A DNA stretch of 48,283 nt from an uncultured Pelagibacteraceae bacterium (GTDB lineage Bacteria > Pseudomonadota > Alphaproteobacteria > Pelagibacterales > Pelagibacteraceae): assembly GCA_902561075.1 (NCBI GenBank), contig CACEOC010000006.1, positions 1-48,283 on the forward strand, in the 5' to 3' direction. The notes under the pieces were generated by a model, which saw only the letters and a program-made list of their open reading frames with translations, did no database searches and was not told where the DNA came from. Position 1 is the first letter of the stretch; every line of letters begins with the position of its first letter. This document shows positions 1 to 48,283 of this stretch, piece after piece. The position numbers were made by a program, and so were the translations under genes.

Positions 1-1
1 T

Positions 2-184
2 ATTTCTAAAGGACGAATTGCTATAAGAACCCAAACTTTAGAAAAACCATTAGAACCGCAGGCACATATTTTTATAAAAAGTAAAGATCCTTGGATTGAA
101 ATAAAAAATAAAAAAATTTGCTACGATGAGATGTATGATAGAGAAAATACCTGGCCCAAAGAGAGTTTAGATAGAATAAAATGA
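2..184 (+). CDS. C-terminal fragment of a GFA/CENP-V-family protein (partial)
   Basis: An open frame runs in from the left edge and ends at TGA 182-184, giving the last 60 residues of a protein. The stretch RIAIRTQTLEKPLEPQAHIF followed by SKDPWIEI resembles the C-terminal half of the glutathione-dependent formaldehyde-activating (GFA) / CENP-V family, where a short strand with R(x)RTGTL-like sequence precedes PQAHIW and SKxPWV. The zinc-binding cysteines would lie upstream, outside the window. The stop codon overlaps the mtnA start by 3 nt, so the two are probably co-transcribed. GFA-family members act on varied thiol adducts, so no substrate is assigned. The family call is tentative because only the tail is visible. 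Confidence 0.5.
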   Translation: MSKGRIAIRTQTLEKPLEPQAHIFIKSKDPWIEIKNKKICYDEMYDRENTWPKESLDRIK

Positions 185-1251
185 AAATAAAAGGCAAAGA
201 TTATAAAACAATTTGGTTTGAGAATAATACTGTCAAAATAATCGATCAAACTAAACTTCCTCATAAGTTTATTATTAAGGAGTTGAAAACTGTACAGGAT
301 ACAATAAATTCTATTACAAATATGGAGGTAAGAGGAGCACCTTTAATTGGTGCGACAGCAGCTTTTGGAGTTGTATTAGCAATTATAGAAAAAAATGAAA
401 AATCTTTTATTGATAAGTCCTGTAAGGATCTAATCAACGCAAGACCTACAGCAATTAATTTAAAGTGGGCAGTAGATAGAATGAGTTCAAAATTGAAAGG
501 TATTAATAGTGATGAAATATTAAGTATTGCAATTAAGGAGGCAAATGAAATTTGTAACGAAGACATTGGTTTTTGTAAAAGTATAGGATTATATGGTTTG
601 AAAATTATTGAAGAAATTTTCAAAAAAAAAAAAAGAACCGTAAATATTTTAACACATTGTAATGCAGGCTGGCTTGCAACAATTGATTGGGGTACTGCAA
701 CGTCTCCTATTTATCATGCACATCAAAAAGGTATACCAATTCATGTATGGGTTGACGAAACAAGGCCTAGGAATCAGGGAGCAAATTTAACATCTTTTGA
801 ATTAAATGAAGAAAATATTGATAACACAATTATAACTGACAATGCAGGTGGAATTTTAATGCAAAGGGGCGAGGTAGATATGTGTATTGTTGGGACAGAC
901 AGAACTTTATCTAATGGAGATGTATGTAATAAAATAGGCACTTATTTAAAAGCACTTGCAGCTAAAGATAATAATGTACCATTTTATGTAGCTTTACCGA
1001 GCCCAACTATTGATTGGAATTTAAAAAACTCGTCTGAAATTCCTATAGAGGAGAGAAATTCTGATGAATTGTCATTAATTGAAGGATTAGATAAAAGTGG
1101 AGTAATTCAAAAAGTACAAATATATCCACATGATAGCAAGTCATTAAATTTAGCTTTCGACGTAACGCCAGCAAAATATATTACCTCTCTAATTACTGAA
1201 AAAGGCATTTGTGATGCATCAGAGGATGATTTAAGAAAGTTTTTTAAATGA
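181..1251 (+). CDS. mtnA: S-methyl-5-thioribose-1-phosphate isomerase
   Basis: Cytosolic aldose-ketose isomerase of methylthioadenosine (MTA) salvage: converts 5-methylthioribose-1-phosphate to 5-methylthioribulose-1-phosphate. At 356 aa it is the family's usual length. RGAPLIGATAAFG (51-63), LTHCNAGWLAT (157-167), DETRPRNQGANLT (192-204) and VGTDR (237-241) are the eIF2B-like MtnA signatures, and the catalytic pair falls at Cys160 and Asp240. The start overlaps the preceding stop and the gene overlaps the next by 4 nt (ATGA). The context (a class II aldolase and spermidine synthase downstream) points to MTA made by spermidine synthesis as the source of substrate. No MTA phosphorylase, MTA nucleosidase or MTR kinase is in the window; one should lie upstream. 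MtnA versus a general eIF2B-like isomerase is clear from the motifs. Confidence 0.95.
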   Translation: MKIKGKDYKTIWFENNTVKIIDQTKLPHKFIIKELKTVQDTINSITNMEVRGAPLIGATAAFGVVLAIIEKNEKSFIDKSCKDLINARPTAINLKWAVDRMSSKLKGINSDEILSIAIKEANEICNEDIGFCKSIGLYGLKIIEEIFKKKKRTVNILTHCNAGWLATIDWGTATSPIYHAHQKGIPIHVWVDETRPRNQGANLTSFELNEENIDNTIITDNAGGILMQRGEVDMCIVGTDRTLSNGDVCNKIGTYLKALAAKDNNVPFYVALPSPTIDWNLKNSSEIPIEERNSDELSLIEGLDKSGVIQKVQIYPHDSKSLNLAFDVTPAKYITSLITEKGICDASEDDLRKFFK

Positions 1252-1571
1252 ATCCATTAATATTCTCTTTGATATCTTTGGTATTAGTTGCAATATCTGC
1301 AAACTTTTTAAGTTTAATCAAAAATAACAAGACATTATTATATATATCAACTATCCCATGTATTTATTTGGTTATTTATGGATTGTATCTTATTCTTAGT
1401 CCTGTCAATCTTTACGAAGATGGATCACAGAATTTTTTTAATCAAAATCCTAAAGAAAAAGAATTACCAATTGTTTTCATTATTTTAAGATTTTATGAGT
1501 ATATATTAATAATAGTTGGTTTGGTTTTTGGTTATGTTTTTTCAAAAAAATTAAAAAAAGAAAATGATTGA
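1248..1571 (+). CDS. small membrane protein of unknown function in the MTA-salvage run
   Basis: A 107-residue protein with three predicted membrane segments (about residues 4-22, 30-48 and 78-98) and a polar loop around 52-75 containing LYEDGSQNFFNQNP. The C-terminus is Lys-rich. I do not recognise a family. It overlaps mtnA by 4 nt and the following aldolase by 8 nt, so it is translationally coupled to both and almost certainly real. Its position inside an enzyme cluster makes it a candidate for an accessory or transport role, but nothing in the sequence shows this. Confidence 0.75.
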   Translation: MNPLIFSLISLVLVAISANFLSLIKNNKTLLYISTIPCIYLVIYGLYLILSPVNLYEDGSQNFFNQNPKEKELPIVFIILRFYEYILIIVGLVFGYVFSKKLKKEND

Positions 1572-2193
1572 AGTTGAACAAGTTATCAAATACGCAAAAA
1601 TGCTTAATTTTAAAAATCTTTCAGCTTTAAGATCGGGAAATATATCAGTGAGATATAAAAATGGTTTTTTAATTACCCCATCTGGAGTAAAATATTCACA
1701 ATTGGAAACTGAGGATGTAGTTTTTGTCTCTTTAGACGGAAAATTAGACTCTTTAAAACAAAGACCCTCATCTGAATGGAGAATACATAAAGATATATAC
1801 GTAAATAAAAAAGAGGCAAATGCAGTCGTACATGCACACTCAACACATGCTACGGCTGTTTCAGCACATGGTAAATCTATTCCAGCATTTCACTATATGG
1901 TAGCACTTGCAGGTGGAGATGATATTAAATGTGCAGAATATGCAACATTTGGTACAGAAGAATTATCAAAAAATATTTTAAAAGCACTTGATAAAAGAAA
2001 AGCATGTTTAATGTCAAATCACGGTCAAGTTGTTTTTGATACAAATCTAGAAAAAGCATTTGAATTAGCTGAAGAAATAGAAAATATTTGTCATCAATAT
2101 ATAAATACTTTAAAAATAGGAATTCCTAAGATACTTTCAAATAATGAAATGAAAAAAGTTTTGGAAAAAGTAAAAGACTATAAAAAGGAATAA
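1564..2193 (+). CDS. class II aldolase, probable 5-methylthioribulose-1-phosphate aldolase (Ald2-like)
   Basis: A zinc-dependent class II aldolase/adducin-fold protein of 209 aa, the size of L-fuculose-1-phosphate aldolase. Visible are SGNISVR (24-30, phosphate-binding strand), catalytic Glu71 in SSEW, and zinc ligands His90 and His92 in HAHSTHA and His153 in NHG, matching FucA Glu73/His92/His94/His155. The family contains FucA, the dehydratase MtnB and Ald2 of the 'DHAP shunt', which splits methylthioribulose-1-phosphate into DHAP and 2-methylthioacetaldehyde. Linkage to mtnA, the presence of the aldolase Glu and the absence of mtnC/mtnD-type genes favour the Ald2 reaction. MtnB cannot be excluded from sequence alone. 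The gene lies between the membrane protein (8-nt overlap) and speDE (3-nt gap). Confidence 0.75.
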   Translation: MIEVEQVIKYAKMLNFKNLSALRSGNISVRYKNGFLITPSGVKYSQLETEDVVFVSLDGKLDSLKQRPSSEWRIHKDIYVNKKEANAVVHAHSTHATAVSAHGKSIPAFHYMVALAGGDDIKCAEYATFGTEELSKNILKALDKRKACLMSNHGQVVFDTNLEKAFELAEEIENICHQYINTLKIGIPKILSNNEMKKVLEKVKDYKKE

Positions 2194-2196
2194 TTT

Positions 2197-3237
2197 ATGA
2201 CTAAAGTAGGAGAACATATAACTTTAGATTTTATAGGTGTAAAAAAAGATTATTCACAAAAATTTTATGAAAAAATCATTTATAAAATTGCCAAATCTGC
2301 GAAAGTTGAAATTCTAGGTATTAATAGTCATAAATTTGAGCCACAAGGTTTTACTACAGTAGCTTTACTTGCTGAAAGCCATATGAGTTTTCATACATTT
2401 CCTGAAAAAGGCATCGTAAGTTTTGATTTTTTTACATGTGGAAAGGTACATCCAAAAATAGCTTTGGATATTCTAAAGAAGGAAATAAAATCAAAAAGAA
2501 TAGCTATTAATAATTTTGATAGAAGTACAGTTACCCAATATGATGACATTTATAGTTCTCCTGGTTTAAAAAAGTTTTACATAGTTAAAGATGTTTTAGA
2601 AAACTTTACCTCAAAAGTAGGTCAACACATAGAAATTCTAAAATTAGAACAGTTTGGTAAAGCATTATTTATTGATAATGAAATTCAAGTAGCTGAGAAA
2701 GATGAGCATTTATATAGTTCAACATTTGTTAAATCAGGTTTAAATCTAAACAAACAAAGAGAAAAAGCAGCTATAATTGGTGGTGGAGATGGTGGTGTTG
2801 CGAGAGAATGTATTTCGAAAAATTTTGGATTTATTGATTGGTTTGAACTTGACCCACAGGTAGTCAAAGTCTGTGAAAAACATTTAGCTAAAGTTGGAGA
2901 AAAAGCTACAAAAAAGAATTCTGTTAAATGTTATTGGGGCGATGCTTTTGAAAGTATCAAGTCAATTGAAAGCAATAGATATGATAAAATTTTTGTTGAT
3001 CTAAATGATGATCAATATTGTATAGATCTTGCAGCAAAAAATATGAAATCTTTAAAAAGAATTTTAAAAACTGGCGGAACTATTACTGCTCAAGTGGGCA
3101 GTCAGGATAAAAAACCGAGGCAAGTTAAAAACTGGCTTGATGTATTTAACAAAAATTTTGGCAATGCTACTCTAGATAGAGTTTATATACCTAGTTTTGA
3201 CTGTTCTTGGAATTTTGCAACATCTATTAACAATTAA
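2197..3237 (+). CDS. fused S-adenosylmethionine decarboxylase (SpeD) - spermidine synthase (SpeE)
   Basis: A two-domain polyamine enzyme of 346 aa. Residues about 1-120 are a bacterial class 1b AdoMet decarboxylase: ESHMSFHTFPE (60-70) supplies the autocleavage Ser61 (future pyruvoyl group) and His66, and FFTCGK gives Cys81. Residues about 125-346 are an aminopropyltransferase: AEKDEHLYS (166-174), the SAM-binding GGGDGG (195-200) and ELDP (217-220). The two steps, making decarboxylated SAM and transferring its aminopropyl group to putrescine, would occur in one chain and release MTA, the substrate entering the mtnA/aldolase route upstream. The gatekeeper loop is odd: instead of the usual D-x-x-D-P-x-G-P-A it reads FVDLNDDQYCID (267-278), which may affect acceptor choice. 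Some SpeD homologues have become ornithine/arginine decarboxylases; the retained residues do not settle this. Confidence 0.88.
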   Translation: MTKVGEHITLDFIGVKKDYSQKFYEKIIYKIAKSAKVEILGINSHKFEPQGFTTVALLAESHMSFHTFPEKGIVSFDFFTCGKVHPKIALDILKKEIKSKRIAINNFDRSTVTQYDDIYSSPGLKKFYIVKDVLENFTSKVGQHIEILKLEQFGKALFIDNEIQVAEKDEHLYSSTFVKSGLNLNKQREKAAIIGGGDGGVARECISKNFGFIDWFELDPQVVKVCEKHLAKVGEKATKKNSVKCYWGDAFESIKSIESNRYDKIFVDLNDDQYCIDLAAKNMKSLKRILKTGGTITAQVGSQDKKPRQVKNWLDVFNKNFGNATLDRVYIPSFDCSWNFATSINN

Positions 3238-3287
3238 TTTATCTTTTTAAATCTTAATTTTTATGGAATAATAAAGATTATATTTTT

Positions 3288-3292
3288 GGAGG
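3288..3292 (+). promoter_or_regulatory. strong Shine-Dalgarno (GGAGG) of the ABC binding-protein gene
   Basis: GGAGG lies 5 nt before ATG 3298. It decides the start: an in-frame TTG at 3286 would place the ribosome site inside the gene. Strong SD sequences are rare in this window and here mark a highly expressed binding protein. Confidence 0.8.
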
Positions 3293-3297
3293 AAAAA

Positions 3298-4161
3298 ATG
3301 AATATATTTAAAAAATTTGGCTTAGGTTTGTTAATTAGTTTATTTTTAACAATTTCCGCAAATGCCGATAAAATTAGAATAGGAACAGAAGGTGCCTATC
3401 CACCATGGAACTCTAAAGATGCTTCAGGTAAACTTATAGGATTTGAAGTAGAATTAGCTTGGGCACTTTGTAGATACATTGGTCAACAATGTGTAATAGT
3501 TGAACAAGATTGGGATGGAATGATTCCAGCACTACAAATGAGAAAATTTGATGCAATCATGGCAGGAATGTCTATCACTGACGAAAGAAAAAAAGTAATT
3601 ACTTTTTCTCAAGGTTATGCAGATGAAGTTGCATCCCTTGCGGTGATGAAGGGTTCAGACTTAGAAGGAATGGACACACCAGAGGGAGTTAATCTTACTT
3701 TAGGTGGATCAGGAGTAAATAAAGCACTAAAAACAATCACAGGAGCTTTGGCAGGAAAAACTGTTTGCACACAAACGGGAACTATTCATCAAAACTTTCT
3801 AGAGTCGGGTGACGTAGGTAAAGTAAATGTCAGAACGTACAAAACTCAAGATGATGTTAATTTAGATTTAGCATCTGGAAGATGCGATGTTGCGTTAGCA
3901 GCAGCAGTGGCCTTCACTGACTACGCTGAAAAATCTGGTAAACCAGTTGTTCTAGTTGGACCAACATTTTCAGGTGGAGCATTTGGAAATGGAGTAGGTG
4001 TAGGTTTAAGACAAGCATCTCAAATGGGCGAAGATTCTGCTCAAGGAAAAAGAGATGCTGCTCTTTTAAAAGCTTTTAATAAAGCAATTGATCAAGCAAG
4101 AAAAGATGGTGTTATAACTAGATTAGCTATTAAACACTTTGGTTTTGACGCATCAATGTAA
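3298..4161 (+). CDS. polar amino acid ABC transporter, periplasmic substrate-binding protein
   Basis: A 287-aa HisJ/ArgT-type binding protein. Residues 1-23 form a signal peptide (KK, hydrophobic core, cleavage after ANA). The mature part starts with IRIGTEGAYPPWN, the usual ligand pocket entry, and has MSITDERKK (the Arg that grips the ligand alpha-carboxylate) and QDDVNLDLASGRCD (the Asp that holds the alpha-amino group). Two cysteines in LCRYIGQQC look like the short-loop disulphide of this family. The pattern is closest to octopine/lysine-arginine-ornithine type proteins, but the ligand is not assignable by eye. The start is set by GGAGG at 3288. Two permeases follow after a hairpin; no ATPase gene is nearby. 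A basic amino acid ligand would connect with the polyamine genes upstream, but that is speculation. Confidence 0.9.
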   Translation: MNIFKKFGLGLLISLFLTISANADKIRIGTEGAYPPWNSKDASGKLIGFEVELAWALCRYIGQQCVIVEQDWDGMIPALQMRKFDAIMAGMSITDERKKVITFSQGYADEVASLAVMKGSDLEGMDTPEGVNLTLGGSGVNKALKTITGALAGKTVCTQTGTIHQNFLESGDVGKVNVRTYKTQDDVNLDLASGRCDVALAAAVAFTDYAEKSGKPVVLVGPTFSGGAFGNGVGVGLRQASQMGEDSAQGKRDAALLKAFNKAIDQARKDGVITRLAIKHFGFDASM

Positions 4162-4176
4162 TAATATATTTGAAAT

Positions 4177-4198
4177 GGCGGTTAATTAATTAACCGCC
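4177..4198 (+). terminator. perfect 11-bp inverted repeat plus T-run between binding protein and permease
   Basis: Arms GGCGGTTAATT (4177-4187) and AATTAACCGCC (4188-4198) are perfectly complementary and are followed by TTTT (4199-4202). The permease start ATG is at 4207. This is a small intrinsic-terminator-like hairpin inside an operon, likely to end or stabilise most binding-protein transcripts while letting some read through into the permeases. Confidence 0.75.
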
Positions 4199-4206
4199 TT
4201 TTCGAT

Positions 4207-4899
4207 ATGGAACTTCTTTTATTTGGCGAAACAGGTTGGGGTGATGAATTATTAATTGCCACTCTTATGACACTGGCTGTGTCTATAACAGCAATGTTAA
4301 TAGGTTTTGTTTTTGCTCTAATATTTACTCCTCTTAAATTATCAAATAATAAATTCTTAAATCTTATTGCAAATTTTTATACGACTGTAATTAGGGGAGT
4401 TCCAGAATTATTAGTTATATATCTTTTCTTTTTTGGAGGAAGTAGTGCAATAATGTTCGTTGCCTCTATTTTTGGATATAATGATTATATAGAAATAAAT
4501 GCATTTCTTACAGGAGCATTTTCAATAGGAATTATTTCTGGCGCTTATTCCACAGAAGTTTTTAGAGGAGCAATACAATCTATTGATAAAGGCCAATTTG
4601 AGGCTTCAAATGTTCTAGGTTTTAATAAAGTAACCAGATTCTTTAAGATTATTCTTCCTCAAATGTTAAGACTTTCAATACCAAATTTAAGTAATGTTTG
4701 GCAAATAACCTTAAAAGATACTTCGCTTATTTCTGTAACTGGATTAGTTGAAATTATGAGACAGTCTTATATAGCAGCTGGTTCCACAAGAGATCCTTTG
4801 TTATTTTATACTGTTGCGGCCGTTTTGTATCTTATGCTTACTTTTTTAAGTATGAAATTTATTAACAAGATGGAAATTAAATATAATAGAGGGTATTAA
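4207..4899 (+). CDS. amino acid ABC transporter permease (HisQ/ArtQ-like)
   Basis: An inner-membrane permease of 230 aa with about five to six membrane segments. The cytoplasmic EAA-loop is visible as FEASNVLGFNKVTRFFKIILPQ (near residues 137-158), the site that contacts the ATPase; RGVPELL (about 64-70) is the typical first conserved block of HisQ/HisM permeases. It begins 8 nt after the hairpin at 4177-4198 with no recognisable Shine-Dalgarno, because the hairpin and its T-run fill the upstream space. The stop overlaps the next permease start by 1 nt (TAATG). It forms a heterodimeric channel with its neighbour. Confidence 0.9.
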   Translation: MELLLFGETGWGDELLIATLMTLAVSITAMLIGFVFALIFTPLKLSNNKFLNLIANFYTTVIRGVPELLVIYLFFFGGSSAIMFVASIFGYNDYIEINAFLTGAFSIGIISGAYSTEVFRGAIQSIDKGQFEASNVLGFNKVTRFFKIILPQMLRLSIPNLSNVWQITLKDTSLISVTGLVEIMRQSYIAAGSTRDPLLFYTVAAVLYLMLTFLSMKFINKMEIKYNRGY

Positions 4900-5570
4900 T
4901 GGATTTAGATTTAATATTAAATAGCTTTCCAAAATTATTATCAGCAAGCATTATTACATTAAAACTACTTTCAGTATCATTGATGATTGGAATGTTTATA
5001 GGATTATTTTTCGCAATTTTAAGAATTAAAAATAACATAATTTTTGGAAAAATTGCTTATGTATATTCTTATATTTTTAGGGGGACACCTTTATTGGTAC
5101 AAATATTTATAATTTATTATGGTTTTGGTCAGGTTGAATTTATTAGAGAAAGTTTTTTATGGATAATTCTAAAAGAACCTTACTGGTGTGCAGTCATAGC
5201 TTTTGCACTTAATACTGGTGCTTATACCTCAGAAATATTAAGATCTGCATTTCAAACTATTAAACCCGGTTATATTGAGGCAGGTAAGAGCCTAGGTGTT
5301 GCTAATAAAATAATTTTTTATAAAATACAAATACCAATTGCTATCCGTCAATCATTGCCTGCGTATGGTAATGAAATTATTTTAATGTTAAAAGGTACAT
5401 CTCTAGCTAGTACCGTTACATTGATGGACTTAACAGGTGTAGCTAAGTATATAATATCAACAACATTTAAACCTATTGAGGTATTTGTTATAGCTGGAAG
5501 TATTTATCTCTTTATGACTTTTATAATACATAATTTAATAAAATTTTTAGAAAAGAAATATAGTTTTTAA
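4899..5570 (+). CDS. amino acid ABC transporter permease (HisM/ArtM-like)
   Basis: The second permease, 223 aa, paralogous to the first. It carries RGTPLLVQIFIIYYG (about 61-75), the canonical HisM block, and EAGKSLGVANKIIFYKIQIP (about 127-146), the EAA loop. Its start overlaps the preceding stop, giving tight translational coupling and probably 1:1 stoichiometry. Its 3' end overlaps the convergent DUF6165 gene by 4 nt with interlocked stop codons (TTAA, 5567-5570). An HisP-type ATPase is needed for function and is not encoded anywhere in the window. Confidence 0.9.
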   Translation: MDLDLILNSFPKLLSASIITLKLLSVSLMIGMFIGLFFAILRIKNNIIFGKIAYVYSYIFRGTPLLVQIFIIYYGFGQVEFIRESFLWIILKEPYWCAVIAFALNTGAYTSEILRSAFQTIKPGYIEAGKSLGVANKIIFYKIQIPIAIRQSLPAYGNEIILMLKGTSLASTVTLMDLTGVAKYIISTTFKPIEVFVIAGSIYLFMTFIIHNLIKFLEKKYSF

Positions 5571-5956
5571 TATTTTGCGTATTCTTTAATTTCTTTGATT
5601 TTAGATCCAGTATAATTATTTATTTCAAGCTTTATTTTTGCTCTTTCATCATTTAGAAAATGTATATCTCTTGATAATTTGATAAAGTTTTCTCCAAAAT
5701 CGTCATTTTTTTCACAAAGTCTCTTTTCATCTTCAATAACCCACAATCTAGAATTTATTTCTTTAAGAGAATTGTATAGCAATGATAATTTATTGTCAGA
5801 TTTCACTTTATTGTCATATTCAGATTTTAATATAGTGTATTCTTTTTGAATATACTCAAGATTCTCTTTATTTTTGATCTTGTCTTTTTTTATGTCTAAA
5901 ATTGAAATTTTATCCAACAACTCACCCACTGAAACTTCGACTAAAATTTTGTCCAT
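5567..5956 (-). CDS. DUF6165 family protein
   Basis: A 129-residue soluble protein. The pattern VEVSVGELLDKISILDIK at the start, ELNxRLW-like NSRLWVIED (about 68-76), HFLNDERAKIK (about 99-109) and EINNYTGSKIKEIKEY at the end matches what I know as DUF6165, a short, mostly helical alphaproteobacterial family of unknown biochemical function. DUF6165 genes are often next to sugar-transfer genes, and here the gene is divergent from a GT9 heptosyltransferase-like gene, with 32 bp between the start codons. That supports a cell-envelope role without showing what it is. Confidence 0.8.
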   Translation of the reverse strand: MDKILVEVSVGELLDKISILDIKKDKIKNKENLEYIQKEYTILKSEYDNKVKSDNKLSLLYNSLKEINSRLWVIEDEKRLCEKNDDFGENFIKLSRDIHFLNDERAKIKLEINNYTGSKIKEIKEYAKY

Positions 5957-5968
5957 AAATTTAAATAC

Positions 5969-5978
5969 TGTTATAACA
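5969..5978. promoter_or_regulatory. palindromic TGTTATAACA, candidate shared bidirectional -10 element
   Basis: TGTTATAACA is a perfect 10-bp palindrome midway between divergent start codons (5956 minus, 5989 plus), so TATAAC reads on both strands. On the plus strand TTGTCC (5949-5954) lies exactly 17 bp upstream of TATAAC (5972-5977). Predicted transcripts would have leaders of only about 4-7 nt. No strong -35 is seen for the minus strand. Confidence 0.5.
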
Positions 5979-5988
5979 TGTTTAAAAT

Positions 5989-6930
5989 ATGTCTAATATT
6001 TTAATTATTAAACATGGCTCACTTGGAGATATAGCCCAAGCTAGCGGTGTAATTCAAGATATATATGAAAACCACAAGAGTGATAATATCTATATTTTAA
6101 CAACAAAACCTTATTTAGATTTACTAAATAAAAATCCTTATATTAATGAAGTGATTTTAGATAAGCGACTGTCAAGATTTAATTTAATTTATTTATTTTT
6201 CTTAATGAAAAAAATAAAAAGTTTTAGATTTATAAAAGTTTATGATTTGCAAAATTCTTCAAGAACCGAGTTCTATAAAAGAATACTTTTTCCAAAAGCT
6301 GAAAATAATATATGGTCCAGTTCAATCACGACATTACCTAGTGATATAATTAAAGAGGACTTTGATAAAACTCCTGTTTTAGAAAGATTTAATCATCAAC
6401 TCAAAAACTCAGGTCTTAAAACTAATCACACATTATCACCATCTTTTGAATGGGCTTGTGAAGAGATTGAGGAAATTAAAAAAAATTATAAACTTAATAA
6501 ATATATATTATTACTCCCATTTTGCTCTCAACATTTAACCTCAAAAAAGTGGCCATACTATAATGAATTAATCAAAATTATTTTAAACAAATTTAATAAT
6601 GAATATAAAATTGTAATTGCTCCAGGTCCAAGTGAGATAAGTCAAGCTAAAGATTTTAATGCTACGTGCGTTTTAGATAAAAATAAAGCAATAAGTATTT
6701 CTCAGCTTGCTTCATTAATTAAAGATAGTCAGTTTGTCGTTGCAAATGATACTGGTCCTGCCCATATGACAGCACACTTAGGGGTATCTGGTCTAGCATT
6801 ATTTGGAAAGCACACAACAGCACATAAAGTGAGTATTGAGAGAAAAAATTTCAAGGCAATACAAGTTAACGATCTACAAAAACTTTCACCTGAAAGAGTA
6901 TTCGATAAAATGAATAAATATTTAGGTTAA
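5989..6930 (+). CDS. glycosyltransferase family 9 (ADP-heptose:LPS heptosyltransferase-like)
   Basis: A 313-aa GT-B fold enzyme. The N-terminus ILIIKHGSLGDIAQASGVI is the classic GT9 start (Lys and the G-D-I loop), and the C-terminal donor-binding block reads VVANDTGPAHMTAHLGV followed by ALFGKHT. GT9 enzymes transfer heptose or related sugars to the lipopolysaccharide inner core at the cytoplasmic face of the inner membrane. Whether the sugar is heptose cannot be told here, since no ADP-heptose synthesis genes are present in the window. It is divergent from DUF6165 and overlaps the convergent membrane-protein gene by 4 nt. Confidence 0.88.
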   Translation: MSNILIIKHGSLGDIAQASGVIQDIYENHKSDNIYILTTKPYLDLLNKNPYINEVILDKRLSRFNLIYLFFLMKKIKSFRFIKVYDLQNSSRTEFYKRILFPKAENNIWSSSITTLPSDIIKEDFDKTPVLERFNHQLKNSGLKTNHTLSPSFEWACEEIEEIKKNYKLNKYILLLPFCSQHLTSKKWPYYNELIKIILNKFNNEYKIVIAPGPSEISQAKDFNATCVLDKNKAISISQLASLIKDSQFVVANDTGPAHMTAHLGVSGLALFGKHTTAHKVSIERKNFKAIQVNDLQKLSPERVFDKMNKYLG

Positions 6931-7349
6931 TATAAATAAATTTTATCAGCTAAGCCGTAGCATAGAGATGCGCTTAATGCAGAAAAAATAAGAGGAACAA
7001 TTATTCCTTCTCTAGACTTCTCTGGAGTTTTAACTCCAGTTTTGTCTATTAAAATAGAGTAAGAATTTACTAAAAATATGCATAAATTTGTTAAAAAAAC
7101 TAAATTAAAAAAAGAACCAGCAGCAACAACACCGTTTCTTCTAATGAATAATATGTAAAGTGCCATTAAAACTTGTCCTAACATGAAGGCTCCAACAAAT
7201 CTAACCATTGGAAATCCTGAGTCGTCTATCTCAAATTTTGTACAGAACTTTCTAGTTTGAAAAATAGTTTGATAAGCATAAATACCAATTCCAATAAAAT
7301 GAATTAAGAAAATTAATAAGTACCAAATATTATTAAACTTATCTATCAT
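6927..7349 (-). CDS. four-segment membrane protein of unknown function
   Basis: A 140-aa protein with four predicted membrane helices (about residues 8-26, 51-69, 77-99 and 116-136). Loops contain QTRKFCTKFEIDDSGFPMVR (28-47) and DKTGVKTPEKSREG (102-115). I do not recognise a domain. It lies 9 bp downstream of the GT4 gene on the same strand, so it is probably co-transcribed with it. Its 3' end interlocks with that of the GT9 gene by a shared TTAA. Confidence 0.75.
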   Translation of the reverse strand: MIDKFNNIWYLLIFLIHFIGIGIYAYQTIFQTRKFCTKFEIDDSGFPMVRFVGAFMLGQVLMALYILFIRRNGVVAAGSFFNLVFLTNLCIFLVNSYSILIDKTGVKTPEKSREGIIVPLIFSALSASLCYGLADKIYLY

Positions 7350-7358
7350 AATGCTTAA

Positions 7359-8441
7359 CTATAAGATTCTTTTATACTTTTCAATAATATTACTCCAAAG
7401 AAATTTTATGGAATTTTCTTTCGCATGTTTACCAAACTCGATATAGCTTTTGTTTTGTAATAATTTTGAGATAGATGAGTAAATTTCATCTAAACTATTT
7501 CCATTGCAAATTAAACCAGTCTTTTCATGTATAATTGCGTCTGATGCTCCTCCATCTTTACCGCCTATAGACGGAACCCCATATTGAGCTGCTTCAACAA
7601 ATGCAATACCAAATCCCTCAACAGATTTTTTGTTAATTATCGACGGCATTACAAAAATATTTGATTTTGAGACTAGGGCATTCTTTAAATCTTGATTAAT
7701 ATTGTTTAAAAATAATACTTGATCTTGCACCATCAATTCCTTTGAAAGTTTTTTTAATTTTTCTTCCTCTTCACCATATCCTATACATATATAGATTATG
7801 TTTGGATAAATTTGTTTCAAATTTCTTATTGCCATAATTACTTTCTCATGATTTTTTCTTTTATCAAATCTCGATACGGTAATTATCCTTGGAGATTTAT
7901 TAAGCATTAAATCCTCAGCCTTATCGAGATAATTCTTATCAAGATCTTTTACTGGATTAACTCCAGGATTGATTACATTTATTAATTCTGGTTTTACTCC
8001 TTTTTCAATAGCTAAATTTTTTGTAAATTCTGAATTTGCTACTACTAAATGTACATTATTTAAAACGCTTAATACTCTTTTATTTATTTTGCTGTCAATA
8101 TCATGATTAATTTCCTTAGAGTGAATTAAGCAAATTTTTTTTTTACTGGTTTTAATAAGTTCTAAACTTTTCCAATGATCTGAAAATATATATTTAATAT
8201 TTTTATGTGATTTTATGTATTCATTTACTAAATAAGCCTTTCTATATTTTCTAAAAATTTTAAAACCACCAACTCTTTCAATAGTAAAAGAAACTTTTTT
8301 GTCGAAATCATTGTGATTTAATTCAAAATCTGCAAAAACTTTTAAAATGTCAATTTTAGCTAACTCATTAGCTAGTCCCCACATTAAATTTTGCATTCCA
8401 CCAATGGATGGAGGAAATGATCTTGTAATCATTAAGTTCAT
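7359..8441 (-). CDS. glycosyltransferase family 4
   Basis: A 360-aa GT-B glycosyltransferase. TRSFPPSIGGMQNLMWGLA (6-24) is the glycine-rich acceptor-side loop of GT4. In the C-terminal donor domain are INPGVNP (about 158-164), ISRFDKRKN-like VSRFDKRKNHEKV (about 189-201) and EGFGIAFVEAAQYGVP (about 274-289), the E-x7-E nucleotide-sugar motif. GT4 enzymes retain anomeric configuration and build LPS, exopolysaccharide or glycolipids; donor and acceptor are not predictable here. Together with the GT9 gene it suggests a small envelope-sugar locus. Confidence 0.88.
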   Translation of the reverse strand: MNLMITRSFPPSIGGMQNLMWGLANELAKIDILKVFADFELNHNDFDKKVSFTIERVGGFKIFRKYRKAYLVNEYIKSHKNIKYIFSDHWKSLELIKTSKKKICLIHSKEINHDIDSKINKRVLSVLNNVHLVVANSEFTKNLAIEKGVKPELINVINPGVNPVKDLDKNYLDKAEDLMLNKSPRIITVSRFDKRKNHEKVIMAIRNLKQIYPNIIYICIGYGEEEEKLKKLSKELMVQDQVLFLNNINQDLKNALVSKSNIFVMPSIINKKSVEGFGIAFVEAAQYGVPSIGGKDGGASDAIIHEKTGLICNGNSLDEIYSSISKLLQNKSYIEFGKHAKENSIKFLWSNIIEKYKRIL

Positions 8442-8445
8442 AAAT

Positions 8446-8997
8446 TTATCTCCACTTAATATTACATCCCATACTTGAAATTTGATCTTTAGGTCCTCTT
8501 CCTGTTTCAGCGATCATTTTCATTGCAAGATACAATTCACTTTCTCCGCTTCTTATTGGTTTTAAATCTTTAAGCTCTCTAATTCTTCCTCTATATTGTA
8601 GTTCTAAATTTTTATTATAGCCAAAAAAATCTGGCGTACATACAGCATCAAATTTTCTTGCTATTTCTTGAGTCTCATCATGCAGGTAAGGAAAATTAAA
8701 ATTATTTGAGTTTGAAAATTCGATCATCTTATCGAATGAGTCCTCTGGGTAATTAATTACATCATTAGAGCATATAGCTACAGAGCTCACATCTAAATTT
8801 TGGAGTAATTTACAATCATTTACAATATCTGAAATTACTGCCTTGACGTAAGGACAATGGTTGCAAATAAACATTACTAATGTTCCTTTATCTCCTTTAA
8901 CATCATTAAGTGTTAAAAATTTATTATTTGTAGATTTAAGTTTAAAGTTTTCAGCTTTCTTGCCGAAATCACATATTGGTGTTTTTGTTAGCGACAT
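8446..8997 (-). CDS. thioredoxin-like / AhpC-TSA-family redoxin
   Basis: A 183-aa thioredoxin-fold protein of the redoxin type. FICNHCPYVKA (about 43-53) contains the reactive cysteine in the N-H-C-P-Y-V signature of this bacterial subfamily, and VCTPDFFGYN (about 118-127) gives the cis-Pro region plus a second cysteine. There is no signal peptide, so it is cytosolic. The family is usually annotated as thioredoxin family or peroxiredoxin-like; substrates are unknown. It is 4 bp upstream of the GT4 gene on the same strand and divergent from the gamma-carbonic anhydrase gene, with 19 bp between start codons. Confidence 0.85.
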   Translation of the reverse strand: MSLTKTPICDFGKKAENFKLKSTNNKFLTLNDVKGDKGTLVMFICNHCPYVKAVISDIVNDCKLLQNLDVSSVAICSNDVINYPEDSFDKMIEFSNSNNFNFPYLHDETQEIARKFDAVCTPDFFGYNKNLELQYRGRIRELKDLKPIRSGESELYLAMKMIAETGRGPKDQISSMGCNIKWR

Positions 8998-9005
8998 GTT
9001 AAACT

Positions 9006-9015
9006 ATTTATAAAT
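9006..9015. promoter_or_regulatory. palindromic ATTTATAAAT between divergent start codons
   Basis: A perfect 10-bp palindrome inside the 19-bp gap between the redoxin (minus) and gamma-carbonic anhydrase (plus) starts. Read on the minus strand, TATAAA at 9012-9007 would put transcription about 3 nt before ATG 8997. On the plus strand TATTTA (9005-9010) would start about at ATG 9017. Both would be leaderless or nearly so. Inference only. Confidence 0.3.
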
Positions 9016-9016
9016 T

Positions 9017-9529
9017 ATGTTTTACGATTTGGAAAATAAAAAACCAAAAAACTCTGGCGAAAATTGGGTCGCACCCAATGCTGTTATAATTGGCGATGTT
9101 ACATTAGAAAAAAATACAAGCGTTTGGTTTAATGCTACTTTAAGAGGGGACATTGAAAATATCCATTTAGGTGAGGGATCAAATGTGCAAGATAGTTGCG
9201 TTCTTCATACAGATCCAGGCTATCCTTTAAAAGTTGGAAAAAATGTGACTGTTGGACATTTAGTTATGCTCCATGGATGCTCAATTGATGATAATAGCTT
9301 AATTGGAATAGGTGCAGTTCTTCTTAATGGCTCTAAAATTGGAAAAAATTGTTTAATTGGTGCGCGAGCTTTAATAACAGAGAAAAAAGAAATACCTGAT
9401 AATTCTTTAGTAGTTGGTTCCCCTGGTAAAATAATTAGACAAGTTACGAAAGATGAAATTGAAGCGATTAAACAAAATGCAATTAGATATCAAGATAATT
9501 GGAAAAAGTACTTAAAGTCAGTATTTTAA
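9017..9529 (+). CDS. gamma-carbonic anhydrase family protein
   Basis: A 170-aa left-handed beta-helix protein of hexapeptide repeats (for example VIIGDVTL, IGKNCLIGA). The zinc ligands expected of gamma-carbonic anhydrases are visible as CVLHTD (His at about 72) and VGHLVMLHGC (two His, about 89 and 94), and the active-site loop RGDIENIHLGEGSNVQD (about 40-56) is typical of the YrdA/PaaY/Caf1-like group. Many family members are active carbonic anhydrases and others act on CoA thioesters, so activity is uncertain. Its 3' end faces a short beta-carbonic-anhydrase-like gene only 18 bp away. Confidence 0.9.
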   Translation: MFYDLENKKPKNSGENWVAPNAVIIGDVTLEKNTSVWFNATLRGDIENIHLGEGSNVQDSCVLHTDPGYPLKVGKNVTVGHLVMLHGCSIDDNSLIGIGAVLLNGSKIGKNCLIGARALITEKKEIPDNSLVVGSPGKIIRQVTKDEIEAIKQNAIRYQDNWKKYLKSVF

Positions 9530-9547
9530 AATGCTTCAGACTAATAA

Positions 9548-9937
9548 TTAAATAGACAAAATTTTAAAATTTATTTTTACTTTTGGATATTTTTTTCTAA
9601 GTTTTGTTTTAATATTTTTAAAAGAAAGTTTGTGCATTTTATGTTCTATAGATGAATTAAATTTTTTATCTCCATAAGCAATTTTCGCTGCACCACAGTC
9701 TCTATGATTAATCACTATCAGCTTGTTTATTTTGTGTAATTTGATTGAAGTATCAAAATTATCCCAAAATGTGGAATGCCATTTTTTGAATTTTTTATGT
9801 GTTACACCTATCCCAGCTCCAGCAATTGTAAATGAACTAAATTTTCCAGTAAGTTTTTTATTTTTTAAATATTTATGTACTTTCGACTGAAATCTTGGAT
9901 CAATACAAGATAAAACCATTGCTTCATATTTTTTCAT
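9548..9937 (-). CDS. short beta-carbonic-anhydrase-like protein
   Basis: A 129-aa protein with a complete beta-carbonic anhydrase metal site: Cys11-x-Asp13-x-Arg15 in SCIDPR and His78-x-x-Cys81 in HRDCG. Beta-enzymes are usually about 180-220 aa, so this one is minimal; the C-terminal half normally forming helices and strand 5 is short and very Lys-rich. I chose ATG 9937, which overlaps the preceding stop as TAATG, over an in-frame TTG at 9952. The upstream neighbour is the PNPOx-like gene. It might hydrate CO2, or be one of the small carbonic-anhydrase-like proteins of unknown activity. Confidence 0.75.
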   Translation of the reverse strand: MKKYEAMVLSCIDPRFQSKVHKYLKNKKLTGKFSSFTIAGAGIGVTHKKFKKWHSTFWDNFDTSIKLHKINKLIVINHRDCGAAKIAYGDKKFNSSIEHKMHKLSFKNIKTKLRKKYPKVKINFKILSI

Positions 9938-10536
9938 TACGGGACCAACCAACTTGTTTGTTTTTTTTCTATGTCAAATTTAGCCCTACGATGCCCTTTT
10001 GCAGCAAGATATAACCATTCAACTGCTTTAATTTTGCATTGTATTACTGTGAAGTTTTTATAGCCCTCCTCACTTTGTTCCATTGTGTAATCAAAATCCT
10101 CTAATTTTGAGATCATTCCTGATGTTGGATCACTAGAAATTGTCCCGGGTGGATCGTCTGTTAAATAACACCTTCTACTTATATGTTGTGTTTTTTTCCA
10201 AGACTCCTCTGTTATTGAATTTTTGTTATTTATTATACAATTAACTTTTACCCTTAATTGAATTTTTTCTTCTTTATCATAGAAAACTAAAGATGCATTA
10301 TTATTTTTCTTTAATATATTTATCTTTGATGATCTAAAATCAGTATGAAATTGCAATAAATTATTATCTCTGTCTGATTTTCTAAGTACAACTATTCTAC
10401 CATCAATTTCGTTTTGATCTGCACAAATAAATACTGGAATTCTAAAAGGTGAGTTACGATTAGTAACAGCATCATTAAGCATTTCCCAATACTTATTTTG
10501 AATTTCCTCTAAGTTTTCATAGTATGCTGGTTGCAT
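9937..10536 (-). CDS. pyridoxamine 5'-phosphate oxidase-like FMN-binding protein
   Basis: A 199-aa split-barrel flavoprotein. GRIVVLRKSD (about 47-56), LQFHTDFRSSKI (about 61-72) and NNASLVFYDKEEKIQLRVKV (about 79-98) are the FMN-phosphate and barrel motifs of the PNPOx family. The C-terminus WLYLAAKGHRRAKF (about 174-187) matches the conserved W-L-x-L-x-x-x-G-H-x-R-A tail of the Alr4036-type subgroup rather than classical PdxH. It could oxidise PNP/PMP or act on another substrate; cofactor binding is better supported than reaction. The stop overlaps the carbonic-anhydrase-like start, and the dehydrogenase lies 6 bp upstream. Confidence 0.8.
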   Translation of the reverse strand: MQPAYYENLEEIQNKYWEMLNDAVTNRNSPFRIPVFICADQNEIDGRIVVLRKSDRDNNLLQFHTDFRSSKINILKKNNNASLVFYDKEEKIQLRVKVNCIINNKNSITEESWKKTQHISRRCYLTDDPPGTISSDPTSGMISKLEDFDYTMEQSEEGYKNFTVIQCKIKAVEWLYLAAKGHRRAKFDIEKKQTSWLVP

Positions 10537-10542
10537 ACAATT

Positions 10543-11412
10543 CTACTTTCTAAATCTTTTAATTAAACTGGATGTATCTAATCTATTCCCACCCATATCT
10601 TGAACCTCTGAATAAAATTTATCTACAAGTTCTGTGACAGGTAACAGTGATCCATTATTTTTAGCTTCATCCATAGCTATTTTTAGATCTTTCCTCATCC
10701 AATCCACCGCAAAACCAAAATCAAATTTATCATCAATCATTGTTTTATATCTATTTTCCATTTGCCATGATTGCGCGGCACCCTTTGAAATTACTTCAAT
10801 TACATCCTTCATATCAAGTCCTGCTTTCATTCCAAAATTTATACCCTCAGATAAACCTTGAACTAAACCAGCAATACATATTTGATTGACCATTTTTGCT
10901 AGTTGTCCATTTCCTGGTCCACCTAGTAATTTCATTTTCTTGCTATAGCAATCTATTTTATCTTTAGCTTTCTTAAATTCTGATAGATCTCCACCAATCA
11001 TAACGGTCAAGGCCCCATTCTCAGCACCAGCTTGCCCGCCTGAAACAGGTGCATCTAAAGATCCAAAATTATTTTTTTTTCCGTATTCATAAATTTCTCT
11101 AGCGATAGTTGCTGAAGCTGTAGTGTTATCAATATAAACTGCTCCTTTTTTTATAGTTTTAAAAGCTCCTTGTTCACCAAAAGTAACCTCCCTTAAATCA
11201 TTATCATTCCCTACACATGTAAAAATATAATCTGCATCTTTTGCAGCCTCTGCAGGTGAACTTGCCATTTTACCTTTATATTCTTTAATCCATTTCTCAG
11301 CTTTTGATGAAGTTCTATTAAAAACAGTTACATTGTGACCACCTTTTGATATATAACCAGCCATCGGATATCCCATGACACCAAGACCAATGAAAGCTAC
11401 ATTACAAGACAT
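10543..11412 (-). CDS. NAD(P)-dependent beta-hydroxyacid dehydrogenase (3-hydroxyisobutyrate dehydrogenase / tartronate semialdehyde reductase family)
   Basis: A 289-aa protein. GLGVMG (9-14) is the Rossmann loop; FNRTSSK (31-37) with Arg33 after strand 2 suggests NADP(H) preference. DAPVSGGQAGAENG (120-133) is the substrate-binding signature, and GNGQLAKMVNQ (167-177) holds catalytic Lys173. These mark the beta-hydroxyacid dehydrogenase family, which includes MmsB, GarR/GlxR and GLYR1-type succinic/glyoxylic semialdehyde reductases. The substrate is not decided by context. The gene is divergent from an MFS transporter with only 6 bp between start codons, so a shared substrate or shared control is possible. 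Confidence 0.9.
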   Translation of the reverse strand: MSCNVAFIGLGVMGYPMAGYISKGGHNVTVFNRTSSKAEKWIKEYKGKMASSPAEAAKDADYIFTCVGNDNDLREVTFGEQGAFKTIKKGAVYIDNTTASATIAREIYEYGKKNNFGSLDAPVSGGQAGAENGALTVMIGGDLSEFKKAKDKIDCYSKKMKLLGGPGNGQLAKMVNQICIAGLVQGLSEGINFGMKAGLDMKDVIEVISKGAAQSWQMENRYKTMIDDKFDFGFAVDWMRKDLKIAMDEAKNNGSLLPVTELVDKFYSEVQDMGGNRLDTSSLIKRFRK

Positions 11413-11418
11413 AAAGTT

Positions 11419-12630
11419 ATGTTTAAAAATTTAAGTTTAAAAGTAATTCTATTTGGTTTTATATTTACATTTTTTTCTAGTTTTGGACAGAGTTTTTTTT
11501 TAGGTTTGTTTAACAATAGCATTAGAAATGAACTATCAATAACCCATGGACAATTTGGCTCAATTTATGCTTCTGCAACTTTACTTAGTAGTTTTGTTTT
11601 AATTTGGGTTGGAAAAAAAATTGATGATATAAATATATCTAAATTTGCTTTTTTTGTAATACTGCTTCTATCATTTTCAAGTTTCTTTTTTTCAACCATA
11701 TCATCGATAAGTTTGTTGTTTATTGCAATTTTTTTAATGAGATTTTCTGGACAAGGAATGATGTCTCATACTGCAACAACGACTGTTTCAAGATATTTTA
11801 CTAAATCAAGAGGAAAGGCTTTAAGTACAATTTGGTTTGGTTTATCTACAGCTGAATTTATACTTCCTGTATTTGTAATTTTTTTGCTTTCATTATATGA
11901 CTGGAAAATTATTTGGATATCAATCTCTCTTTTAGTTTTATTAATTTTGCCAATTACATCAATTATTTTAGTTAAAAACCTGAATTTTAATTCAAGAGAA
12001 ACTGAACAAAAAAAAGGTTCTAAAAATTTAAGCATTAAAAATTGGAAAAGGATTGAGGTTATAAAAGATTATAGATTTTATATAATTTGTGCAAATATGT
12101 TAGCCATGCCTTGGATAGCAACTGGAACATTTGTTTATCAATCATTTATATTAAATTCAAAAAATTGGGGACCATATATAATTGCACAATCTTTTATGGC
12201 GTACTCAGTTTTGTCAGTAATAACTTTAATTATTTCAGGTATTTTAATCGATAAGTTTACTAGCAGAAAATTAATTATCTATATGAATATTCCATTACTT
12301 ATTTCTGTATTTGTAATTATGTATTTTAATCATCCTTTCACTGCTTTTATATTTTTAGGATTAATCGGGATTTCGAATGGATTTGCGAATGTTCTAGGAT
12401 CATCTACTTGGGCTGAAATTTATGGTGTCAAATATATCGGATCAATAAAAGCACTTACAACTGCACTTATGGTATTTGCTACAGCATTTGGAACAGCATT
12501 ATTTGGATTTTTAATTGATAATGGTTATAAAATTGAGGAAATTGCATTAATATCTGCAATATATATATCGTTATCATTAATATTGTTATTTTTAATTAGA
12601 GGTAAATTAAATCCTATAAAAATTAATTAA
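11419..12630 (+). CDS. major facilitator superfamily (MFS) transporter
   Basis: A 403-aa integral membrane protein with about 12 hydrophobic segments and a central cytoplasmic loop around residues 190-210 rich in Lys and Ser (EQKKGSKNLS). RFSGQGMMSHTATTTVSRYF (about 109-128), with a short basic R-x-x-G-x-x-x loop before it, and AISTIWFG-like ALSTIWFGLSTAEF are typical of the oxalate/formate-antiporter and monocarboxylate-type MFS proteins. The substrate is unknown. Transcription must start inside the divergent dehydrogenase gene because the gap is only 6 bp. Confidence 0.85.
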   Translation: MFKNLSLKVILFGFIFTFFSSFGQSFFLGLFNNSIRNELSITHGQFGSIYASATLLSSFVLIWVGKKIDDINISKFAFFVILLLSFSSFFFSTISSISLLFIAIFLMRFSGQGMMSHTATTTVSRYFTKSRGKALSTIWFGLSTAEFILPVFVIFLLSLYDWKIIWISISLLVLLILPITSIILVKNLNFNSRETEQKKGSKNLSIKNWKRIEVIKDYRFYIICANMLAMPWIATGTFVYQSFILNSKNWGPYIIAQSFMAYSVLSVITLIISGILIDKFTSRKLIIYMNIPLLISVFVIMYFNHPFTAFIFLGLIGISNGFANVLGSSTWAEIYGVKYIGSIKALTTALMVFATAFGTALFGFLIDNGYKIEEIALISAIYISLSLILLFLIRGKLNPIKIN

Positions 12631-12633
12631 AAC

Positions 12634-12662
12634 TTGATTTATTGATTTTGGGGGTATAAATA
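12634..12662 (+). promoter_or_regulatory. candidate rpoZ promoter
   Basis: TTGATT (12634-12639) with either TATAAA (12655-12660, 15-bp spacer) or TAAATA (12657-12662, 17-bp spacer). The second reading would start transcription at about the ATG of rpoZ (12669), giving a leaderless mRNA; no Shine-Dalgarno is visible there. Confidence 0.4.
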
Positions 12663-12668
12663 CCTCGC

Positions 12669-13196
12669 ATGGCAAGAGTAACCGTAGAAGACTGCATAGA
12701 TAAAGTCGAAAGTCCTTATGAATTAGTGTTAGTTGCAAAAGAGAGAGCAACACAATTAAATTCGGGTATTGAACCATCATTAGACAGAGATAACGACAAA
12801 AATACAGTCATTGCATTAAGAGAAATAGCTTCAGACAATATAAAAGTTTCTGATCTAACCGAAAGCGCAGTTTATAAATTAAGAAAACATGTTGAGCAAG
12901 TTGAAGAGACTAACGAGGAGGACGTTGAAGTTGGAGATGATTTTGAAAATTTATACAAAGGTGAGATCTCAAAAAGTGGGGTTCCGATATTGCCATCAAA
13001 GAGAGCAAGAAAGATACCAGACAAAATACAAGTTTCTAAAGAAGATTTAAGTGAGCTGCAAAATTCTCCTGAAACTATATCAAGCGAGGAAGTTTCCGCA
13101 GAGGTTGATAATGAGGAAAATGAAGTTTCAATAGATCAGCTTAAAGATCAGGAAGCAACCGATACTTCTGATAGCTCAGAAAACCAAGATCAGTAA
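12669..13196 (+). CDS. rpoZ: DNA-directed RNA polymerase omega subunit with extended acidic tail
   Basis: Residues 1-75 are a standard omega subunit: [28 protein letters not shown], and the region [12 protein letters not shown] (about 43-54) that contacts beta-prime. Omega helps fold and hold beta-prime. The protein is 175 aa, longer than the 90-135 usual in proteobacteria. From about residue 75 the sequence becomes strongly acidic (many Glu/Asp plus Ser, Asn, Gln) with a short basic patch PSKRARKIP (113-121), and looks disordered. Its 3' end is 1 nt from the convergent CoA-transferase gene. Confidence 0.93.
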
Positions 13197-13197
13197 A

Positions 13198-14340
13198 TTA
13201 ACTAAATTCTTTAAGAATTTTATTCCTATGTTCATCTAGATCAGGAATATCACCTCTTTTGTTTTCATCTTTATAAGAAGACATTTTAATTGGATTACCT
13301 GCAAGTTTAAATTCGCCAATTACTTTGTGATAAGCTTTGACTATCATATTTCTAGCCTTAACTTGAGGATTCTCTACGGCTTCTTTAATATTATATATTG
13401 GACCACAAGGTATTCTTAAATTTTCAAACTGCTTAACCCACTCGTTTGTAGTTTTATAAGTAAGCTTATCCTCTAAAATTTTTTTTAATTCATCCATATT
13501 TTCACTCCTAAGTGAATTAGATTTAAATTTGCTACTATTAATTAATTCATTTAAATTTAATGTTTGACATAAACTTTCGAACAATTTGTCATTACCAGCT
13601 GCAATAATTATGTAACTATCTTTGGTTTTAAAAGCTTCGAAGGGAGCTATTGAAGGATGTCGAGAACCCATTGGCTTTGGAATTTCATTTTTTGATAAAT
13701 ATCGAGCTATCGCATTTTCTAAAATTGCAATTTGACAGTCAAGCATCGAAACATCTATGTACATTCCTTTTCCAGTTTTTTGTCTATCATATAATGCTGC
13801 ATTAATTCCAATTGCAGTAAACAATCCTGCTGTAATATCTCCAATCGATGTACCAACTCGTGTAGGTTCTGAATTTGGTTGACCAGTAACACTCATTAAT
13901 CCACCCATACCTTGTACAACCATGTCATATGCCGGTAATTCTTTTAAAGGGCCTGTTTGACCAAAACCAGATGCAGACGCATAAATCAATTTAGGGTATT
14001 TCTTGCTAAGTTCTTTCCATCCAAAGCCCCACTTTTCTAAAGTTCCAGGCTTAAAATTTTCAACCAAAATATCAGCTTTGGCTAAAATCTTTTCAAAAAT
14101 TTTTTTGTCATCCTCTTTCTTTAGATTTAACGCAATACTTTCTTTTCCTCTGTTTAAAGACATAAAATATGCAGAGTAATCCTTAACAAATGGACCAAAC
14201 TTCCTCGAGTCGTCCCCAATTTCAGGAGCCTCTACCTTTATAACTCTAGCTCCAAGGTCTGATAAAATCATCGTACAGTAAGGACCAACTAATACTCTAG
14301 TTAGATCTAATACCAACAAGTCTTTTAAAGGTCCATTCAT
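13198..14340 (-). CDS. CaiB/BaiF (family III) CoA-transferase
   Basis: A 380-aa cytosolic CoA-transferase. RVLVGPYCTMILSDLGARVI (15-34) and VENFKPGTLEKWGFG (93-107) are the family III signature blocks; GDITAG supplies the catalytic Asp168, which forms the aspartyl-CoA intermediate (Asp169 in formyl-CoA transferase). SGFGQTGPLKELPAYD (124-139) is the usual CoA pocket. Donor and acceptor acids are not determinable. I chose ATG 14340 over an in-frame TTG at 14346. It is divergent from the TRAP binding protein and could act on the acid that transporter imports, but this is only suggested by position. Confidence 0.9.
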   Translation of the reverse strand: MNGPLKDLLVLDLTRVLVGPYCTMILSDLGARVIKVEAPEIGDDSRKFGPFVKDYSAYFMSLNRGKESIALNLKKEDDKKIFEKILAKADILVENFKPGTLEKWGFGWKELSKKYPKLIYASASGFGQTGPLKELPAYDMVVQGMGGLMSVTGQPNSEPTRVGTSIGDITAGLFTAIGINAALYDRQKTGKGMYIDVSMLDCQIAILENAIARYLSKNEIPKPMGSRHPSIAPFEAFKTKDSYIIIAAGNDKLFESLCQTLNLNELINSSKFKSNSLRSENMDELKKILEDKLTYKTTNEWVKQFENLRIPCGPIYNIKEAVENPQVKARNMIVKAYHKVIGEFKLAGNPIKMSSYKDENKRGDIPDLDEHRNKILKEFS

Positions 14341-14368
14341 AAGCAATATTTAAGTACTTTAAGGCAAC

Positions 14369-14424
14369 TTGACTCTTTTCCTTAAGTTATCTTTAATACA
14401 CTTTTTTTAATAACTACAGAAGGA
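14369..14424 (+). promoter_or_regulatory. strong promoter and Shine-Dalgarno of the TRAP operon
   Basis: TTGACT (14369-14374), a 17-bp spacer and TTTAAT (14392-14397) form a good sigma-70 promoter, predicted start near 14404. AGAAGGA (14418-14424) is a strong Shine-Dalgarno 5 nt before ATG 14430. This is one of the few full promoter-leader-SD arrangements in the window, as expected for an abundant binding protein. Confidence 0.65.
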
Positions 14425-14429
14425 AAAAA

Positions 14430-15440
14430 ATGTTTAAAAAAATATCATTATATTTCACTTCGTTAGTATTTTTGTTAACCACTATAGGTTCTGCATACGC
14501 AGTTACTTTAAAAGCTAGTCATCAATGGCCAGGAACTCCTAGAGCGGATGGTTCATATGATCCTAGACACGAAATGGTACAAATAATTGCTGATGAAATG
14601 AAAAAAGCAAATGTTGGAGTAGATATAAGAATCTATCCAGCTAAATCATTGTACAAACCAAAAGAACAGTGGAAACCAATGACAACAGGTCAACTAGATA
14701 TTTCTGCTTTTCCATTAGCATATGCGTCTAAATTCCATCCAGAATTTGATGCAACTTTAATGCCTGGAACTGTAAAAAATCATGACCACGCATTAAGGTT
14801 TAATAAAGGTCCTATGATGACTGAAATTAAAAAAATTATTAACGATGCTGGTGTTGTTGTACTATCTGATGCATGGTTAGGTGGTGGATTTGCATCAAAA
14901 ACAAAATGTATTAAAAATCCAAACGATGCAAAAGGTCAAGTGATGAGAGCTGCTGGTAAAGCTTTTAACCAGATGTTAGAACAAGCTGGTGCTGGTATCC
15001 AAAGTATGCCTTCATCTGAGATTTATACTGGTTTACAAACTGGTGTACTAACTGGTGCAAATACTAGTTCTGGAAGTTTTGTAAGTTACAAAATTTACGA
15101 ACAAGTTACATGCGCAACACCTCCAGGAAAATTTGGACTATGGTTCATGTACGAGCCAATATTAATGTCAAAAATGAGTTTTGATAAATTAAATGCTAAG
15201 CAACAAAAAGCTTTAATGAAAGCTGGAAAAGTTGCAGAGGAGTATATGACAGCCCAAGTTGAGAACTTAGATAAAAAGTTTGAAGAAGCTTACAAGGCTG
15301 CAGGTGTTAAATTAGTATATATGGATGCTAAAGATCATGCTGCATGGGTTGAAATTGCAAAAAAATCTTCTCATAAAGCATTTGCTGAAAAAGTTCCAGG
15401 TGGCGATAAGCTAATGGAAATGGCTTTAGCAGTAGATTAA
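14430..15440 (+). CDS. TRAP transporter substrate-binding protein (DctP family)
   Basis: A 336-aa periplasmic protein. Residues 1-24 are a signal peptide ending in AYA. The mature sequence begins TLKASHQWPG, and the DctP family core is visible: VDIRIYPAKSLYKPKEQW (about 56-73), the QVMRAAG stretch carrying the Arg that usually salts to the ligand carboxylate, and the EIYTGLQTGVLTGANTS stretch (about 196-212) typical of the second lobe. The ligand is thus probably an organic acid or sulfonate; identity is not visible. It is the first gene of dctPQM, with a terminator-like hairpin right after it. Confidence 0.92.
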   Translation: MFKKISLYFTSLVFLLTTIGSAYAVTLKASHQWPGTPRADGSYDPRHEMVQIIADEMKKANVGVDIRIYPAKSLYKPKEQWKPMTTGQLDISAFPLAYASKFHPEFDATLMPGTVKNHDHALRFNKGPMMTEIKKIINDAGVVVLSDAWLGGGFASKTKCIKNPNDAKGQVMRAAGKAFNQMLEQAGAGIQSMPSSEIYTGLQTGVLTGANTSSGSFVSYKIYEQVTCATPPGKFGLWFMYEPILMSKMSFDKLNAKQQKALMKAGKVAEEYMTAQVENLDKKFEEAYKAAGVKLVYMDAKDHAAWVEIAKKSSHKAFAEKVPGGDKLMEMALAVD

Positions 15441-15454
15441 AATAATATATAAAG

Positions 15455-15490
15455 AACCCCTATTTAATTTTATTAAGTAGGGGTTTTTTT
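15455..15490 (+). terminator. intrinsic-terminator hairpin with U-tract abutting the dctQ start codon
   Basis: The arms AACCCCTATTTAA (15455-15467) and TTAAGTAGGGGTT (15473-15485) pair over 13 bp with one G-T wobble and a 5-nt loop, followed by T7 (15484-15490). ATG of dctQ begins at 15491, the very next base. Most transcripts should end here, giving excess binding protein, with read-through for the permeases. Confidence 0.85.
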
Positions 15491-15985
15491 ATGAAAAATA
15501 AATACTTAAAATTCTGTGATTTAGTTGCAAAAGCTTGTGGTGCATTCGCTGTTCTAGCTTTACTTTTATCGATTTTGGTGATTGTTGAACTTGTATTTGA
15601 AAGATATTTTTTTCAAAGAGCTATTACATGGCAAACAGAATTAGTTACAATGCTTCTAGTTGCTTCAACTTTCATAGGAAGTGCATATGTATTGAGTGAA
15701 AAAGCTCATGTTAGTATGGAATGGATTTACGATTTTTTGTCAAAAAAAAATATATTAAGACTTAAAATTTTTACTTCGTTAGTAAGTTTGTTGTTTTTTC
15801 TAATTTTATTTTATTTTGGTTTTTTAATGGTAGAGGAAGCATTTACTAAAAATTATTCAACCGGTACTGTATGGGATCCTCCTTTATGGATTCCTTACTC
15901 ATCAATGATGATTGGTGCAGCATTAATGATTTTACAGTACATTGCTGAAATTATAAAACTTACAGACGAAAAGGATATTAATTAA
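15491..15985 (+). CDS. TRAP transporter small permease (DctQ)
   Basis: A 164-aa membrane protein with four predicted helices (about residues 17-38, 48-69, 88-110 and 132-153). FERYFFQRAITWQTELVTMLLVASTFIGSA is the typical DctQ second-helix region with Trp-x-x-E. The start codon immediately follows the T7 of the terminator hairpin, so there is no Shine-Dalgarno; initiation must occur on read-through RNA. The stop overlaps dctM by 1 nt (TAATG). Confidence 0.9.
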   Translation: MKNKYLKFCDLVAKACGAFAVLALLLSILVIVELVFERYFFQRAITWQTELVTMLLVASTFIGSAYVLSEKAHVSMEWIYDFLSKKNILRLKIFTSLVSLLFFLILFYFGFLMVEEAFTKNYSTGTVWDPPLWIPYSSMMIGAALMILQYIAEIIKLTDEKDIN

Positions 15986-17316
15986 TGGATCCTTTGATAA
16001 TTGCTGTAATAGTTGCTGTTTTTACTTTAGTTGTTTTATTCTCAGGAATACCAATTGCCTTTGGATTAAGTTTTGTATCTATAGCTCTTCTTGTTGCTTT
16101 TGAGGGTTTACAAATGTTGGATGTTTTTGCAGAAACTTTTTATGCAGGTCTAAATTCTTTCGTTCTACTCTCAATACCAATGTTTATTTTAATGGGAATG
16201 GCTGTTGCTAATTCTCCAGCTGGAAAAGATTTATATACAGGTTTGGATAGATGGCTTTGGAGATTGCCTGGTGGGTTAGTTATTTCAAATATAGGAGCTT
16301 GCTCAATTTTTGCAGCTCTAAGTGGGTCAAGTCCTGCAACATGTGCTGCAATTGGAACTATGGGAATTCCCGAAATGAGAAAAAGAGGATATTCAGATCA
16401 AATTGCTACTGGCACCATTGCGGCTGGTGGAACACTAGGAGTTTTAATTCCACCTAGCATTGTTTTAATAGTCTATGGAATTGCAACAGGCACATCAATT
16501 GGACGATTATTTCTTTGCGGTTTAATTCCTGGCTTTATGTTAGCTGGTATGTTTGCAATTTGGGCTCTTATTCATAGTTATTTTATAGACAAAGACTCTG
16601 CAAAAGCTTTAAAGAACAGAAAGCCTCCAACATTAAAAGAAAAGCTGGAGGTATTACCAAGAATACTTCCATTCTTGGCAATTATAGCTGGAGTTTTATA
16701 TGTTTTGTATGGAGGAGTTGCAACCCCATCAGAGGCATCTGGCGTAGGAGCCTTTTTAGTTTTTGTATTAATTGCGGTCGTTTATAAAATTTATCAACCA
16801 AAAAAAATATGGAATATTGTTAAAGTTTCTATGAAAGAGAGCGTAATGATAATGTTTATTATTGCAGCTTCTTATCTTTTTGCATTTACTCTGTCTCAAT
16901 TGTACGTAACTCAATCATTAGCTCAAAGCATGGTAGAACTTAGTTCAAATAAATGGGTAGTTTTTATTTTAATAAATATATTTCTTTTAATAGCAGGCTT
17001 TTTTCTTCCACCTGTTGCTGTTATTGTAATGACTTCAGCAATATTACTTCCGGTTATAACAACTTTAGGGTTTGATCCTTATTGGTTTGCAATAGTATTT
17101 ACTATTAATATGGAAATCGGATTAATTACACCTCCAGTTGGATTAAACCTTTATATTATTAAAGGAATAACCCCAGACGTGAGTTTGTCAGAAATCTTAA
17201 AAGGATCCGTACCTTTTATGGTCATTATGGCATTAGCTATATTAATTTTATGTATATTTCCAGAAATTGTTACTTGGTTGCCTGATAAAATAATGGGTAA
17301 AGCACTTGGATATTAA
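15985..17316 (+). CDS. TRAP transporter large permease (DctM)
   Basis: A 443-aa integral membrane protein with about 12 segments; the sodium-coupled transport channel of the TRAP system. Seen are FSGIPIAFGLSF (about 19-30), SIPMFILMGMA (about 63-73), ALSGSSPATCAAIGT (about 111-125), AAGGTLGVLIPPSIVLIVYG (about 147-166) and TPSEASGVGAF (about 247-257), all DctM signatures. Its last 11 nt overlap the TTG start of dusA, linking a transporter operon to a tRNA-modification gene. Confidence 0.93.
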   Translation: MDPLIIAVIVAVFTLVVLFSGIPIAFGLSFVSIALLVAFEGLQMLDVFAETFYAGLNSFVLLSIPMFILMGMAVANSPAGKDLYTGLDRWLWRLPGGLVISNIGACSIFAALSGSSPATCAAIGTMGIPEMRKRGYSDQIATGTIAAGGTLGVLIPPSIVLIVYGIATGTSIGRLFLCGLIPGFMLAGMFAIWALIHSYFIDKDSAKALKNRKPPTLKEKLEVLPRILPFLAIIAGVLYVLYGGVATPSEASGVGAFLVFVLIAVVYKIYQPKKIWNIVKVSMKESVMIMFIIAASYLFAFTLSQLYVTQSLAQSMVELSSNKWVVFILINIFLLIAGFFLPPVAVIVMTSAILLPVITTLGFDPYWFAIVFTINMEIGLITPPVGLNLYIIKGITPDVSLSEILKGSVPFMVIMALAILILCIFPEIVTWLPDKIMGKALGY

Positions 17317-18310
17317 AGGAAAAATAAATCGAAAAATTTCTGTTGCACCGATGATGGACTGCACTGATAGACACGATAGATTTTTTTTAAGACTCATAAG
17401 TAAAAATGTAATGCTTTACTCAGAAATGGTTGCTACAAAATCTGCAATTCATGGTGATAGAGATAAGATTTTAGGATTTAGGCAAGAGGAAAAACCATTA
17501 GCATTACAAGTTGGTGGTTCTGATAAAAAAGAATTGTCTGAAGTTGCTAAAATTTCTGAAGATTTAGGTTATGACGAAATAAATCTTAATCTTGGATGTC
17601 CAAGTAAAAAGGTGCAAAAAAATTCTTTTGGTGCATGTTTAATGAAAGAGCCTGAACTTGTAGCAGATTGTATAAATGAAATGTCTAACTCGTGTAAAAT
17701 TCCTGTGACAGCTAAAACCAGAATTGGCTTCGATAACACAGAGGAATTTGATTATTTAAATATGTTTGTTAATAAAATTAAAGAAGCTGGTGCTTCAACA
17801 ATTATATTACATGCTAGAAAGGCTATTTTAAAAGGTCTTACCCCAAAACAGAATTTAAATATTCCAAAATTAAATTATGAAATGGTTTATAAAATTAAAA
17901 AAGAAAATCCTGATTTAGAAATTATAATAAACGGTGGCGTAACAAATACCGATGGAATTAAAAAACATTTAGATAGTTGTGATGGAGTTATGATTGGCAG
18001 AGCGATATATCAAAATCCATATTTTTTAAGAGATATAGAAAATGAAATTTTTAATAACCAAGATGTTCTATCAAGAGAAGAAATTGTTAAAAAGCTATTA
18101 TTTTATCTAGAGGAGGAAGTTAAAAAGGGAACTAAAGTTAACCACATTATGAGACATACTGTTGGCTTATATCATGGACAACCTGGTTCTAAAGAGTGGA
18201 AGAGGTATTTGAGTGACAATATGATGGCAAGAGACTCTGATTTTAAGAAAGCAAAACATATTATGGATATTGCTCAGAATAATGAAAAGGCAAATCAATT
18301 GCCAGTGTAA
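17306..18310 (+). CDS. dusA: tRNA-dihydrouridine synthase A
   Basis: An FMN-dependent TIM-barrel enzyme that reduces U20/U20a in tRNA D-loops; 334 aa, normal for DusA. SVAPMMDCTDRHDRFF (about 12-27) is the DusA-type form of the N-terminal motif; NLNLGCPSKKVQKNSFGACLM (about 93-113) holds the catalytic Cys; KTRIGFD and HARKA (about 170-174) follow. The start is TTG 17306, inside dctM: no ATG or GTG precedes the conserved motif in frame. The stop overlaps the following tauE start. Confidence 0.93.
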   Translation: MDIKGKINRKISVAPMMDCTDRHDRFFLRLISKNVMLYSEMVATKSAIHGDRDKILGFRQEEKPLALQVGGSDKKELSEVAKISEDLGYDEINLNLGCPSKKVQKNSFGACLMKEPELVADCINEMSNSCKIPVTAKTRIGFDNTEEFDYLNMFVNKIKEAGASTIILHARKAILKGLTPKQNLNIPKLNYEMVYKIKKENPDLEIIINGGVTNTDGIKKHLDSCDGVMIGRAIYQNPYFLRDIENEIFNNQDVLSREEIVKKLLFYLEEEVKKGTKVNHIMRHTVGLYHGQPGSKEWKRYLSDNMMARDSDFKKAKHIMDIAQNNEKANQLPV

Positions 18311-19146
18311 TGGAAAATATTGACATAAATATAATCATAAATTTACTTACAGTGTTAGCTATCGCAGCAGCAGTTGCAGGATTTATGGCTGGTCTTCTAG
18401 GTGTTGGTGGAGGAATTATAATGGTCCCAGCATTATACTATGCATTTAGTGTTCTTGAGTTTGATATTTTGACCAGAATGCATTTATCTGTTGGAACCTC
18501 GCTAGCAATAATTATACCTACCTCAATCATATCTACAAGAACACATATGGAATATGAGGCTGTTGATTTTAAAATGGTAAAAACATTTGGTCTATTAATT
18601 ATTATTGGAGTATTTGCTGGAACTTTTTTAGCTGTAAATTTAAAAACACCAGCATTAGTTTTATTTTTTGCATTTTTCTCATTCGGTGTTGGATTATTTT
18701 TTATTTTTTTTAGAGACAAATTGTTAGAAAATCCAAAAAAGATTTCACAATTAATTAAAAATATTTCTGGATTATTAATAGGATTTATATCAGTTCCATT
18801 AGGAATAGGCGGAGGCTCATTAATGGTTCCGTTTCTTAGAACTTTTGGTTATGATATACGAACATCAATTGGAACTGCTGCAGCTGTTGGTTTTCTTATA
18901 GCATTAACCGGTACAACAACTATGATAATTAGCGGAAGTATAATTGATAATGTAAATACTCCTTTTTCATTTGGTTATATTAATCTCCTAGGGTTTATAG
19001 TGTTTGTGCCAATTACAATGGTCATGGCTCGTATAGGAGCTAAAGTTGTTTATAAAATTAATAAAAAATTATTAAGCAGAATATTTGGCTGTTTTTTGCT
19101 TTTAGTTTCTGTTAGATCATTTTTTGAATATTATAATTTAACTTAA
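18310..19146 (+). CDS. TauE/SafE-family anion exporter (first copy)
   Basis: A 278-aa membrane protein with seven to eight helices and the internal duplication of the TauE/SafE (DUF81) family: GFMAGLLGVGGGIIMVPAL (about 24-42) and IGFISVPLGIGGGSLMVPFL (about 157-176). These proteins are implicated in export of sulfite or sulfoacetate, or other anions. It follows dusA by a 1-nt overlap and is downstream of a TRAP system, so export of sulfite released from an imported sulfonate is one possible role. No desulfonation genes are present in the window. A paralogue follows directly. Confidence 0.88.
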   Translation: MENIDINIIINLLTVLAIAAAVAGFMAGLLGVGGGIIMVPALYYAFSVLEFDILTRMHLSVGTSLAIIIPTSIISTRTHMEYEAVDFKMVKTFGLLIIIGVFAGTFLAVNLKTPALVLFFAFFSFGVGLFFIFFRDKLLENPKKISQLIKNISGLLIGFISVPLGIGGGSLMVPFLRTFGYDIRTSIGTAAAVGFLIALTGTTTMIISGSIIDNVNTPFSFGYINLLGFIVFVPITMVMARIGAKVVYKINKKLLSRIFGCFLLLVSVRSFFEYYNLT

Positions 19147-19182
19147 AGAAGCAGGTTTATCTGTCATTATCTTTCTTAATAT

Positions 19183-19994
19183 ATGAGTATTGGCATTTTT
19201 TATTACTTATTATATTTGCAGCAACAGCAGTCGGATTTTTTGCAGGTCTATTTGGTATTGGAGGAGGTTTAATTTCCGTACCTTGCTTATTTTTTATTTT
19301 TGAAACATTAAATTTTGATAAAGATTATTTAATGCATCTGACTGTAGGTACAGCTTTTACAATAACTATATTTACTTCTACTGTATCCGTAATAACACAT
19401 AATAAAAACAAATTAGTAGATTTTAGAGTTGTTAAAACATTTGGTCTATTTGTAGTTTTAGGAGTATTAGCAGGAACAGTATTCGCATCATTTATGAAAA
19501 CAAAAATGTTAGTCTTATTCTTTTCGGTAGTAGTTTATTTTTTTGGGGCATATCTAATGATGGCCCAAGAGCAAATAAAAAAAATAAAACCTAATTCTTC
19601 AATTACTCCAAGAGTATTTTTGGGTTTATTTTCTGGCTTTGTATCAGCTCCTATGGGTATTACAGGAGCCATGATGAATGTTCCAATATTAAGATATCTT
19701 GGCTATCCAATAAGTAAATGTATAGGAAGTGCTGCTGCAATAGGTTTTTTTATATCTTTTACTGGTTCAATAGGTTTTTTATTATCTGGCTTTTATTTCA
19801 ATGTGAATTTACCATTTAGTATTGGCTTTATTAATATTCCAGCTTTTATATTGTTCGTTCCTATCACAAGCTTTATGGCCAAGGTAGGAGCTAACACAGT
19901 TTATAAGATGGATAAACTAAAGGCTCAAAGATTATTTGGAGTTTTTTTATATGTAGTAGGAACAATATTTATTTACAGATTTTTTAATATTTAG
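19183..19994 (+). CDS. TauE/SafE-family protein (second copy), start region disrupted or unusual
   Basis: A tandem paralogue of the preceding gene. Family-like sequence begins upstream of the first in-frame ATG (19332): the frame from about 19200 reads LLLIIFAATAVGFFAGLFGIGGG, the essential first repeat, and continues into LMHLTVGTAF at 19332. That frame has no ATG, GTG or TTG between the stop at 19134 and 19332. A good ATG (19183) exists one frame away and reads MSIGIF before the T6 run at 19196-19201; one additional T there would join it to the family sequence (812 nt as given, 813 needed). So this is either a homopolymer error in the sequence, a real frameshift, slippage-dependent expression, or a rare start codon. 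The rest (second repeat SAPMGITGAMMNVPIL) looks intact. It overlaps the convergent pgm gene by 4 nt. Confidence 0.75.
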
Positions 19995-21439
19995 TCTAAC
20001 TTTTGATCATACTCCCCAATCTTACCAGTCTCTTTAAGCAACATATCAATAAAATAAAAAATCTCTTTTTTAAAACGGTCTGAGGTTGGGCTTTCTGTTA
20101 CAACAACAAGTGAGGGTTTATTTGATGACGCTCTAATCAATCCCCACGAACCATCATCTAGAGTAAATCTTATCCCATTTACAGTTAGTACATCTGTAAT
20201 ATTTTGACCACAAATTTTAAAATTATCTTCTTTTAATTTAGTAATTTTAGATATTAAATCATCTATCACTTTATATTTTTCATTATCCTTACAAAATGGA
20301 CCCATAGTTGGACTTTGATACGTTTTAGGTAATTTGTTTATAAGTATGTTTAATTTTTCAGTTTCATTGTCCAATAAATTACAAACTTGAATTGCAGAAT
20401 TAATACCATCATCAAATCCATATCCTAATGGACTATTAAAAAAGAAGTGACCGCTTTTTTCAAACCCGGCTATTGCATTTTCCTCGTTTACCTTTCTTTT
20501 AATATAAGAGTGTCCTGTCTTCCAATAAATTGTTTTACAATTATTTTTTCTTAAAATTTTATCATTCATGAATAATCCTGTTGATTTTACATCTACAACA
20601 AATTTAGAATTTTTATGAATATTTGAAATATTCCTAGCAATTAATAATCCAATTTTATCAGCAAATATTTCATTTCCATTATTATCTATCACTCCAACTC
20701 TGTCTCCATCTCCATCAAAACCAAAACCTACATCAGCATTATTTTCTTTTACATATTTTGAGATTTCGTGAAGCATTTCCATATCTTCTGGATTAGGGTT
20801 ATATCTTGGGAAAGTATAATCTAAATTACAATCTAGTTCTATTACCTCACAACCAATTCCTCTTAATACCTCAGGCGCAAAAATACCTGCTGTTCCATTT
20901 CCACATGCAGCAACAACTTTTAATTTTTTATTTAATTTATTCTTTGATAGATCATTAATATAAACTTTATTAAAATTTTTTATTTCTTCATAATTTCCTG
21001 ATCCATTTATAAATTTTTCGTTTAGAACAATATCTTTTAAATCTGACATTTCGTCTTTACAATGAGTTAAACCTTTTTCAATACCCATTTTTATTCCGGT
21101 CCATCCATTTTCATTATGACTTGCAGTTATCATTGCAACTGCGTCTGACTTTAATTTGAATTGTGAAAAATAAACTGTGGGAGAGAGGCACAATCCAATG
21201 TCTTTTACGTTACATCCTGTAGCCATCAATCCTTTAACAAAACTTTTTTTAACATTTTCACTATAAGATCTATAATCATGTCCTACAATTACAGTCGGAT
21301 TTTTAACCTTTTTAACTACTTGAGTACCAAAGCCTTTTCCTACAGATTCGATTCCTAGTTCATTTATGTTATCCGGAAACAGCCACCTTGCGTCATATTC
21401 CCTAAAACCATATGGATCTATTTTCTTTTCATTTTTCAT
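19991..21439 (-). CDS. phosphomannomutase/phosphoglucomutase
   Basis: A 482-aa alpha-D-phosphohexomutase. The phosphoserine loop is ITASHNENGWTGIK with Ser107; the magnesium loop is GFDGDGDR; the sugar-specificity loop appears as GFEKSGHFFF (Glu-x-Ser-Gly-His); the C-terminal phosphate loop is VRASSNKP-like LIRASSNKPSLVV. The glutamate-containing ExSGH motif is that of bifunctional PMM/PGM enzymes such as AlgC. It supplies mannose-1-P or glucose-1-P for envelope sugars. Its start is 156 bp from nrdA with divergent orientation; the 3' end interlocks with TauE2. Confidence 0.9.
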   Translation of the reverse strand: MKNEKKIDPYGFREYDARWLFPDNINELGIESVGKGFGTQVVKKVKNPTVIVGHDYRSYSENVKKSFVKGLMATGCNVKDIGLCLSPTVYFSQFKLKSDAVAMITASHNENGWTGIKMGIEKGLTHCKDEMSDLKDIVLNEKFINGSGNYEEIKNFNKVYINDLSKNKLNKKLKVVAACGNGTAGIFAPEVLRGIGCEVIELDCNLDYTFPRYNPNPEDMEMLHEISKYVKENNADVGFGFDGDGDRVGVIDNNGNEIFADKIGLLIARNISNIHKNSKFVVDVKSTGLFMNDKILRKNNCKTIYWKTGHSYIKRKVNEENAIAGFEKSGHFFFNSPLGYGFDDGINSAIQVCNLLDNETEKLNILINKLPKTYQSPTMGPFCKDNEKYKVIDDLISKITKLKEDNFKICGQNITDVLTVNGIRFTLDDGSWGLIRASSNKPSLVVVTESPTSDRFKKEIFYFIDMLLKETGKIGEYDQKLD

Positions 21440-21506
21440 GTTGATATTTGTACATTTATTTAATTTTTTTATTGAATATTTTTTTCAGTGTTCTATAAAT
21501 GTTCTA

Positions 21507-21560
21507 TTGATTTTTAATTTATATAGTGTATTTAAGATATTCGCACACAACATATAGTTG
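21507..21560 (+). promoter_or_regulatory. nrdA promoter with two NrdR-box-like sites
   Basis: The site at 21545-21560 (ACACAACATATAGTTG) matches 13 of 16 positions of the NrdR box ACACWATATATWGTGT. A second at 21514-21529 matches 12 of 16, with the 3' ten bases TATATAGTGT perfect. Their starts are 31 bp apart, three helical turns, the known spacing of paired NrdR boxes. TTGATT (21507-21512) and TATTTA (21529-21534, 16-bp spacer) form a plausible promoter, so the first box fills the spacer and the second lies downstream. GGGAG (21587-21591) is the Shine-Dalgarno of nrdA. Confidence 0.6.
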
Positions 21561-21595
21561 TTTTACTTAAATATTGCGGTAAAATAGGGAGTTTT

Positions 21596-23539
21596 ATGAA
21601 CAAAGTACTGTCACAAGCCATCAAGAAAGCTGTCTCTGAATTTACACCTAAAGTTGTAAAGGATAATAAAGATAAAAGACCAGATTTATTCTCTTTAAAT
21701 AATAAAACAGAATTATTTCAAAATTCCAAAGGTATCACCATTAAGATTGATAGAAGCCGGGATGAAAATCTAACAGATTTCGGTAGAGCAACCTTGAGTG
21801 ACAGATATTTAGGAGAAAACGAGTCTTTTCAAGATTTGTTTGCTAGGGTAGCAAGTCATTATGCAGACGATAACCTGCACGCACAGAGATTGTATAACTA
21901 TATAAGTAATTTATGGTTTATGCCAGCAACTCCAGTTTTATCTAACGGAGGAACCACAAGAGGTTTGCCCATATCGTGTTTTTTAAATGAAGCAGGCGAC
22001 AGTTTGAACGGAATACTAGGACTTTGGAGCGAAAACGTTTGGTTAGCAGCAAGGGGTGGAGGAATCGGAAGCTATTGGGGCAATCTAAGATCTATTGGAG
22101 AAAAAATTGGAAGAGTGGGAAAAACCTCCGGTATAATTCCGTTTATTAAAGTTATGGACTCGTTAACAATGGCTATAAGTCAAGGATCATTAAGAAGAGG
22201 TTCTGCTGCATGCTATTTGCCTATTGATCATCCAGAAATAGAAGAATTTATTGAGATGAGAAGACCAACAGGCGGAGACCCAAATAGAAAAGCATTAAAC
22301 CTACATCATGGAGTTTTAGTTTCTGATGCATTTATGAGAGCTGTAGAACTTGACGAACAGTGGGCCTTGAAAAGTCCAAAAGATGGTGCTGTACAATCAA
22401 CTCTATCTGCTAGAAATCTCTGGATAAGATTATTAACTGCCAGAATAGAAACTGGTGAGCCTTATATAATTTATATAGATACTGTTAACAGACAAATTCC
22501 TCAACATCATAAATTAGCTGGTCTAACAGTTAAGACCTCTAATTTATGCAGTGAAATAACTTTGCCTACAGGTATAGATAAAGAAGGAAGAGACAGAACA
22601 GCAGTTTGTTGTTTATCGTCTTTAAATGTTGAAAAGTATGATGAGTGGAAAGATGATGAACTTTTTGTTGGAGATGTAATGAGGTTTTTAGATAATGTGC
22701 TTACAGACTTTATTGAAAATGCTCCAGAAGAATTTAGTGATGCAACTTATTCTGCTATCAGAGAGAGAAGTGTTGGGCTTGGAGTAATGGGTTTACATTC
22801 TTATTTCCAAAAGAAAATGATGCCTTTAGAGTCTGTAATGAGTAAAGTATGGAATAAGCAAATTTTTGAGAATATACAAAAAAAAGTTGATCAATCCTCC
22901 AAAGATCTAGCTGATGAACGAGGTGCATGCCCTGATGCTGAAGATTATGGAATAATGGAAAGATTTTCCAATAAGACTGCTATTGCACCCACAGCTTCAA
23001 TATCAATTATTTGTGGTGGAACTTCTCCAGGAGTGGAACCTATTGCTGCAAATAGTTATACTCATAAAACACTTTCAGGTTCTTTTAATGTTAGAAACAA
23101 ATATCTTAAGAAACTTTTAGAAAAATATGGAAAGAATGATGATGAAACTTGGTCTAGTATCACAACCAATCAAGGTTCAGTATCTCATCTAGATTTTCTT
23201 ACTCAAGATGAAAAAGATGTATTTAAAACTGCTTTTGAGCTAGATCAAAGGTGGCTTGTTGATTTAAGTGCAGACAGAACCCCGCATATTTCACAAGCAC
23301 AATCTATTAACATATTTTTACCTGCCGATGTACATAAAAAAGACTTACACCAAATCCATTTTCAAGCATGGAAAAAAGGATTGAAGAGTCTCTATTATTG
23401 TAGGTCAAAATCAATACAAAGAGCTGAAAATGTTAATGATGCAAATTCAACTGACATTACAGCGAATGTATACAAATCTAAAAATAAACAAATACAAGAA
23501 GAAGAAAACAAATATGAGGAGTGTCTATCATGTCAGTAA
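21596..23539 (+). CDS. nrdA: ribonucleoside-diphosphate reductase alpha subunit
   Basis: The catalytic subunit of aerobic class I ribonucleotide reductase, reducing NDPs to dNDPs. Active-site residues are visible: Cys128 in ISCFLNE, Asn316-Cys318-Glu320 in SNLCSEI and the CC pair at 338-339 in AVCCLSSLN; the C-terminal shuttle thiols are Cys643 and Cys646 in ECLSCQ. At 647 aa it is about 110 shorter than E. coli NrdA, and the missing part is the N-terminal ATP-cone, so the overall-activity switch by dATP appears to be absent. The first about 60 residues are poorly conserved and highly charged. It overlaps nrdB by 10 nt. Confidence 0.95.
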   Translation: MNKVLSQAIKKAVSEFTPKVVKDNKDKRPDLFSLNNKTELFQNSKGITIKIDRSRDENLTDFGRATLSDRYLGENESFQDLFARVASHYADDNLHAQRLYNYISNLWFMPATPVLSNGGTTRGLPISCFLNEAGDSLNGILGLWSENVWLAARGGGIGSYWGNLRSIGEKIGRVGKTSGIIPFIKVMDSLTMAISQGSLRRGSAACYLPIDHPEIEEFIEMRRPTGGDPNRKALNLHHGVLVSDAFMRAVELDEQWALKSPKDGAVQSTLSARNLWIRLLTARIETGEPYIIYIDTVNRQIPQHHKLAGLTVKTSNLCSEITLPTGIDKEGRDRTAVCCLSSLNVEKYDEWKDDELFVGDVMRFLDNVLTDFIENAPEEFSDATYSAIRERSVGLGVMGLHSYFQKKMMPLESVMSKVWNKQIFENIQKKVDQSSKDLADERGACPDAEDYGIMERFSNKTAIAPTASISIICGGTSPGVEPIAANSYTHKTLSGSFNVRNKYLKKLLEKYGKNDDETWSSITTNQGSVSHLDFLTQDEKDVFKTAFELDQRWLVDLSADRTPHISQAQSINIFLPADVHKKDLHQIHFQAWKKGLKSLYYCRSKSIQRAENVNDANSTDITANVYKSKNKQIQEEENKYEECLSCQ

Positions 23540-24537
23540 TAGAAAAGGCTAATAAAGAAATAATACAACCAAAAAAAATGGGTTTATTGGTTGAGAACCC
23601 TGTTTATAAACCATTTAGATATCCATGGTGTTATGATGCATGGCTAACACAACAAAGAATTCATTGGCTTCCAGAGGAGGTACCCTTAGGAGACGACGTT
23701 AGGGATTGGCAAAAGAATTTGTCTGGACCAGAAAAAAATTTAGTTACTCAAATATTTAGATTTTTTACTCAGGCAGACGTTGAGGTAAATAATTGTTACC
23801 TAAGACACTACACATCAGTATTCAAACCAACTGAAGTTTTAATGATGATGACAGCATTCGCTGCTATGGAAACTGTTCATGTAGCTGCTTATTCACATTT
23901 ATTAGATACTATCGGAATGCCAGAGTCAGAATATTCTGCTTTTATGAAGTATAAAGAAATGAAAGATAAATATGATTACATGCAAGGGTTTAATGTAAAT
24001 TCAAAAGAGGACATTGCAAAAACTGTTGCTGTTTTCAGTGCATTTACAGAGGGATTACAATTGTTTGCAAGTTTTGCAATTCTTTTAAACTTTCCAAGAC
24101 ACAATAAGTTAAAAGGAATGGGCCAAATAGTTACCTGGTCAGTAAGAGATGAAACCCTTCACTGTAATTCGATGATTAGAATTTTTAAAGAATTTATCAA
24201 AGAGAATCCAGAAATATGGACACCTAAATTAAAAAAAGAGCTTTACGAAGCCTGTAGAACAATTGTTGAGCATGAAGACGCTTTTATAGATTTAGCTTTT
24301 GAAATGGGACCAATGGAAGGTTTAACAGCTCAAGAGGTAAAAGATTATATAAGGTTTATTGGAAATAGAAGATTATCTCAATTAGGTTTAGAGCCAATCT
24401 ACGATGTTCAAAAAAATCCACTAACTTGGTTAGATACAATGTTAAATGCAGTTGAGCATATGAACTTCTTTGAGGGAAGGGCGACTGAATATTCAAAAGC
24501 ATCAACACAAGGTAACTGGATAGACGCATTTAGTTAA
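23530..24537 (+). CDS. nrdB: ribonucleoside-diphosphate reductase beta subunit
   Basis: The radical-generating diiron subunit, 335 aa from ATG 23530 (an in-frame GTG at 23521 would add three residues). All six metal ligands are present: Asp83, Glu114, His117, Glu174, Glu208 and His211 (motifs TQADVEV, ETVHVAAYSH, FTEGLQ and RDETLHC). Tyr121 sits at the radical position (ExxHxxxY), arguing for a tyrosyl-radical class Ia-type enzyme rather than the Phe-containing Mn/Fe class Ic. The start lies inside nrdA, coupling their translation. Confidence 0.95.
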   Translation: MSVIEKANKEIIQPKKMGLLVENPVYKPFRYPWCYDAWLTQQRIHWLPEEVPLGDDVRDWQKNLSGPEKNLVTQIFRFFTQADVEVNNCYLRHYTSVFKPTEVLMMMTAFAAMETVHVAAYSHLLDTIGMPESEYSAFMKYKEMKDKYDYMQGFNVNSKEDIAKTVAVFSAFTEGLQLFASFAILLNFPRHNKLKGMGQIVTWSVRDETLHCNSMIRIFKEFIKENPEIWTPKLKKELYEACRTIVEHEDAFIDLAFEMGPMEGLTAQEVKDYIRFIGNRRLSQLGLEPIYDVQKNPLTWLDTMLNAVEHMNFFEGRATEYSKASTQGNWIDAFS

Positions 24538-24540
24538 TTT

Positions 24541-24792
24541 GTGATTGTAAGCCCGTGCATAAGTATATGTAAGACAGATCCAGACACAGGATACTGCTAC
24601 GGCTGTGGAAGAACTGATGAGGAAAAGATAAAGTGGAAATCAGAGGAAACAACAGCTGATTGGAAAAGACAAAACCTTGAAGATATTAAAAATAGATTAA
24701 GTGGTTGGCAACTTCAAAGCTTTTTAAAATCGTACAATTGTAAGATCGAAGAGGGCATGTCCTTATTTAAGAAGGCTATGTTGAAAAAATAG
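24541..24792 (+). CDS. DUF1289 cysteine-rich small protein downstream of nrdB
   Basis: An 83-aa protein starting at GTG 24541, 3 nt after nrdB. The N-terminus SPCISICKTDPDTGYCYGCG holds four cysteines (6, 10, 19, 22), the DUF1289 signature, followed by W (residue 32) and a helical, charged tail. DUF1289 proteins have no established biochemical role; the CxxxC-x8-CxxC pattern could bind Fe-S or zinc. In enterobacteria the gene directly after nrdAB is a [2Fe-2S] ferredoxin (YfaE) that maintains the NrdB cofactor, so the position is suggestive. Confidence 0.85.
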   Translation: MIVSPCISICKTDPDTGYCYGCGRTDEEKIKWKSEETTADWKRQNLEDIKNRLSGWQLQSFLKSYNCKIEEGMSLFKKAMLKK

Positions 24793-24835
24793 ACTATATA
24801 ATTAAGCTAAAATATAGTTATGTATATCATTTTAT

Positions 24836-25447
24836 ATGAAATTTGAATTAGTCGTACTAGGTGCTCATATTGGTGTTCATATAAGGGATGAAATTTCAAA
24901 AATAAAAAATAGTCCAATATTATTAGTTGAACCTGTTCCACATAACGTTGATGCAATTAAAGAAAACCTAAAAGAGTTTAAAAATATAATTATAGAACCC
25001 GTTGCCATATCGAATATTAATGAAAAAAAAGATTTTTATTTTGTTAAAGGAAACTCTATCAATAAGCTCAAAAAACACTGGGCAAGCGGCATAGGATCTT
25101 TTGATAAAAATCATTTAATAAGTCATAGATCAAAAAGATTTTTGATTGAGGATAATGATATTGATAAAGTAGTAATTGAGACTCTTAGGTTTAAAGATTT
25201 AGTAAAAAAGCATTCAATTACTGAAATAGAAAAAATTATTATTGACGTTGAGGGATTTGAATATGAGATATTAAGCGATATCGATTTAGGAGAAATAAAA
25301 ATTAATAGCATTATGTTTGAGTACAAACATTTTGATGGATACCTAAAATCTGGAGACAAACTACAAGAAATAATACAGAAATTTGAGAAAAATAATTATA
25401 AAATATCAAAAATTGATAAAGAGAATATTTTAGCAATCAAACACTAA
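24836..25447 (+). CDS. FkbM-family methyltransferase
   Basis: A 203-aa SAM-dependent methyltransferase-like protein. VVLGAHIGVH (about 5-14) replaces the usual glycine-rich SAM loop, LLVEPVPHNVDAIKENL (about 29-45) gives the acidic ribose-binding residue, and IIIDVEGFEYEIL (about 138-150) is the hallmark FkbM block. These enzymes usually O-methylate sugars or lipids; the acceptor is unknown. The first glycine of a typical G-x-G-x-G loop is altered (GAHIG), which might weaken binding. It ends 1 bp from the convergent prpC gene. Confidence 0.8.
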   Translation: MKFELVVLGAHIGVHIRDEISKIKNSPILLVEPVPHNVDAIKENLKEFKNIIIEPVAISNINEKKDFYFVKGNSINKLKKHWASGIGSFDKNHLISHRSKRFLIEDNDIDKVVIETLRFKDLVKKHSITEIEKIIIDVEGFEYEILSDIDLGEIKINSIMFEYKHFDGYLKSGDKLQEIIQKFEKNNYKISKIDKENILAIKH

Positions 25448-25448
25448 A

Positions 25449-26573
25449 CTATCTGTTTTTTAACTCAGAAACTGGTCTATGTTTATTTCCGTTGTAAGCT
25501 GCTAAAGGCCTTATCAACTTATTAGTAGCTAATTGTTCGATTACATGTGCAGACCAACCTGTTATTCGTGAAATAACAAATATTGGAGTAAAGAAATCAG
25601 TATCAAAACCCATCAAGTGATAAGTTGGTCCAGTTGGATAATCTACATTTGGATGAATATTTTTTCTATCTATCATCACTTTTTCTACTATGTCATAAAT
25701 TCTCTCAAATTTTTTATCTTTTTTTATTTTAGCGACTTTTCTAAAATATTCTCTCATAGTTGGCACTCTCGAATCTCCACTTTTATATACTCTATGCCCA
25801 AAACCCATAACTACATCTTTATTATCAAGAGCGTTGTTAATCCATTTTGATGCATTCTCAGGTTTTTTTATTTTATTCATCATGTGCATTACTTCCTCAT
25901 TTGCGCCACCGTGCAAAGGACCTTTTAAACTTGCAATAGCACCAGTGATTGCCCCATGAATATCAGACAAGCTGCTTGTTATCGTTCTAGCAGTAAATGT
26001 AGAAACATTAAAACTATGTTCTGCATAAAGAATTAACGAAACATCAAAAGCTTTAACGATATCTTTATTCGGAACTTTACCAAAGCACATGTGAAAAAAA
26101 TTTTCAGAAAATGTAAGATTTTTTTTTGGTGGAATAATTTTTTTACCTTTTCTACTTCTATAAAAAGCCGCTAATGCCACTGGAGTCTTTGCAAAAATTC
26201 TCATTACTTTTCGCATATTAGCTTCTGCGGAGTTATCTTTGGTCTCTTGATCTTCAAGTCCCATAATACTTACAGCTGTTCTTGCTACATCCATAGGATG
26301 AGCTTTTTTAGGAAAATTCTTAATATCTTTAAGCAGCGTTTTAGAAAGTTTTCTCTCTTTTCTCTCTTGGGTTTCAAATCTTTTTAATTGTTTTTTATTT
26401 GGAAGTTCTCCATTTAAAATAAGATAAGCAACTTCTTCAAATTTGCATTTTGCGCATAAATCCTGTGCAGCATAACCTCTGTAAGTTAAGGAATTTATTT
26501 CAGGCATTACCTTAGAAACAGATGTTTCATCTACAGTAACTCCCATTAACCCTTTTTTTATGTCCGCATCCAT
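25449..26573 (-). CDS. prpC: 2-methylcitrate synthase (citrate synthase family)
   Basis: A 374-aa citrate-synthase-fold enzyme condensing propionyl-CoA with oxaloacetate. The catalytic triad is His221 (HGGANEE), His260 (GFGHRVY) and Asp311 (NVDYPTG). The C-terminus FTPIFVISRITGWSAHVIEQ and NKLIRPLAAYNG follow the PrpC pattern, and linkage to prpB and prpD makes methylcitrate synthase the better call than TCA citrate synthase, though such enzymes often accept both acyl-CoAs. The start overlaps the prpB stop by 1 nt (TAATG). It is the last gene of the operon. Confidence 0.9.
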   Translation of the reverse strand: MDADIKKGLMGVTVDETSVSKVMPEINSLTYRGYAAQDLCAKCKFEEVAYLILNGELPNKKQLKRFETQERKERKLSKTLLKDIKNFPKKAHPMDVARTAVSIMGLEDQETKDNSAEANMRKVMRIFAKTPVALAAFYRSRKGKKIIPPKKNLTFSENFFHMCFGKVPNKDIVKAFDVSLILYAEHSFNVSTFTARTITSSLSDIHGAITGAIASLKGPLHGGANEEVMHMMNKIKKPENASKWINNALDNKDVVMGFGHRVYKSGDSRVPTMREYFRKVAKIKKDKKFERIYDIVEKVMIDRKNIHPNVDYPTGPTYHLMGFDTDFFTPIFVISRITGWSAHVIEQLATNKLIRPLAAYNGNKHRPVSELKNR

Positions 26574-27469
26574 TATTCGTGACCTTCTGTATTAAAATTA
26601 TAAATTTTTTCGTCTAAGGAATTATATTTTTCGTATTCTACCAGATCATATAATCTTTTCCTCGTCTGCATTTTACCAATTAAATTATTCTGATGTCCAT
26701 CCGCAAAAATAGCACGCAAACCATCTTCGACGCTTTTCATGGCTAATCTTTGAGTTGTAACTGGATAAATCACAATATTAAATCCTAAATTTTCAAGGAC
26801 TTTATAGTCCAAAATTTTAGATTTTCCAAATTCAGTCATATTTGCGAGCAAGTAACTGTCTAAAGATTTTCTAACTATCTCAAATTCTTTTTCGTTTGCA
26901 AGCGCCTCAGGGAATATAATTTCTGCTCCAGCGTCTATATAAGCCTTACATCTATCTATCATTTTATCCATACCTTCTACTGATTTAGCATCGGATCGTG
27001 CAATTATTTTAAAATTTTTGTCTTTTCTTGCTTTAACGCAATCTTTTATTTTTTTTACCATTTTTTTTTGAGATATAAGTTCTTTGTTATCAAGATGCCC
27101 ACATCTTTTTTGATCAATTTGATCCTCTATGTGGACTGCAGTAATTCCATACTTTTCAAATGTTTCAATAGTTTTTTTACAATTTTTAAACCCTGTATCT
27201 ATATCTACAATAGTTGGCAAATTAGTTACTCTAGCTATTTGTTTTGATCTATAGCTAACATCATTAAGAGTAGTTAGCCCAATATCTGGATAACCTAAAT
27301 CATTAGACATTACCCCTCCAGAAACATAGACCGCATCATATCCAATTTCCTCAATTAATTTAGCTGTCAATGGATTGTATGCTCCAGGAACTCTTAAAAT
27401 ATTTCCTGTTTTAATTTTTTTTACAAAATCTTTACGTTTTTCTTTTATTTTTTTTTTAATAAAATGCAC
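26573..27469 (-). CDS. prpB: 2-methylisocitrate lyase
   Basis: A 298-aa member of the ICL/PEP-mutase superfamily, splitting 2-methylisocitrate into pyruvate and succinate. Cys123 in KRCGH is exactly the E. coli PrpB catalytic cysteine position; VSGGVMSNDLGYPD (49-62) and DIDTGF (89-94) give substrate- and magnesium-binding residues. The start is GTG 27469 overlapping the prpD stop as TAGTG. The C-terminus is highly charged. The family also includes oxaloacetate decarboxylases and related lyases, but the KxCGH motif and prpC/prpD neighbours support PrpB. Confidence 0.9.
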   Translation of the reverse strand: MHFIKKKIKEKRKDFVKKIKTGNILRVPGAYNPLTAKLIEEIGYDAVYVSGGVMSNDLGYPDIGLTTLNDVSYRSKQIARVTNLPTIVDIDTGFKNCKKTIETFEKYGITAVHIEDQIDQKRCGHLDNKELISQKKMVKKIKDCVKARKDKNFKIIARSDAKSVEGMDKMIDRCKAYIDAGAEIIFPEALANEKEFEIVRKSLDSYLLANMTEFGKSKILDYKVLENLGFNIVIYPVTTQRLAMKSVEDGLRAIFADGHQNNLIGKMQTRKRLYDLVEYEKYNSLDEKIYNFNTEGHE

Positions 27470-28971
27470 TAAAAAATACCTTCTTTTGTATTTCTTTTAA
27501 TTTTATTTTTTTTAATTACAATATTCAGATCTTTCAATTTACCAGGTTTTAATTTTTTTAGGTTTTGAACAAGTTTTAAAAATCTTTTACTTTCTTTTTC
27601 GTCAATTATATCTTTCGTTAAAGTTTGAAATTTTTTAATGTAATTTTCTCTTTTAAAAGGTCTTAACCCATACGGGTGGGCATCTGCTCTATCAAGTTTT
27701 TCTATATATTTTTTTCCATTTTTCATCGTCACAATTACTTTTGCTCCAAAGCATTTTTTCCTTGGATTAGGATCATGATATTTTCTAGTCCATTTTTTAT
27801 CCTCATGGGTTTTAATATTTCGCCAAATTTTAATTGTACTTTTTCTTTTTGCTCTTGATTTTGAGTATGATTTTACATGATGCCAATCTGCATCTTCTAA
27901 TGCAACTGCAAAAATATACATTATAGAATGATCAAGTGTTTCTCTGCTTGCATTTGGATCCATTTTTTGAGGATCATTCGCTCCAGTTCCTATTACATAG
28001 TGTGTATGATGACTTGTAAAAATATCAACTTTTTTAATATTTCTTAAATTTCTGATTTTTCTATTTAATTTTTTTGCGATATCTATTATTGCTTGTGCCT
28101 GGTATTCTGCTGAGTACTCTTTAGTATAAGTTTCAAGAATTGCTTTTTTTGGTTCTTTAATTTTAGGAAGTGGGACTTTATAATTAGCTTTTTTTCCATC
28201 TAAAATTCTTGCAATTACACTATCCTCACCTTCATAAATTGGACTAGGAGCTCCTTCGCCTCTCATAGCTCTATCAACCGCTTCAATTGCTAGTTTGCCT
28301 GCATGTGCCGGTGCAAAAGCTTTCCAACTGGATATCTCACCTTTTCTTGATTGCCTTGTTGATACCGTTGTATGTAATGCTTGTTGAATAGATTGATAAA
28401 TTATTTCTGTATTTAATTTTAACATTGTGCCTATTCCAGCCGCAACACTTGGTCCTAAATGAGCAATATGATCAACTTTATGTTTATGTAAACAAATTCC
28501 TTTAACAAGATTAACTTGTACTTCGTATGCTGTGATTATTCCTTTTAGCAAGTCTATTCCACTCTTACTTTTTTGTTGAGCTACTGCCAATAAGGCAGGA
28601 ATATTATCTCCGGGATGGCTGTAGTCTGCAGCTAAAAATGTATCGTGAAAGTCAAGTTCCCTAACAGCTGTTCCATTTGTCCATGTTGCCCATTCACTAT
28701 CAAATAATTGATTGCTGTTTATTCCAAATATTGTTGATCCATTTTTTCTAGGATGCTTCATTGCCATTTCTCTAGACGCTATTACCGATTTTCTATTGAG
28801 TGATGCTATTGCTACCGATGCGTTATCTATTATTCTATTAATGGCCATATCAATAGAGAGTTTATTTAATTTAGCATTATCACTAGCAATTTCAGCCAGC
28901 TTCCAAGCAAGTTGTTTCTTTTTTGGTAAGTATACTTTTGATGGATAAACCTTTATCTTGTGAATTATCAA
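27469..28971 (-). CDS. prpD: 2-methylcitrate dehydratase (MmgE/PrpD family)
   Basis: A 500-aa iron-independent PrpD dehydratase that converts 2-methylcitrate to 2-methylaconitate. Characteristic stretches are [16 protein letters not shown] (about 96-111), [15 protein letters not shown] (about 116-130), [14 protein letters not shown] (about 168-181) and [15 protein letters not shown] (about 219-233). The start is TTG 28971, fixed by GGAG at 28977-28980 (minus strand, 5-nt spacing). As first gene of prpDBC it is followed with 1-nt overlaps. No acnD/prpF pair and no propionyl-CoA synthetase (prpE) are present, so propionyl-CoA must come from elsewhere (for instance amino acid, odd-chain or DMSP/acrylate catabolism). 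Confidence 0.9.
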
Positions 28972-28976
28972 TTTAA

Positions 28977-28980
28977 CTCC
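28977..28980 (-). promoter_or_regulatory. Shine-Dalgarno GGAG deciding the TTG start of prpD
   Basis: On the minus strand GGAG is followed by five bases and TTG (28971). No ATG or GTG start lies near, and this spacing is ideal, so the TTG is the likely initiator of the methylcitrate operon. Confidence 0.65.
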
Positions 28981-29003
28981 TTGAATAAATTACTAATAAT
29001 TAA

Positions 29004-29606
29004 TTATTTATCTAATACAATCAAAATAGCGGTTATTAAAAGCAAAAATGCCAAAAAATACTCAATTAATACTTTGATTTTTAAATTTTTTACTAAATTT
29101 TTTATGGCAGACCCAAAAGCTGCCCATGGGGATATTGATATCGGGCAAATTATCAGAGCAATACTACTTATAAATATTATTGAAGCAATTAAATCACCTT
29201 CTTTTGGCAGAAAACCAGAGGCAGCCATACTTGATATAGTCCAAGCCTTGGGATTAACAATCTGAAATAATGCAGCTTCATGAAATTTTAATGGTCTAGA
29301 TCCATCTTCTTTAATTTTACTAAAGGATCCAATAATCTTATAGCCAAGATACAATAAATATATTGCACATAAAATTTTTAATATATTTTGAAGAAATGGA
29401 AATATAATAAAAATTTTTCCAAGACCAAAACATACAAGTATTAACTGTAATACATGTCCTATAGTGATACCACTTATATGAGGAATGGACTTTATAAATC
29501 CAAATTTTAAACCAGATGTTAATACCATTGCATTATTGGGACCAGGGGTAATGTACATAACAAAGTAATAACTAATCAGAGCTATTAAGATATTATTTTC
29601 AATCAT
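29004..29606 (-). CDS. LysE-family exporter
   Basis: A 200-aa membrane protein with about six helices. YITPGPNNAMVLTSGLKFG (about 18-36) contains the hallmark TPGPNN of the LysE/RhtB family, and GHVLQLILVCFGLG follows; a second conserved stretch is FQIVNPKAWTISSMAASGF (about 112-130). The family exports amino acids and related compounds (Lys, homoserine, threonine, or others); the substrate is not visible. The gene overlaps the 3' end of gph by 8 nt and lies 32 bp upstream of prpD on the same strand. Confidence 0.88.
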   Translation of the reverse strand: MIENNILIALISYYFVMYITPGPNNAMVLTSGLKFGFIKSIPHISGITIGHVLQLILVCFGLGKIFIIFPFLQNILKILCAIYLLYLGYKIIGSFSKIKEDGSRPLKFHEAALFQIVNPKAWTISSMAASGFLPKEGDLIASIIFISSIALIICPISISPWAAFGSAIKNLVKNLKIKVLIEYFLAFLLLITAILIVLDK

Positions 29607-30288
29607 TTAAGTATTTTAAAATTATATTTTCCAAACCAACAAAATCTTTAATTAAATAATTATGGTATATTTGATCAACTTTCATTTCTGTATAGCCATC
29701 TTCAACAAGTATCATTGGGACGCCAGCAGCTTTTGCAGCATTAGCATCATTTTCACTATCCCCAATCATAATTGTTTTATTGACCTCACCGCCCATTATT
29801 TCAACCATATTTGTAATATGTTTAGGATCAGGTTTACAAACTTCAAATGTATTTCCTCCAGCTACATATTCAAAAAAATTGTAAATTTTGATTTTTTTTA
29901 GCAATTCAATTGCTAAATGTTCTTGTTTATTTGTACAAACACCCATAGAAATTTTATTAGATTTAGCCCACTCCAAAAAATCATAAACACCATTTAATAA
30001 TTTTGTTTCAACAACTAAATTTTTTTCATAAAATTTAATAAACTCTTTTGTCATATCTTTTTTAATTTTATTGTCTGAAATTTTAGATAATTCTTTTCTA
30101 GCAGACCCCCAAATGGATCTACCAATCATAACTGCCGCTCCTCTTCCAACTAAATTTCTAATTTCATCCATACTTTTTGATGAATATCCAAATTTATCCA
30201 TTACAAAATTGTGAGCTTTCATTAAATCTGGAGCCGTATCAGCCAAAGTTCCGTCAAGATCAAAAAGTATTGTTAATTTTTGTGTCAT
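29599..30288 (-). CDS. gph: HAD-superfamily phosphatase, probable phosphoglycolate phosphatase
   Basis: A 229-aa HAD hydrolase. FDLDGTLADT (about 8-17) is motif I with both aspartates; VCTNKQ (motif II) and MIGDSENDANAAKAAG (motif IV) follow; a Gph-like cap domain includes RNLVGRGAAVMI. I chose ATG 30288 because conservation starts with TQKLTILFDLDG; the longer open frame to 30396 adds 36 unrelated, hydrophobic residues and would leave no room for promoters. It removes phosphate from 2-phosphoglycolate or a similar small phosphoester. Substrate specificity within the Gph group is inferred. Confidence 0.85.
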   Translation of the reverse strand: MTQKLTILFDLDGTLADTAPDLMKAHNFVMDKFGYSSKSMDEIRNLVGRGAAVMIGRSIWGSARKELSKISDNKIKKDMTKEFIKFYEKNLVVETKLLNGVYDFLEWAKSNKISMGVCTNKQEHLAIELLKKIKIYNFFEYVAGGNTFEVCKPDPKHITNMVEIMGGEVNKTIMIGDSENDANAAKAAGVPMILVEDGYTEMKVDQIYHNYLIKDFVGLENIILKYLND

Positions 30289-30342
30289 AAAAAAAGTATT
30301 ATTAAGAAATATTTTGTGACTTAAATATTCTATGTACTTAAC

Positions 30343-30348
30343 TATAAA
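30343..30348 (+). promoter_or_regulatory. candidate -10 element of the glmU-glmS operon
   Basis: TATAAA ends 11 nt before ATG 30360, so transcription would start about 5 nt upstream of the coding region; CTTAAA (30320-30325) at 17-bp spacing is only a weak -35. The 71-bp gap to gph must also hold the gph promoter. Confidence 0.35.
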
Positions 30349-30359
30349 CAAAATAGCAA

Positions 30360-30983
30360 ATGAAACTATCTGATTTAAATAAAAAACAAGAAACATTAAG
30401 AAAAAAATTTTTGAAAAGAGGTGTTAAAATGATTGCACCAGAAACAATATTTTTTTCCAAAGATACAATTATTGGTAAAAATGTTACAATAGATCCATAT
30501 GTTGTCATAGGTGAAAAAGTTAAAATAAAAAATAATGTGAAAATCTTTTCTTTTTCACATTTAGTAAATACTAGAATCGATAGCAATGTAACTGTTGGAC
30601 CATACGCAAGACTAAGACCAGGGACTAAATTATTATCAGGATCAAAAATTGGAAATTTTGTTGAGGTTAAAAAAAGTGTAGTAGGAAAAAATTCCAAAGT
30701 AAATCATTTATCTTATATTGGAGATACAAAGATTGGCTTAAATTCAAATATTGGAGCAGGCACAATTACATGTAATTACGATGGAAAAAGAAAGTTAAAA
30801 ACCAAAATTAAAAACAATGTATTTGTTGGTTCTAACTCATCTCTTATTGCACCAATTACTTTAGAGGATAAAAGTATAGTAGGTGCTGGATCTGTCATAA
30901 CAAAAAAAGTAAATAAAAAATCTCTTGCTTTAACAAGAGCAAATCAAATTGAGATTAAAAATTATCAAAAAATTAAAAAATAA
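30360..30983 (+). CDS. stand-alone GlmU acetyltransferase domain (glucosamine-1-phosphate N-acetyltransferase)
   Basis: A 207-aa left-handed beta-helix protein that aligns to the C-terminal half of bifunctional GlmU. The linker-like start (KKFLKRGVKMIAPETIFFS) is the GlmU joint, then hexapeptide coils. Catalytic or substrate residues of GlmU are recognisable in GPYARLRPG (Arg), GNFVEVKKS (Lys), VNHLSYIGD (His and Tyr) and GTITCNYDGKRKLKT (Asn, Tyr, Lys). The N-terminal UDP-GlcNAc pyrophosphorylase half is missing and no remnant precedes the gene, so uridylation must be done by another protein. It is directly followed (3 nt) by glmS, fitting the amino-sugar pathway. Confidence 0.85.
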   Translation: MKLSDLNKKQETLRKKFLKRGVKMIAPETIFFSKDTIIGKNVTIDPYVVIGEKVKIKNNVKIFSFSHLVNTRIDSNVTVGPYARLRPGTKLLSGSKIGNFVEVKKSVVGKNSKVNHLSYIGDTKIGLNSNIGAGTITCNYDGKRKLKTKIKNNVFVGSNSSLIAPITLEDKSIVGAGSVITKKVNKKSLALTRANQIEIKNYQKIKK

Positions 30984-30986
30984 TTT

Positions 30987-32804
30987 ATGTGTGGAATAGT
31001 AGGAATTGTAAGTAATAAATCTGTATCTTCGAGCATAGTAGATGCTTTAAAAAAACTTGAATATAGAGGATATGACTCCGCTGGTATTTCAACTTTAAAT
31101 AAAGGCTTTATCGATGAAAAAAAATGTTCTGGAAGAGTTGAAAATTTAGAGAAAATTTTATTTGAAAATCCTTCAATTGGTGATCTTGGAATTGGACATG
31201 TTCGATGGGCAACGCATGGAGTACCAAATAAAATAAATGCACATCCACATTCGACAGAGCAAGTCTCTGTAGTTCATAATGGAATAATAGAAAATTCTGA
31301 TAAATTAAAAAAAGAGTATGAGTCCAAGGGATATATTTTTAAATCACAAACCGATACTGAGGTAATTACAGTTATTTTGACAGATTATTTAAAAACAGAA
31401 AATTTAATTGATAGTATTTATAAAACATTAAACAAATTAATTGGAAGTTTTGCATTAGGAGTAATTTTTAAAGATTTTGAGGATGTGGTGGTTGGAGCAA
31501 GACGTGGAAGTCCTTTAGCTGTAGGCTATGGTCATAATGAAAATTTTTTAGGATCTGATTCTTATGCCCTAAAAACTATGACAAATAAAATTTCTTATCT
31601 AGACGATGGAGATTTTTGTTTATTATACAAAGAAAAAATAGAATTTTATAATTTTGATAAAAAAAAAATAAATAAAAAAATTTTTGAATTATCCAATGAA
31701 GAAAACATTGCTGAGAAAGGTGATTATAAAGATTTTATGTCAAAAGAGATTGATGAACAGAGTTATACAACAAAGAAATGCATTCATGAATATTTGGATC
31801 AATCAAGGAATAAAATAAACATTTATAACATTCCTATAAATCCATCAAAAATAAATAAAATAAGGTTAGTTGCTTGTGGAACTGCTTACCATTCTTGCTT
31901 AATGGCAAAATACTGGATTGAAGAATTCACCTCTATTGATGTAGAGGCCGATATTGCATCTGAATTCAGGTATAGAAACGTCAAATTAAATAAAGATGAT
32001 TTATATATATTTGTATCACAATCCGGTGAAACTGCTGATACATATGCAGCTCTTGAAAAATGTAAAAAAAGGGGATTAAAAACTTGCGGAATAGTAAATG
32101 TTGTTGAAAGTTCTATAGCTAGATTGTCAGATTTTGTTTTACCAATACATGCTGGCCCCGAAATAGGAGTTGCCTCCACAAAAGCGTTTATTGGCCAAAT
32201 GATGGTTTTACTATTGTTAACTTTAAAAATTTCAAAAGACAGAAATGATCTGAATGAAAATAACTATAAAAAATTAATAAGTGAAATTAAAATCTTGCCA
32301 AGTTTAATTAAAAAAACATTGTCGAAACAAAAGGAGATTCAACAAATAGCAAGAGATTTTATTAATGCAAAAGGAACAATGTATCTAGGTAGAGGATATT
32401 CGTATCCAATTGCTATGGAAGGCGCCCTTAAATTGAAAGAACTTTCATATATTCATGCAGAAGGATATGCTGCTGGTGAAATGAAACACGGGCCATTAGC
32501 ATTAATTGAAGATGGAATGCCAATAGTTGTGTTAGCTCCGAAAGATAGATTTTTTGAAAAAACAATCTCAAATATGCAAGAGGTAATCGCAAGAGGTGGG
32601 AAAGTTTTAATGATAACAAATGATACTTCAGAAATATTAAATGAAAATATTAGATTTAAATTTCAGCTACCCGACACAGACTCTCGCATAAGTGCTTTTC
32701 TTTTAACGATACCTATGCAATTTCTAGCTTACCACGTAGCATTATTGAAGAATTGTGACATTGATAAACCTAGAAATTTAGCCAAATCTGTAACAGTTGA
32801 ATAA
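30987..32804 (+). CDS. glmS: glutamine--fructose-6-phosphate aminotransferase (isomerizing)
   Basis: A 605-aa, two-part enzyme making glucosamine-6-phosphate, the entry to peptidoglycan and LPS amino sugars. The N-terminal glutaminase starts MCGIVGIVSN with Cys2 as nucleophile, plus GHVRWATHG (about 71-79) and VVHNGIIEN (about 95-103). The C-terminal half has two SIS domains (ACGTAYHS, FVSQSGETADT, GVASTKAF) and ends with KSVTVE, as in GlmS. No glmS ribozyme-like leader can exist, since the gap to glmU is 3 nt. Confidence 0.97.
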   Translation: MCGIVGIVSNKSVSSSIVDALKKLEYRGYDSAGISTLNKGFIDEKKCSGRVENLEKILFENPSIGDLGIGHVRWATHGVPNKINAHPHSTEQVSVVHNGIIENSDKLKKEYESKGYIFKSQTDTEVITVILTDYLKTENLIDSIYKTLNKLIGSFALGVIFKDFEDVVVGARRGSPLAVGYGHNENFLGSDSYALKTMTNKISYLDDGDFCLLYKEKIEFYNFDKKKINKKIFELSNEENIAEKGDYKDFMSKEIDEQSYTTKKCIHEYLDQSRNKINIYNIPINPSKINKIRLVACGTAYHSCLMAKYWIEEFTSIDVEADIASEFRYRNVKLNKDDLYIFVSQSGETADTYAALEKCKKRGLKTCGIVNVVESSIARLSDFVLPIHAGPEIGVASTKAFIGQMMVLLLLTLKISKDRNDLNENNYKKLISEIKILPSLIKKTLSKQKEIQQIARDFINAKGTMYLGRGYSYPIAMEGALKLKELSYIHAEGYAAGEMKHGPLALIEDGMPIVVLAPKDRFFEKTISNMQEVIARGGKVLMITNDTSEILNENIRFKFQLPDTDSRISAFLLTIPMQFLAYHVALLKNCDIDKPRNLAKSVTVE

Positions 32805-32839
32805 TAATTAAACTTTGATAGAACAATTATGAGTTGAAC

Positions 32840-34219
32840 ATGAAAAATTGGAAAACAAATAGTTGGAAAAAGTATCCTGTAAAACATATTCCTGATTACG
32901 AGGATGAAAAAGAATTAAATATGGTTTTAAATAAATTAAAATCATCTCCTCCTCTAGTATTTGCAGGTGAGACAAGACATTTAAAAGACCAACTAGCAAG
33001 TGTAGTTGATGGCAAAGCATTTTTACTACAAGGTGGTGACTGTGCTGAAAGTTTTGCGGAATTTCATCCTGATAATATAAGAGATACATTTAAAGTTATA
33101 TTACAAATGTCATTGGTATTGACCTACTCAGCATCTCTACCAGTGGTTAAACTCGGTAGAATTGCTGGACAGTTTTCTAAACCAAGAAGTGCACCAACAG
33201 AAAAACAAGGCAGTATGGAGTTACCTAGTTATTTGGGTGACAATATTAATGGTATAGAATTTAATGAAAAAGCTAGAAGACCTGATCCTAAAAGATTATT
33301 TAGAGCGTATTCTCAATCTGCATCTACTTTAAATTTATTAAGAGCTTTTTCTAACGGAGGATTTGCTGATCTGAAGAAAGTCCATTTATGGAACTTGGGG
33401 TATATTAAATCTAGCCCTCAAGCAAAAAAATTTAAAAATCTTGAGGATAAAATTGCAGATGCCTTAGCGTTCATGGAAGCTTGCGGAATAACTCCAGAAT
33501 TTAATAGAAGATTATATACAGTAAATTTTTGGACTTCACACGAGGCACTACATCTTCCATTTGAAGAAAGCATGACTAGAGTAGATTCTACTACAGGTGA
33601 ATATCATGATACTTCAGCTCATTTTGTGTGGATAGGTGATAGAACAAGACAAATAGATGGTGGACATGTTGAATTTTGTAGAGGAATAGAAAATCCAATC
33701 GGTATTAAATGTGGACCAACGTCCAATGCTGAGGATATTGCAAAAATTTGTGAAAAAATAAATCCTAAAAATGAAAAAGGAAAAATAACATTAATTTCTC
33801 GCTACGGACATGATAAAGTTGGAAAATTTTTACCCAAACTCATAAGAGGTATTAAAAAAGAAGGATTAAATGTTATCTGGTCGTGTGATCCAATGCATGG
33901 AAATACTTTAGTTTCTACAACTGGTTTTAAAACAAGACCATTTAACAACGTAGTTAATGAAGTTAAAAACGTTTTTGAAGTTCATCAGAGCGAGGGATCT
34001 TATGCAGGAGGTTTGCATATAGAAATGACAGGGCAAAATGTGACGGAGTGTACAGGTGGGGCAAAGAATATTTCCGAACAAGATTTATCTAGCAGATATC
34101 ATACTCATTGTGATCCAAGACTAAATGCAGACCAAGCTCTTGAATTAGCCTTTTTAATTTCAGATGAAATTAAGAAAAATTCAAATTACGCAAAAAATAT
34201 TATTAAAGCGGCTTCATAA
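32840..34219 (+). CDS. class II (plant-type) 3-deoxy-7-phosphoheptulonate synthase
   Basis: A 459-aa DAHP synthase, first step of the shikimate pathway (PEP plus erythrose-4-phosphate). NWKTNSWKKYPVKHIPDY (about 3-20) is the class II N-terminus; PLVFAGE, FLLQGGDCAESF (about 59-70), GRIAGQFSKPRS, WIGDRTRQIDGGHVEF (about 257-272) and SCDPMHGNT (about 338-346) are class II core motifs, including the metal Cys and His. I chose ATG 32840 rather than TTG 32834. It stands alone between glmS and nadE. Confidence 0.93.
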   Translation: MKNWKTNSWKKYPVKHIPDYEDEKELNMVLNKLKSSPPLVFAGETRHLKDQLASVVDGKAFLLQGGDCAESFAEFHPDNIRDTFKVILQMSLVLTYSASLPVVKLGRIAGQFSKPRSAPTEKQGSMELPSYLGDNINGIEFNEKARRPDPKRLFRAYSQSASTLNLLRAFSNGGFADLKKVHLWNLGYIKSSPQAKKFKNLEDKIADALAFMEACGITPEFNRRLYTVNFWTSHEALHLPFEESMTRVDSTTGEYHDTSAHFVWIGDRTRQIDGGHVEFCRGIENPIGIKCGPTSNAEDIAKICEKINPKNEKGKITLISRYGHDKVGKFLPKLIRGIKKEGLNVIWSCDPMHGNTLVSTTGFKTRPFNNVVNEVKNVFEVHQSEGSYAGGLHIEMTGQNVTECTGGAKNISEQDLSSRYHTHCDPRLNADQALELAFLISDEIKKNSNYAKNIIKAAS

Positions 34220-34222
34220 AAG

Positions 34223-34245
34223 CCTAATTTTTGAAATTAATTAGG
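34223..34245 (+). terminator. weak hairpin after the DAHP synthase gene
   Basis: CCTAATT (34223-34229) and AATTAGG (34239-34245) can pair over 7 bp with a 9-nt loop, 4 nt after the stop codon. There is no following U-tract, so termination would be inefficient or Rho-assisted. Within 78 bp of intergenic space. Confidence 0.3.
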
Positions 34246-34297
34246 TATGACTATTATTTCTATACAATATTAATGAAAAGTGACTATATCTTAGTTT

Positions 34298-35956
34298 ATG
34301 GACAAAAAACTTAAAATTGCATTAGCTCAATTAAATCCTTTGGTCGGGGATGTATCAGGTAATATTGAAAAGTTAATCTCAATAAGATCAAATTTAAATA
34401 GTGATATAGATATTTTGGTAGCACCTGAGCTTTATGTGTCTGGATACCCGATAGATGATTTGGTGCTAAGAGAGGATTTTCTTAATTTGGTCGAAAATGA
34501 AATTAACAAATTAGTCCAATGTACTAAAGATAATAAGTCAGCAATCATTGTTGGGGCGCCAAGAAAAGATAATAACCAAATAAAGAACTCAGTTTTCGTG
34601 ATTGAAAATGGAAATATTGTATCAATTAAAGACAAATATGAACTACCAAATACAGGTGTGTTTGACGAGCAAAGAATTTTTAAACAAGGGTCATTAGAAG
34701 ATTGTGTAATCATTAAAGGTATAAAATTTGGTTTGCCAATATGCGAAGATATTTGGGAAAAAACAGTTCTAGAAAAACTATCGAAATCTGGTGCTGAAAT
34801 TATAATAGCTATTAATGCATCTCCGTTTACAGTCTCAAAAAATGAAGAGAGAGAAAATATTGCCACACTTAGAGTTAATGAGACGAAGCTTCCAATAGTA
34901 TATTTAAATAGAACTGGAGGACAAGATGAACTTATTTTTGATGGATCATCTTTTGCTTTAAATCACGATGGAAAAAAATTTTATAGTTCTTCAGAGTTTA
35001 AAGAGGAAACAGTAGAGATAAATTTCCAAAAATCTAACGGTAAATGGTTGGGACAAGGAAATTTAAATAATAGTTCGTCACCCTCAGAAAGATTATATAA
35101 AGCTTTAGTCTTAGGATTGAGAGATTATGTAAACAATAACAAATTCCCAGGTGTAGTTTTAGGTCTTTCTGGCGGAGTTGACTCTGCTTTAGTCGCTGCA
35201 TTAGCAACGGATGCATTTGGACCAGATCTAGTTCAAGCAATTATGTTACCAAGTCCTTTTACAGGAGATGAAAGTTTAAACGATGCCAAAGAAGCTGCTG
35301 AGTTATTAAATATAAATTGTTCTAATTTAAAAATTAGCGAAGCAATGAAAATTGTTGAAAATATTTTAGGTGATTTTAAAGGTCCAAGTTTTGAACCAGG
35401 TATAACTGAAGAAAATATACAATCAAGATTAAGAGGTCTTTTGTTGATGGCTTTGTCAAACAGATATGGGTATATGGTTTTAGCCACTGGAAACAAATCT
35501 GAATATGCAGTTGGATATTCAACTTTATATGGGGATATGTGTGGAGGGTACGCTCCAATCAAAGATGTTTGGAAAACAGATGTGTTCAAACTTTGTAATT
35601 GGAGAAATGAAAATTACTCTGATCTATTTAAAGGACCAAAAGGAAAAGTTATTCCAACAAATATAATCAATAAAGCTCCTACCGCGGAGTTGAGAGATAA
35701 CCAAAAAGATACAGATAGTTTGCCTGAGTATAATATTTTAGATGAAATATTAAAAGGTCTTGTAGAGGATGAAATTTCTGTCGAAAAAATTGTGTCAAAG
35801 GGTTTTGATAGAAAAGTTGTAGAGAAAACTGCACAACTTTTAGCTAGATCAGAATATAAAAGATTTCAAGCTGCCCCAGGTCCTAAAGTTACTAATAAAG
35901 CCTTTGGAAGGGATAGAAGATTTCCTCTCACAAGTGGGTTTAGAAATTGGAATTAA
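34298..35956 (+). CDS. nadE: NAD+ synthase, glutamine-hydrolysing
   Basis: A 552-aa bifunctional enzyme. Residues about 1-250 are a nitrilase-type glutaminase with the Glu-Lys-Cys triad in PELYVSGYP (Glu), KDKYELPNTGVFDE (Lys) and LPICEDIWE (Cys). Residues about 265-552 are the ATP pyrophosphatase-type synthase with the P-loop LSGGVDSALVAALA, and ATGNKSEYAVGYSTLYGD. It amidates nicotinic acid adenine dinucleotide to NAD+. TATATC (34285-34290) lies 7 nt before the start and could serve as a -10 for a leaderless mRNA. The stop overlaps cysS as TAATG. Confidence 0.95.
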   Translation: MDKKLKIALAQLNPLVGDVSGNIEKLISIRSNLNSDIDILVAPELYVSGYPIDDLVLREDFLNLVENEINKLVQCTKDNKSAIIVGAPRKDNNQIKNSVFVIENGNIVSIKDKYELPNTGVFDEQRIFKQGSLEDCVIIKGIKFGLPICEDIWEKTVLEKLSKSGAEIIIAINASPFTVSKNEERENIATLRVNETKLPIVYLNRTGGQDELIFDGSSFALNHDGKKFYSSSEFKEETVEINFQKSNGKWLGQGNLNNSSSPSERLYKALVLGLRDYVNNNKFPGVVLGLSGGVDSALVAALATDAFGPDLVQAIMLPSPFTGDESLNDAKEAAELLNINCSNLKISEAMKIVENILGDFKGPSFEPGITEENIQSRLRGLLLMALSNRYGYMVLATGNKSEYAVGYSTLYGDMCGGYAPIKDVWKTDVFKLCNWRNENYSDLFKGPKGKVIPTNIINKAPTAELRDNQKDTDSLPEYNILDEILKGLVEDEISVEKIVSKGFDRKVVEKTAQLLARSEYKRFQAAPGPKVTNKAFGRDRRFPLTSGFRNWN

Positions 35957-37314
35957 TGAATAGAGATTTGCATTTATCAAATAGTCTTGGAAACAAAAAA
36001 GAAAAGTTTGAACCTTTAGATATAAAAAATATTGGTATGTATGTTTGCGGACCAACTGTTTATGATGATCCTCATATAGGAAATGCTAGACCCATAGTTA
36101 TTTTTGATTTACTTTTTAAAGTCCTTAAATGCAAGTTTGGAAAAGAAACTGTAACTTATGTTAGAAATATTACTGATATAGACGATAAAATAATAAATTC
36201 TGCTAAAGAAAAAAATATTTCAATTACTGAATTAACTGAAAAAATAACAAAAACTTTTCACGATGATTGTAAATATTTGAATTGTGAAAAACCAACCCAC
36301 GAACCAAAAGCAACTGAAAATATAGAATTAATGATTAAAATGATAGAGGATTTAATTAACAAGAAATTTGCTTACGAAAGTGAGAAGCATGTTTATTTTA
36401 AAGTTAAAAATTTTAAAGATTATGGAAAACTATCAAATAAAAAATTAGATGATCTAATTGTCGGCTCTCGTGTCGATATATCAGAAAATAAAAATAATCC
36501 TGAGGATTTTGTTTTATGGAAACCCTCTAAAGATAATGAGCCCTCTTGGCCATCTCCATGGGGCAAAGGAAGACCCGGTTGGCATTTAGAATGCTCTGCA
36601 ATGTCAAAGAAATACTTGGGTGAAACTTTTGATATTCATGGTGGTGGTAGAGACTTAATTTTTCCCCATCACGAAAATGAAATCGCACAGTCGGTTTGTT
36701 CAAATAATAAAAAATTCGCAAACTATTGGGTTCATAATGGTTTCATTACAATTTCTAAGGAGAAAATGGCTAAATCGCAAGGTAACATTCTTAAAATTAA
36801 CAGTTTTAAAAATAAATTTAATGGTCAAGTTTTAAGACTAGCTTTGATGAGTTCTCACTATAGACAACCATTAGATTGGAATGATCAGTTAATGGAGGAA
36901 TGTTATAAGACTTTAGACAAATGGTACTCCTGTTATTTTAAATTAGATAAAAAAATTTTAATTAATGAGGAAGATTTATTACCATTATACGATGATTTGA
37001 ATACGCCAGGATATATATCTGTGCTACATAAATTATTTGATAAAGCAAAATCAGGAAGTCAGAAGGACAAAGAAAATTTTATTGCCGGATGTAATTTTGT
37101 TGGTCTTTTACATGATAGTAAAGAAGACTGGTTATCATTTAAAAAAAGAAAAATTGAAATTACTGAAAAAGAGATTGCTTCTATGATAGACCAAAGAAAT
37201 GAGGCAAGGAACAGTAAAAATTATGCTTTAGCTGACAAAATTAGAAGTGAACTTTTAGATAAAGGTGTTTTAATTGAAGACAAAGATGGTAAAACAACGT
37301 GGAAAATTAAATGA
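35956..37314 (+). CDS. cysS: cysteinyl-tRNA synthetase
   Basis: A 452-aa class I synthetase. YVCGPTVYDDPHIGNARP (about 29-46) has the zinc Cys and the HIGH motif (HIGN); WHLECSAMSKKYLG (about 212-225) and FPHHENEIAQS (about 237-247) provide the other zinc ligands; KEKMAKSQGN is the KMSKS loop. I chose ATG 35956, which overlaps the nadE stop by 1 nt, over an in-frame TTG at 35947. The gene overlaps cimA by 4 nt. Confidence 0.96.
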   Translation: MNRDLHLSNSLGNKKEKFEPLDIKNIGMYVCGPTVYDDPHIGNARPIVIFDLLFKVLKCKFGKETVTYVRNITDIDDKIINSAKEKNISITELTEKITKTFHDDCKYLNCEKPTHEPKATENIELMIKMIEDLINKKFAYESEKHVYFKVKNFKDYGKLSNKKLDDLIVGSRVDISENKNNPEDFVLWKPSKDNEPSWPSPWGKGRPGWHLECSAMSKKYLGETFDIHGGGRDLIFPHHENEIAQSVCSNNKKFANYWVHNGFITISKEKMAKSQGNILKINSFKNKFNGQVLRLALMSSHYRQPLDWNDQLMEECYKTLDKWYSCYFKLDKKILINEEDLLPLYDDLNTPGYISVLHKLFDKAKSGSQKDKENFIAGCNFVGLLHDSKEDWLSFKKRKIEITEKEIASMIDQRNEARNSKNYALADKIRSELLDKGVLIEDKDGKTTWKIK

Positions 37315-38912
37315 GCAAAGAAAGACTATACATATTTGATACAACTTTAAGAGATGGTGCACAAACTCAAGGTGTACATTTTTCTATAGACGAAAAAACT
37401 AAAATTGCTCATGCCCTAGATAATTTGGGTGTTGATTATATAGAAGGTGGTTGGCCTGGGGCAAATCCATCTGACACTGAATTTTTTCAAAAAAATATCA
37501 ATTTTAAAAACTCTAAATTCACAGCTTTTGGAATGACAAAAAAAACAGGAAGAAGTGCAGAAAATGACCCTGGACTATCAGCAATTCTTAACTCAAACAC
37601 TAAGGCAGTATGTTTAGTTGGTAAATCTTGGGATTTTCATGTCGATGTAGCTTTGGGAATATCCAACGAGGAAAATTTAGAGAATATAAAAGAAACGACT
37701 AAGCATTTTGTTAAAAATAATAAAGAATTTATGTTCGATGCTGAACATTTCTTCGATGGATATAAGTCAAATCCTAAATATGCAATAGAATGTTTAAGAG
37801 CAGCCTATGATAATGGTGCAAAATGGATTGTATTGTGCGATACTAATGGTGGAACATTGCCCCATGAAGTTAGCGAGATAGTTAAAGAAGTAACAAAACA
37901 TATACCAGGTAAGAATTTAGGTATTCATGCTCACAATGACACCGGAAATGCGGTTGCTAATTCTATCGCAGCAGTCTTATCGGGTGTTAGACAAGTTCAG
38001 GGCACAATCAATGGACTTGGTGAAAGATGTGGAAACGCTAATCTAATGTCTTTAATACCAACTTTTCACTTAAAAAAGGAATTTTCCGATAAGTTTGAAA
38101 TAAATATTAAAGATAAAAATATTAAACATATTACTCAATGTTCTAGATTACTAGACGAAATATTAAATAGAAAACCAAACAAACATTTACCTTATGTTGG
38201 TGCGGCAGCGTTTTCACATAAAGGCGGACTACACGTCTCAGCTGTTCAAAAGGATCCAAAAACTTACGAACATATAAATCCCGAAGACGTTGGTAATAAT
38301 AGAAATATTGTTGTTTCTGATCAATCTGGAAGATCAAATATTATGTCTAGACTAAAAACTATTGGAATTGAAATATCTGAAAATGATCCAAAAATAAAAA
38401 AACTTTTAGAGGAGGTAAAGGATAGAGAATTTATAGGATATAGTTACGATGGTGCTGATGCATCTTTTGAGCTTTTAGCCAGAAGAATAATTGCAGAAAT
38501 TCCAAGGTATATCTCAATTAAAGAATATGATGTATCAGTTACTAAAAATGACTCAGATCAAATAATTTCAAAAGCAAAAGCAAAGTTAGAGGTGGATGGT
38601 GAAAAAATTATTTGTGAAGGAGAAGGTAATGGACCTGTTCACGCATTGGATAATGCAATTAGAAATAATGTGGATAAATTAGACAAATATGCTGATTATT
38701 TAAAAGATTTAAAACTTGTTGATTATAAGGTCAGAATATTAAACACTGGAACAGAGGCAGTAACAAGAGTTTCGATAGAGAGCACTGACTCTAATGGCAA
38801 AAGCTGGTTTACTATTGGTGTTTCACCAAATATAATTGAAGCATCCTTCAGAGCATTAGTTGATAGTTTAGATTATAAATTGTTTAAAGATAATGCTCCT
38901 GCAAGTAATTAA
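37311..38912 (+). CDS. cimA: (R)-citramalate synthase
   Basis: A 533-aa member of the isopropylmalate/homocitrate/citramalate synthase family. FDTTLRDGAQTQGVHFS (about 9-25) is the DRE-TIM barrel start with the catalytic Arg and metal Asp; YIEGGWPGANPSD (about 47-59) is the CimA-type form; HAHNDTGNAVANS (about 207-219) supplies metal His residues. A C-terminal LeuA-type allosteric domain (about 400-525) includes EGNGPVHALDNAIR. It joins pyruvate and acetyl-CoA for threonine-independent isoleucine synthesis. Overlaps: 4 nt with cysS, 1 nt with the next gene. Confidence 0.92.
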   Translation: MSKERLYIFDTTLRDGAQTQGVHFSIDEKTKIAHALDNLGVDYIEGGWPGANPSDTEFFQKNINFKNSKFTAFGMTKKTGRSAENDPGLSAILNSNTKAVCLVGKSWDFHVDVALGISNEENLENIKETTKHFVKNNKEFMFDAEHFFDGYKSNPKYAIECLRAAYDNGAKWIVLCDTNGGTLPHEVSEIVKEVTKHIPGKNLGIHAHNDTGNAVANSIAAVLSGVRQVQGTINGLGERCGNANLMSLIPTFHLKKEFSDKFEINIKDKNIKHITQCSRLLDEILNRKPNKHLPYVGAAAFSHKGGLHVSAVQKDPKTYEHINPEDVGNNRNIVVSDQSGRSNIMSRLKTIGIEISENDPKIKKLLEEVKDREFIGYSYDGADASFELLARRIIAEIPRYISIKEYDVSVTKNDSDQIISKAKAKLEVDGEKIICEGEGNGPVHALDNAIRNNVDKLDKYADYLKDLKLVDYKVRILNTGTEAVTRVSIESTDSNGKSWFTIGVSPNIIEASFRALVDSLDYKLFKDNAPASN

Positions 38913-39631
38913 TGTCTTTTTCAAATATATCTTTTATTTTAAATAAACCCCAATTATCTGAGAATATTGGTGCATGCGCAAGAGCGATGAAGAATTTCAA
39001 CTTTTCAAAACTTGTTGTAATTGATCCAAAACCAACTTTTCCAAATGATAAAATACTTGCAACATCAGTGGGAGCAAAGGAAGTAATTAAAAAAGCTAAG
39101 TTGTTTGATAACTTTAAAAGTAGTTTGTCAGAATTTGATTTTTTAATTGCTACATCTTCAAGATTTAGAAATAAAAATATAAAGCATATTAGTTTAAATG
39201 ATTTAAATACAATTGATTTCAACAAAAGGGTAGGCTTTATTTTCGGTTCAGAGGCCTCAGGACTATCTAATTATGAAATAAGTTATGTAAATTGTACTAT
39301 GAATATTCCATCAAATGATAAATTTAAATCCCTGAATTTATCTCATAGTTTAATACTAGTATGTTATTCATTATTTGGGTTACTTTCTAAAAAAAAAATA
39401 AATTATAAAAAGTCAAAAAAAATTAAAATTGCATCAAAAAAAAATATTCAATCTATGATGTATCAGTGTATATCTAATTTAGAAAAAATAAATTTTTTTA
39501 ATCCTGAAGAAAAAAAAGGTATTATGTTAGAGAATTTAAGAAATATTTTTTATAGAATGGAATTATCTGAAAAAGAAACTCGTATTTTATCAAGTGTATT
39601 TGCAAGTTTATCAAAAAAAAAGGTTGATTGA
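38912..39631 (+). CDS. TrmH-family RNA 2'-O-methyltransferase (TrmJ-like)
   Basis: A 239-aa SPOUT methyltransferase. ISFILNKPQLSENIGACARAMKNF (about 6-29) is motif 1 with the N-x-G-A-x-A-R-A-M core; FIFGSEASGLSNYE (about 108-121) is motif 2; LNLSHSL (about 140-146) is motif 3, forming the SAM-binding trefoil knot. TrmJ modifies position 32 of tRNA; 239 aa fits. It is the last gene of the nadE-cysS-cimA run, and its stop codon overlaps the -35 of the rpsD promoter. Confidence 0.88.
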   Translation: MSFSNISFILNKPQLSENIGACARAMKNFNFSKLVVIDPKPTFPNDKILATSVGAKEVIKKAKLFDNFKSSLSEFDFLIATSSRFRNKNIKHISLNDLNTIDFNKRVGFIFGSEASGLSNYEISYVNCTMNIPSNDKFKSLNLSHSLILVCYSLFGLLSKKKINYKKSKKIKIASKKNIQSMMYQCISNLEKINFFNPEEKKGIMLENLRNIFYRMELSEKETRILSSVFASLSKKKVD

Positions 39632-39655
39632 CAAAATCGTGCTTAAGTTTATAAA
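39628..39655 (+). promoter_or_regulatory. consensus promoter for rpsD
   Basis: TTGACA (39628-39633, perfect -35) and TATAAA (39650-39655) are separated by 16 bp. The -35 overlaps the TGA of the preceding methyltransferase gene. The predicted start near 39662 leaves a leader of about 6 nt before ATG 39668, too short for a Shine-Dalgarno. Best-matching promoter in the window. Confidence 0.7.
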
Positions 39656-39667
39656 GCGATTTACAAA

Positions 39668-40285
39668 ATGACAAAAAGATTAAATTCTAAACATAAAGTA
39701 GATAGAAGATTAAAAGTAAATCTATGGGGAAGACCAAAAAGTCCTTTTAATACAAGAGCTTATCCCCCAGGGCAACACGGTCAAACCAAAAATGCCAAAC
39801 TCTCTGACTATGGTGTTCAACTTCAAGCAAAACAAAAATTAAAATCCTATTATGGCAATATGAATGAAAAACAATTTAGAAATACTTATAAAAAAGCTAT
39901 AATGAAAAAAGGAGATACAGCTGAAAATTTAATTGGTTTATTGGAGAGAAGATTGGACGCTGTAATATATAGATCAAAATTTTCCAATACTATTTTTTCA
40001 TCTAGACAATTAATTAACCATGGTCATGTAAAAGTTAACGGTAAAAAAGTAAATATATCTAGCTACCAAGTTAAAGAAGAAGACAATATTGAAATAAGGG
40101 ATAAATCAAAACAATTAGCAATTATCGATATAGCACTTGCTAATAAAGAAAGAGAAACTCCTGAATATTTGCAAATTGATGAAAAAAATAGAAAAATTAA
40201 ATTTGTAAGAGTCCCAAAGTTTGAAGAAGTCCCATATCCAGTTACCATGGAACCTAACTTAGTTATTGAATATTATTCAAGATAA
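39668..40285 (+). CDS. rpsD: 30S ribosomal protein S4
   Basis: A 205-aa primary 16S-rRNA-binding protein. [20 protein letters not shown] (about 9-28) and YPPGQHGQ (about 33-40) are the N-terminal block; [14 protein letters not shown] (about 93-106) and [19 protein letters not shown] (about 113-131) form the S4 RNA-binding domain. The alphaproteobacterial form lacks the four zinc-binding cysteines. It is transcribed alone from its own strong promoter, and its stop is 1 nt from the convergent grxD stop. Confidence 0.97.
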
Positions 40286-40304
40286 ATTAACTTTTAAAGT
40301 TAAT
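40286..40304. terminator. inverted repeat at the rpsD/grxD convergent junction
   Basis: ATTAACTTT (40286-40294) and AAAGTTAAT (40296-40304) form a perfect 9-bp inverted repeat around a single T, directly after the rpsD stop and within the last codons of grxD. AT-only and without a clear U-tract, so a bidirectional terminator role is tentative. Confidence 0.3.
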
Positions 40305-40619
40305 CTGCTTACTCTCAAAATGTTTTGCTAGTTCACCACTATCATACATTTCTTTAATTATATCGCATCCACCAATAAATTCATTTTTTACGTACAATTG
40401 TGGAATAGTCGGCCACTCACTATATTCTTTAATTCCTTCACGTAAATTTTGGTTTTCAAGAACATTAACACCTTTAAATTTTACATTCATAATTTTAAGT
40501 ATGTTAGCGACAGTCATTGAAAATCCACATTGCGGTGCATCAGGCGTACCTTTCATAAAGAGACATATTTCATTCTCATTAATTTCTTTAGTAATTAAGT
40601 CTTTAACTTGTTGATCCAT
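40287..40619 (-). CDS. grxD: monothiol CGFS glutaredoxin (Grx4 family)
   Basis: A 110-aa monothiol glutaredoxin. FMKGTPDAPQCGFSMTVANI (about 21-40) contains the CGFS active site that, with glutathione, holds a [2Fe-2S] cluster; WPTIPQLYVKNEFIGGCDI (about 69-87) is the cis-Pro and GSH-binding GG-C-D region. It works with BolA in Fe-S delivery, and bolA is the gene directly upstream with a 17-nt overlap. Last gene of the purine run. Confidence 0.95.
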   Translation of the reverse strand: MDQQVKDLITKEINENEICLFMKGTPDAPQCGFSMTVANILKIMNVKFKGVNVLENQNLREGIKEYSEWPTIPQLYVKNEFIGGCDIIKEMYDSGELAKHFESKQINFKS

Positions 40620-40848
40620 TTTTCTCCTTTGTAACTAACGCTAAAGCATGTAGTTCGTTTCCCATTTTTCCCTTTAAAGAATTGTATACCATTTTATGTT
40701 GTTCAATTTTAGACTTACCTTTGAATTGAGACGAAATGACCGTAGCTGAATAATGATTTCCATCGCCAGCTAAATCTTTTATGTCAATAGATGCGTCAGG
40801 AAATGCTTCTTTAATAAGTTTCTCAATTTCTTGTAAATCCATAGCCAT
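40603..40848 (-). CDS. BolA-family protein
   Basis: An 81-aa BolA/IbaG-like protein. DGNHYSATVISSQFKGKSKIEQHKMVY covers about residues 29-55, with the conserved His in the GNHYSA stretch and a second His in QHKMVY (about 52) that can ligate a shared [2Fe-2S] cluster with CGFS glutaredoxin. The C-terminus HALALVTKEK is typical. It overlaps grxD by 17 nt and follows purL with 1 nt between, so the pair is translated together. Confidence 0.93.
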   Translation of the reverse strand: MAMDLQEIEKLIKEAFPDASIDIKDLAGDGNHYSATVISSQFKGKSKIEQHKMVYNSLKGKMGNELHALALVTKEKNGSTS

Positions 40849-40849
40849 A

Positions 40850-43042
40850 TTAATTCACCATATAATCTTTTAACCAACTTTTATATTTTTTACTAATGTC
40901 ATTTATACTAATATTTAACTCATCTTTAAATTGTAATTTATCTTTTATAACAATACCTAATTCCTCAAAATGTACTGAGTTTTGCTTTAATATTTCTGTG
41001 ACTTTTTCTAAATTTTTCTTCTCAATTTCTATTAAGTATCTACCTTGGTCCTCCGAGAAAAAATAACTAAATTTGTTATGTAATTTAATATTTGAATTTA
41101 ACTTTAAACCTTTATTACCCTTAATACACATTTTTGATAAAGCTATTAATATCCCTCCAACAGAAACATCATGACAAGAAAGAATATAATTTTCTTTAGC
41201 TAATTTAAGAACTGTTTCTCCGTTATTTTTTTCATTGAATAAATTTATTTCTGGCGGTGGACCTTTATTTTCTAACAATATGGTCCTAGAAAAAACACTT
41301 TGATCTAAATGTCCTTCAGTTTTCCCTATTACTAAAACAATGCTTTCTTCTTTTTTTAAATCCATGCTTAACATATTTCTATAATCTTTTAAAAGCCCAA
41401 CACCTCCTATTGATGGGGTAGGCTTAATACCTTTATCTTTTGTTTCATTATAAAAAGAGACATTCCCAGACACAACAGGGTAATCCAGGTATTTAGCTGC
41501 CTCAGAGATACCATTAACACATTCTACAAACTCACCCATATTTTTTTCTTTTTCAGGATTTCCGAAATTTAGACAATTAGTTATAGCAATTGGTTTTGAT
41601 CCAACAGAAATTAGATTTCTCCAACTCTCACATACTACTTGTTTGCCTCCAGTTAAAGGATGAGCAAAACAATATATTGCAGACGAATCCACGCATGCAG
41701 CAACAGCTTTATTTGTTCCGTGAACTCTAACTACTCCAGCATCTCCACCAGGTTTTTGAATTGTATCCCCCATTACTGTATGGTCATATTGTTCCCAGAT
41801 CCATTTTTTTTCACAAATATTTGGATTTGATATTATTTTTAATAAACAACTCTCTAATTTAAGCGACTTAAATATTTGTTTAGGATAATTAATCTTTTGT
41901 GGAAGTTTGGATTTTTTCCATTTTCTATCATAGACAGGAGCATTTTCTGCTAGAAAGTCGATAGGTATTTCAGCGACCTTTTTATTATTAAAAATTAATT
42001 CTAATTTATTTGTTTTCGTTGTTTTACCAATAACTGCAAAATCTAAATTCCATTTATCAAAAATTTCTTTTGCTTTTTGTTCTTTTCCATTTTCTAAGAC
42101 AATAAGCATCCTCTCTTGGCTTTCGGATAACATTATTTCATATGGGCTCATTTTATCTTCTCTACACGGGACTTTGCTAAGATCTAATTCAATCCCGAGC
42201 TTTCCTTTTGATGCCATTTCAACGCTAGATGAGGTTAATCCTGCAGCTCCCATATCTTGAATGGAAATAATTGAATCCTGTTTCATTAATTCTAAACAGG
42301 CTTCTAACAATAGTTTTTCTGTAAAAGGGTCTCCAACTTGAACTGTAGGTTTTTTTTCCTCAATTTTATCATCAAATATTGCTGATGCCATGCTAGCTCC
42401 ATGTATACCGTCTCTACCAGTTTTAGATCCCACATAAATAACAGGCTTATTTAGTCCTGCAGCTTTGGAGTAAAAAATTTTCTTTTTATTTACCAATCCT
42501 AGGGTCATCGCATTCACTAGAATGTTGCCATTATAAGATTCATCAAAATTAGTTTGACCCGCGATTGTAGGTACACCAATGCAATTTCCATAACCACCAA
42601 TCCCTTTTACAACTCCTCTCAACAAGTTTTTTGTTTTTCTATGTTGTGTAGATCCAAAATGAATTGAATTAAGATTAGCAATAGGTCTTGCTCCCATTGT
42701 AAATACATCTCTCATAATTCCACCAACGCCTGTAGCAGCTCCTTGGTATGGTTCTATAAATGATGGATGATTGTGGCTTTCAATTTTAAAAACTATTGCA
42801 TCTTCATCTCCTATGTCAATAACACCTGCATTTTCACCTGGTCCTTGAATTACTTTAGATCCTTTAGTGTGTAAATTTTTTAAATGTTTTCGTGATGACT
42901 TGTAAGAACAATGTTCATTCCACATTGCTGAAAATATTGCCAACTCGGTCAGATTTGGTGTTCTTTTAAGAAGATCATTTATTTTTTTAAATTCTTCTTT
43001 TGTTAAACCATGGTCTATAGCAACTTGTTCGTTTACTTCCAT
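40850..43042 (-). CDS. purL: phosphoribosylformylglycinamidine synthase subunit PurL
   Basis: A 730-aa small-type PurL, the ATP-dependent catalytic subunit of FGAM synthase (step 4 of purine synthesis), which needs PurQ and PurS. MWNEHCSYKSSRKHL (about 40-54) holds the conserved His; GPGENAGVID and KIESHNHPSFIEPYQGAATG (about 82-101) form the AIR-synthase-type ATP site; ISIQDMGAAGLTSSSVEMA (about 258-276) and a second copy of the fold follow. The 730-residue length identifies the PurSQL type, not the about 1300-aa fused enzyme. The start overlaps the purQ stop by 1 nt. Confidence 0.97.
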   Translation of the reverse strand: MEVNEQVAIDHGLTKEEFKKINDLLKRTPNLTELAIFSAMWNEHCSYKSSRKHLKNLHTKGSKVIQGPGENAGVIDIGDEDAIVFKIESHNHPSFIEPYQGAATGVGGIMRDVFTMGARPIANLNSIHFGSTQHRKTKNLLRGVVKGIGGYGNCIGVPTIAGQTNFDESYNGNILVNAMTLGLVNKKKIFYSKAAGLNKPVIYVGSKTGRDGIHGASMASAIFDDKIEEKKPTVQVGDPFTEKLLLEACLELMKQDSIISIQDMGAAGLTSSSVEMASKGKLGIELDLSKVPCREDKMSPYEIMLSESQERMLIVLENGKEQKAKEIFDKWNLDFAVIGKTTKTNKLELIFNNKKVAEIPIDFLAENAPVYDRKWKKSKLPQKINYPKQIFKSLKLESCLLKIISNPNICEKKWIWEQYDHTVMGDTIQKPGGDAGVVRVHGTNKAVAACVDSSAIYCFAHPLTGGKQVVCESWRNLISVGSKPIAITNCLNFGNPEKEKNMGEFVECVNGISEAAKYLDYPVVSGNVSFYNETKDKGIKPTPSIGGVGLLKDYRNMLSMDLKKEESIVLVIGKTEGHLDQSVFSRTILLENKGPPPEINLFNEKNNGETVLKLAKENYILSCHDVSVGGILIALSKMCIKGNKGLKLNSNIKLHNKFSYFFSEDQGRYLIEIEKKNLEKVTEILKQNSVHFEELGIVIKDKLQFKDELNISINDISKKYKSWLKDYMVN

Positions 43043-43725
43043 TATTTTGAATTTCTAATTAAATTTTCAAAAAATACAGAACCATCTTGTCCTGACAAAT
43101 ATTTATCAATCATTCTTTCTGGATGTGGCATCATTCCTAAAACATTTTTTTCCTTATTAAATATTCCTGCAATATTTTTTAAAGCTCCATTAGGATTTGA
43201 ATCTTTATTATTTGACCCGTCAGAATTACAATAAGTAAGAGCAATCTGATTATTATCCTCAATAACTTTTAATTCTTCCTCAGAACAAAAATAATTACCT
43301 TCATTGTGAGCAATATGAAGTTCTAAAATATCTTTACTAATATCTTTAAAATATTTATTTTTTTTGTCATTTACTTTAACGTGAACATTTCGACATATAA
43401 AATTTAAGTATTTATTTTGTTGTAATACGCCTGGTAGTAAGCCAGTTTCTGTTAAAATCTGAAAACCATTACAAATCCCCAAAACTAATCCACCTGATTT
43501 AGCAAAATCAATAACAGATTGAATAATTTTAGATTTACCAGCAATACTTCCACATCTTAAGTAGTCGCCATATGAAAAACCACCTGGAAGAACCACTAAA
43601 TCACATTTGGGGAGGGTAATATCATTATGCCAAATCATATGATTCTTAAAACCATATTTTTTAAGAGCAACATCCATATCTCTATCACAATTAGATCCTG
43701 GAAAGATTATAACTGAAGATCTCAT
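43042..43725 (-). CDS. purQ: phosphoribosylformylglycinamidine synthase, glutaminase subunit PurQ
   Basis: A 227-aa class I glutamine amidotransferase giving ammonia to PurL. IIFPGSNCDRD (about 6-16), LPGGFSYGDYLRCG (about 46-59), the nucleophilic Cys in LGICNGFQ (about 86-93) and the His-Glu pair in MMPHPERM (about 201-208) are all present. The gene lies between purS (3-nt gap) and purL (1-nt overlap). Confidence 0.97.
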   Translation of the reverse strand: MRSSVIIFPGSNCDRDMDVALKKYGFKNHMIWHNDITLPKCDLVVLPGGFSYGDYLRCGSIAGKSKIIQSVIDFAKSGGLVLGICNGFQILTETGLLPGVLQQNKYLNFICRNVHVKVNDKKNKYFKDISKDILELHIAHNEGNYFCSEEELKVIEDNNQIALTYCNSDGSNNKDSNPNGALKNIAGIFNKEKNVLGMMPHPERMIDKYLSGQDGSVFFENLIRNSK

Positions 43726-43728
43726 TAA

Positions 43729-43962
43729 TTATAAAATTTTGTAATCCTCTATAACTAGATTGGCTAAAAGTTTTTTACACATTTCATCGACATTTTTTTT
43801 AGCTTTTGCTTCATCCGACTCATTTGTTTCAATATCAAAATATTTTCCCTGTCTTACTTCTTTTACGTCATTAAATCCCATTCCAGTGAGCGTTTGTTGA
43901 ATTGCTTTACCTTGTGGATCAAGTACCCCACTTTTAAGAGTAACAATAATTTTAATTTTCAT
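43729..43962 (-). CDS. purS: phosphoribosylformylglycinamidine synthase subunit PurS
   Basis: A 77-aa PurS, the small dimeric subunit bridging PurQ and PurL for ammonia channelling. KSGVLDPQGKAIQQTLTGMG (about 10-29) and VRQGKYFDIE (about 36-45) are the family hallmarks. The start overlaps the purC stop by 4 nt. Confidence 0.96.
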   Translation of the reverse strand: MKIKIIVTLKSGVLDPQGKAIQQTLTGMGFNDVKEVRQGKYFDIETNESDEAKAKKNVDEMCKKLLANLVIEDYKIL

Positions 43963-44747
43963 TTATTTTTTTTTATTTTTACTGCTTTTGGTTTAGGAAA
44001 CTTCACTGTTCTTATATTCGATTCTTCATGCAAAATACCAAGTCTTCTAGCCACATCTTGGTATCCTTGCATCACATTACCTAAATTCTTTCTAAATCTA
44101 TCTTTATCAAGTTTTTTATCTGAGGATAAATCCCACAATCTACAAGTATCAGGACTAATCTCATCCGCCAATATAATTTCAGTTTTTCCGTTATTTTTGT
44201 ATCTTCCAAACTCAACTTTAAAATCAACCAATTTAATTCCTATACCTCTAAACATGCCAATCATAAAATCATTCATTCTTAATAGATATTTATCAATTTT
44301 TTCTATCTCTTTTTTTGATGCCCAATTGAAAGCAAATATATGTTCTTTCGCAACCAGAGGATCTCCTAATTCATCTTTTTTATAACAATATTCAATTAAT
44401 GGACTTTCTAAAACTGTTCCATCTTCAATGCTTAGTCTTTTTGTTAATGATCCAGTAGCTATATTTCTTACAATAAATTCTATAGGTATTATTTCAACTA
44501 ACTTTATTAGTTGCTCTCTCATATTAATTCTTTTAATTAAATGATTTTTAATGCCTACCTGCCCAAGATAATTTAAAATATGTTCAGAAATACGATTATT
44601 TAAAATTCCTTTTCCATCTATTTTTGCTCTTTTTTTATTGTTAAAAGCAGTGGCATCATCTTTAAAATGTTGAATTACTAAATTTTTATCGTTTGTAGCA
44701 TAGATAATCTTTGCTTTTCCTTCATATAATTTTTTTCCTTTTTTCAT
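43959..44747 (-). CDS. purC: SAICAR synthase
   Basis: A 262-aa phosphoribosylaminoimidazole-succinocarboxamide synthase (step 7 of purine synthesis; CAIR plus aspartate). LYEGKAKIIYAT (about 7-18) is the ATP-binding start; IPIEFIVRNIATGSLTKR (about 90-107), LVDFKVEFGR (about 170-179) and DEISPDTCRLWD (about 192-203) are conserved. There is a Lys-rich tail. Overlaps purB by 1 nt and purS by 4 nt. Confidence 0.97.
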   Translation of the reverse strand: MKKGKKLYEGKAKIIYATNDKNLVIQHFKDDATAFNNKKRAKIDGKGILNNRISEHILNYLGQVGIKNHLIKRINMREQLIKLVEIIPIEFIVRNIATGSLTKRLSIEDGTVLESPLIEYCYKKDELGDPLVAKEHIFAFNWASKKEIEKIDKYLLRMNDFMIGMFRGIGIKLVDFKVEFGRYKNNGKTEIILADEISPDTCRLWDLSSDKKLDKDRFRKNLGNVMQGYQDVARRLGILHEESNIRTVKFPKPKAVKIKKNK

Positions 44748-46039
44748 TATTTAAAAACCCTTTTAAATATATACCCAACATTTCTAAAATGTTTATTGTA
44801 ATTAAAAATTTTATCTATTTTTTTAATAGAAATTTTATTTGTAATATTTTTATCTTTTTTTAATAACTCAATTAAATTAATCTTACTTGCTAAACTTTTT
44901 TTTGCATGGCTTTGAACTAATCTGTAAGCTTTTTCTCTAGATATGCCAGTTTTAGTTAACTCTAACATAACCTCTTGAGAAAAAACTAATCCTCTTGTGA
45001 AGTTTAGATTTTCAGCCATTTTTTTGGGATATACGATCATTTTATCTAAAAGATTTGCTAATCTAACTAATGCAAAATCCAAAGTTATATTAGCATCTGG
45101 CCCAATACTTCTTTCGACACTTGAATGAGATATATCTCTTTCATGCCATAAAGTTACATTTTCTAAGGCGGGAACAACGTGTCCTCTAACTATTCTTGCA
45201 AGCCCAGTTAAATTCTCTGACAAAATAGGATTTTTTTTATGGGGCATTGCCGAGGAACCTTTCTGATCTTTTGAAAAAAATTCTTGAAGTTCATAAACCT
45301 CTGATCTTTGAAGATGTCTTATTTCAGTCGCAACTCTCTCAACAGAACTTGCAATAATTCCTAATGTTGTAAAATATTGAGCATGTCTATCTCTTGGAAT
45401 TATTTGAGATGAAATAGTTTCTGGTTTTAATTTTAATTTTTTTGCAACGTATAACTCAATCTTTGGACTTATATTTGCATAGGTCCCAACAGCACCGGAT
45501 ATTGCGCACGTGGAAATGTTATCTATTGAATGCTTTAATCTCTCTTTATTTCTTTTAAATTCTGCGTAAAAGGATGCAAGTTTTAATCCAAATGTAATTG
45601 GCTCTGCATGGATGCCATGGCTTCTTCCAATACAAGGTGTCATTTTATATTTTTTAGATTGTTTTTTCAGAACTGACAAAATTTTATCAATGTCTGTTAA
45701 TAATATCTTGCCTGACTGAACTAATTGAATATTTAAAGTAGTATCTAAAACATCTGATGATGTCATTCCTTGATGCAAGTATCTTGCTTTAATACCAGCT
45801 TGTTCTGTAATTGATGTTAGAAATGCTATAACGTCGTGTTTAACCTTGGCTTCAATATCATGAATTCTTTTTACTTTAATTTTACCTTTTTTTTTGACTA
45901 TTGATGCAACTCCTTTTGGTATTACTTTATATTTTTCCATTGCTTCAGCTGCAGCAATTTCAACGTCTAACCAAATTTTATATTTATTTTCCTCTGACCA
46001 AATATCTTTAAGTTCTTTTCTCGAGTATCTTTCAATCAT
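44747..46039 (-). CDS. purB: adenylosuccinate lyase
   Basis: A 430-aa lyase used twice in purine synthesis (SAICAR and adenylosuccinate cleavage). KHDVIAFLTSI (about 67-77), HQGMTSSDVLDT (about 88-99), GRSHGIHAEP with the general-acid His (about 138-147) and the flexible signature GSSAMPHKKNP (about 261-271, catalytic Ser) are all visible. The C-terminus is short and Lys/Ile-rich. It sits between map and purC with 1-nt overlaps. Confidence 0.97.
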   Translation of the reverse strand: MIERYSRKELKDIWSEENKYKIWLDVEIAAAEAMEKYKVIPKGVASIVKKKGKIKVKRIHDIEAKVKHDVIAFLTSITEQAGIKARYLHQGMTSSDVLDTTLNIQLVQSGKILLTDIDKILSVLKKQSKKYKMTPCIGRSHGIHAEPITFGLKLASFYAEFKRNKERLKHSIDNISTCAISGAVGTYANISPKIELYVAKKLKLKPETISSQIIPRDRHAQYFTTLGIIASSVERVATEIRHLQRSEVYELQEFFSKDQKGSSAMPHKKNPILSENLTGLARIVRGHVVPALENVTLWHERDISHSSVERSIGPDANITLDFALVRLANLLDKMIVYPKKMAENLNFTRGLVFSQEVMLELTKTGISREKAYRLVQSHAKKSLASKINLIELLKKDKNITNKISIKKIDKIFNYNKHFRNVGYIFKRVFK

Positions 46040-46809
46040 TAATTATAAGGAGGCTTTAAATAACCTTTAGCAGATTCTGTAAAAATTTCATAACCGTTAT
46101 CTTTTATACCAACAGTATGTTCAAATTGTGCAGATAAAGACTTATCTTTTGAAACCGCAGTCCAACCATCTTCTAAAACTTTTACCTCAAATTTTCCTGA
46201 ATTAATCATTGGCTCTATAGTAAAAGTCATTCCTGGTTTTAATTCTGCACCTGTATTTTTTTTTCCATAATGAAGAATATTAGGTGGCTCATGAAATTTA
46301 TCACCAATACCATGACCACAGAAATCTCTAACTACAGAAAAACCTTTAGCTTCAACATAAGTTTGAATTTCATTTCCTATATCTCCAAGCTTAACCCCAG
46401 GTTTTAAAATTTTAATAGATTTCATTAAAGATTCATAAGTAGCATCAATTAAGTTTTGAGCTTTAACTGATATTTTTCCTATCGAATACATCCTGCTTGT
46501 ATCACCATAGTAACCATCAACAATTGCTGTCACATCAACATTAACAATATCACCTTCTTCAAGAATTCTTTCTCCAGGTATTCCATGACAAATAACATGG
46601 TTTAATGATGTGCATAAAGATTTTTCAAAACCTCTGTAATATAAAGGGGCGGAGTATCCTCCGTGGTCTCTTATAAATTCAAACCCAAGCTTATCTATTT
46701 TGTTTGTAGATATACCCTCTTTAATTTCATTAGTAAGCATATCCAAAGTTTTTGAAGCTAAACTCCCCGCTATTTTCATCTTTTCAAATTTTTCTTTATA
46801 ATCATTCAT
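46039..46809 (-). CDS. map: type I methionine aminopeptidase
   Basis: A 256-aa cytosolic metalloprotease removing N-terminal Met. All five metal ligands are visible: Asp in NVDVTAIVDGYYGDTSRM (the two Asp are in VDVT-x-GYYGDTS), His in GHGIGDKFHEPP, Glu in TFTIEPM and Glu in AQFEHTVG; the substrate His in NHVICHGIPG is present. It starts inside the end of sfsA (8-nt overlap) and its stop overlaps the purB start. Confidence 0.96.
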   Translation of the reverse strand: MNDYKEKFEKMKIAGSLASKTLDMLTNEIKEGISTNKIDKLGFEFIRDHGGYSAPLYYRGFEKSLCTSLNHVICHGIPGERILEEGDIVNVDVTAIVDGYYGDTSRMYSIGKISVKAQNLIDATYESLMKSIKILKPGVKLGDIGNEIQTYVEAKGFSVVRDFCGHGIGDKFHEPPNILHYGKKNTGAELKPGMTFTIEPMINSGKFEVKVLEDGWTAVSKDKSLSAQFEHTVGIKDNGYEIFTESAKGYLKPPYN

Positions 46810-47500
46810 TTATAATCTTTACTTTTTTATCCACTTTAATTTCTTTGGATCCAATTTTACAGTTATATGCAATAAAATTTACTCCAACCTTTTTAGCATA
46901 TTTGTAATTTTCATAATATTCTTTATCAATGTCTTTAGCTATTTTAAAATATTTACAATTGCTGATTTGTACCAAAAATAATACATAGCATTGATAACCT
47001 TTTTTTGATGCTTCTATTAAAGTTTTAATATGTTTGCTACCCCTGGTAGTTATGGCATCAGGAAACTCTGAATTTTTGTTATCTCGAATTAGTGTAACAT
47101 TTTTCACCTCAATGAAAGATTTGTTATTTTCTTTACTAACTAGAAAGTCGAACCGAGTTTCTTTGTTATAAAATACCTCGGGTTGTATATTTTCTAAATT
47201 TTTAAATTCTAAAAAACTATTATTTTTAAGACCTTCAAACACTAACTTATTTGCAAGATGAGTATTAATTCCAATAAGATTATTTTTAGATTTTAAAATT
47301 TCTAAAGTGAATTTTAATTTTCTTTTTGGATCATCATTTTTTGAAACCCATGCGTCGTTATTTTCATTTAATAATCCCATCATTGATCCTGTATTAGGGC
47401 AATGAGCAGTAATTATGCTTTTATTTACTTTAACATCTGCAAAAAACCTTTTATATCTTTTAACAAATTTGCCTTTAATTAAAGCTTTGGTAAATTTCAT
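46802..47500 (-). CDS. sfsA: SfsA-family DNA/RNA nuclease
   Basis: A 232-aa protein of the SfsA family ('sugar fermentation stimulation'), with an N-terminal OB-like part and a C-terminal PD-(D/E)xK-type nuclease fold. HCPNTGSMMGLL (about 33-44) is the family hallmark; RFDFLVSKENNKSFIEVKNVTL (about 116-137) gives the D-x(n)-E-x-K nuclease motif; FPDAITTRGSKHIKTL follows. Its cellular role is poorly defined. First gene of the long minus-strand run into the purine genes. Confidence 0.92.
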   Translation of the reverse strand: MKFTKALIKGKFVKRYKRFFADVKVNKSIITAHCPNTGSMMGLLNENNDAWVSKNDDPKRKLKFTLEILKSKNNLIGINTHLANKLVFEGLKNNSFLEFKNLENIQPEVFYNKETRFDFLVSKENNKSFIEVKNVTLIRDNKNSEFPDAITTRGSKHIKTLIEASKKGYQCYVLFLVQISNCKYFKIAKDIDKEYYENYKYAKKVGVNFIAYNCKIGSKEIKVDKKVKIINE

Positions 47501-47521
47501 TTATAAAAATATATATATAAA
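47501..47521. promoter_or_regulatory. 21-bp AT-only gap between divergent sfsA and cinA-type genes
   Basis: The gap consists only of A and T, with TATAAA and alternating ATATAT usable as -10 elements on both strands. Any start sites would be within a few bases of the ATG codons. No -35 is assigned. Confidence 0.35.
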
Positions 47522-48274
47522 ATGAACGAAAATACAAAATTTAATGCTGCAATTTTAATCATAGGAAATGAAATTTTATCAGGGAGAACTCAAGACACAA
47601 ATACAAGCACACTCGCTACTTGGTTGAACTCTTTAGGTGTCAAGGTAGGGGAGGTCAGAGTAATACCAGACGTAGAGGAGACAATAATTAAATCAGTAAA
47701 TTTATTGAGGAAACAATATAATTATGTTTTTACATCTGGAGGAATTGGTCCAACACACGATGATATTACTTCAGAGTCAATTTCAAAAGCCTTTAGTCTT
47801 CCTTATGAAAAACATGAAGAAGGATATAAGATTCTTGAGGCCTATTATAAACCTGGAGAATTTAATGATGGAAGACAAAAAATGATATGGATGCCGAGAG
47901 GTGCAAACTTAATACTTAACCCAACAAGTGGAGCTCCTGGATTTTATGTTGAAAATGTTTTTGTTTTACCCGGCGTACCATCCATACTCAAATCAATGTT
48001 GGGAGGAATTAAAAATAAAATTGTTGGAGGTAACCCAATTATAAGTAATACAATTAGTTTAAGAACTTTCGAAAGTCATATTGCCGAGTCATTAACATCG
48101 GTACAAAATAAATATGAAAATGTAGAGATAGGTAGTTATCCATTTTTCCAAGCAGGAAAGCTTGGAGTATCTATTGTTATTAGATCTGATGATCAAAATT
48201 TAATCAATAGATGTAGCTCTGATGTAATGAAATTCGTTAATGAAAAAAAGATCGAAGTAGTTAATAGAGAATAA
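47522..48274 (+). CDS. CinA-type molybdopterin-binding-domain protein
   Basis: A 250-aa protein of the competence/damage-inducible CinA N-terminal type (MoCF_biosynth fold). AAILIIGNEILSGRTQDTNT (about 9-28) and FTSGGIGPTHDDITSESIS (about 70-88) are the hallmarks; GAPGFYVENVFVLPGVP (about 139-155) completes the domain. It lacks the C-terminal PncC nicotinamide-nucleotide amidase part of full-length CinA, so it resembles the shorter YfaY/FAD-pyrophosphatase-like versions. It could hydrolyse nucleotide pyrophosphate bonds; function unproven. Confidence 0.88.
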   Translation: MNENTKFNAAILIIGNEILSGRTQDTNTSTLATWLNSLGVKVGEVRVIPDVEETIIKSVNLLRKQYNYVFTSGGIGPTHDDITSESISKAFSLPYEKHEEGYKILEAYYKPGEFNDGRQKMIWMPRGANLILNPTSGAPGFYVENVFVLPGVPSILKSMLGGIKNKIVGGNPIISNTISLRTFESHIAESLTSVQNKYENVEIGSYPFFQAGKLGVSIVIRSDDQNLINRCSSDVMKFVNEKKIEVVNRE

Positions 48275-48283
48275 TGCTTTATT
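48274..48283 (+). CDS. possible start of a following gene (partial)
   Basis: ATG at 48274-48276 overlaps the preceding stop codon as TAATG, the overlap style used repeatedly in this window, and the frame is open to the edge. Only three codons are visible, so nothing can be said about the product. Confidence 0.3.

Follow-up and report, generated by a model that had tools for sequence, protein, structure and literature searches.

A spermidine-synthesis operon of SAR11 bacteria with a probable DHAP shunt for the disposal of methylthioadenosine

Overview

SAR11 bacteria harbour an operon in the order apt (on the opposite strand), mtnP, an optional passenger gene, mtnA, a second optional passenger, a FucA-type class II aldolase and speDE, which is predicted both to make spermidine and to dispose of the methylthioadenosine (MTA) set free in doing so. 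Very probably, the cassette is a DHAP shunt of the MtnP type that is linked to spermidine synthesis and turns MTA into DHAP and (methylthio)acetaldehyde. A first-pass annotation had proposed such a clustering from the letters of the locus; as a probable reading it is upheld by mtnP in 73 of the named loci (the best 80 of 321), by mtnD in none of 61 genomes, and by the replacement of the aldolase by an aldolase-dehydrogenase fusion.

In the proposed pathway, spermidine synthase would release MTA, which MtnP would phosphorolyse to adenine and 5-methylthioribose-1-P. Adenine would be taken up by Apt, and MtnA would turn 5-methylthioribose-1-P into 5-methylthioribulose-1-P, from which the FucA/Ald2-type aldolase would produce DHAP, entering central metabolism, and 2-(methylthio)acetaldehyde. 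An MtnP-type shunt may also accept 5'-deoxyadenosine. SAR11 cells are known for their need of reduced sulfur, and their MTA salvage bears on how such cells handle methylthio waste; the predicted products are (methylthio)acetaldehyde, 2-(methylthio)ethanol or (methylthio)acetate.

Organisation of the locus

The window, the whole analysed stretch of 48,283 nucleotides from an uncultured Pelagibacteraceae bacterium, starts within this operon. The contig start truncates the operon at its front, and the nearest relative (locus L032) supplies the upstream order apt (- strand), mtnP (+ strand), GFA (+ strand). The following features were found:

2 to 184, + strand: last 60 residues of a GFA-family protein that is truncated by the contig start
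181 to 1251, + strand, 356 aa: mtnA, 5-methylthioribose-1-phosphate isomerase
1248 to 1571, + strand, 107 aa: small ORF, judged by eye to be membrane-like; a variable passenger separating mtnA from the aldolase
1564 to 2193, + strand, 209 aa: FucA/Ald2-type class II aldolase, proposed 5-methylthioribulose-1-phosphate aldolase from PF00596, its residues and its linkage to mtnA and speDE
2197 to 3237, + strand, 346 aa: speDE, a fusion of S-adenosylmethionine decarboxylase with spermidine synthase; source of the MTA
3286 to 5570, + strand: ABC transporter genes flanking speDE (solute-binding protein 3286 to 4161, permease-like ORFs 4207 to 4899 and 4899 to 5570)

That mtnA, the aldolase and the SpeD-SpeE fusion form one tight run, as noted in the first-pass annotation, was confirmed, with the 107-aa ORF as an additional member that had been missed. 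From the GFA tail to the aldolase, the overlaps between successive ORFs are 4, 4 and 8 bases, with a gap of 3 bases between the aldolase and speDE. Riboswitch control of the cassette was considered and rejected, as an Rfam scan gave no match in the window and only four tRNAs at gathering score in seven relative loci.

The window MtnA scores 418.5 bits with TIGR00512 (cut-off 279) and matches MtnA entries in the PDB at values down to 1.7e-72. As in a SpeD-SpeE fusion, a single ORF carries both the AdoMet decarboxylase and the aminopropyltransferase domains: PF02675, PF01564 (spermidine synthase domain) and PF17284 all lie within speDE. The SpeD part passes TIGR03330 (102 bits, cut-off 75.65), and the SpeE part scores below the curated equivalog cut-offs for SpeE (95 bits with TIGR00417, cut-off 250). 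The accessible text of PMC8437039 cites earlier work in which SAR11 SpeE is a multidomain gene-fusion product. The window enzyme is apparently this same fused enzyme, whereas the tie to MTA disposal seen here is not described in that text.

The aldolase

The window aldolase matches PF00596 with 178 bits. Its best NCBIfam models are L-fuculose-phosphate aldolases, with scores below the curated cut-off of PRK08087 (220 bits, cut-off 264) and below that of the FucA equivalog TIGR01086 (203 bits, cut-off 400), and its best PDB matches are L-fuculose-1-P aldolases. Thirteen positions, which we take in list and numbering to be those of the FucA active site, were compared. Ten of them are invariant in all 114 distinct SAR11 sequences, including, in the numbering of the window protein, E71, which is the base, and the metal-binding histidines H90, H92 and H153. 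Position T43 is Ser in 113 of the 114, as in E. coli Ald2, position F131 is Phe in 104 and Tyr in 10, and position F206 is variable, with Val in the window.

Comparison with Ald2 and FucA was tried as a means of identifying the aldolase and found not to discriminate (42% and 46% identity, respectively), and the phylogenetic check proposed in the first-pass annotation would not discriminate either, because E. coli Ald2 and FucA share 58% identity with each other. A sugar aldolase, acting on fuculose-1-P or ribulose-1-P and sharing the operon by chance, would suit the best NCBIfam and PDB matches. The family is promiscuous, and three plasmid homologues inspected among 226 records (44-46% identity) all adjoin sugar kinases, not mtnA; context, not family, therefore carries the argument for the role of the aldolase. 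E. coli Ald2, however, is likewise annotated as a fuculose-phosphate aldolase, and the window-type aldolase and the aldolase-dehydrogenase fusion are mutually exclusive and jointly cover 116 of 118 genomes with mtnA (see below), which leaves a sugar aldolase very unlikely. As in DHAP shunts, an aldolase with conserved catalytic residues adjoins mtnA here. We infer from sequence and context that its substrate would be 5-methylthioribulose-1-P, cleaved to DHAP and (methylthio)acetaldehyde, and that flux would pass through the shunt.

Conservation of the operon in SAR11 loci

A search with the aldolase yielded 321 SAR11 loci, of which the best 80 are the named loci. In all 80, speDE starts 2-29 bases past the aldolase, and mtnA was recognised in 76 of them, so the clustering of the three genes is not due to chance. 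Among the same best 80, mtnP lies upstream of mtnA in 73 and apt was recognised in 72; both genes are also present in the nearest relatives, L032 and L196. The MtnP of locus L114 passes PRK08931 (446 bits, cut-off 437), and its Apt passes the curated model. The relatives thus possess the linkage of MtnP to mtnA that marks a DHAP shunt. The upstream search for an MTA phosphorylase, suggested in the first-pass annotation, was positive in these loci; in the window's own assembly, which is 70% complete and whose contig breaks at GFA, mtnP was not found.

The small ORF has no match in Pfam or NCBIfam, and a homologue lies between mtnA and the aldolase in 3 of the 76 named loci (of the best 80) with both genes. 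Alone, the tail at 2 to 184 has no Pfam match, but over its 60 residues it shares 97% identity with the C-terminal end of the GFA protein in L032, and a full-length homologue (L059) matches PF04828 GFA with 86.7 bits. Between mtnP and mtnA, 28 of the 73 named loci from the best 80 contain no gene, 37 a tautomerase-family gene, 4 GFA, 2 an alpha/beta-hydrolase-like gene and the remaining 2 other genes. GFA as a general pathway enzyme was rejected because this interval is mostly empty or occupied by the tautomerase family, and the suggestion that the GFA tail handles a downstream thiol or aldehyde product found no support. Nor was there support for the possible recovery of sulfur that the first-pass annotation had raised.

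A divergent MtnB with unlinked MtnC and MtnD would instead place the cassette in canonical, oxygen-dependent methionine salvage. The class II aldolase family of the window enzyme also includes MtnB, whose model the window enzyme matches weakly, with 69 bits, below the cut-off of 137. Moreover, acireductone dioxygenase (mtnD) was found in none of the 61 genomes searched, 18 of them at least 90% complete, while of 14 control genomes the same search recovers it in 5, with 2 above the cut-off. MtnB was not seen in the window's own 70%-complete assembly, where the one PF00596 protein found is the window aldolase, and the gene that replaces the aldolase elsewhere matches aldolase/short-chain dehydrogenase models. 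Canonical salvage is therefore extremely unlikely, and disposal by a route other than mtnBCD, as first proposed, agrees with these results.

Three exchangeable modules between apt and speDE

What speaks most strongly for the cassette reading comes from beyond the window. Any one locus carries one of three alternatives between apt and speDE. The first is mtnP-mtnA-aldolase; in the second, mtnP-mtnA is joined by an aldolase/short-chain-dehydrogenase fusion; the third is a single gene resembling an MTA nucleosidase. In an order-level sample of 197 genomes, the co-occurrence statistics of which ignore kinship, the aldolase was found in 97, the fusion in 22 and the nucleosidase-like gene in 14, never two together. 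The 118 genomes with mtnA possess the aldolase (94), the fusion (22) or neither (2), and none has both; in the two with neither, the loci run into a contig end. Where the fusion is present, a different aldolase, joined to a dehydrogenase, replaces the window-type aldolase at the same place. Three genomes of the 197 carry the aldolase without mtnA, one of these matches beginning at contig base 1, and six genomes with mtnA have no speDE match.

speDE was found in 127 of the 197 genomes. Of these, 112 possess mtnA, and in 10 a nucleosidase-like gene is the immediate neighbour of speDE. The remaining five comprise three with the aldolase, one with an aldolase fragment and one contig beginning at speDE. 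Along the speDE gene tree, which has 91 rows, there are at least 15 changes of module label, 4-5 per label being required by the starred branches alone. This exchange provides a natural comparison at one locus of a full shunt, a fused shunt and a nucleosidase only.

The cassette could serve mainly 5'-deoxyadenosine, a radical SAM by-product, giving DHAP and acetaldehyde, with its place beside speDE incidental. According to the accessible text of PMC10986504, E. coli shunt enzymes act on MTA and 5'-deoxyadenosine alike. This alternative is nevertheless unlikely in view of the fixed link to speDE in all of the best 80 loci, the parallel occurrence of cassette and speDE over the 197 genomes, and the position of the nucleosidase-like gene, which adjoins speDE in 10 of 10 genomes with both. 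Disposal of the MTA from spermidine synthesis remains the preferred reading.

The aldolase/dehydrogenase fusion

One SAR11 fusion gene lies at 8195 to 10228 of locus L114. The SAR11 fusion passes NF006192 (905 bits, cut-off 639) and falls below the rhamnose model TIGR02632 (441 bits, cut-off 568). Of 15 plasmid loci read in other Alphaproteobacteria, 13 have a relative of this fusion close to mtnA, with the order mtnP-mtnA-fusion in Tistrella; in Ruegeria such a relative directly follows mtnA. A match to NF006192 is not enough to predict that mtnA is linked, because the fusion loci L163 and L208 show no mtnA within 8-9 kb. These two fusions also pass NF006195, which the tested SAR11 fusions, L164, L165 and L210 do not. 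The Sinorhizobium mtnK-mtnA loci L209 and L211 have no annotated aldolase within the fetched stretch.

The two-domain layout matches that of RhaEW, an L-rhamnulose-1-P aldolase fused to L-lactaldehyde dehydrogenase, which gives DHAP and lactate and requires NAD+ according to the accessible part of PMC3870299. Unlike RhaEW, the SAR11 protein fits NF006192 instead of the rhamnose model and sits with mtnP-mtnA. The chances appear evenly balanced that SAR11 keeps a single MTA-disposal slot between apt and speDE in which three solutions are exchanged, one being a hitherto unreported oxidative DHAP shunt. There, the NF006192-type fusion would convert 5-methylthioribulose-1-P and NAD+ to DHAP and (methylthio)acetate, a reaction that would be common to Rhizobiales, Tistrella and Ruegeria. 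This would provide a family so far labelled only 'bifunctional aldolase/short-chain dehydrogenase' with a function open to testing and, if true, would mean that organosulfur is released from abundant ocean bacteria.

Comparison with known DHAP shunts

In Rhodospirillum rubrum and Rhodopseudomonas palustris, the trio MtnP, MtnA and Ald2 turns MTA into DHAP and 2-(methylthio)acetaldehyde, and the R. palustris enzyme reducing the aldehyde to 2-(methylthio)ethanol is only putative (PMC5893883, accessible text). That text also describes R. palustris strains without ald2 and without the two RuBisCO-like genes. Judged by that description, SAR11 possesses the same three enzyme families with the same order of action. 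However, the SAR11 genes form a single operon with spermidine synthesis and a divergent apt in an ocean host, while bacteria with mtnP, mtnA and ald2 are mostly terrestrial according to the same text.

Similar to SAR11, E. coli strains S88 and ATCC 25922 encode MtnA followed by a FucA-like aldolase (mtnK-mtnA-ald2), the S88 gene being named ald2 here after the accessible parts of PMC10986504 and PMC6302742. E. coli Ald2 agrees with the window aldolase at 12 of the 13 compared active-site positions. E. coli uses a nucleosidase and a kinase where SAR11 uses a phosphorylase and, unlike SAR11, S88 has no speDE among the listed neighbours of mtnK-mtnA-ald2.

Flanking transporter genes

The solute-binding protein after speDE scores 220 bits with TIGR01096, a lysine/arginine/ornithine binding protein model (cut-off 256); the permease-like ORFs were named by eye and from their clustering. 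Among the 78 named loci (of the best 80) that show the gene directly after speDE, this gene is a binding protein in 20, a nitrilase-family gene in 54 and another ORF in 4. The ABC transporter genes thus adjoin speDE in a subset of lineages, and the pathway does not need them.

Probable MTA salvage genes and their order

The genes at the start of the window represent a known type of pathway, the DHAP shunt, here linked with spermidine synthesis. MtnP, MtnA and a FucA/Ald2-type aldolase are proposed to convert MTA to DHAP and (methylthio)acetaldehyde; the substrate of the aldolase and the flux are predictions, and the sulfur may or may not be recovered. The source genome is 890 kb in size and 70% complete, and the window is its entire contig 6 (48,283 bases). 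The genes overlap or almost touch, which confirms the tightly packed run described in the first-pass annotation:

2-184, + strand, GFA-family tail
181-1251, + strand, mtnA
1248-1571, + strand, small ORF
1564-2193, + strand, class II aldolase
2197-3237, + strand, SpeD-SpeE fusion (speDE)
3286-5570, + strand, ABC transporter genes

Among named genomes, that of the SAR11 single cell AG-422-A05 matches this locus best, with 92% identity in the aldolase. Its locus L032 contains:

83-610, - strand, apt
647-1516, mtnP
1513-1947, GFA
1944-3014, mtnA

These are followed by the small ORF, the aldolase, speDE and the transporter, in that order, and the gene order in locus L196 (genome G209) is identical. 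The first-pass annotation advised looking upstream of position 1 for an MTA phosphorylase or a nucleosidase/kinase, and in L032 mtnP precedes GFA and mtnA. Searching with the aldolase gave 321 loci, of which the best 80 make up the named set; in it we recognised speDE in 80, mtnA in 76, mtnP in 73 and apt in 72; these counts are lower bounds because contig ends cut some loci and the simple ORF caller can miss genes, such as the mtnP of L198, overlooked by the caller and nearly complete by tblastn. A tautomerase-family gene (PF14832, 43 bits; for example L062 1416-1862) lies between mtnP and mtnA in 37 of 73 named loci, at the site of GFA in the window.

Active site of the aldolase

With FucA residue numbers and roles as the reference, 13 active-site positions were compared, and ten were invariant in all 114 distinct SAR11 sequences. 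Position 43, Thr in FucA, is Ser in Ald2 and in 113 of the 114, and positions 131 and 206 are variable. The substrates of FucA-type enzymes are 3R,4R ketose-1-phosphates; this arrangement is that of D-ribulose, and therefore of methylthioribulose-1-phosphate too. Fuculose-1-phosphate, ribulose-1-phosphate and methylthioribulose-1-phosphate are not separable as substrates by sequence alone, and E. coli Ald2 itself is annotated with a fuculose label.

Three modules between apt and speDE

Loci with mtnA and without the window-type aldolase carry a class II aldolase of 675-678 aa fused to a short-chain dehydrogenase (hereafter the fusion), which lies less than 200 bases from speDE, on the opposite strand, in all 23 loci holding both. 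In G012, a one-contig genome, and G019, the slot holds a PNP_UDP_1 protein of 176-178 codons, a relative of MTA/SAH nucleosidases below the curated cut-offs (best model 96 bits vs 129). Searches for mtnP, mtnA and both aldolases in these two genomes found none.

An order-level search of 197 genomes matched the aldolase in 97 (E-value limit 1e-30), the fusion in 22 (1e-80), the nucleosidase-like gene in 14 (1e-10), mtnA in 118 (1e-30) and speDE in 127 (1e-60). None of the 197 held two of the three modules, or mtnA together with the nucleosidase-like gene; Fisher co-occurrence tests ignore relatedness and were not used as support. The 118 mtnA genomes comprise 94 with the aldolase, 22 with the fusion and two with neither, in which the contig ends short of the aldolase place (L141, L142). 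Three genomes (G077, G148, G199) have the aldolase without mtnA, and the match in G077 begins at contig base 1. The nucleosidase-like gene adjoins speDE, less than 130 bases away, in 10 of 10 genomes holding both. Four more genomes, three from another family and one from another genus, carry it and gave no match to speDE. In L147 (G043) and L148 (G049), of another family in the order, it is not close to any recognised apt or speDE, and a gene that by eye looks lepA-like lies nearby.

A quick maximum-likelihood tree was built from 91 full-length, non-identical speDE (all 23 fusion loci, all 11 nucleosidase loci and 57 of 115 aldolase loci). The module label requires at least 15 changes, and starred branches force five for the aldolase, four for the fusion and four for the nucleosidase; these numbers are rough because this is a gene tree with 43 of 88 inner branches weak, and it gives no direction of exchange.

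The exchangeable module set, above all its fused version, looks to be the new part. No description of this cassette, whether in SAR11/Pelagibacter or in connection with the fusion and methylthioribose or MTA, was found in the open-licence listings and passages considered; North et al. 2020, reportedly (by its title) a survey of the DHAP shunt in bacteria, may mention SAR11. PMC8437039 treats SAR11 SpeE; the fate of MTA is absent from the passages considered here, and "mtnA" and "methylthioribose" occur once each, outside the main text. A passage of PMC5893883 describes the bacteria that combine MtnP, MtnA and Ald2 as largely terrestrial.

One lineage (L120 of G004, 5604-16442, also L116, L141 and L152) has the operon split by inserted genes, with a PhyH-type dioxygenase between mtnP and mtnA (Pfam, tested in L116). 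Behind mtnA there is a sulfatase-like gene, together with several genes that by eye resemble those for transporters and monooxygenases; all of these precede the aldolase or the fusion wherever the contig extends that far.

Link to spermidine synthesis

Among the 127 speDE genomes, 112 have mtnA and ten the nucleosidase-like gene. The remaining five include three with the aldolase, G143, whose contig starts at speDE, and G224, with a 60-aa C-terminal aldolase fragment immediately before speDE (L201 1536-1718). This fragment is preceded by genes found elsewhere beyond apt; the arrangement may reflect a recent deletion or an assembly join. In six of the mtnA genomes speDE was not matched. Two of these six, G041 and G117, belong to another family and have apt-mtnP-mtnA-fusion with no speDE beside it. 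In G041, an agmatine-deiminase-like gene follows the fusion module (L119 10244-11383; 164 bits vs cut-off 382).

The fusion outside SAR11

The SAR11 fusion scores above the cut-off of NCBIfam NF006192 and below that of the rhamnose model TIGR02632. It shares its two-domain layout with RhaEW, a characterised fusion described in part of PMC3870299 as needing NAD+ and forming lactate from its aldehyde; by analogy, the SAR11 product would be (methylthio)acetate.

A plasmid search with the fusion matched 2615 records, 278 of them covering most of the protein. Fifteen loci among 25 matches listed were examined, several closely related to one another, and within the fetched flank mtnA was present in 13 and mtnK in 12. 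The gene order is mtnP-mtnA-fusion on a Tistrella mobilis plasmid, and in Ruegeria sp. THAF33 mtnA is directly followed by the fusion. Two of the 15, both Sinorhizobium, have no mtnA near the fusion; among the fusions scanned, these two also pass NF006195, and those of L164, L165, L210 and L117 fail it. In the eight mtnK-type loci with gene tables, ABC transporter genes lie between the fusion and mtnK-mtnA (8/8), and the gene ahead of the fusion encodes a sugar-binding regulator in seven of them (7/8). This arrangement suggests that methylthioribose or 5-deoxyribose may be imported. The gene before the fusion in plasmid loci L158-L162, L164 and L207 is annotated "sugar-binding transcriptional regulator", the same words as for E. 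coli MtnR (yjhU), which adjoins the E. coli shunt genes.
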